A model generated the notes under the pieces. It did no database searches. It saw only the letters and a program-made list of their open reading frames with translations, and was not told the origin of the DNA. Shown here piece by piece: positions 1 to 32,091 of a stretch of DNA of 32,091 bases (positions are counted from its first letter, which is position 1; every line of letters begins with the position of its first letter). This stretch comes from Deltaproteobacteria bacterium (lineage in GTDB: Bacteria; Desulfobacterota; Syntrophia; Syntrophales; Smithellaceae): the NCBI GenBank assembly GCA_012729055.1, contig JAAYDW010000025.1, positions 1 to 32,091 on the forward strand, in the 5' to 3' direction. The translations under genes were made by a program, and so were the position numbers.

Positions 1-2860
1 ACCTGCCCTCGACGATTTTGATTTCATCCTCTGTCAGGCCGTAGAGGTCGTAAACCAATTTGTCTATTTGCTTGTCAGTGGCGTCGATCCGGCGTTGGAT
101 CAGGGTTTGCTCGTGAGCGGTCTTGGCTTCGGCTCGCTGTTTTTGCAAAGTGATCATTGATTCAACAAGAAAATTCATCTTTTTACATTCATCTTCATTA
201 ACTTCATCAAGCCTTGGAATGGGCATACTTAACAATGTTTTCATGTTTATTTTGGGATAAACAGTTCTCTTTAGATTGATATTACAATCAGCAAGCAGAT
301 ATCCAAAATATTTTGATGATAAAATTCCAGCGAGCATGAAAATATATTTTTCGTTTATTTGTTCTTTTGGCTTAATTGTTATTAAATCTGAATTACATAT
401 TGCAGTGTCATAAAAAATATTCGTCTTAAGGCGCACAGGCTTCAATGCAATGATTCTTTGCACGACAATACGCCATCCTGAAAAAACGGATAAATCTCGC
501 GATTCAGCAAGATTCCGTCCGTACCTTATATATCGGATGTTATCTTTCAAATAGAAAAAGCCACAATCAGCTGCCGTGTAATATGGGTAATCATTCGATG
601 CTTGGGGTTCTATTAAATTATATACTTTTTCTGAAATTATCTTCTCGGTCTGAGCTGGCTCTCCGTACCCTTTCCGATAAGGAACAATTCCCATAAATGT
701 TTGAAAATATTGACCCAATTCCGAATGAGTTTTGTCGCTTGCTTTGAATAATAACTTATAGCCATTATCTCTTGATGGTTTAAAGCATTTGGGGCCTGAA
801 ATATTACCGATGAGTGTCGGCTTATCAGTCGTCCTTTCATAAAAATCAATATTGTTGGATATGCCCCCTTTTTCAATGACCAAAATTGCACAAAATACCG
901 TAGCACTTATGAAAACATCTTTAACATTCAATATGATTTTAGCTTTATTGTTTTCGAATAAAAACTTTCTGAGGGCAGCATCGTTGTCAGTTGACAAAAA
1001 ATAGTTGGGTACGATGAATGAAAACATGCCGTACCGCCTTAAAGCCATAAATGCCTTTTCAATAAAAAGTGCAAAGGTGTTTTGCCGAAACGTCGAGAAA
1101 ATGTATTTTGATTTGAAATATTCAATCTCAGTGCGACTGATGATTTCTTCTCGTTGATGAATATACGGCGGATTTCCGATGACTGCGTCGAAGCCGCCGG
1201 CTTTGAAGATGTCCGGAAATTCAGCTTGCCAGTCGAAGGCGTTGACGCGCTGGATTTCTTCCGTGTCCAGGAGGCTCGTTTGTTTACCGTCGTAAAAATC
1301 CGGGCCGATGAGCGAGTTGCCGCATTTGATGTTGCCGCCCAGATCGGGAAGCGCGCGTTCGTGAAAGAGTTTGAACTGGTAATTGAGCGTTTCGCCGGTT
1401 TCACCCTCCAGCACTTTGAGCAGCAGCGACAGTTTCGTGACTTCGACGGCCTGAAAGTCGATGTCCACGCCGTAAATGCTGCTGAGCAAGATGCGTTTGC
1501 GTTCGGCGGTGGTCAGATGCCATGCGTCGTCGCGACCTTTAAAGAGGATCGGCTTTTTCGCGCGGGCGTGCTTTTCCGGGGTGTTTTCGGAATACCACTT
1601 TAAATGCCAGTCGAGCAGATGCTGGTACGCGCCCAGCAGAAAGGAGCCGGACCCGCAGGCGGGATCGAGGATTTTGAGCTTTTCCGCCGTCTTCGGCGTC
1701 TTGCCGTCCAGAAGCCGGCCCACCGTGTTTTGAACAATGTAATCGACGATGTATGTCGGCGTGTAAAAGACGCCGCCCGCCTTTTTGACTTCCGGCTTGT
1801 CTTCGACCACGGCGCGGTGGTCGCTGGTAAGGCGAATGACCTTGCCCAGGAATTGTTCATAGACCTGCCCGAGAATGTCGGCGGGCAGAACGGAAAATTC
1901 ATAGGGTGAATCCGGATAATAAAGGCGCTTGAGGATGTCCTTGAGCGGCTTGTCGTCGATGCCGAGCGACGGCGTCAATCGGTCCGGCGGTTCCGCTTCG
2001 TCCTTTTCGTGCCGGAAATGAAACAGACCGGAATTGTATCGGTCGTCGGCTTTTTCAAAAAGTTCCTGAAGGCGCGCGTAGGTATTGACGCCGTTGCAGA
2101 TGCTCCGAAGCGTTCCGTAGTCTTCAATGCCCCGGTCTTCGGCAATGCGCAAAAAGATGATGCGGTCGATGATGCGCTGGACGGAATCGTTGAGTTCGCG
2201 CACGGAAAGAGTATTGCGCAGTGCGATGTTGCGGGCGAGGCTTTCGCGCCAGCCCTCGATTTCAGCCAGAAAAGCACCGTCCACTTCGGCCGTGCCCCGT
2301 TTGGCTTTGCCGGATTCGGCGTATTTGTCAAACGAGCCCTTGAGAATGGCATCTTTGGAAAAGATCCCGGCGATTTCATCCCATTTGTCGGCGTACTGTT
2401 TGTAGGTGTAATAAAGGATGCGGGCCTTGTCCGCCCTGTCGGATTGGTCCGGCTTGACGCGGCAGTCATAAACGGCGAACTCGTCGAAATCGGTGACGAT
2501 GGAAAGCGGCAACTTGGCCGACCAGGCGTAGCGACGCACCTGGTAGGCAGGCGCGGGAGTGTCCTTGATGTTGACGGAGGGTTGCTTGGCTTCGACGAAG
2601 AACTTGCGTTGTCCACCGATGCGGAAGGAATAGTCCGGGGCTTTCGTGGAACCGCCGATTTTGACGGCGTCTTCGTGAATGACGTCCTTGTAAGCTTCGG
2701 CATGACCCGATGTGTTGTTGACGTCCCAGCCCAGGGCTTCAAAAAACGGGTCGATAAACTCGCGGCGGGCTTGAGTTTCGTTATAGCCGCCGGACGTGTA
2801 AGCTTCCTTGTTTCTTTCGAATCGGTCAATCAGGTCCAGAATAATCGGCGGAACGGGCAT
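1..2860 (-). CDS. Type IIG (Eco57I-like) restriction-modification enzyme, 3' end cut by window edge
   Basis: One uninterrupted minus-strand frame runs from ATG at 2858-2860 to the window edge, 953 codons without a stop. Residues 1-120 hold a nuclease-like domain: D76, then E90-A-K92, fits PD-(D/E)xK in an HsdR_N-type fold. The middle is an N6-adenine methylase: SAM motif I DPACGSGSF near residue 398 and catalytic NPPY near residue 563. The remainder is the target-recognition half, ending in a helical LYGLTEDEI segment that is usual just before the stop in this family, so few residues are missing. One polypeptide would cut and methylate, acting as a solitary defence gene. The 3' part (about 130-1150) is far more AT-rich than the 5' part, suggesting exchange of the specificity domain. 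Confident of the family; the recognition site cannot be read. Confidence 0.88.
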   Translation of the reverse strand, partial: MPVPPIILDLIDRFERNKEAYTSGGYNETQARREFIDPFFEALGWDVNNTSGHAEAYKDVIHEDAVKIGGSTKAPDYSFRIGGQRKFFVEAKQPSVNIKDTPAPAYQVRRYAWSAKLPLSIVTDFDEFAVYDCRVKPDQSDRADKARILYYTYKQYADKWDEIAGIFSKDAILKGSFDKYAESGKAKRGTAEVDGAFLAEIEGWRESLARNIALRNTLSVRELNDSVQRIIDRIIFLRIAEDRGIEDYGTLRSICNGVNTYARLQELFEKADDRYNSGLFHFRHEKDEAEPPDRLTPSLGIDDKPLKDILKRLYYPDSPYEFSVLPADILGQVYEQFLGKVIRLTSDHRAVVEDKPEVKKAGGVFYTPTYIVDYIVQNTVGRLLDGKTPKTAEKLKILDPACGSGSFLLGAYQHLLDWHLKWYSENTPEKHARAKKPILFKGRDDAWHLTTAERKRILLSSIYGVDIDFQAVEVTKLSLLLKVLEGETGETLNYQFKLFHERALPDLGGNIKCGNSLIGPDFYDGKQTSLLDTEEIQRVNAFDWQAEFPDIFKAGGFDAVIGNPPYIHQREEIISRTEIEYFKSKYIFSTFRQNTFALFIEKAFMALRRYGMFSFIVPNYFLSTDNDAALRKFLFENNKAKIILNVKDVFISATVFCAILVIEKGGISNNIDFYERTTDKPTLIGNISGPKCFKPSRDNGYKLLFKASDKTHSELGQYFQTFMGIVPYRKGYGEPAQTEKIISEKVYNLIEPQASNDYPYYTAADCGFFYLKDNIRYIRYGRNLAESRDLSVFSGWRIVVQRIIALKPVRLKTNIFYDTAICNSDLITIKPKEQINEKYIFMLAGILSSKYFGYLLADCNINLKRTVYPKINMKTLLSMPIPRLDEVNEDECKKMNFLVESMITLQKQRAEAKTAHEQTLIQRRIDATDKQIDKLVYDLYGLTEDEIKIVEGR

Positions 2861-2948
2861 GGGACTTCCTTGTCTGTGAATACATTTTTTTCTAAATTAG
2901 CCGTCATATTACAACTTTGCATGAACAATGCAAGAAAAAAAGCCAGAT

Positions 2949-2997
2949 TGGTGGATGGTGGATAGGGGATGGCTCGTGGCTCGTGGCTCATAGCTCG
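2949..2997 (+). repeat. Heptamer tandem repeat, left copy
   Basis: Seven back-to-back 7-bp units, each starting TGG or TAG: TGGTGGA twice, TAGGGGA, TGGCTCG twice, TGGCTCA, TAGCTCG. They lie just upstream of the divergent restriction-modification gene and abut the palindromes at 3003. The same heptamer-plus-palindrome arrangement recurs in reverse orientation near 31.9 kb. No coding role is apparent; a short open frame through here is repeat-derived. Confidence 0.8.
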
Positions 2998-3002
2998 TGG
3001 AT

Positions 3003-3190
3003 GTAGGGCGGGGCTTCAGCCCCGCCGCAAAAAAAAATTATCCACTGAAGTTCATGCACCGGAGTGCGGGTTTTCAAAACCGCCGGATTCGGCGAAGCTG
3101 AAACTTCGCCCTGCACAGGCAAAACCCTCAACTATCAGTAATGTAGGGCGGGGCTTCAGCCCCGCCGTGGTTTGCGGACCTGAAGGTCCG
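3003..3190 (+). repeat. Cluster of four short palindromes with TTCA/TGAA centres
   Basis: Two near-identical copies (3003-3026 and 3143-3166) read GTAGGGC followed by GGGGCTTCAGCCCC and GCC. Between them, 3091-3110 has arms GGCGAAG/CTTCGCC, and 3175-3190 reads CGGACC-TGAA-GGTCCG. Arm sequences differ but stay complementary, and the centre keeps TTCA or its complement. This is a dispersed extragenic palindrome family. The 483-base stretch between the restriction gene and the permease (2861-3343) holds only these repeats and the permease leader. Confidence 0.8.
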
Positions 3191-3343
3191 ATCCCATCGT
3201 TTCCCTCCCACGAGGGCGATTATTCATTCGTCTGATCTTGCCAGGTTTGTAAAAGGGGATTGTCAAAAACAGCGGTTTCGGCTATAGCTCCAGCCTTAAC
3301 CGCTTGGCGGCGCAAGCCGCGAACGAAGGATCGGACAAGGGGC

Positions 3344-4924
3344 ATGGCGAACGGGGGGAGCGCGACGAAGCACGGGAGATTCTGGGGCGAAGCGACCGCT
3401 TTTCTCGCCCTGTTTCTGGACAACGCGGGCGTTCTCATTTTTCTTAACGCCATTCTGGTCTTCACCTTCAACTATCCCGTCGATATCATCCTGACGCGCA
3501 TGATCCCCGGCACGGCCATCGGCGTTTTGCTGGGCGACCTCGTTTATACGTGGCTCGCCGTCCGCCTGGCGCGCAAAACCGGCCGCCGGGACGTTACGGC
3601 CATGCCGCTGGGGCTCGACACGCCCTCCACCATCGGCATCGCCTACGCCGTTTTGGGCCCGACGTTTGTGGCCACGCGCGACGCGATCCTCACCTGGCAT
3701 GTCGGCATGGCGACCCTCTTCATGATCGGCCTGGTCAAAGTCGTGACCGCCTTTTTCGGAAGCTGGATCCAGCGCAACATTCCCACGGCGGGGCTTTTGG
3801 GGTCGATCGCCGGCATCGGCCTTTTGCTTTTGGGCTTTCTGCCGATGATCGAAATCTTCAACGAAGCGCTGGCCGGCATGGTGGCGCTGGGGCTGATTTT
3901 CGCCGCGCTGTTCAGCCGCTTGCAGCTGCCGGGACGCATTCACGGCATTGTGGCGGCGCTCGTTTTCGGAACGCTCATTCACTTTGCGCTGGGGATGACC
4001 GGCCATCTGCCGGAGTATCAGCCGCCGTCCTGGGAGCTGTCTTTGTGCCTGCCGGTTTTTTCGATCGGTTTTCTGCAGTCGCTGCCGCAGAGCATTCACT
4101 ATCTGCCGATCGCCATTCCCTTCGGACTGCTCACGATTGTCGGCGGCATCAACAATACGGAAAGCGCGCGCCTGGCGGGCGACCGTTATAAGACGCGCGA
4201 CATTCTGCTCACCGAGGCCGTGACGTCGCTTCTTTCCGCCTTCTTCGGCGGCGTGGCGCAGACGACGCCTTACATCGGCCATCCCGCCTACAAGAAAATG
4301 GGGGCCACCTGGCGCTATACGCTGATTACGGGACTGGCCGTGGGGCTTTGCGCCATGGTCGGGCTCATGTCGCTGTTCGTCGCGCTCATTCCGCGGGCGG
4401 TCATTGCGCCGATCTTTATCTTTGTCGGCTTTGAAATCGTTCATCAGGCCTACCGGGAATCGCCGCCCGCCCATTCGCCGGCGGTGAGCCTGAGTTTCCT
4501 GCCGGTCATTGCCGGCCTGCTGATGATCGTCCTGGGGCAGTTCCTGGGCGCGCTGAATATTTTGCCCGACCGGCTGCCGCCGCGCCTGCAGCAGCTCCAC
4601 CAGACGCTGACAATGCTGTCCAACGGCTTTATTCTGACGGGTCTTCTCTGGGGCAGCATGCTGGCGTTTCTCATCGACCACCGCGCGAGGCTCGCGGCCC
4701 TGTGCGCGGCCGTCTGCGGCGCGCTGACGCTTGGCGGCGTGATTCATTCGGTTCTGCCCACCGGGGAGCTCTATCTGCCCTGGCGGGCGCCGGGAACCGC
4801 GCACTACGGCCTGGCTGCGGCGTATATGTTGCTGGCGGGAATCCTGCTGCTTCTGACCGGAAAAAAGGATCCGGAAGAACAAGGGCAAAAAGGAGGAGGG
4901 GCTGATCCGCGCCAAACATTGTGA
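3344..4924 (+). CDS. NCS2-like (nucleobase/xanthine-uracil type) permease
   Basis: The product is a 526-residue, very hydrophobic integral membrane protein with about 12-14 predicted spans, likely an ion-coupled symporter. Family signs are a first span containing FLALFLDNAGV, the segment GRRDVTAMPLG before the next spans, GGINNTESA with acidic E273 (the place of the substrate-binding acidic residue in span 8 of UraA-type carriers), and AQTTPYIGHPAYKKMG after it. ATG 3344 is preferred because it leaves a short cytoplasmic tail before span 1 and has AAGGGG just upstream. An in-frame TTG at 3260 with its own AGGGG is possible but would add a basic extension of non-coding character. Substrate is unknown. 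Codon bias produces a long antisense open frame, which is ignored. Confidence 0.75.
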   Translation: MANGGSATKHGRFWGEATAFLALFLDNAGVLIFLNAILVFTFNYPVDIILTRMIPGTAIGVLLGDLVYTWLAVRLARKTGRRDVTAMPLGLDTPSTIGIAYAVLGPTFVATRDAILTWHVGMATLFMIGLVKVVTAFFGSWIQRNIPTAGLLGSIAGIGLLLLGFLPMIEIFNEALAGMVALGLIFAALFSRLQLPGRIHGIVAALVFGTLIHFALGMTGHLPEYQPPSWELSLCLPVFSIGFLQSLPQSIHYLPIAIPFGLLTIVGGINNTESARLAGDRYKTRDILLTEAVTSLLSAFFGGVAQTTPYIGHPAYKKMGATWRYTLITGLAVGLCAMVGLMSLFVALIPRAVIAPIFIFVGFEIVHQAYRESPPAHSPAVSLSFLPVIAGLLMIVLGQFLGALNILPDRLPPRLQQLHQTLTMLSNGFILTGLLWGSMLAFLIDHRARLAALCAAVCGALTLGGVIHSVLPTGELYLPWRAPGTAHYGLAAAYMLLAGILLLLTGKKDPEEQGQKGGGADPRQTL

Positions 4925-5006
4925 TCAGGAAGGTTTGAAAGAAATCGCGACGGAAGTTTCAGGCCGCGGAAAATAGCGATCATTCCATTTTTTCAAGGAG
5001 GAGCGT

Positions 5007-6857
5007 GTGACGAAGTATTCGGACAAGGTGGTAACGGCGAAGCAGGCGATCGGTTCCATTTCCCGCGGCAAGAGGGTTTTCATCGGGTCCTACTGTGCGG
5101 AGCCGCAGTATCTCGTAAGCGCGCTCATCGATCAGACGGATCACTTTTCCGACGTGGAGGTGGTGCGCTTTCTCAATCTGGAAGGCTCGCTCATGGGGCT
5201 CGTCGCGGAGGAAACGAAGGGGCGCTGCTACCACGTGCGCTCCATCTACCAGGGATCGGGCATGATCGAGGGCCTCACCGCGTCGCGGCGTTTTCTCACG
5301 CCCATGAATCTCTACACCGTCCCGTCGCTTTTCAAAATGCGCCACATCCCCATTCACTGCGCGCTCATTCAAACCGCGCCTCCCGACGCCTTCGGCTGGC
5401 TCAACCTGGGCATTTCCGTGGATATCACGCTGGCGGCGGCCGCCGCGGCGGATATCGTCATCGTTCAGGTCAACCCGCGCATGCCCGTTGTTCCCGGCTA
5501 CGGCATGATCCACGTGGACGACGTGGACTACATCGTCGAACACGACGAGGAGCTCCTGACGGTTTACCCCACGCCGGAAATGAAGGGCGCGGACCGCGTG
5601 GCCAAGCTTCTGTCAAGCCTCATCGAAGACGGCTCCACGCTGCACATCAGTCCGGGCTTTACGCCGGAGCTGATCTGCGCCGCGCTGGGCGACAAGACCG
5701 ATCTGGGCATTCATTCGCTGATGATTCTCGACGTTATGAAGGATCTGGCCGGGCGCGGCATCATTACCAACCGCAAGAAGGGATTCAACGAGGGGAAGAT
5801 GGTGGCGAGCGGCGCCGTCGGCTCGGAGGAGCTCTACCGCTACCTGGACAGAAATCCCGCCATCGAATTCCGGCCCTGCGACTACGTCAGCAATCCGGTC
5901 ATGATCGCCCGTCACAGCAAGATGACGGCCGTGAACCGCGTGACGTCCGTCGATCTCAAGGGACAGGTGGCGGCTGACGGCATCGCGCAGAACCATTTCG
6001 CCGATGTGGCGGGGCTGGTGGACTTCAGCCGGGGCGCGGCGATGGCGCCGGGCGGCAAGTCGATCGTCGTCGTCCAGTCGACGAGCGACGACGGACAGCA
6101 CAGCAACATCGTCCTCGAGCAGGCCGCGGGCGCCGTGGCCATTCCGGCGGCGGACGTGACTTACGTGATTACGGAATACGGCGCCGTGAACCTCTTCGGC
6201 AAGAACGTCCAGGAGCGCGCCATGGCGATGATCAGCATCGCCCATCCCGATTTCCGCGAACGGCTGTTCGAGCAGGGCCGGCGCATGGGGTTGATCGGCC
6301 AGGAGCGCAAGCTTTACGAATCCCAGTTCGGCGTGTATCCGGCGTGGCTGGAGGAGGTGGTCGCCATCGCCGGACAGAAGGTCACGCTCCGTCCCGTGAA
6401 AACCGTCGACGACCGGCTCATCCAGGAGCATTTCTACGAGATGGACGAAAAGGACATCGCCAAACGCTTTTTCGGCCGGAAGCACCACTTTTACTGGGAT
6501 GAAATGAAAGACATGTTCATCGTGGACTACACGAAGAACTGTTCGATCGTCGCCTACTTGGGCGAGGAAGGCTACGGCCGGATCGTCGGCATCGGCGGCT
6601 ATTTTCTCGAAGGCAGCGGGGCGGGTGAAGTCGCCTATTCCGTGGCGAAGGACTGGCAGGGCAAGGGAATCGCCGTGCGGCTGCAGCAGAAGGTGGTCGA
6701 CGCAGCGCTTGCCAACGGTTTGATCGGGCTCGACGCGGTCGTGCTCAAGGAAAACTTTTCCATGCTTGCCTTGTTTAAAAAACTGCCGTATCAGATTCGC
6801 ACCAAGTATGAGGACGGCATTTTAACCCTGAAATGCCGGTTTGACGAACCGGCTTGA
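5007..6857 (+). CDS. Acetyl-CoA hydrolase/CoA-transferase fused to GNAT acetyltransferase
   Basis: A 616-residue fusion. Residues 1 to about 440 are an acetyl-CoA hydrolase/4-hydroxybutyrate CoA-transferase type protein, with TEYGAVNLFGKN and RPCDYVSNP as recognisable conserved blocks. Residues from about 455 to the end are a GNAT domain, with acetyl-CoA-binding motif WQGKGIA near residue 550. The start is GTG at 5007, placed by a strong AAGGAGGAG at 4995-5003. Class I CoA-transferases carry a catalytic Glu in a G(V/I)H(T/S)EM segment; here the segment reads GIHSLM, with Leu238 in that place. Thioester exchange by the usual covalent Glu-CoA route is therefore doubtful. Hydrolase, CoA-ester binding or regulatory roles are alternatives. 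The GNAT part could acetylate proteins in response to acyl-CoA. The STAS gene follows after 20 bases. Confidence 0.85.
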   Translation: MTKYSDKVVTAKQAIGSISRGKRVFIGSYCAEPQYLVSALIDQTDHFSDVEVVRFLNLEGSLMGLVAEETKGRCYHVRSIYQGSGMIEGLTASRRFLTPMNLYTVPSLFKMRHIPIHCALIQTAPPDAFGWLNLGISVDITLAAAAAADIVIVQVNPRMPVVPGYGMIHVDDVDYIVEHDEELLTVYPTPEMKGADRVAKLLSSLIEDGSTLHISPGFTPELICAALGDKTDLGIHSLMILDVMKDLAGRGIITNRKKGFNEGKMVASGAVGSEELYRYLDRNPAIEFRPCDYVSNPVMIARHSKMTAVNRVTSVDLKGQVAADGIAQNHFADVAGLVDFSRGAAMAPGGKSIVVVQSTSDDGQHSNIVLEQAAGAVAIPAADVTYVITEYGAVNLFGKNVQERAMAMISIAHPDFRERLFEQGRRMGLIGQERKLYESQFGVYPAWLEEVVAIAGQKVTLRPVKTVDDRLIQEHFYEMDEKDIAKRFFGRKHHFYWDEMKDMFIVDYTKNCSIVAYLGEEGYGRIVGIGGYFLEGSGAGEVAYSVAKDWQGKGIAVRLQQKVVDAALANGLIGLDAVVLKENFSMLALFKKLPYQIRTKYEDGILTLKCRFDEPA

Positions 6858-6877
6858 CGCGATCGGGAGACAAACGG

Positions 6878-7222
6878 ATGGAATTGAAAAAAGAAACGGG
6901 CGGCGACGGCATTGCATACCTTCGCATCGCGGGACACGTGGATGCGCTTACCGCTCCGCAGTTGGAAAAAGAAATCGTCGCGGCCCTCGCGGCGCCCGGT
7001 TCCCGCTGCATCGTGGATCTCTTCCAGGTGGCGTACATGAGTTCGGCCGGCCTGCGAGTGCTGGTGGTGGGAGCGAAAACGGCGGAAAACACGGGCGGCG
7101 GATTTGCCGTCTACGGCCTGCAAAGCGCCGTGCGCAAGGTTCTCTCTGCCGTGGGCTTTTTTTCGTGCATTCCGGTCTTCGAAACCGAAAGCGAAGCCCT
7201 CCAGGCCGTCGGCCGGCGGTAA
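6878..7222 (+). CDS. STAS-domain protein (anti-sigma-factor-antagonist type)
   Basis: A single STAS domain of 114 residues, as in SpoIIAA/RsbV-type partner-switch proteins, which are cytosolic and are controlled by phosphorylation of one serine. The loop reads MSSAGL; S56 aligns with the phospho-acceptor Ser of the classic DSSG motif, while the preceding Asp is Ser here. ATG 6878 is chosen because GGGAGA lies eight bases upstream; an in-frame TTG at 6854 overlapping the previous stop would add eight residues. It lies 20 bases after the CoA-transferase/GNAT gene, so it is probably cotranscribed with it. No kinase or phosphatase partner lies beside it, but an RsbRD-like protein ends the ATPase operon downstream. 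Confidence 0.85.
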   Translation: MELKKETGGDGIAYLRIAGHVDALTAPQLEKEIVAALAAPGSRCIVDLFQVAYMSSAGLRVLVVGAKTAENTGGGFAVYGLQSAVRKVLSAVGFFSCIPVFETESEALQAVGRR

Positions 7223-7444
7223 GCAGCAGCAGCGTTGCGGCCCGTTATTCTTTGACGGCGCAAACGCCGAAGCCGCTTCATCCGTTCAAAGGTTTTTCCG
7301 AGGTCGGGACAAAGCCCTCTTCTGCCCTGCAATGATAAAGCGCAAAAAATCCGGCGTCAACGACCAGGCCGTCCCCTCTTAAGGCGCCCGGCTTTCCGGC
7401 GCGGCGTATGGATCAATCCGGCCCTGCCGCCTTTTCCCCGGCGC
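7223..7444. other. Intergenic region before the ATPase promoter, no gene seen
   Basis: Between the STAS stop and the ATPase promoter there is no credible coding frame. Small GC hairpins occur (for example GGCG-CAAA-CGCC at 7257-7268) but none is followed by a T-run, so no clear terminator can be called. Confidence 0.5.
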
Positions 7445-7480
7445 GTTTTCCCTGTGTTTTCCCTGTTGACATCGGGAAAC
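7445..7480 (+). promoter_or_regulatory. Tandem 11-bp operator-like repeat over the ATPase promoter
   Basis: GTTTTCCCTGT occurs twice back to back (7445-7455 and 7456-7466), touching the first base of the -35 box. A partial inverted copy, GGGAAAC, lies inside the promoter spacer at 7474-7480, and TTTTCCCC at about 7432 may be a degenerate third copy. The 11-bp period puts both copies on one face of the helix. The position suggests a repressor or activator site; the binding protein is unknown. Confidence 0.5.
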
Positions 7481-7494
7481 GTTATTTCTATAAT
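7466..7494 (+). promoter_or_regulatory. Consensus sigma-70 promoter of the ATPase operon
   Basis: TTGACA (7466-7471), a 17-base spacer and TATAAT (7489-7494) match the sigma-70 consensus perfectly. Transcription would start near 7501, giving a leader of about 117 bases before the first ATPase ATG at 7618. Confidence 0.8.
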
Positions 7495-7617
7495 GGAATC
7501 ACATTCAAATTAGCAACGTTCACACGCCAGGTTCATTGGGACGTTCTGCATCCGGTGTTGTTCGGGACTTACTGGTAATCTTTCAACAAACGAAAGCAAG
7601 AATCATGGGGAGCGGGT

Positions 7618-7935
7618 ATGGATGACGTAATCACCCGCGTTGTTGAAATTGAGCGGCAATGTTCGGCCGACGTCGAACAGGCAGAGCGGGAGTCTGCGCG
7701 GAATATCGAGATCCGCCGGCGGCTTCTCGAGGAGGAGGCGGCCCGTGAGCGCGAACGGATTCGGAACGCGGAAAACGCCGGCGTCGCCGAGGCCGTGGAG
7801 GAAGCGAAAAAGCTTTCCGGGGCGGCATCCGCCGCGGCGAGGACAGAGAGTGATCGGCTTTTCGAAGATCCTGTTTTACGGGAAGCGATCAGGAAAGAAA
7901 TCCTCGCCATTCTGCTTGCGGGGCCGGACGCATGA
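7618..7935 (+). CDS. A/V-type ATPase subunit G/H (peripheral stalk)
   Basis: A 105-residue, highly charged protein almost entirely predicted as one alpha-helical coiled coil, rich in Glu, Arg and Ala. It corresponds to the small stalk subunit (AhaH/NtpF/G type) that pairs with subunit E to form the peripheral stator connecting the catalytic head to subunit I. Identification rests on length, coiled-coil character and its place as first gene of a complete ATPase operon, because sequence conservation in this subunit is weak. The ATG at 7618 follows GGGGAGCGGG. Its stop overlaps the next start by four bases (ATGA), implying translational coupling. Confidence 0.75.
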   Translation: MDDVITRVVEIERQCSADVEQAERESARNIEIRRRLLEEEAARERERIRNAENAGVAEAVEEAKKLSGAASAAARTESDRLFEDPVLREAIRKEILAILLAGPDA

Positions 7936-8870
7936 AAAATTACGCCGACGCAGATTATCTGCATGCCCGGATTTCTGCCATGAGAAGCCGCCTTCTCACC
8001 GGACGGGATTACGCCGCCCTGGTCCGGGAGCAGGCTCCCGTTTCCGCAGCCGGGGATACGGTCGAAGACCGGGAAAATCTTTTCCGGGAGCAAATCGCCC
8101 CCGTGCTGGCGATCGCCGAGGCGCACGCCCCCTATGCGCCGCTTTTCCTGGCCTTTCTGCGCCTCTACGAAGTGCAAAACGTAAAAACGCTCCTTTTGCA
8201 GGCGGCGGGCGCGACCCCGCCCGGACAGTGGTACGACATCGCCCCCTATGCCGCAGTCGGAAAAGAGCTTCTCCGGGAAAAACTCACTCCGGAAGATTTG
8301 AAAAGCTTTTTTGCCGGAACGTATCTCGCTTCCTGCTTTGAGGGCGCCCCCGCGCCCCGGCGCATGGCGATTCGCCTGGATCTCTGCGCCGCCGCCAATC
8401 TTTACAACGCCGCCTGCCTCCTTGACGGCGAGGCCCGGAAGGAATTTCAGGACACGGTGCTTCGGCGGATCGCCGCGCTTTCCCTGATGTGGTCATCCCG
8501 CCTGAAAGCGTATTACCTCGCGCGCGACGAACAGATTTTGTCCTCGCTGGAAAAATTTCAGGCTCTTTTCGGCAGGCGCGTCAAATCCCGGGTGCGGCTG
8601 CTCGAGGAGGCGCTCGCCCGTTTTGCGGACGAGCGGCAGAAGAGCACGGGACAAAAGCCCTCCGCGATCGACATCGAACGCTATCTGGAGCGGTCCTTCC
8701 ACGCTTGGATTTCTTCCATGTTTCATCGGGACTTCCATTCCCTCTATGGCGTGGTCGCCTACCTGTGGCTTCTTTTTTACCAGATTCAAAACCTGTATCG
8801 CATTCAGGACGGCCGGCGCTTCGGTTTATCCGCCGAGGCTGTGCTCGATGCGCTCTTTTGCGAGGCGTAG
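7932..8870 (+). CDS. atpC: A/V-type ATPase subunit C (d-type central adaptor)
   Basis: A 312-residue soluble, mostly helical protein of the V-ATPase subunit C/d family, the funnel-shaped adaptor that seats the central rotor shaft (D and F) on the proteolipid ring. Recognisable features are the N-terminal YLHARISAMRSRLL segment, FLRLYEVQNVKTLL (family-typical LR..YD..N.K.L) and SLYGVVAYLWLLFYQIQNL near the C-terminus (typical .....Y...KE.EI.NLR). It is somewhat shorter than archaeal homologues. In the common archaeal order C lies between E and F; here it follows the first gene. It starts inside the ATGA overlap with the previous gene. Confidence 0.8.
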   Translation: MKNYADADYLHARISAMRSRLLTGRDYAALVREQAPVSAAGDTVEDRENLFREQIAPVLAIAEAHAPYAPLFLAFLRLYEVQNVKTLLLQAAGATPPGQWYDIAPYAAVGKELLREKLTPEDLKSFFAGTYLASCFEGAPAPRRMAIRLDLCAAANLYNAACLLDGEARKEFQDTVLRRIAALSLMWSSRLKAYYLARDEQILSSLEKFQALFGRRVKSRVRLLEEALARFADERQKSTGQKPSAIDIERYLERSFHAWISSMFHRDFHSLYGVVAYLWLLFYQIQNLYRIQDGRRFGLSAEAVLDALFCEA

Positions 8871-8877
8871 GACAGAG

Positions 8878-10764
8878 ATGTTTATCAAGGCCGACATCCG
8901 GAAAATCACCGTCGCCGTGGAAAAGGAAAGGGCGTCCGAGGTTTACCTCGCGCTGGGCCGGGCGGGCATCGTCCACCTGGCCCGGTTTCTGGAACGCGAC
9001 GCCGCTCTGACGTCGGGGCTCGCCCAGGAGGAGGCGCGCATCCGGGAAATCATCGCTACGACGGATTATGCGCAAAACGCCCTGCAGATCGAGCCGTATG
9101 AAGCCTTCCTTCCCGAGGCGGCGATGAACAAGGAAGCGGATGCGGCGTTTGCCGCGGCGGCCCGAAAGACGCTTGCGCGCGCCCTGCGCCTGCGCGCCCG
9201 CATCGGCCGCGCCGCCGACGCCGTGGCGCGCCGGATCGCCTGCGGCGCGGCCCTGCGCGCGCTGGGGATCGATCCCGGAGTGCTTCAAAAGGCCCGGCTG
9301 GTGAAAACGGTTTTCGGCACGATGGAGGACGAAACAAAGGAGCTGCCCGCACAGAGCCGCTTTCTTTTTGCCCGCTCCGGGCGCTTTGTCTTCGGCCTTG
9401 CGCTTCCGGAAGAGGAGGCGGCGCTCGGCGAGTTTCTCAAGAATTCCGGCTTTGCCGACGCGTCGGCGGACGTCTCGGACCTGCCGCCCGAGCGTCTCGA
9501 GGCCCGGGCGGCAAGTCTCGCGCGGCGCGGCGAGGTTGTTTTGCGCCGCCTGGAGCGCCTGAAAGAGGAAAAAGGGGAGCAGCTCCGGCGCCTGAACAGC
9601 GCCTACCGCGCCTACGAGGAAATGCTCAAGGCCGCCTGCACGTCCCTTCAGTCCGACCGCGCCGTGTTCATTACGGGCTGGATGGATGCGCGCGACAGAG
9701 GCAGGCTTGAGGAAATCCTCCGGGACATTTGCGCCGGCCGCTTCATCATCGCCGAGCGCCGCGACAAGGCCGCGCCGGTCCGCCTGCTGAACATCCCCTG
9801 GCTCAAGCCCTTTGAGCTTCTGGTCCGGACGATGGGCATGCCGTCGGGCGGCGAGATCGATCCCACGCCGCTTACGGCCGTGACCTTCACGCTCATGTTC
9901 GGCCTGATGTTCGGCGATCTGGGGCAGGGGCTCGTGCTGGCCTTGGGCGGCTGGCTCCTAAGAAAGTTCGGCCTGAAAAAAATGAAGGAGGACCTGGTTG
10001 AAGCGGGCGGCATCCTGATGATCTGCGGGTTTTCCGCCGCCGCTTGCGGCCTTCTTTACGGCAGCCTGTTTTCGAGCGAACACCTGATTCCAGCCCTGTG
10101 GTTTCATCCTACCCAAAACATCATGACGCTCTTTGCCGTGACGATTCTGATGGGCGTGGTCTTCATCGCGCTCGGACTGGCCGTCCATATTCTCAACAGC
10201 CTGCTTAACGCCGACTACGTCGAGGCTTTCCTGGAAAAGCGCAGCCTGGCGATCCTGGTCCTGTATGCCGCCGTCATTGTTTTTGCCGTCGATTTCCAGC
10301 GGACAGGCGGGCTGCCCCCGCTGTGGGCGCTTTTTGCCTTTGTCCTTTTTCCCCTGCTCGTCTTTTCGCTGCGCGGGCCGCTCGGCGCTCTTCTCTTTGC
10401 GGCGGAAAAGCCGCACGGCTGGGCGGAGTATATCGTGGAAACGGTCATGGATATCGTCGAAATCGCGCTCGGCCTCTTTGCCAATACGATTTCATTCATC
10501 CGCGTGGGAGCGTTTGCCCTTTCCCATGCGGGCCTCAGCATCGTGACTTACACGCTCGCCGGCATGGCCGATCCGGCGCTTCGGTCCGTGGGCGCAATTC
10601 TCATTGTGATCGCAGGCAACATTTTTATTATCGGCTTTGAAGGGTTGATCTGCGGAATTCAATCCATGCGTCTTGAATACTACGAGTTTTTCAGTAAATT
10701 TTTTCAGGGGGACGGCGTGGCGTTTCGCCCGTTCACCCTGAAGGCAAAAGCAGCGGAGGTGTGA
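8878..10764 (+). CDS. atpI: A/V-type ATPase subunit I (membrane a-subunit)
   Basis: A 628-residue protein. The N-terminal half (to about 310) is soluble and partly coiled-coil, the stator arm that binds the peripheral stalks. The C-terminal half is a bundle of about eight membrane spans forming the ion half-channels. The essential channel arginine is visible in FIRVGAFALSHA (R542), the counterpart of the conserved Arg facing the proteolipid carboxylate. The loop GLMFGDLGQG is a family hallmark. Start ATG 8878 lies seven bases after the previous stop with only a weak GGACAGAG ribosome site; upstream codons in the same frame overlap subunit C and lack family similarity. The stop overlaps the region of the proteolipid ribosome-binding site. 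Confidence 0.93.
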   Translation: MFIKADIRKITVAVEKERASEVYLALGRAGIVHLARFLERDAALTSGLAQEEARIREIIATTDYAQNALQIEPYEAFLPEAAMNKEADAAFAAAARKTLARALRLRARIGRAADAVARRIACGAALRALGIDPGVLQKARLVKTVFGTMEDETKELPAQSRFLFARSGRFVFGLALPEEEAALGEFLKNSGFADASADVSDLPPERLEARAASLARRGEVVLRRLERLKEEKGEQLRRLNSAYRAYEEMLKAACTSLQSDRAVFITGWMDARDRGRLEEILRDICAGRFIIAERRDKAAPVRLLNIPWLKPFELLVRTMGMPSGGEIDPTPLTAVTFTLMFGLMFGDLGQGLVLALGGWLLRKFGLKKMKEDLVEAGGILMICGFSAAACGLLYGSLFSSEHLIPALWFHPTQNIMTLFAVTILMGVVFIALGLAVHILNSLLNADYVEAFLEKRSLAILVLYAAVIVFAVDFQRTGGLPPLWALFAFVLFPLLVFSLRGPLGALLFAAEKPHGWAEYIVETVMDIVEIALGLFANTISFIRVGAFALSHAGLSIVTYTLAGMADPALRSVGAILIVIAGNIFIIGFEGLICGIQSMRLEYYEFFSKFFQGDGVAFRPFTLKAKAAEV

Positions 10765-10766
10765 AG

Positions 10767-11105
10767 ATGACCAAAGACAAGCTGTCGGTGTTGGGGAAAG
10801 CGGCGATCCTCTGCATTCCGGCGTGGCTCGCGGCTCCGGCGGGAATTCTCCTGGCCCAGGGCGCGCCGGCGCAGGCGGGGGCGGGGGCGGACTGGATGGG
10901 GCTCGCCTATGTGGGCGCGGGGCTGGCGGTGGGCATGGCGTGTCTGGCCAGCGGCGTTGCCGTCGCCCGGATCGGCTCGTCGGCGATCGGGGCGGTGAGC
11001 GAGAAACCGGAGCTGATGGGCCGGACGCTGGTCTTTCTGGGCCTGGCGGAAGGAATTGCCATTTACGGGCTCATCATCGCCATCATGATTCTGAATAAGT
11101 TGTAA
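10767..11105 (+). CDS. atpK: A/V-type ATPase subunit K (proteolipid c-ring)
   Basis: A 112-residue proteolipid. Residues 10-40 form an extra N-terminal hydrophobic segment that looks like a signal or additional span. Residues 43-112 are a single helical hairpin, with the ion-binding carboxylate E95 in LGLAEGIAIYG. Sodium-type V-ring subunits carry a Gln in the first helix of the hairpin and Thr/Gln ligands around the second. Here the helix-1 site reads SGVAVAR with no Gln, and E95 is followed by Gly, so proton coupling is more likely (inference). The ATG at 10767 is chosen because GGAGGT ends six bases upstream; a GTG at 10761 overlaps the previous stop. The one-hairpin form implies one carboxylate per two spans and a ring richer in ion sites than the double-hairpin type. 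Confidence 0.88.
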   Translation: MTKDKLSVLGKAAILCIPAWLAAPAGILLAQGAPAQAGAGADWMGLAYVGAGLAVGMACLASGVAVARIGSSAIGAVSEKPELMGRTLVFLGLAEGIAIYGLIIAIMILNKL

Positions 11106-11106
11106 G

Positions 11107-11412
11107 ATGGAAAAGATTTACATGCTCGGGGACATGGATACCGTGAGCGCGTTTCGCCTCTGCGGCGTGGAAGGCGTGGTGGCCGGTCCGGAAGAAGCCG
11201 CCGCCGGGCTCGAAGCGCTCGCCGCCCGGCCGGACGCCGCCATCGTCCTGGTGACGAACCGGCTGGCCCGCCATCTGGAAGAGCGTCTCCTGGAGATCAA
11301 TCTGACGCGGCCGAGCCCGGTGATCATCGAGATCCCGGGCATCGACGACAAGGAAGGCTTCCGCCGGTCGGCCGTCGGCTACATCTCGGAGGCGCTGGGC
11401 ATTTCACTCTAA
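11107..11412 (+). CDS. atpF: A/V-type ATPase subunit F (central shaft regulator)
   Basis: A 101-residue Rossmann-like protein matching the V-ATPase F subunit family: the N-terminal strand MEKIYMLGDMDTVSAFRLCGV (typical .V.GD.D.V.GFRLAG) and PVIIEIPG followed by a charged helix near the C-terminus (typical P.ILEIPS). It binds subunit D in the rotating central shaft and modulates activity in characterised relatives. It begins two bases after the proteolipid stop and ends nine bases before subunit E, in line with a tightly packed operon. Confidence 0.88.
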   Translation: MEKIYMLGDMDTVSAFRLCGVEGVVAGPEEAAAGLEALAARPDAAIVLVTNRLARHLEERLLEINLTRPSPVIIEIPGIDDKEGFRRSAVGYISEALGISL

Positions 11413-11421
11413 GGAGCGGAC

Positions 11422-12048
11422 ATGGACGATACGGTGCTGGAAAAATCCATCCGGGAAGAAGCGGCGCGGCTGATTGCCGCCCTGCGGGAAAAGGAGGCGG
11501 CCGCCATCCGGACGCTGGAAGAGGAGCATGCCGCCCGGCTGGAACAATTCCGGCGGCAGGAGGCGAAAGAGGCTGAGGCGCGCCGGGAGCAGGAACTGGC
11601 CAAGCTCGAAAACCGGGCTGTTCTCGAACGCAAGAAGCTGAGGCTCCGGAGCCTGGAGCGATTTCTCGGCGACATGGTGGCCGGGACGGTCCGGGACGTG
11701 CAGCGCACGGCGGCCTACAAGACATTTTTGCTCGCGTCCGTCCGGAATGCCGCAAAAAGGATTTCCGGCGAGGCCCAAATCCGCGTGAAGCCCGAGGATC
11801 TGGTCTGGCAAGACGAGATTCTTGCCGCCGCCGGCGACCGTACCGCTTCCGTCGCGGCGGACCCGGGAATCGCGTGGGGCGGCTGCCTGGTCCGGGACGC
11901 GGCGGGCGGACGCATATTCAACGTGACGCTGGAGCGGATTTATTTCCGGAAGTCCGCGCTTCTCCGCCGAAAGGCCATGCAGCTTCTGGCGGATCATGCC
12001 CGCGGCAAAGCGCCGGGAACGACGCCGCGGCAAAAGGTGGAGGCGTGA
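11422..12048 (+). CDS. atpE: A/V-type ATPase subunit E (peripheral stalk)
   Basis: A 208-residue protein. The first 85 or so residues are a long coiled coil of alternating acidic and basic residues (LREKEAAAIRTLEEEHAARL), and the rest is a globular domain with GGCLVRDAAGGRIFNVTLE near residue 155, the conserved GG....D..G.I...NT..ER signature of subunit E. It pairs with the G/H subunit of gene 7618 to form the stator and caps subunit B. ATG 11422 has a good AAGGAG site at 11412-11417. The C-terminal tail after about residue 190 is basic and unstructured-looking. Confidence 0.88.
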   Translation: MDDTVLEKSIREEAARLIAALREKEAAAIRTLEEEHAARLEQFRRQEAKEAEARREQELAKLENRAVLERKKLRLRSLERFLGDMVAGTVRDVQRTAAYKTFLLASVRNAAKRISGEAQIRVKPEDLVWQDEILAAAGDRTASVAADPGIAWGGCLVRDAAGGRIFNVTLERIYFRKSALLRRKAMQLLADHARGKAPGTTPRQKVEA

Positions 12049-12050
12049 AG

Positions 12051-13823
12051 ATGGAAGACGTGCTCGCCGGAAAAGTGATCGCCGTCAACGGCCCGATTGT
12101 CCGGGCGCAGGGACTGGGCGGCATCAAGATGTTCGATATCGCCGAGGTCGGCGCCGACCGCCTGATCGGCGAAGTGATCCGGCTTGCGGGCGAGATTGCC
12201 ATCATCCAGGTGTACGAGGACAACACCGGCCTTAAGCCGGGGGACGAAGTGATCTCGTACGGGCGGCCGCTTTCCGTATTGCTCGGTCCGGGCCTGATCG
12301 CCAATATCTACGACGGCATTCAGCGGCCGCTGGTCGGCATATCCGAGGCGTGCGGCAGTTACATCCGCAAGGGCATCAAGCTCTCGCCGCTGGATACGCA
12401 GAAAAAGTGGGATTTCCGGCCGCTGGTGAAAGCCGGCGGCGTCGCCGGCGAGGGAACGCTTCTGGGGGAGGTCCGCGAAAGCCCGCTGGTCATGCACCGG
12501 GTGCTTGTGCCGCCGGGCGTGTCCGGAAAACTGACGAAGCTCGCCCCGGCCGGAGCCTACACGATTGAAGAAGAGATCTTCACCGTGGAGGCGGAAACGG
12601 GAACCTACGCCGGAAGGCTTGCCGCCTACTGGCCGGTGCGCAGGCCGCGCCCCAACCGGAACCGGAAGAAGCCGGTCGTACCGCTCATCACGGGGCAGCG
12701 GATCATCGATACATTTTTCCCCATCGCCCGCGGCGGGACGGCCGCCATCCCCGGCGGCTTCGGCACGGGGAAGACCATGACGCAGCACGCGCTCGCGAAG
12801 TGGTGCAACGCGGACATCATCGTATACATCGGCTGCGGCGAGCGCGGCAACGAGATGACGGATGTTCTGACGGACTTTCCGAAGCTCATCGACGAGCGCA
12901 ACGGCCGGCCGCTGATCGAACGCACCGTGATGATCGCCAACACCTCCAACATGCCGGTGCCCGCCCGCGAGGTCAGCATTTACACCGGCGTGACCATCGC
13001 GGAATATTACCGCGACATGGGCTACAGCGTCGCCGTGATGGCGGATTCCACCTCGCGCTGGGCGGAGGCCCTGCGCGAGCTTGCAAGCCGACTGGGCGAC
13101 ATGCCGGCGGAGGAAGGGTTCCCGCCTTACCTGGCCACGCGGCTGGCCGAGTTTTACGAACGGGCGGGGCTGGTGGAGACGCTCTCGGGCAGCGACGGAG
13201 ACATCACCATCATCGGCGCCGTCTCGCCTCCCGGCGGGGATTTCTCGGAGCCGGTGACCCAGCACACATCGAGGTTCGTGCGCTGTTTCTGGGCGCTGGA
13301 CAAGACGCTGGCCGACGCCCGGCACTACCCGTCGATCAGCTGGATCGAAAGCTATACCGAGTACCTGGCCGATATCGAAGACTGGTGGAAGACGCTGGAC
13401 GCCCGGTGGTTCGACATTCGCAATGAGGCGATGAACATTCTGCTTGAGGACCACCGCCTCGAACAGGTGGTGAAGCTTGTGGGGAGCGACGCCCTGCCGC
13501 CGGCCCAGCAGTACATCCTGCTTTGCGCGGAGACGATCAAGAACGCCTTTTTGCAACAGAACTCCTTCGATCCCGAAGACAAATTCTGCAGCCCGGAAAA
13601 ACAGATCCGGATTTTATCAGGCCTGCTGCTTTTGTACCGCAGGGGGCTCGACCTCGTGCAGAAAGGCGTCGGCGTCAAGCAGATCGCGGCGCTCGATGCG
13701 GTTTCCGGCCTGGTCCGGCTCAAGTCGGAAATTCCGAACCGGGATCTGTCCGGCATCGACGCGCATCTTCAGAGGCTGGAAGAAGCCCTGGCCGCGCTGG
13801 CTGCGGCCCCCACCGGAGGATGA
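12051..13823 (+). CDS. atpA: A/V-type ATPase catalytic subunit A
   Basis: A 590-residue catalytic subunit that binds and hydrolyses (or makes) ATP in the A3B3 head. The P-loop reads GGFGTGKT with K241; the family form is usually GPFGSGKT, so a Pro is Gly here. The catalytic Glu sits in [10 protein letters not shown] (E264). [22 protein letters not shown] and the [13 protein letters not shown] block are typical of subunit A and distinguish it from B. The N-terminal barrel and the non-homologous insertion (about residues 115-190) are present and the length is normal. ATG 12051 is two codons after an in-frame GTG; AGGTGGAGG at 12034-12042 favours the ATG. Subunit B starts one base after its stop. 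Confidence 0.96.
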
Positions 13824-13824
13824 G

Positions 13825-15216
13825 ATGACGGCAGAAATCGAATACACCAACCTGTCGGGTATTTCCGGCCCGCTGATCTTCGTCGACGGCGTCGCCGGCG
13901 TGGGCTACGGGGACATCGTGGAAATCCGCGACAAGACGGACCGGTTGCGGATCGGCCAGACGCTGGAGATCGATCAGGAGAAGGCCGTCGTCCAGGTGTT
14001 CGAGGGCACGAGCGGGCTTTCCGTGACGGATACCCGGGTGACCTTCGTCGGCCGGGCCCTGGAGATTCCGGTGGACCGCGACATGCTGGGCCGGGTTTTC
14101 GACGGCCTGGGCCGGCCCATCGACGGAGCGCCGCAGGTCGTCACGGATCGGGTGATGAACGTCAACGGCCTGCCGATCAACCCCTGGAGCCGGGAGTATC
14201 CCCGGGACTTCATCCAGACCGGCATTTCCGCGATCGACGGCATGAACACGCTGATCCGCGGGCAGAAGCTGCCGATCTTTTCGGGAAGCGGCATGCCGCA
14301 CAACCGAATTGCCGCCCAGATCGCGAGGCAGGCGCGGATTCTGACGGCGGAGGAGGAGTTCACGGTCATCTTCGCCGCGATGGGCGTCAAGTTCGACGTG
14401 GCGCGGTTTTTCATCGATTCCCTGGAGGAGTCGGGCGTGCTGACCCATTCGGCCATCTTTTTGAGCCTCGCCGATTCGCCCTCCATCGAACGCCTCGTCA
14501 CGCCGCGCACGGCGCTCACGCTCGCGGAGTACCTGGCCTTTGAAGAAGGAATGCACGTGCTGGTCATCCTCACCGACATGACCAACTACTGCGAGGCTCT
14601 CAGGGAGCTTTCCAGTTCGCGCGGCGAGATTCCCTCGCGCAAGGGGTATCCCGGCTATCTCTACAGCGACCTCGCCTCCGTATACGAACGGGCGGGCCGG
14701 CTCAAGGGCGGCCGGGGGTCGATCACGCAGGTGCCGATTCTCACGATGCCGAGCGACGATATTTCCCATCCTGTTCCCGATCTCACCGGCTACATCACCG
14801 AGGGGCAGATCGTCCTGGAGCGGGCGCTCTTCAACAAGGGCATCTATCCGCCCATCGCGGGCCTGCCTTCCCTGTCGCGGCTGATGAAGGACGGCATCGG
14901 CGAAGGCCGCACGCGCAGGGACCACGGCCAGGTGGCGGCCCAGTTGTTCGCTTCCTACGCGAAGGTCAAGCGCATCCGGGCGCTTGCCGCCATCGTGGGG
15001 GAGGAAGAGCTTTCTGAGCTCGACAAGATTTACCTCAAGTTCGGGACCGCGTTTGAGGAAATCTTTTTGCGGCAGGACTACGAGGAAAACCGTTCCATCG
15101 AACAGACGCTGGACATCGGCTGGCGGATGCTGTCGCTGCTTCCGAAAGACGAGCTCTACCGCATCGGCCGAGAAGAGATCCAGCGCTACTACATGCCCGA
15201 GGCGGAGAACACATAA
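13825..15216 (+). CDS. atpB: A/V-type ATPase regulatory subunit B
   Basis: A 463-residue non-catalytic nucleotide-binding subunit that alternates with A in the head. The degenerate P-loop ([18 protein letters not shown], about residues 154-171) is the hallmark separating B from A. Other signatures are [40 protein letters not shown] and [17 protein letters not shown]. It has normal length and no internal anomaly. It starts one base after subunit A, and its TAA shares one base with the ATG of subunit D (TAATG), indicating translational coupling. Confidence 0.96.
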
Positions 15217-15836
15217 TGCCCGGAATCGAACTGCCCCCGACCAAGTCGTCCCTGCGCCGGCTCAAGGAGGATCTCGCCTTCGCCTACGAAGGGTACGATC
15301 TGCTCAACCAGAAGCGCGAGATTCTGGCCCTGGAGATTGTCCGGAAGATCGACGAGATCCGCCGGACCGAGGCGGACTTTCAGCGGGCGCTCGACGACCT
15401 TTACGACGCTTACCGGGGCGCGGCTGTGGACATCGGGGCCGACGCCGCGGCGCTCGCGAGCTGCGCGGAGCGGAAAAGCTATACGCTCTTGATGGAGGTG
15501 AATAAGTTGATGGGGCTGCGGCTGGTGAACTTCCGCCTGTCTCTGAAAAAGCTCCGCGCGCCGGTCGCCTTTCCCCGGACAAGCGCCTCCTACGACGAGG
15601 CCCGCAACCGGTCGCGGAACGCGCTGGCGCTTTTGGCGCGGTACGCGACCATCACCAAATCCATCATTTTGCTTTCGCGCGAGTTGAAAAAAGTACAGCG
15701 CCGCGTGAACGCCCTGGAGAAGATTTTCATTCCGCAGCATGAAGAGGCGAAGAAATACATCACGGACAGAATCGAGGAGATGGAGCGCGAGGAAGTATTC
15801 GTGAAGAAGCTGATCCGTCAGCGTCAGACCCGGTAA
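15216..15836 (+). CDS. atpD: A/V-type ATPase subunit D (central shaft)
   Basis: A 206-residue protein, with long N- and C-terminal helices that would pack as the antiparallel coiled coil of the rotor. The N-terminal PTKSSLRRLKEDLAFAYEGY (family form PT...L..L...L..A..G..LL..K) and C-terminal KKVQRRVNALEKIFIP (R.V.ALE...IP) are diagnostic. It transmits rotation between the A3B3 head and the C/K ring. It is the last conventional ATPase gene; the following gene starts 44 bases later without a visible terminator between them. Confidence 0.93.
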   Translation: MPGIELPPTKSSLRRLKEDLAFAYEGYDLLNQKREILALEIVRKIDEIRRTEADFQRALDDLYDAYRGAAVDIGADAAALASCAERKSYTLLMEVNKLMGLRLVNFRLSLKKLRAPVAFPRTSASYDEARNRSRNALALLARYATITKSIILLSRELKKVQRRVNALEKIFIPQHEEAKKYITDRIEEMEREEVFVKKLIRQRQTR

Positions 15837-15880
15837 TGTGAAACTTGAGGACCGGCGGACCCCGGAGAAAGGATGCGGAA

Positions 15881-16768
15881 ATGAAGACTTATGCTGCCAA
15901 ATACGTTGAACTGGCGGATCGTTACGCGGAAGACATGGCCAAACGATGGGCGGCCGACGTGCAGAACAACGCCCGGACTCCCACCTATAAGGAACTCAAC
16001 GAGCAGAAAATCCAGAACCAGTGCGTCTGGTTTTACCGGAACTTCAGCAAGATGTTCACGGGCGAGAAAGTCGCCGCGGATGTGGAGGACTATTTCCGGA
16101 ACTATGCCGCCGAAAGCCATGCGCTCGGTATTCCCATGGCCGAAGCAATCTACGCGCTCATCCTGATGCGCCGGCACATCTGGCTCTACGCCGAGTTTCA
16201 GCTCGTCTTCGGTTTCGGCATCGATCAGCAGCAGGCGCTCGACACCTTGAACCGCACGATCCTGCTTTTCGACTACGCCACCTACAGCGTGACGCGGGAA
16301 TACCAGCGGTTGATGAAGGTGGATCAGGCGGAATCGCTGAAGCTCCTCGACATTCTGGAGGCGAACATCGTTGAGATTGCCGGCAACTGGGCGGACTCTG
16401 TGCGCAAGGACAAGCGCACGACGCACTATCACGGCCTGTCCCGGGACAAGCTGGCGCCCCAGGCGATCAAATTTTACAGCCGGTTGAGAAGCCTGCTTCT
16501 GGATACCGACCGGTTCGAAAAGGCCCGCGCCTTTTTCCGGCAGTACGCCGAAACGAGCCGCAGAAACAATATTCCCCTCCACGAGGCCGTTTATGCCTTA
16601 AACGTGATGCGCCGGTTCATGTGGCTGCACGACGGCTTTCAAAAAACCTTCATAAACGGCCTGGCTTACAACCAGGCGGTGGACAGCCTTTTGAGCATGA
16701 TGCTGATGATGGATTACGCGGTGTACGACGTGACCCGGTACTATCAGGAGCGCATGGACGTCCGCTAG
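15881..16768 (+). CDS. Tandem-duplicated RsbRD-like (stressosome N-domain type) protein
   Basis: A 295-residue all-helical protein made of two homologous copies, about residues 10-144 and 158-292. Matching blocks are YFRNYAAESHALGIPMAEAI with FFRQYAETSRRNNIPLHEAV, ALILMRRHIWL with ALNVMRRFMWL, and FDYATYSVTREYQ with MDYAVYDVTRYYQ. The pattern resembles the RsbRD N-terminal domain seen in RsbR-type stress co-antagonists, but no STAS domain is attached. No membrane span or signal is visible. The start is ATG 15881 with AAAGGA upstream; an in-frame TTG at 15845 is less likely. It lies 44 bases after subunit D and just before the strong hairpin at 16773, so it probably belongs to the ATPase transcript. 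A regulatory link to energy status is inference. Confidence 0.75.
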   Translation: MKTYAAKYVELADRYAEDMAKRWAADVQNNARTPTYKELNEQKIQNQCVWFYRNFSKMFTGEKVAADVEDYFRNYAAESHALGIPMAEAIYALILMRRHIWLYAEFQLVFGFGIDQQQALDTLNRTILLFDYATYSVTREYQRLMKVDQAESLKLLDILEANIVEIAGNWADSVRKDKRTTHYHGLSRDKLAPQAIKFYSRLRSLLLDTDRFEKARAFFRQYAETSRRNNIPLHEAVYALNVMRRFMWLHDGFQKTFINGLAYNQAVDSLLSMMLMMDYAVYDVTRYYQERMDVR

Positions 16769-16772
16769 ACGC

Positions 16773-16817
16773 CCAATCCCTCCGGCGCGGGCAAAACGTC
16801 CGCGCCGGAGGGATTGG
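16773..16817 (+). terminator. 18-bp perfect hairpin ending the ATPase operon
   Basis: Arms 16773-16790 and 16800-16817 are perfectly complementary over 18 bases around a nine-base loop (GCAAAACGT). The hairpin starts four bases after the stop of the RsbRD-like gene. No T-run follows, so it may act as a Rho-dependent end or 3' stabiliser rather than a textbook intrinsic terminator. Confidence 0.65.
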
Positions 16818-16857
16818 CGGCGGATCATTGACAAATCGTAAAAATTAAAGCACAAGA

Positions 16858-16890
16858 CCCGACGGCTTTGCCCTGCCGGGCTTTTCGTTT
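16858..16890 (+). terminator. Possible intrinsic terminator
   Basis: An imperfect hairpin (CCCG at 16858-16861 pairing with CGGG, plus inner pairs interrupted by mismatches) is followed by CTTTTCGTTT. It lies between the 18-bp hairpin and the GNAT gene and could be the actual stop for ATPase-operon transcription. Confidence 0.4.
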
Positions 16891-16916
16891 GGCCGAATAA
16901 TAATGAAAGGAAGAGG

Positions 16917-17378
16917 ATGGTACGCACATCAACGATGGAGGATTTCCCCGACTGGCTGAAACTGGCAGAAGACGTCGAGCCGCTGTTCGGCCCCATGGTC
17001 GGTGACCCGGCCTTTTGCGACGGCTTGAAGCAGATGATCCGCGAAGGAAACGCCTTCTGTTTCACCAAAAGGGATGATGACCGGGGAGAAGAGGAGTTTC
17101 TCGGCGGCATTGTGATTTCCAGGCAAGAAAACGAGATTGCCTGGTTCGCCGTGGCTGCGAGCAGCCGGGGACGAAAGGCAGGCGCCGCTCTCCTGGCCGA
17201 AGCCCTGAAGCACCTCGATCCTGCGCGGCCGGTCACGGTAACAACGTTCGACAAGACCACAGAAGCGGGCCGGCCGGCGCGAAGACTCTATGAGTCTTTC
17301 GGATTTCGTGATTTTCTGGAAGCCGGCGCGAATCCCGCCGGCTTTCCCATCGTTACCATGATGAGAAAGGAAAGCTGA
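16917..17378 (+). CDS. GNAT-family N-acetyltransferase
   Basis: A 153-residue single GNAT domain. The central strand is EIAWFAVAASSRGRKAGAALL, where SRGRKAG is the acetyl-CoA pyrophosphate-binding loop (R/QxxGxG/A), and RRLYESFGF is the usual C-terminal motif B. The substrate is unknown; such stand-alone enzymes acetylate small amines, antibiotics or protein N-termini. The start ATG 16917 follows AAAGGAAGAGG. It is flanked upstream by a possible terminator and downstream by the convergent flavoprotein gene, which ends only 14 bases after its stop, so it looks monocistronic. Confidence 0.8.
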   Translation: MVRTSTMEDFPDWLKLAEDVEPLFGPMVGDPAFCDGLKQMIREGNAFCFTKRDDDRGEEEFLGGIVISRQENEIAWFAVAASSRGRKAGAALLAEALKHLDPARPVTVTTFDKTTEAGRPARRLYESFGFRDFLEAGANPAGFPIVTMMRKES

Positions 17379-17392
17379 GGAACGCGCAAAGA

Positions 17393-19318
17393 CTACGCTT
17401 GCGCGCCGGCTAAAAATCCCTCCCGAATGGCTTCGAGGGCGTTTCTCGATTTCAGCGCATCGCCGACAATCTTAAGGGGTGCCATTCCTTCCAGTTCTTT
17501 GGCCAATGCATTCTCCGGCTCCATGCCCAGAGCCAAAACGACGGTATCCGCGGCGATGTCGAACAATTCTGCGTTTTGTTCGATGCGGACGCCTGTGTCG
17601 GTGATGCCGGTTATTTTCGCCTCGGTCAGAACCCGGATGCGCTGGTCGTCGATCATCTTCAAAAGAAAAAAGCGGCGGGTGGATTCTTCATCCGCGGCGA
17701 TCGTCGGCAGCATCTCCAGAATCGTGACCTGTCGGCTAAGCGAGGCAAGATACGTCGCCGTCTCGCAGCCGATCATTCCTCCTCCGGCGATAACCACTTT
17801 TCGTTTGACGGACACCCGGCCTGTCAGAACCTCTTCGGCCGACACCACGGTGGGGCCGTCGATGCCCGGAATCGGGGGGCTCGCGCAGCAGGCGCCTGTG
17901 GCGATGATGACCAGAGACGGATTTTCGCTGCGGCAAATCTCCTTCGTGTAGGGTGTTTTTAATTTGACGGTGACGCCCAGCTTTTCAACCTGCCGCGCGG
18001 CCCACGCGATATAGGAAGAAAGCTCGCCTTTGGCCGGCGGAACGGCCGCCGCGGCAAATTGCCCGCCCAACCGGTCCGCTTTTTCATACAGCGTGACGTC
18101 ATGACCGGCCAGCGCCGCGGTTCGGGCGGCTTCCATTCCCGCCGGGCCTCCTCCCACCACGGTGATCTTCCGTGGGGTCTCCGCTTTTTTGAATTCCTGC
18201 CGGTACTCATAGCCGCACGTGGGATTGACCAGGCAGCGAATGGGCTCGTTCCGGCGCAGAATCTCCCGGCACCCTTGCTGGCAGCCGATGCAGCGGCGGA
18301 TATCCTCGTATCGCCCCTCGGCAAATTTATTGGGCAGGTCGGGATCGGCCAGGGAGGCTCTGCCCATGGCGATCAGATCGGCCTTCCCCGACCGCAGAAT
18401 GCTTTCCGCCAGGAACGGATCGTTGATGCGTCCCACGGTCATGACCGGAAGAGACACCACTTTTTTAACTTCCGCCGCGTAGTCGACAATCCATCCGGGA
18501 GGGATGTTCATGGGAGGAACAATGGCCCAGGGGCTCTCGTAAGTTCCGGCGGAAACATGCAGCAGATCGACGCCCTGTTTTTCGAGCCGGATGGCGACGG
18601 CTTTCGTTTCTTCGATGGCGCGTCCGCCGGGAACTTTTTCATCGCCCGAGATCCGGAAACCGATCAGAAAATCGGGGCCGCATTTTTTCCGGATGTCCGC
18701 GATGATTTCCAGAGGAAAGCGCAGGCGGTTTTCCAGGGGACCGCCGTAGGCGTCGCTGCGTTTGTTGGAGTAGGAGGACATGAACTGGGCAATCAGATAA
18801 CCGTGCGCGCCGTGGACTTCCACGCCGTCAAAGCCGGCCTGGCTGGCGCGCAGGGCCGTATCGCCGAACTGCGAAACGATCTTTTCGATTTCCGCGACGG
18901 ACAATTCCCGGGGAATTTCCCCCATGGCGGGACAGGGCAGGGGGGAAGCGGAAACGGGCTTAGCGCCGATGAGGCCGGCGCTCGTTTGCCTGCCGGCATG
19001 GTAGATTTGCGCGATGATCGCGGCGCCTGCGCGCCGGACCCGTTCGGTGAGGCGGGCATGCGACGCGATCTGTTCGTCTTTCCACAAGCCGGGCGTCCAG
19101 AAGCCCCTGCCCAGGGGATCGACCGCGTAGTCTTCGACAATGATCATTCCCCACCCGCCTTTGGCTTTGGTTTCATGATAGGCGATAAAGCGTTCGGTGG
19201 CCATTCCGTCCGTATCGCAATACACCGTGACCATCGGGGACACGACCAGCCGATTTTTGATTTTAACGCCGCCGATGGACAGAGGTGATAAAAGGGGACT
19301 GGGATTTGTTGTCGTCAT
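17393..19318 (-). CDS. Old-yellow-enzyme family NADH:flavin oxidoreductase / 2,4-dienoyl-CoA-reductase-like
   Basis: A 641-residue multi-domain flavoprotein. Residues 1-335 form an FMN-binding TIM barrel (GARPVSASPLPCP-like region, HGAHGYLIAQFMSSYSNKRSD, DAYGGPLENR). A 4Fe-4S cluster site lies around 341-365 (CIGCQQGC then a later Cys in NPTCGYE). From about 380 there is an FAD-binding region with GGGPAGMEAA, and near 505 an NAD(P)-binding GGGMIGCETA. This is the FadH/BaiH/trimethylamine-dehydrogenase architecture, carrying electrons NAD(P)H-FAD-FeS-FMN to an enoyl or dienoyl substrate. ATG 19318 has an excellent AAGGAGG ribosome site. It lies 244 bases downstream of gcdA on the same strand with a hairpin between, so it may be a separate or attenuated transcript. 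The substrate is probably an unsaturated CoA ester, by context. Confidence 0.88.
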   Translation of the reverse strand: MTTTNPSPLLSPLSIGGVKIKNRLVVSPMVTVYCDTDGMATERFIAYHETKAKGGWGMIIVEDYAVDPLGRGFWTPGLWKDEQIASHARLTERVRRAGAAIIAQIYHAGRQTSAGLIGAKPVSASPLPCPAMGEIPRELSVAEIEKIVSQFGDTALRASQAGFDGVEVHGAHGYLIAQFMSSYSNKRSDAYGGPLENRLRFPLEIIADIRKKCGPDFLIGFRISGDEKVPGGRAIEETKAVAIRLEKQGVDLLHVSAGTYESPWAIVPPMNIPPGWIVDYAAEVKKVVSLPVMTVGRINDPFLAESILRSGKADLIAMGRASLADPDLPNKFAEGRYEDIRRCIGCQQGCREILRRNEPIRCLVNPTCGYEYRQEFKKAETPRKITVVGGGPAGMEAARTAALAGHDVTLYEKADRLGGQFAAAAVPPAKGELSSYIAWAARQVEKLGVTVKLKTPYTKEICRSENPSLVIIATGACCASPPIPGIDGPTVVSAEEVLTGRVSVKRKVVIAGGGMIGCETATYLASLSRQVTILEMLPTIAADEESTRRFFLLKMIDDQRIRVLTEAKITGITDTGVRIEQNAELFDIAADTVVLALGMEPENALAKELEGMAPLKIVGDALKSRNALEAIREGFLAGAQA

Positions 19319-19494
19319 GGCTCGGACCTCCTTGTTTTGCAGGGTGTTGTTTGCAGCTTTTTAACGATTCCAAACGGTCAACCGCATCCATGGGGAAGTC
19401 TTTCTGTCGCGAGGTCCGAATATTTGCCGAGGGGAATTACAGAAAAATTCGCTCCGGGAGACGGGAATGAATACAACTTCTGTTTCTATCATCG

Positions 19495-19521
19495 GCGGCG
19501 GGCGGATGCCCCGCCCGCCGC
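19495..19521. terminator. 11-bp perfect GC hairpin between gcdA and the flavoprotein gene
   Basis: Arms GCGGCGGGCGG (19495-19505) and its complement (19511-19521) flank loop ATGCC. It lies about 40 bases beyond the gcdA stop in the direction of transcription. The T-rich stretch is on the plus-strand side (TTTATT), so for minus-strand RNA this is a structured spacer or partial terminator. The remainder of the 244-base gap (19319-19562) holds no gene; heptamers CTACGAG/CTGCGAG/CTACTCC (19549-19569) run into the gcdA stop codon. Confidence 0.5.
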
Positions 19522-19562
19522 TTTATTAAAATGGAAACTCACTTTTCTCTACGAGCTGCGAG

Positions 19563-21326
19563 CTACTCCGGCCTGTCTTGCCCCTTCACGATTTGCGAAC
19601 GGATGATCCGCGGAAGAATCATCTGGTGCTGCGGACAGATGGCCCGGGGATTCTGATAGCAGCAGTTGGCAAAGCCCACCAGATAGCTGCGCAGCTCGGC
19701 GTAGCGCACGATTTCATCGACAAACCCCTTCTTCGCGCAAAAGAGCGGACCGGAAGTATCGTCGTAGTGCTGCACCATCTCGTTCATCCTGGCGATGATC
19801 GGCCCCAGCGGCCGGCCCGCGTCCTTCTCCTTCACCAGCCGCCGGGCGTAGCTTGCCGCCGCCGCCGTCTCCCCGTGCATGACGTTGATCTCCGTCGTGG
19901 CGGTCCCCAGTGAAAACGCATTGTTGTTGTTTGCCGTGGGGCCGCCCAGAACGTAATGCGCCGCCGCCGTTCCCTTGCGCAGCACCACCAGCATCATCGG
20001 CAAATGCGAGTTCTCAATCGAGTAGATGAGCGACTGACCCAAGCCTAAAAGCTCCGCCTTTTCCGCAATGTCCCCCACGTCGATGCCGGAGGTGTCCTGA
20101 AACCAGACCATCGGCACCTTGTCGCGCGAACACAGCGTGACAAACTCGCTCATCTTGATCAGCCCCTGCCGGTAGAGCTTGCCGCCCACGCCCATGTATT
20201 CGTTTGTGTATTCCGGATAATTGGGGAAAGCTCCCTGGCGGTTGCCGACGACCCCCATGAGGTAGCCGTCCACCTTCACCAAGCCGCAGTACATTTCCGG
20301 ACCGAAGCCGGGGCGGAACTCCAGGTGCTCCGAGCCGTCCACGAGTCTCGCCAGGACCTGCTCGAAATCGTAAACCCGCTTTTTGTTGACCGGAATGATC
20401 GAGGCGATCTCTTCAGGCGGATAAGCCGGTTCGGCCGGAGGCGCCACCCGGAAGAAGCGCGGATGGTAGGCGGGCAGATCGTCCATGTAGTCCTTGATGG
20501 CGTCGAGCACCTGCGTTTCCTCGTCGAAGACCGCCCGGAAGAATCCGGTGACGTCGTAGTGGACTTTCACGCTGCCGGGCGGGACGGACTTGAAGTGCCG
20601 CGTGGCGTTGATGAGCTCTTCCGCGCCTTCCTCATCGAAAAACCCCTTGGGAGACATGCCGCTTACGATGCCGCCGCCGCCCACGGCCATGTTGGCCTTC
20701 CTGTGCGCCAGCAGAATCGTCGGGCTGATCGACTGGTAGCCGCCGCCCGCCGGATTCGTGCCGTAAATGCCGGCGATGACCGGAATGCCCATCTGCTCGA
20801 GCTCCGCGTGCCGGAAAAAGCAGGTCCCCTGGCCCCGACGGTTGGCGTACATCTTCTCCTGTTCGGGCAGCTTCACGCCGGAGCAGTTCACCAGCCACAC
20901 CAGCGGCAGGTGCAGAATCCTGGCGATGTCCGTTACGCGCAGGTTGTTCTCCGGCTGGCCCGCGATCCACGCGCCCGCCATCCACTTGTTGTTGAACCCG
21001 ATGAGAACGCACCACTTGCCCCGGATGCGCGCCAGGCCGTCCACCACGCCGGTGCTCCCCGATTCCTCGTTCTCCGGATCGAAGATGCTGTGCAGCGGGC
21101 AGAAGGTCCCCGGATCGACCAGGTACGCGATGCGTTCCCAGACGCTCATCTCGCCCCGGTCGTGCAGCGTCTGCAATGATACGCCCACGTTTTTGATCCG
21201 CTCGACTTCCGCGTCGACGGTCTGCATGATCTCCTCGATCTTCGCGCAGTTCTCCCGCATGCTCTCGGTCTGCCGCGCGGAAAGGGGCTTCCCCAGCGGA
21301 TCCATTTTTGCAAAGTATTGTTTCAT
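19563..21326 (-). CDS. gcdA: Glutaconyl-CoA decarboxylase alpha subunit (biotin-dependent carboxyltransferase)
   Basis: A 587-residue carboxyltransferase, the same length as characterised GcdA proteins. Recalled GcdA blocks are present in order: GKWCVLIGFNNKWMAGAW, LVWLVNCSGVKLPEQEKMY, IAGIYGTNPAGGGYQSISP, GVGGKLYRQGLIKMSEFVTL, LGLGQSLIYSIENSHLP and PRAICPQHQMILPR. GcdA transfers CO2 from glutaconyl-CoA to the biotin of a carrier subunit, giving crotonyl-CoA. The membrane beta, biotin gamma and delta subunits are not in this window, so they must be encoded elsewhere if the sodium pump is complete. It lies 17 bases after the acyl-CoA dehydrogenase gene on the same strand, a pairing that supports a glutaryl-CoA to crotonyl-CoA route. 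A generic propionyl/methylmalonyl carboxyltransferase is less likely given length and blocks. Confidence 0.9.
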   Translation of the reverse strand: MKQYFAKMDPLGKPLSARQTESMRENCAKIEEIMQTVDAEVERIKNVGVSLQTLHDRGEMSVWERIAYLVDPGTFCPLHSIFDPENEESGSTGVVDGLARIRGKWCVLIGFNNKWMAGAWIAGQPENNLRVTDIARILHLPLVWLVNCSGVKLPEQEKMYANRRGQGTCFFRHAELEQMGIPVIAGIYGTNPAGGGYQSISPTILLAHRKANMAVGGGGIVSGMSPKGFFDEEGAEELINATRHFKSVPPGSVKVHYDVTGFFRAVFDEETQVLDAIKDYMDDLPAYHPRFFRVAPPAEPAYPPEEIASIIPVNKKRVYDFEQVLARLVDGSEHLEFRPGFGPEMYCGLVKVDGYLMGVVGNRQGAFPNYPEYTNEYMGVGGKLYRQGLIKMSEFVTLCSRDKVPMVWFQDTSGIDVGDIAEKAELLGLGQSLIYSIENSHLPMMLVVLRKGTAAAHYVLGGPTANNNNAFSLGTATTEINVMHGETAAAASYARRLVKEKDAGRPLGPIIARMNEMVQHYDDTSGPLFCAKKGFVDEIVRYAELRSYLVGFANCCYQNPRAICPQHQMILPRIIRSQIVKGQDRPE

Positions 21327-21343
21327 GGCTTACTCCGTCGAAG

Positions 21344-22501
21344 TTATGCCCGGTTGGGCGCAAATCCCATGGTGGCGTTGGCGACGATCATCGTGTGCAT
21401 GTTGGAGGTGCCTTCCAGCGTCTCGAACTGCTTGGAGTCGCGCAGGAAGCGGCCGCAGGGGTATTCGTCGGAATAGCCGAACGAACCGTAAAGCTTCATG
21501 CACTCATTGGCGTCGTGGACGACGACTTTTGCGCTGTAGAGCTTGGACATGGAGGTCTCCATGACGTTGGGCAGACCCTTGTCCTTGAGCCAGGCCGCGC
21601 GATAGACCAGATAGGCCAGCGTGTCATGGCCGATTTTCATGTCCGCCACCTGCTGCTGGATGAGCTGGTAACGGCCGATTTGTTTGCCGAACTGGCAGCG
21701 TTCCGTGGCGTATTTGGCGGAGGCGTCGAGAATGGCGCCGGAGAGGCCCAAAGCGCCCGCGGAGCAGCCCAGGCGGGTGGAGTTGAGCTGCGTCATGCAG
21801 ATCTGGAAACCGCGGTTGAGTTTGCCCAAAAGCAGATGCTTGGGAACCTTCACGTCCTCAAACGTGATTTCCGCCGTGTCGGAGGCCCACAGGCCGACTT
21901 TGTCGTGAATCGGTTTGCGCGTGATGCCGGGAAGAGAGTAATCCATGATGAAGCAGCTCACGCCGTTTGCGCCCGCGTCCTTGTCCGTTTTGACGTACAG
22001 GAGGCCGTGGTTGCAGACGGTGCCGTTGGTGATCCACATCTTGTTGCCGTTCACCAGATAATAATCGCCCTTGTCCTCGGCGCGGCATTTCATGGAGGCG
22101 ACGTCCGAGCCGATGTCCGGTTCGGTCATGGCGAAGCTGCCGACGTATTCGCCGGAGACGAATTTGGGAATGTAGTGCTCTTTCTGTTCCTCGGTTCCGA
22201 ACTTCTGAATGGTGAGCGCCGGGCCCCAGCACTGCATGTTGAAGGCCATGCGCCAAGCCGTGTGCACTTTGGCCACCTGTTCGATGGCGAGCGCGCCTTC
22301 CAGAAAGCCCATGCCGTTGCCGCCGAATTTTTCGTCGATGCAGAAGCCGAAAAATCCCAGTTCGGCCATCTTGTCAAAGATTTCCTTGCGCCAGAAATGA
22401 TTTTTCTCGTCTTCCTCGACGTGCGGCGCGATTTCCTTTTCGGCGAAGTTCCTCGCCGTATCCGAAATCATTTTTTGTTCTTCCGTCAATGCAAAATCCA
22501 T
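21344..22501 (-). CDS. Acyl-CoA dehydrogenase, probable non-decarboxylating glutaryl-CoA dehydrogenase
   Basis: A 385-residue FAD-dependent acyl-CoA dehydrogenase, starting MDFALTEEQK at 22501 behind GGAGGAGAAAAT; codons further upstream are leader. FAD/substrate block FAMTEPDIGSDVASM and catalytic base E363 in LEGTSNMH are present. Alignment by eye to human glutaryl-CoA dehydrogenase retains the gamma-carboxylate-binding Arg (R84, Arg94 in human). The Glu87 place is Ala77, and the Tyr before the catalytic base is Leu362. Loss of that Glu/Tyr pair is the reported mark of enzymes that stop at glutaconyl-CoA (Desulfococcus, Syntrophus type). The next gene, gcdA, then performs the decarboxylation. 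Substrate assignment is inference; another dicarboxylyl-CoA is the main alternative. Confidence 0.85.
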   Translation of the reverse strand: MDFALTEEQKMISDTARNFAEKEIAPHVEEDEKNHFWRKEIFDKMAELGFFGFCIDEKFGGNGMGFLEGALAIEQVAKVHTAWRMAFNMQCWGPALTIQKFGTEEQKEHYIPKFVSGEYVGSFAMTEPDIGSDVASMKCRAEDKGDYYLVNGNKMWITNGTVCNHGLLYVKTDKDAGANGVSCFIMDYSLPGITRKPIHDKVGLWASDTAEITFEDVKVPKHLLLGKLNRGFQICMTQLNSTRLGCSAGALGLSGAILDASAKYATERCQFGKQIGRYQLIQQQVADMKIGHDTLAYLVYRAAWLKDKGLPNVMETSMSKLYSAKVVVHDANECMKLYGSFGYSDEYPCGRFLRDSKQFETLEGTSNMHTMIVANATMGFAPNRA

Positions 22502-22556
22502 ATTTTCTCCTCCAGGCTTTCTTAATGGTTGGTTACGTTCGATCCTCGTCAAATCA

Positions 22557-22595
22557 GGAACGGTCGCGACAGCCTCGCGGTCGCAGGACCGTTCC
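22557..22595. repeat. Long bulged hairpin between thiolase and acyl-CoA dehydrogenase genes
   Basis: GGAACGGTC-GCGAC (22557-22570) pairs with GTCGC-AG-GACCGTTCC (22580-22595), giving 14 bp with a two-base bulge. It occupies the 102-base gap between the two minus-strand genes. It resembles a REP-type extragenic palindrome and could stabilise or process the polycistronic RNA. Confidence 0.6.
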
Positions 22596-22603
22596 CTGCT
22601 GTT

Positions 22604-23869
22604 TTATTTTCTTTCGATCACCATGCAGATGCCCTGGCCGCCGCCGCCGCAAATCGTTTCCAGGGCGAAGCGGGCGTCGCGCCGCGCCATTTCGCCAAGC
22701 AGCGTGGTGAGCCGCATCGTGCCGGTTGCCCCGATGGGGTGCCCCAGCGAAATGCCCGACCCGTTGACGTTGACCTTCGCGTCCATCTGTTCGTCGGAAA
22801 GTCCCGCCAGGCGAGAGTCCGCGAGGCACTGCACGGCAAAGGCTTCCTGCACTTCAATCAAATCCATGTCGGCAATGGTTTTGCCGGTCTTCGCGAGCGC
22901 CTTGGCGACGGCCGCCGGAACGGCCGGGTACGTGAGCGTCGGATCGGTGGCCGCGACCGCGCAGGAGCGGTAGTAGGCGATCGGTTTAATGCCCAGTTCC
23001 TTCGCCTTCTTTTCGGACGCGAGGATCACCGCGGCCGACCCGTCGTTTTCCGAAGAGGAGTTGCCGGCCGTGCAAACGCCGTCCTTGTAAACGGTTTTGA
23101 GTTTGGCCAGTTTCTCCAGCGTGGTTTCGCGGCGGGGGCCTTCATCCGTTTTAAAGAAAAGATCCTGGCCGCTTTTATCCTTGCCTGCCGGCACCGGCGC
23201 AATTTCATCGACGAATTTTCCCGCGTCCTGCGCCGCGATGGCTCGCTCGTGGGACCTGAGCGCCCAGCGGTCCGCTTCTTCGCGGGTGATGCCTTCTTTT
23301 TTGGCCGCGGCTTCGGCCCAGGTCATCATGGAACTCAGTTCCCCGTAGCGCCAGATGGGCTGGCTCATGACTCGGCCCCGCTGAATCCGGTCGTAAAAGG
23401 GGATGCCCCACATGGCGAGCGCCCCGTGGCCGCGCGGCATGAAGCCGTATTTTTCATGGCTCTTGCCGCCCAGTCCCCACTTGATGTCTCCGGGGATGTA
23501 GAGTTCGCCCTGGCTCATCGACTCCATGCCGCCCGCGATGACAATGTCGGCGTTGCCGGTTTGAATCTGCAAAGCGCCGTAATACACGCTTTCCAGGCCG
23601 GAGCAGCAGCGCCGGTCGATCATGCCGCCGGGAATGGTATCCGGCCAGTCGGCATCGAGGACGGCCATGCGCGCGCCGTTGGCGCACTCGCCGTTCTGAT
23701 AGGCCGAGGCCATGATGACGTCATCCACCTGGGACGGATCGATCCCCGCTTTTTTAACCGCCGCCTGCAGAACAACGCTGGCCAGGCGATAAACCGGCAC
23801 GTTCTTCAGCGCTCCGCCGTACGCGCCGATCGGCGTCCGCGCGCAACTGATAAAAACGACATTTTCCAT
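22604..23869 (-). CDS. Thiolase (acetyl-CoA acetyltransferase family)
   Basis: A 421-residue thiolase. The nucleophile C88 lies in RRCCSGLE, H377 in GHPIGATG and the acid-base C407 in CGGGGQG; VAGGMESMS and ENDGSAAVI segments are also present. In most thiolases the DLxExNEAFA motif supplies an Asn to the oxyanion site; here it reads DLIEVQEAFA with Gln341. It would cleave acetoacetyl-CoA or another 3-ketoacyl-CoA to acetyl-CoA at the end of the pathway served by the next two genes. It is first in the minus-strand block, 102 bases before the dehydrogenase, with a GGGGTGC ribosome site and a sigma-54-type promoter about 205 bases upstream. Confidence 0.92.
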   Translation of the reverse strand: MENVVFISCARTPIGAYGGALKNVPVYRLASVVLQAAVKKAGIDPSQVDDVIMASAYQNGECANGARMAVLDADWPDTIPGGMIDRRCCSGLESVYYGALQIQTGNADIVIAGGMESMSQGELYIPGDIKWGLGGKSHEKYGFMPRGHGALAMWGIPFYDRIQRGRVMSQPIWRYGELSSMMTWAEAAAKKEGITREEADRWALRSHERAIAAQDAGKFVDEIAPVPAGKDKSGQDLFFKTDEGPRRETTLEKLAKLKTVYKDGVCTAGNSSSENDGSAAVILASEKKAKELGIKPIAYYRSCAVAATDPTLTYPAVPAAVAKALAKTGKTIADMDLIEVQEAFAVQCLADSRLAGLSDEQMDAKVNVNGSGISLGHPIGATGTMRLTTLLGEMARRDARFALETICGGGGQGICMVIERK

Positions 23870-24075
23870 ATCTGCACCCCTTTTGAAAGTTTTTAACGGT
23901 TTGTCCGAATGCTTTCGCGCCAGACCGCCCGCCGGCGATTGGCGTTGGGAGGAGGAGGCGGAAAAGGCCGTTCCGATGCGGCAATTCCAGGCGGCAAAAA
24001 CACGCTTTGTTTATACCTCATCCCCGAGAATTTCGACTACTGTTTTTTGTGGATCTTCCCGCCTCTATTCTGCAA

Positions 24076-24092
24076 AGCAAATAACGTACCAG
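24076..24092 (-). promoter_or_regulatory. Sigma-54 (-24/-12) promoter facing the thiolase-acd-gcdA block
   Basis: Read on the minus strand the site is CTGGTACGTTATTTGCT. It has the invariant GG and GC separated by exactly ten bases and differs from consensus YTGGCACGRNNNTTGCW only at the C of GGCAC and at the R position. Transcription would start near 24065, giving about 195 bases of leader before the thiolase ATG. It sits beside the divergent sigma-54 activator gene. Confidence 0.65.
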
Positions 24093-24124
24093 TGAGGTGA
24101 TCCGGTTTCAGGGCTTCCGGCCGC

Positions 24125-24194
24125 GCCCGGCAGGCTTTTTTCCGGGCGTTTGAAGGCGCAAAACGCAAAAAGAGCGGCGTTTGCCTTGCCGGGC
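24125..24194. repeat. Imperfect inverted repeat in the divergent intergenic region
   Basis: GCCCGGCAGGC (24125-24135) is complementary to GCCTTGCCGGGC (24183-24194) except for one extra T. The intervening sequence also has GCGTTT/AAAACGC self-complementarity. It lies between the sigma-54 promoter (24076-24092) and the activator gene's own promoter. It could insulate the divergent transcripts or be a regulatory structure. Confidence 0.45.
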
Positions 24195-24215
24195 GGTTTT
24201 TCCGGGAGAACACGG

Positions 24216-24244
24216 TTGACAGGATTGTATTAATTCTATACATA
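24216..24244 (+). promoter_or_regulatory. Sigma-70-like promoter of the sigma-54 activator gene, with inverted repeats
   Basis: TTGACA (24216-24221) is followed at 15-17 bases by TATACATA (24237-24244). TGTAT-N7-ATACA (24226-24242) lies within the promoter, and TATACAT (24237-24243) is repeated inverted as ATGTATA (24256-24262). These could be operators, perhaps autoregulatory. Confidence 0.5.
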
Positions 24245-24297
24245 GGGAACGATAAATGTATATAAGATAAACATTGGAGGAGCGGGGGAGACGGAAG

Positions 24298-25341
24298 ATG
24301 ACGGGACGTCGGGAGCAGGAGAGAAACGCACGGCCGGGAAAGACGGCGGCAAAGACGGCAGAAGGCAACGGCGGCGAGCGTCTCGGAGCGGCGTTTGACG
24401 AGCTGATCGGGGCGAACCCGTCGTTTCGACAGGCGCTGGTGACGGCGCAGCGGGCGGCGCGCTCGGACATAGCGGTGCTGATCATCGGGGAGAGCGGGAC
24501 GGGGAAGGAAATTCTGGCGCGGGCGATCCACCAGACGAGCGGGCGGAAAAACAAGCCGCTGGTGGACGTGAACTGCGCGGCGATTCCGGACAGCCTGATT
24601 GAGAGCGAGCTTTTCGGCTATGAGAAGGGAGCGTTCACGGGCGCGCGGACGGAGGGGAGCAAGGGCTACTTCGACGAGGCGCACGAAGGAACGATCCTGC
24701 TCGACGAAATCGGCGATTCCTCTTTATCCGTTCAGTCGAAGCTCCTGCGCGTGCTGGAGTCCGGATCGTTCAAGCGGGTCGGGGGGACGAAGAACATCCG
24801 GGTGGACGTGCGGATCATCTCATCGACGAACCAGGATCTCGCGGAGCTGATCGAGCAGAAGAAGTTTCGCGAGGATTTGTTTTTCAGGCTCAACGCGTTT
24901 ACGATTCATCTGCCGCCGCTTCGGGAGCGGCCGGAAGACATCGCGCTTCTGGTGGATCATTTTTTAAAGCGCCATGAGACGGCGCAAAAGCAGAAGTGGC
25001 GCATTTCGGCGGACGCGCTCGGCGTACTGCGGTCGTACCACTGGCCGGGAAACGTCCGGGAGCTCAAGGGCGTGATGAGCTACGCGGTAAACATGACACA
25101 GTCGCCGGTGATCGACACGGGATCGCTGCCGAACTTTATTTTTTCAGCAACGGACCGGCGCCCGGGACCGCCGGCCGCGTCGCGGACGTCGTACAACCTG
25201 GCGGAGGCCGTGCGGGATGTGGAGCGGCGGCTGATCGGAGAGGTTCTGGCGGCGGCGGCGAATAAGACGGAAGCCATCCGGCTTTTGGGGATCAGCCGGC
25301 GGACGTTTTACCTGAAGCTGAAGGAGTACGATTTGGGGTGA
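24298..25341 (+). CDS. Sigma-54-dependent transcriptional activator without N-terminal sensor domain
   Basis: A 347-residue bacterial enhancer-binding protein. The first 35 residues are a basic, disordered-looking stub in place of the usual receiver, PAS or GAF domain. The AAA+ domain follows: Walker A GESGTGK (64-70), intact sigma-54-contact loop GAFTGA (111-116), Walker B GTILLDEIGD (131-140), and the arginine finger region FREDLFFRL. A Fis-type helix-turn-helix closes the protein (about 321-347, NKTEAIRLLGISRRTFYLKL). ATG 24298 has GGGGGAG seven bases upstream. It is divergent from the thiolase block, which has a sigma-54 promoter, and a second such promoter lies 15 bases after its stop. 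Control by a partner protein or by expression level is implied because it has no visible signal input. Confidence 0.93.
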   Translation: MTGRREQERNARPGKTAAKTAEGNGGERLGAAFDELIGANPSFRQALVTAQRAARSDIAVLIIGESGTGKEILARAIHQTSGRKNKPLVDVNCAAIPDSLIESELFGYEKGAFTGARTEGSKGYFDEAHEGTILLDEIGDSSLSVQSKLLRVLESGSFKRVGGTKNIRVDVRIISSTNQDLAELIEQKKFREDLFFRLNAFTIHLPPLRERPEDIALLVDHFLKRHETAQKQKWRISADALGVLRSYHWPGNVRELKGVMSYAVNMTQSPVIDTGSLPNFIFSATDRRPGPPAASRTSYNLAEAVRDVERRLIGEVLAAAANKTEAIRLLGISRRTFYLKLKEYDLG

Positions 25342-25355
25342 AGGGTCGGGGCGTT

Positions 25356-25372
25356 TTGGAACGACTTATGCA
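25356..25372 (+). promoter_or_regulatory. Sigma-54-like promoter upstream of the HMG-CoA-lyase-like gene
   Basis: TTGGAACGACTTATGCA keeps GG-N10-GC spacing, with mismatches to the consensus only at the C of GGCAC and the first T of TTGC. Predicted start near 25384, 22 bases before the ATG at 25406 and only about 40 bases beyond the activator gene stop. Confidence 0.5.
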
Positions 25373-25405
25373 TTAAGAACGGAAAAAACACAGGGAAACA
25401 AGGTT

Positions 25406-26389
25406 ATGCCGAACGGCGCGACAACGAAAAGGAAAGACGCCCAGGTAACGCTGGTGGAAGTATCGCCGCGGGACGGGCTGCCGGCCGTTTGCGACGGATT
25501 GTCGACGGCGGAGAAGATCCGCTACATCAACAAGCTGTCGGAGACGGGGCTGAGGAAGATCGAGTGCGCGTCGTTTACACATCCCCGGCTGCTGCCGGAA
25601 GGGTACGACGCGGAGCGGTTGATTGCGGGGATTGCGAAGAAGCCGGACGTGACGTACGTAGGGCTGGTTCCCAACGAGATCGGGTGCCGGCGGGCGATGA
25701 TCACGCAGATTGACGAGATATTGATTTTGCTTGCGGCCTCCGACACGTTCAATATGCTGAACCTGGGAAGAAGCCTGAAGGAGAGTTTGCACAAAATGCT
25801 GCCGTCGATTTTGAAGACGGCGGCGCAGAACCACCGGAGTGTTCGGGTGTATGTGATGACGGCGTTCGGGTGTCCCTACGCAGGTCGGATCCGGCCGGAG
25901 GAAGTGGCCGAGCTGGTGCTGAAGCTGGGCTACATGGGGGCGTCGGAGATTGCGCTGGTGGACTCGACGGGGATGGCGAATCCAAAGACCGTGCGGGAGA
26001 CGATCGGCGCGGTGGCGGAGCAGAGCCTGGACATCAGGCTGGCGGTGCATTTTCACAATACGCGGGGGGCGGCGATTGCAAACTGCATGGCGGCGTACGA
26101 GGCGGGGGTGCGGATCTTCGACACGTCGCTGGGAGGGATGAGCGCCACGCCCTACGGCGCAAGCGAGCAGGATCTGGGCTACTGGAATGTGCCGACGGAG
26201 GATCTGGCGCATCTCTTCGAGGAGATGGGGATCCGGACCGGAATCGACTTGGAGGGGCTTCTGGAGTGCGTGCGGATGGCGGAGAAGATGGCGGGACGGG
26301 CCCTGCCGGGCCACATCCTGCGGGCGCGCCCCGCCTCCCAGATCTTCGAAATCCCCCAGTATCTCAAACGCCAGCAGATCCTCGACTGA
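25406..26389 (+). CDS. HMG-CoA-lyase-like (DRE-TIM) protein with atypical active site
   Basis: A 327-residue TIM-barrel protein of the HMGL-like (pyruvate-carboxyltransferase-domain) family. Metal and catalytic Arg/Asp are kept in VSPRDG (R22, D23), and the metal histidines in HFHNT (H215, H217). Departures from HMG-CoA lyase are strong: HFHDT is HFHNT, the loop that carries the catalytic Cys (GGCPYA) reads MSATPYG with Thr248 in its place, and the DGLQNEK segment is DGLPAVC. A true HMG-CoA lyase role is therefore uncertain; another acyl-CoA aldol cleavage or condensation is possible. It lies 64 bases after the sigma-54 activator and behind a sigma-54-like promoter. Start ATG 25406 has AAGG at 25400-25403. 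Confidence 0.78.
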   Translation: MPNGATTKRKDAQVTLVEVSPRDGLPAVCDGLSTAEKIRYINKLSETGLRKIECASFTHPRLLPEGYDAERLIAGIAKKPDVTYVGLVPNEIGCRRAMITQIDEILILLAASDTFNMLNLGRSLKESLHKMLPSILKTAAQNHRSVRVYVMTAFGCPYAGRIRPEEVAELVLKLGYMGASEIALVDSTGMANPKTVRETIGAVAEQSLDIRLAVHFHNTRGAAIANCMAAYEAGVRIFDTSLGGMSATPYGASEQDLGYWNVPTEDLAHLFEEMGIRTGIDLEGLLECVRMAEKMAGRALPGHILRARPASQIFEIPQYLKRQQILD

Positions 26390-26432
26390 TGAAATAAGCG
26401 TCAAACCACGGGAAGTTTCCTGATTTCGCGTT

Positions 26433-26449
26433 GTGTAATTTATATACAC
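26433..26449. promoter_or_regulatory. GTGTA-N7-TACAC inverted repeat upstream of the acyl-CoA ligase gene
   Basis: A 17-bp imperfect palindrome with an AT-rich centre lies 75 bases before the ligase ATG in the 134-base gap that follows the HMGL-like gene. Its TGTA/TACA half-sites resemble those before the activator gene at 24226-24242, though the spacing differs. Operator function is a guess. Confidence 0.4.
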
Positions 26450-26523
26450 TGTTTTTTGCCAAGCAGGATTCAATGATCCAATAAAAAATACAATTCTTTG
26501 GAATAAATTGAGGAGGCTTCACG

Positions 26524-28029
26524 ATGAACATTGCGGAATTGGCTTTGGAAAACTTGAAAGTCGGCGAGCACGTCAGTTACATTTTCGAGGGAAAGGAAAT
26601 CACCAATGTCCAGATGGACCGCGCCGCGCGGCGATTCGGCAACGCGCTTGTGAAACTGGGAGTATCCCGGGGCGACCGGGTCATCATGCAGATGCCCAAC
26701 TGTCCCGAGGTGCTGCAGGCGTTTCAGGCCATCTGGCGGATCGGCGCCATTGCATTGCCGATCAATTATCTGGTCGGCCAGGAAGAAATCAATTTTATTT
26801 ATCAGGACAGCGGCGTGCATACCGTCATCACGTCTCCGGAATATCTGGATAAAGTCAAAATCGCGCAGTCCAAATCCGGCGTCGTAAAAAACATCATCAT
26901 GGTTGCGGACCAGGACGTCGAAGGAACGCATAGCTTCCGGAAGCTGGTGGATCAGAGCTCCGAGGATCTGACGATGGTCGAGACGGCCGACGACGATGTC
27001 GCCACCATGATTTATACCTCCGGCACGACCGGCACGCCCAAAGGCGTCATGCTGACGCACGCGGGGCTGGCCTTTTCCGCGCGCGCGCAGCAGGAAGACA
27101 CGAACCTCCCGCAGGACCTGGTTTCAATGGCCATGCTCCCTTTATGCCATTCCTTCGGCGTGGCCATGATGAACGGATCGTTTCTGCGCCTCCACGGCAA
27201 AGTGATCATCATGCGGCAGTTCAATCTGGAGCAGGTGTTTGCCAATATCGACAAATACAAGGTCCAGTCGGTTCCCATCGTTCCCACCATGGTCATTTAT
27301 ATGCTGATGTTTCCGGACTATAAAAAATACGATATCCGTTCGGTTAAATACTGGGTCTGCGGCTCGGCTCCTCTGTCCATCGATACCTGGAAACAGTTCA
27401 AGGAAAAGTTCGGCATGGAAATCGGGGAAGGTTGGGGCCTTTCCGAAGCGGGGGCGAATAACTCAACCAACATCGGCCGTCCCGTGATCAAGCCCGGCAC
27501 CATCGGAAAACCCATGAAAGGGATGGAGATGAAAATTTTCGACGATCATGACAACGAAGTCCCGCAGGGGCAGGAAGGTGAAATTGTTCTCCGGGGGCCG
27601 ATGGTGATGAAAGGCTACTGGAATATGCCTGAGGCCACGGCGGAAGTCATCCGCAACGGCTGGCTGCACACCGGCGACATCGGCTTTGTGGACGCAGACG
27701 GATATTTCACGATCACGGACCGCAAAAAGGACATCATCATCAAGGGCGGTGAAAACATTTCGCCGCGCGTCATAGAAGAGGTGCTTTACGCCCACCCGGC
27801 CGTCGCCGAAGCGTCCGTCATCGGGATCAAGGACAAGGTTTACGGAGAGGACATCAAGGCCTTTGTCACGCTCAAGCCGAATGCCGCGGCAACGCCCGAC
27901 GAAATCCTGGAGTTCTGCCGGGGAAAACTGAAGAAATTCTTCGTTCCGAAGGAAGTGGTGATTCTGGCCGCCATGCCCAAAACGCTGGTGGGGAAAATAC
28001 TTAAAAAAGAACTGCGTAAAATGGCCTGA
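26524..28029 (+). CDS. Acyl-CoA synthetase (AMP-forming ligase)
   Basis: A 501-residue adenylate-forming ligase that activates a carboxylic acid to its CoA thioester in the cytosol with ATP. AMP-binding P-loop [11 protein letters not shown] begins at residue 164; GWGLSEAG is the motif that is usually Y-G-x-[23 protein letters not shown] precedes the hinge; [12 protein letters not shown] follows; and catalytic Lys491 lies in LVGKILKK near the C-terminus. Length and core fit medium/long-chain or aryl/dicarboxylic acid ligases; the acid cannot be assigned from sequence alone. The ATG at 26524 has GAGGAGG upstream. Methylmalonyl-CoA mutase follows 56 bases later on the same strand, probably in one transcript ending at the 30288-30322 terminator. 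Confidence 0.9.
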
Positions 28030-28085
28030 GTGAGGAAGGCCTCCGGGCGACAAGCCCCGATTCATACAGCAAAGGAGTTTTTATC

Positions 28086-30218
28086 GTGACCAAGCATGCT
28101 CAAATGAAGCAATGGAAAGAAGCCGCCCTCCGGGAGCTCAAGGGCAAGCCCCTGGAGGCGCTCGACTGGGAGACGCCGGAAGGCATCGCCGTCAAGCCCA
28201 TTTACACCGCTGAAGATCTGGAAGGCCTGGACACCGTCGACACCCTTTCCGGTCTGCCTCCCTATTTGCGGGGGCCCTCGGCCACCATGTATGCCAATCA
28301 GCCCTGGACCATCCGCCAGTACGCGGGATTTGCCACGGCGAAGGAATCCAATGAATTCTACCGGAAGAATCTTGCCGCGGGACAGACGGGTCTGTCCGTA
28401 GCCTTTGATCTCGCCACCCACCGGGGGTACGACTCGGACCATCCCCGCGTGGCGGGCGACGTCGGCAAGGCCGGCGTGGCCATCGACTCCGTCGAGGACA
28501 TGAAAATCCTCTTCGACCGGATTCCGCTCGACAAGGTTTCGGTTTCCATGACCATGAACGGCGCCGTCCTGCCGATTCTGGCGGGATACATCGTAGCCGC
28601 CGAGGAGCAGGGCGTGGCGCAAAAGCAACTGGCCGGCACCATTCAAAACGACATTCTCAAGGAATTTCTGACGCGCAACACTTACATCTACCCGCCGCGG
28701 CCCTCCATGCGGATCGTTTCCGACATCATCGCCTACGCGTCGAAAAACATGCCGCGATACAACACCGTTTCGATCAGCGGCTACCACATCATGGAAGCGG
28801 GCGCGGACTCGGTCCTGCAGACGGCTTTCACGCTGGCCGACGGCAAGGAGTACATCCGCGCCGCGATCGACGGCGGATTGAAAATCGACGACTTCGCTCC
28901 GCGCCTGTCGTTTTTCTTCGGCGTGGGCATGAACTTCTTCATGGAAATCGCAATGCTGCGCGCAGCGCGGTGTCTGTGGCACAAGATCGTGGGCGAGTTC
29001 CAACCGACCAACCCGCGCTCGCAGGTGCTCCGAACCCACGTGCAGACCTCCGGCTGGAGCCTCACTCAGCAGGACCCCTACAACAACATCATCCGGACCA
29101 CGCTCGAAGCGCTGGCCGCGGCGCTGGGCGGAACCCAGTCGCTGCACACCAACTCGTTTGACGAGGCGGTGAGCCTGCCGACGCCTCTGTCTTCGCGCAT
29201 CGCCCGCAACACGCAGATCATCATTCAGGAGGAATCGCAAATCTGCCACGTGGTCGATCCCCTGGGCGGCTCCTACTACGTGGAAGCGCTCACGGCGTCC
29301 ATCATCCGGGAAGCCAAAAAGATCATGGACGAAATCGAGGAGCTGGGCGGCATGGCCCGGGCCATTGAAACCGGCATGCCGAAGATGCGCATTGAAGAAT
29401 CGGCGGCCCGGCGGCAGGCCCGCATCGATCAGGGCAAAGACACCATCGTCGGCGTGAACAAATACCGGGTTCAGGACGAAGTTCCCGTCGAGGTGCTGGA
29501 CATTTCCAGCAGCGTGCGCGACGAACAGATCGCGCGCTTACGAGAGATCAAGTCCGGCCGCGACAACGCCGCGGTGCAGAAGGCCCTCGCGCACATTACG
29601 CAGGTCGCCGAAAAGGGCGGCAATCTTCTGGAAGCCGCTATCGAGGCGGTGCGGCTGCGGGCCACGGTGGGCGAAGTGTCCGATGCCGTGGAGAAGGTTT
29701 TCGGCCGCTACGTCGCCACCACGCGGGTGATCTCCGGCGCGTACTCTTCCGAATACGGCGACAGCGAAGTTCTTCGGTCGCTGCGGGTCCGGACGGAGAA
29801 GTTCCTGGAAAAGACCGGCCGCCGTCCCCGCTCGCTCGTGACCAAAATGGGTCAGGACGGCCACGACCGGGGCATCAAGGTGGTGGCCACCGCCTACGCG
29901 GATGTCGGCTTTGATGTGGATATCAGCCCGATGTTTCAAACGCCGGAGGAGGCGGCCAAAATGGCCATTGAAAACGACGTGCACGTGGTAGGCGTTTCGA
30001 GCCTCGCGGCGGGCCACAAGACCCTGGTGCCGCAGCTCATCGAGGAATTGAAGAAGATGGGCGGCGAGGATATTCTCGTCGTGGTCGGCGGCGTCATTCC
30101 GCCCGCGGATTACGATTTCCTCTATGCAAAAGGCGTCAGGGGCATTTTCGGTCCCGGCACGGCCGTGACCGATTCGGCCGACAGGGTGCTTAAACTGCTG
30201 GAGGAAAAATACCTCTAG
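28086..30218 (+). CDS. Methylmalonyl-CoA mutase, full-length B12-dependent catalytic chain
   Basis: A 710-residue single chain with the substrate TIM barrel (about 1-560) and the cobalamin domain (about 580-710). B12 base-off histidine motif DGHDRG lies near residue 590. Active-site blocks are conserved: IRQYAGF (Tyr89 of the Propionibacterium enzyme), [17 protein letters not shown] (the carboxylate-binding Arg207) and SGYHIMEAG (His244). One departure is ANQPWT, where most mutases have FRPWT; Gln72 replaces the CoA-contacting Arg82. It interconverts (R)-methylmalonyl-CoA and succinyl-CoA. No small MutA-like partner adjoins, so it is probably a homodimer. It starts at GTG 28086 with AAAGGAG at 28071-28077. 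A carboxyltransferase fragment at the right edge points to a methylmalonyl-CoA/propionyl-CoA step. Confidence 0.94.
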
Positions 30219-30239
30219 GCCGGGAGACGGCGAAACCGT

Positions 30240-30276
30240 CAATCGAGGGCAAAGGACAAGTCCCCGCCCTCGATTG
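30240..30276 (+). repeat. 11-bp inverted repeat after the mutase gene
   Basis: CAATCGAGGGC (30240-30250) and its exact complement (30266-30276) enclose a 15-base loop that itself contains GGAC/GTCC. No T-run follows directly; it stands 12 bases before the strong terminator and may protect the transcript 3' end. Confidence 0.6.
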
Positions 30277-30287
30277 TCACGGACGTT

Positions 30288-30322
30288 ATCGTGCGGGCCT
30301 TGCGGCCCGCACGATTTTTTTT
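30288..30322 (+). terminator. Intrinsic terminator of the ligase-mutase transcript
   Basis: Stem TCGTGCGGGCC / GGCCCGCACGA (11 bp, extended by A-T to 12) with tetraloop TTGC is followed by eight T residues at 30315-30322. It is oriented for the plus strand and stands 70 bases after the mutase stop. The minus-strand binding-protein gene ends at 30328. Confidence 0.9.
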
Positions 30323-30327
30323 AAGTT

Positions 30328-31584
30328 TTATTTATTGAGCAGATCCCACGGCGTGGTGACCCAGATCGTGTGGGACTTGGTTTTGGAGATTTTTCTCACG
30401 TCCTGAAATTCCTTTTCGTTCTTGACCCACCAGACCGCATAAATGGGAGGCGTCAGTTTTCCGTTTTCAATGGTCTGGGTGGCGCCGCTGACCAGCAGGC
30501 GGCCGTTGGGGGCAATGCCGAATATTTCCGTAGGAATCCTGTCGCCGGTGATCGGCAGGGCCTTGGCGAAGCTGGCGCGGATTTTGTAGACGTCCGTCGC
30601 CGTGCCCGCTTTTTCAATGACTTTCGCAAGCGCAATCGTGGCGCCGTAGTTCCGGAAGGCTTCGGATGTCACTATCCGCTTGTACGTGGGCTTGAATTTC
30701 TGTTCGAAGGCTAAGGCCACGGGAGATCCCACGCTCATGGGGATGGCCACGCCGATGGTGTTATCCATGAGCTTGTATCCTTTGAGCAGATTGGCAATGT
30801 AATCCAGCTTGGCCTGGTCGATGACGATAAAGCCGCCTTTGAATCCCATGCCGCGGGCCTGCTCGAAAACGAGCGCCGTGGTGGAGGACGGACCGCCGAT
30901 CAGCAGACAGTCCGGCTTCGTGGCGAGCGCCGCCGCCAGAGGCGCCGAGAAATCCGTTTCCGCGTAGTAGTTGGCGGGCTTGTCCGCCGTGATGATTCCG
31001 CCTGCTTCCTCCCAGTACTTCTTGAAGGTCTGGCGCCACTCTTCGCCGTAGGCGCCGGCCGTGACCACCATGGCGATTTTCTGGTAGCCCTTTTTCTTGG
31101 CCGTTTGAATGAACTGCTGCATGTACACCCGGAAGTCCGGAGCGGTGATGCCGATGAGCAGCTTGTTGCCGAGTTCGCCGATTTTAGGCGTGCTGGTATA
31201 AGCCATGAGCAGAAATTCGTTGCCTTTTTCCTCGTTGACCTTGCTCATGGCGGCGATGGTGGTGAACACGCCGTTGTAAACGGCGATGGCGCCGCTGTTG
31301 CGGAAACGGCGGGCGTTGTTGACCGCTGCGGTGGGATCGTTTTTATCGTCGAGCTTTTCCAGTCTGAACAGGTGCTTCTTGCCGTTCACGGTGACGCCGC
31401 CCGCGGCGTTGATTTCGTTTACCGCCATGTCGACGCCGTAGAGCATATCCTGCCCGTATTCAGCCGCCGGTCCGCTTAAAGGTCCCGAAAAGCCGATGAC
31501 GATGTCCTGCGCCCGCGCGACGAACGCCCAGGACATGATGAGACAAACAACCGATACCACAACCATGCTCTTCCAATGCTTCAT
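30328..31584 (-). CDS. ABC transporter periplasmic binding protein, branched-chain amino-acid (LivK) type
   Basis: A 418-residue type I periplasmic binding protein. The signal peptide is clear: basic MKHWKS, hydrophobic core VVVSVVCLIMSWAF, and likely cleavage after VARA, before QDIVIGFSGPLSGPAAEYGQ, which is the classic mature N-terminus of this family. NEINAAGGVTVNG is another family signature. Start ATG 31584 has GAGGAGG upstream; codons further upstream are leader. It would capture an amino acid, or an organic or aromatic acid as in several related systems, for a Liv-type ABC importer. No permease or ATPase gene lies within the window. It stands alone and convergent to the mutase terminator, but may be regulated with the catabolic genes. 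Confidence 0.9.
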   Translation of the reverse strand: MKHWKSMVVVSVVCLIMSWAFVARAQDIVIGFSGPLSGPAAEYGQDMLYGVDMAVNEINAAGGVTVNGKKHLFRLEKLDDKNDPTAAVNNARRFRNSGAIAVYNGVFTTIAAMSKVNEEKGNEFLLMAYTSTPKIGELGNKLLIGITAPDFRVYMQQFIQTAKKKGYQKIAMVVTAGAYGEEWRQTFKKYWEEAGGIITADKPANYYAETDFSAPLAAALATKPDCLLIGGPSSTTALVFEQARGMGFKGGFIVIDQAKLDYIANLLKGYKLMDNTIGVAIPMSVGSPVALAFEQKFKPTYKRIVTSEAFRNYGATIALAKVIEKAGTATDVYKIRASFAKALPITGDRIPTEIFGIAPNGRLLVSGATQTIENGKLTPPIYAVWWVKNEKEFQDVRKISKTKSHTIWVTTPWDLLNK

Positions 31585-31604
31585 TTTAGCCTCCTCCTCA
31601 TTTT

Positions 31605-31645
31605 TTGATAGTATCAACATGAAAACGGTTTACTGGAAACGGTTT
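31605..31645. promoter_or_regulatory. Operator-like palindromes upstream of the binding-protein gene
   Basis: TTGATA-G-TATCAA (31605-31617) is a perfect 13-bp palindrome. AAACGGTTT, itself AAAC-G-GTTT, occurs twice at 31623-31631 and 31637-31645. All lie 20-60 bases before the ATG on the minus strand, the zone where a LacI- or GntR-type repressor could act. No clear -35/-10 pair was identified. Confidence 0.4.
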
Positions 31646-31740
31646 TCCCATGTCTTCGAAATCAACAAACCGGATGAAACAAACTCAGCTCGCCTATAAA
31701 AACCTGTCCGTGGTAATTCTTTGTCTCTCCTTTCATCTTA

Positions 31741-31936
31741 GCACAGGAGTTAAGTCCTGCGCAATTTTTCTTCCTTTCTTTTTTGTCGGATGCCGGTTCT
31801 CGTTCCCTCGCGCGACCTTCAGGTGATTCGGATAGCCGCTGGAATGAAGCCTCCGCGCATTTGAACCCAAAATTATTTCTTTAACGTAGGGCGAAGCTTC
31901 AGCTTCACAAAAGGCGGGGCTAAAGCCCTGCCCTAC
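31741..31936 (-). repeat. Palindrome cluster, right copy of the dispersed element
   Basis: Three palindromes of the same family as at 3003-3190: 31741-31762 (GCACAGGA-GTTAAG-TCCTGCGC, one mismatch), 31886-31907 (GTAGGGCGAAGC-TTCA-GCTTC) and 31911-31936 (GGCGGGGC-TAAA-GCCCTGCCCTAC). The 413 bases between the binding-protein start and the carboxyltransferase stop hold only regulatory sites and these repeats. Confidence 0.7.
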
Positions 31937-31945
31937 ATCCACAAG

Positions 31946-31987
31946 CCATTCACCATCCACCATTCACCATCCACCATCCACCATCCA
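31946..31987 (-). repeat. Heptamer tandem repeat, right copy
   Basis: Six contiguous copies of CCATYCA (CCATTCA, CCATCCA, CCATTCA, then CCATCCA three times). On the minus strand they read TGGTGGA/TGAATGG, matching the heptamers at 2949-2997, and lead into CTTGTGGATGTAGGGC as the left copy leads into CTCGTGGATGTAGGGC. The array ends ten bases before the carboxyltransferase stop codon. Confidence 0.8.
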
Positions 31988-31997
31988 CCAACACAGC

Positions 31998-32091
31998 CTA
32001 CAGCGGAATGTTGTTGTGCTTCTTTGGCGGCCGGGGGTCCTGCTTGTTTTGCATGGCGTCGAGAACGGCGATGATGCGCCGGCGCGTCTCC
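31998..32091 (-). CDS. C-terminus of acyl-CoA carboxylase/decarboxylase carboxyltransferase (PccB/MmdA-like), partial
   Basis: Only the last 30 residues and the TAG (31998-32000) are in the window. They read ETRRRIIAVLDAMQNKQDPR then PPKKHNNIPL, the characteristic tail of propionyl-CoA carboxylase beta and methylmalonyl-CoA decarboxylase alpha subunits (TR..L...L..L..K......PKKHGNIPL). The enzyme would move CO2 between biotin and propionyl/methylmalonyl-CoA, which fits the nearby methylmalonyl-CoA mutase. It is transcribed toward the binding-protein gene but separated by the repeat-rich 413 bases. Confidence 0.8.
   Translation of the reverse strand, partial: ETRRRIIAVLDAMQNKQDPRPPKKHNNIPL

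Follow-up and report, generated by a model that had tools for sequence, protein, structure and literature searches.

A putative non-decarboxylating glutaryl-CoA dehydrogenase encoded directly before gcdA in a member of the Smithellaceae

Introduction

Does the acyl-CoA dehydrogenase encoded just before gcdA in this genome leave decarboxylation to a second protein, and is that second step coupled to sodium export? A split of oxidation from decarboxylation is known for Desulfococcus multivorans, as cited in PMC5852087. In Geobacter bemidjiensis, the gene of a non-decarboxylating glutaryl-CoA dehydrogenase is described as adjoining gcdA (Gbem_1452/Gbem_1453) in a route from benzoate (PMC2996986). 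The original prediction had read both a split and a sodium pump into the present locus. In this study, the window, meaning the whole analysed stretch of 32,091 nt, was compared with solved structures, curated family models, the remainder of its genome and other genomes of the phylum.

Gene organization

The relevant features are as follows.

17393..19318, minus strand: OYE/BaiCD-like flavoprotein reductase of 641 aa, encoded downstream of gcdA
19563..21326, minus strand: gcdA, 587 aa, carboxyltransferase (alpha) subunit of glutaconyl-CoA decarboxylase; ATG at 21326
21327..21343, minus strand: 17 nt separating the dehydrogenase stop codon from the gcdA ATG
21344..22501, minus strand: acyl-CoA dehydrogenase, 385 aa, ATG at 22501; proposed non-decarboxylating dehydrogenase of glutaryl-CoA or a close dicarboxylyl-CoA
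21413..21415, minus strand: Glu363 codon, catalytic base position
21416..21418, minus strand: Leu362 codon (position held by Tyr in decarboxylating GcdH and by Val in most GcdA-linked relatives)
22250..22252, minus strand: Arg84 codon, the distal-carboxylate Arg, equivalent to human Arg94
22271..22273, minus strand: Ala77 codon (Glu in decarboxylating GcdH)
22604..23869, minus strand: thiolase, 421 aa, upstream of the dehydrogenase; TIGR01930 over cut-off
25406..26389, plus strand: hydroxymethylglutaryl-CoA (HMG-CoA) lyase-like protein; NF004283 at 274 bits, cut-off 246
28086..30218, plus strand: methylmalonyl-CoA mutase, 710 aa, a context gene; NF006944 over cut-off

Codon coordinates were calculated from the dehydrogenase ATG. 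The predicted order of a 385-residue dehydrogenase followed by a 587-residue GcdA was right in lengths, coordinates and gap, and the two genes are probably carried on one transcript. The thiolase gene is kept beside the window-type dehydrogenase in three relatives (L088, L089 and L090) and was not found within 1.5 kb of it in a fourth (L091). The flavoprotein reductase gene was not seen after gcdA in the sister species G067. The window GcdA contains a Pfam Carboxyl_trans match and aligned colinearly, over nearly its whole length, with the solved GcdA proteins 3gf3 (741.8 bits) and 1pix (714.5 bits), which belong to the same length class (587-588 aa); the next family scored 151 bits.

Active-site residues

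Residues 77, 84, 362 and 363 of the window dehydrogenase are Ala, Arg, Leu and Glu. The aligned columns hold Ala, Arg, Val and Glu in 3mpi, which we take to be the D. multivorans enzyme, and Glu, Arg, Tyr and Glu in two plasmid-borne references (L275 and L277). These references are annotated as acyl-CoA dehydrogenase only, or not at all; among solved structures, both score highest with glutaryl-CoA dehydrogenases (3d6b, 675 bits, for L275; 1siq, 622 bits, for L277). They are the two GcdH-type proteins among three taken from a plasmid search that mostly returned isovaleryl- and general acyl-CoA dehydrogenases. The alignment thus bears out the residue signature from which the split was originally proposed.

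The signature is not equally informative throughout. Tyr ahead of the catalytic Glu (YEG) is described as general among acyl-CoA dehydrogenases (PMC8360864), the same was seen in the acyl-CoA dehydrogenase rows of the window's own genome, and ordinary acyl-CoA dehydrogenases also lack Glu77. Therefore, the informative feature is Arg84 in the absence of Glu77. The equivalent residue in the human enzyme, Arg94, is assigned to the distal carboxylate (PMC3169403). Neither Arg84 nor Glu77 was found in any of the 16 other dehydrogenases of the genome that were readable (19 distinct rows from matches with a locus, three of them gapped there), so that another dehydrogenase of this genome was rejected as the true glutaryl-CoA enzyme.

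Phylogeny and structure of the dehydrogenase

The window dehydrogenase scored 313.8 bits against 3mpi. Against NF045552, the curated family of the Desulfococcus-type enzyme, it scored 377 bits, below the cut-off of 470, as did three of its relatives (374.1, 394.9 and 389.3 bits). It is nevertheless the highest NF045552 match of its own genome; no protein exceeded the cut-off, so that the idea of a canonical enzyme of the Desulfococcus type encoded at some other place in it was rejected.

In a tree of 61 selected rows, a sample of the homologues rooted on the two GcdH rows, the window dehydrogenase fell inside the group that holds 3mpi (41 rows, 100/98; 40 rows, 100/99), and supported branches part it from the GcdH root. 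The 41-row group includes four rows without the Arg. Within it, the window enzyme belongs to a six-row subclade (100/100), sister to a 14-row clade (98/93), with a long stem (0.53), Leu362 instead of Val and Arg84 in all six rows. The window dehydrogenase is thus a member of a divergent subclade within the clade of the Desulfococcus enzyme. It shares with that enzyme (3mpi/3mpj) the fold, the Ala/Arg/-/Glu pattern and NF045552-like relatives that precede gcdA in many genomes; it differs in its identity of only about 40%, its Leu362 and its separate subclade below the family cut-off.

The AlphaFold model (pLDDT 90.5) matched 3mpi with a Z score of 54.9 (rmsd 1.5, 382 residues aligned), 8sgs with 54.8, 4l1f with 54.6 and human GcdH 1siq with 50.2. 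This tie does not separate the window protein from ordinary short-chain enzymes (54.9 versus 54.8), and structure was therefore rejected as a means of telling substrates apart. With human GcdH the protein shares the fold, the far-carboxylate Arg and the catalytic Glu, but not Glu77 or Tyr362. That it is a decarboxylating glutaryl-CoA dehydrogenase working through different residues is extremely improbable: Arg84 is common to decarboxylating GcdH, but both accompanying residues are absent, the GcdH rows branch apart and the neighbouring gene specifies a separate decarboxylase subunit.

Pairing of gcdA with dehydrogenases

A gcdA match (E <= 1e-120) was present in 113 of 395 phylum genomes. The survey took in 118 of 124 matches, the others being a second copy (G350:C217) and fragments (G258, G152, G103:C92, G125 and G286). 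At 57 of the 118 loci, a same-strand acyl-CoA dehydrogenase gene lies within 600 nt of gcdA, a limit of our choosing, and it is upstream in all 57; at the other 61, none was in view within that distance, and seven further loci have one 661-2484 nt upstream. Since most views spanned about 1.5-2.5 kb per side and some were shortened at contig ends, the number of linked loci is a lower bound. The adjacency is far above chance frequency, with related genomes counted separately and the loci hence not independent events.

Among the linked dehydrogenases, Arg84 is present in 45 of 55 readable enzymes, Glu77 in none of 55 and Tyr362 in none of 57. The ten without the Arg comprise four of type AGVE, with Gly in its place, and six of other types (AAGE, four; SAFD, two). 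Because these enzymes are also linked to gcdA, linkage is no proof of a glutaryl-CoA substrate. Among five genomes that encode a window-type enzyme, gcdA follows it directly only in G000 and G067; the distance is 2.1 kb in G229 and 8.7 kb, on the opposite strand, in G271, and gcdA is on a different contig in G083. No gcdA was in view beside the window-type enzyme at L117.

Some relatives group such dehydrogenases with further decarboxylase genes. The group at L208 consists of a gamma-like ORF, GcdB, biotin carrier, dehydrogenase and GcdA, with a DctP transporter gene; that at L211, of dehydrogenase, GcdB, carrier and GcdA; and that at L121, of dehydrogenase, carboxyltransferase, gamma-like ORF, carrier and GcdB. 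Those at L205 and L209 hold a class III CoA-transferase, GcdB, dehydrogenase and a carboxyltransferase of another type. The gamma-like ORFs and some carriers were named by eye, as were sucCD, Hbd, TRAP permease, malic enzyme, MoxR and GAPDH in relatives. The CoA-transferase of these operons has no clear counterpart in the window's genome, where six matches reached at most 40% identity.

Decarboxylation and sodium coupling

The residues, the gene order, the clade and the relatives with decarboxylase genes beside such a dehydrogenase together make a split probable. The dehydrogenase would oxidize glutaryl-CoA, or a dicarboxylyl-CoA closely resembling it, to glutaconyl-CoA, with Arg84 gripping the far carboxylate and Glu363 removing the alpha proton; lacking the Glu77 and Tyr that accompany decarboxylation, it would release its product undecarboxylated. 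GcdA would then load a biotin carrier with the carboxyl group, leaving crotonyl-CoA for the thiolase route to take on to acetyl-CoA.

No gcdB-, gcdC- or gcdD-like gene lies beside the window gcdA, and a search of the genome for these subunits gave a mixed result. A stand-alone biotin carrier (71 aa, AMKM, Biotin_lipoyl 68 bits) is encoded on contig C23 and may serve GcdA. The only OAD_beta (GcdB-like) gene found in the 113 contigs, where a gap could hide another, is on contig C37; the 84-aa gamma-like ORF upstream of it matched OAD_gamma weakly (18.1 bits, cut-off 27). The carrier and the C37 protein may complete the complex. G. bemidjiensis, by comparison, is described in the account cited as having GcdA without the other three subunits (PMC2996986), whereas here a carrier and an aberrant GcdB-like gene occur elsewhere in the genome.

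In the C37 protein, the sodium-site Asp is replaced by Glu, and the sequence is interrupted by a biotinyl-like domain that lacks the biotin lysine. In an alignment made without motif selection, Asp occupies the site at 74 of 76 places and Glu at two, both being the C37 gene, seen in two loci; some other genes also appear in more than one locus, and five loci had no readable site. An earlier selection of rows, with a motif requiring Asp or Glu at this site, had missed seven loci. These features leave room for the possibility, which we hold to be a minority one, that the dehydrogenase and GcdA work as proposed but without sodium export, the membrane subunit having been lost, altered or turned to another ion; the G. 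bemidjiensis description fits such a case. On the other side, the C37 reading frame is open, only six of 63 highly conserved columns deviate, and the gene stands where G067 has an Asp-bearing OAD_beta gene, in the shared order MoxR-like, OAD_beta, 1412-aa protein and GAPDH-like (names by eye). An unlikely extension is that the C37 subunit replaced the native one at its own locus and that the Leu362 subclade has drifted in substrate range; because of the Glu and the missing biotin lysine, decarboxylation would then use a different ion or be uncoupled. Of the original proposal, therefore, the split is supported by residues, gene order and clade, while its sodium export is weakened by the aberrant GcdB-like protein: such export is likely in the clade at large and uncertain in this species.

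Substrate of the dehydrogenase

Glutaryl-CoA is the substrate suggested by Arg84 and the adjoining gcdA. The dehydrogenase gene adjoins gcdA as in Gbem_1452/Gbem_1453, but the benzoate route described for G. bemidjiensis was rejected as the source of this substrate here: the best match to 6-oxocyclohex-1-ene-1-carbonyl-CoA hydrolase (TIGR03200) in the genome was 80 bits against a cut-off of 464. With no ring-cleavage hydrolase above the cut-off, the search revealed no supply of glutaryl-CoA from benzoyl-CoA.

The enzyme could instead act on another dicarboxylyl-CoA, for example converting 3-methylglutaryl-CoA to 3-methylglutaconyl-CoA, with HMG-CoA lyase and thiolase completing a branched-chain route. 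The divergent subclade, altered residues near Arg84, Leu for Val362 and the score below the family cut-off agree with this reading, as do the HMG-CoA lyase of the window, the methylmalonyl-CoA mutase beside it and lyase look-alikes noted by eye at L198 and L199. We nonetheless consider it quite improbable, given that the window GcdA is close to solved glutaconyl-CoA decarboxylase subunits, that gcdA comes immediately after the dehydrogenase gene in G000 and G067, that no HMG-CoA lyase was spotted by eye in the 16-kb G067 contig, and that the G067 protein with an HMGL-like domain also bears a carboxylase domain.

It is more doubtful still that the dehydrogenase is of the butyryl-CoA or crotonyl-CoA type and that GcdA is supplied from glutamate by a 2-hydroxyglutaryl-CoA dehydratase. 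Ten proteins of the genome match the 2-hydroxyacyl-CoA dehydratase family, the Acidaminococcus fermentans protein 4l1f, whose only given name is acyl-CoA dehydrogenase domain protein, scored 316 bits against 313.8 for 3mpi, and dehydrogenases without the Arg also precede gcdA. However, four of the ten family proteins were scanned; their best models (E <= 1e-40) bear other names, and the one over a cut-off is a double-cubane reductase. The distribution of Arg84, kept throughout the subclade and in most gcdA-linked enzymes but in no other readable dehydrogenase of the genome, likewise argues against this reading.

Significance

In sum, this locus most likely represents a divergent-subclade example of a split already known in other anaerobes. 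By keeping oxidation apart from decarboxylation, anaerobes near the energetic limit would profit from a step that goes to waste in other bacteria. With gene order kept over the 118 loci and decarboxylase genes grouped in relatives, the split can be tested well outside the small set of organisms described so far. The same evidence reveals a dehydrogenase subclade for which the curated family model has no name. The function of the sodium-site Asp in decarboxylase pumps would have a natural test in the aberrant membrane subunit.

Active-site residues and gene order

The original prediction described a dehydrogenase with Ala77, Arg84 and Leu362 encoded 17 nt ahead of gcdA. ORF coordinates and alignments to 3mpi and to two plasmid-borne reference proteins (L275 and L277) showed that its residues, numbering and gap were correct. 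The genes are arranged as follows:

23869-22604, minus strand: thiolase, followed by the acyl-CoA dehydrogenase gene
22501-21344, minus strand: acyl-CoA dehydrogenase, 385 aa
21326-19563, minus strand: gcdA (587-aa GcdA), 17 nt after the dehydrogenase gene
19318-17393, minus strand: old-yellow-enzyme type reductase, after gcdA

The dehydrogenase carries A77, R84, L362 and E363 (ARLE). The same columns read A/R/V/E in 3mpi (313.8 bits), the glutaryl-CoA dehydrogenase of Desulfococcus multivorans, and E/R/Y/E in L275 and L277, whose best solved relatives are the glutaryl-CoA dehydrogenase 3d6b (675 bits) and human glutaryl-CoA dehydrogenase 1siq (622 bits), respectively.

Tyr preceding the catalytic Glu (YEG) is described as a common motif of acyl-CoA dehydrogenases (PMC8360864); thus, its absence is notable, and its presence is no proof of decarboxylation. 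Glu77 is likewise absent from ordinary dehydrogenases. It occurs in 0 of 98 dehydrogenase rows (80 named loci, among the matches listed, a set chosen by likeness to the query). The distinguishing residue is Arg84, found in 15 of these 98 rows with the window counted, and in none of the 16 readable other dehydrogenases of the same genome (19 distinct rows aligned). In decarboxylating glutaryl-CoA dehydrogenase, the Tyr is described as contacting the terminal carboxylate and hydrogen-bonding the matching Arg (PMC3169403).

Placement of the dehydrogenase

In a 61-row tree, the window protein grouped with the D. multivorans enzyme (41 rows, support 100/98). Its own subclade of six rows (100/100, stem 0.53) is sister to a 14-row clade that includes the dehydrogenases of loci L205, L208 and L209 (98/93). 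NF045552, which is the curated family model of the Desulfococcus enzyme (cut-off 470 bits), scored two canonical proteins (L202, L204) at 726-756 bits, five further proteins from the wider group (L205, L208, L211, L121, L212) at 443-517 bits, and the window dehydrogenase and three relatives at 374-395 bits, all four below the cut-off. By Z score, 3mpi was the top match to the predicted structure (pLDDT 90.5) at 54.9, with an rmsd of 1.5 and 382 aligned, in a tie with other short-chain enzymes. From clade and model scores, the window dehydrogenase probably works like the Desulfococcus enzyme but falls outside that equivalog.

Linkage to gcdA across the phylum

A GcdA match was present in 113 of 395 phylum genomes (E <= 1e-120), and 118 of 124 gcdA loci were examined. 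At 57 of these a same-strand dehydrogenase lay within 600 nt, always upstream (57/57). From the 26 dehydrogenase matches in the 3.36-Mb genome studied here, we estimate that random adjacency is expected at a few percent of loci; the pairing is not due to chance. The linked dehydrogenases read ARVE (40), SRVE (3), ARLE (2, the window and its sister species), AGVE (4), AAGE (4) and SAFD (2), with the first two columns unreadable in two. The AGVE group is without Arg84, yet falls within the same clade as the window dehydrogenase, and the AAGE and SAFD proteins are other enzyme types. These three groups count against the split-pathway reading, as do the 61 loci with no same-strand dehydrogenase within 600 nt. 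Adjacency to gcdA alone is no proof of a glutaryl-CoA substrate.

Gly replaces Arg84 in the gcdA-linked dehydrogenases of L212 (8252-9403, minus strand; entered in the tree as L116, where it falls inside the clade of the window dehydrogenase), L326, L327 and L331. At L324, L344, L346 and L347, the dehydrogenase ahead of gcdA is of another kind and has Ala at position 84 (AAGE); this gcdA is one of two copies in three of the four genomes.

Decarboxylase subunits and possible sodium coupling

Several neighbor genes in relatives were named by eye. L208 encodes, in this order, a 61-aa gamma-like ORF, GcdB (376 aa), a 71-aa biotin carrier, the dehydrogenase and GcdA, preceded by a DctP transporter gene; L211 encodes the dehydrogenase, GcdB, a carrier and GcdA. 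At L205 and L209 a class III CoA-transferase (CoA_transf_3, 486.7 and 488.1 bits), GcdB, the dehydrogenase and a carboxyltransferase of another type (22-23% to GcdA) occur together, with a biotin carrier visible in L205. In Desulfoscipio geothermicus (L121) the dehydrogenase is accompanied by a carboxyltransferase, a gamma-like ORF, a carrier and GcdB, and G229, of the window's own family, has thiolase, dehydrogenase, two sucCD look-alikes, GcdA and GcdB. These groups fit a route from dicarboxylate activation through oxidation and sodium-coupled decarboxylation to thiolysis. At L117 (1009-5215), an HpaB-family gene and thiolases (by eye) lie near a window-type dehydrogenase, with no gcdA in view; the HpaB family includes 4-hydroxybutyryl-CoA dehydratases.

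The genome itself has a single gene for the membrane subunit (OAD_beta), on contig C37 (L013). This gene, its neighbors and the related genes of relatives lie at:

L013 8362-9705, minus strand: OAD_beta homologue, 447 aa
L013 9754-10008, minus strand: 84-aa gamma-like ORF, just upstream
L013 3952-8190 (minus strand) and L273 9071-13321 (plus strand): 1412-1416-aa protein beside OAD_beta in this and the sister species
L198 13949-15238, L199 13621-14826 and L273 7598-8851: divergent OAD_beta subtype

Compared with most relatives, the C37 protein is longer by about 60-65 residues, inserted between predicted membrane segments 2 and 3 (by eye); residues 97-128 match Biotin_lipoyl and HlyD-type models, and the insert contains no biotin lysine motif. 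It reads GGAEGP where others have Asp at the sodium site. This Asp occurs in 74 of 76 aligned OAD_beta places, the other two being the C37 gene itself, and in all 51 distinct rows picked by motif. Sodium binding by the oxaloacetate decarboxylase pump is reported to require this Asp and to be abolished by D203A (PMC7274780). The sister species G067 has an Asp-bearing OAD_beta at the same locus, flanked by a MoxR-like gene and the 1416-aa protein. It belongs to the divergent subtype, which departs at 37-42 highly conserved columns, keeps the Asp, and adjoins gcdA in G229 and G271 (L198, L199); in G067 (L273) it lies apart from gcdA. A 71-aa stand-alone biotin carrier is on contig C23, and the 84-aa ORF matches OAD_gamma weakly, below the cut-off. 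Since the only OAD_beta has Glu and an insert and the gamma-like ORF is sub-cut-off, sodium-coupled decarboxylation in this species is uncertain.

The C-terminal part of the 1412-1416-aa protein is pyruvate,phosphate dikinase-like (by eye). V/A-type ATPase genes occupy 7932-15836 (plus strand) of the window; their putative 114-aa ring subunit (10761-11105) is without the Gln and Glu-Ser/Thr sodium-site pattern (by eye), which is that of sodium F-type rings.

Substrate source and relation to published systems

A profile search of the genome found no 6-oxocyclohex-1-ene-1-carbonyl-CoA hydrolase over the cut-off, which leaves the benzoyl-CoA route known from the published cases unsupported here. 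On its plus strand the window encodes an HMG-CoA lyase (274 bits against a cut-off of 246) along with an acyl-CoA ligase and a methylmalonyl-CoA mutase, so a methyl-branched compound is still a candidate substrate for the dehydrogenase.

The window also carries a 616-aa protein (5007-6857, plus strand) in which an acetyl-CoA hydrolase/transferase domain is fused to a GNAT acetyltransferase domain, and an Eco57I-type restriction-modification methylase (2-2860, minus strand) that extends past its edge. Contig C74 of the same genome encodes a double-cubane-cluster reductase (L049 1489-2691, minus strand; 465.8 bits against a curated cut-off of 350), one of ten matches to its large family in the genome.

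The split between oxidation and decarboxylation was described for G. bemidjiensis in 2010 (PMC2996986), and sodium-pump coupling in strict anaerobes has been stated with the Desulfococcus work cited for it (PMC5852087). The dehydrogenase and GcdA pair of the window is a new, divergent example of this published split.
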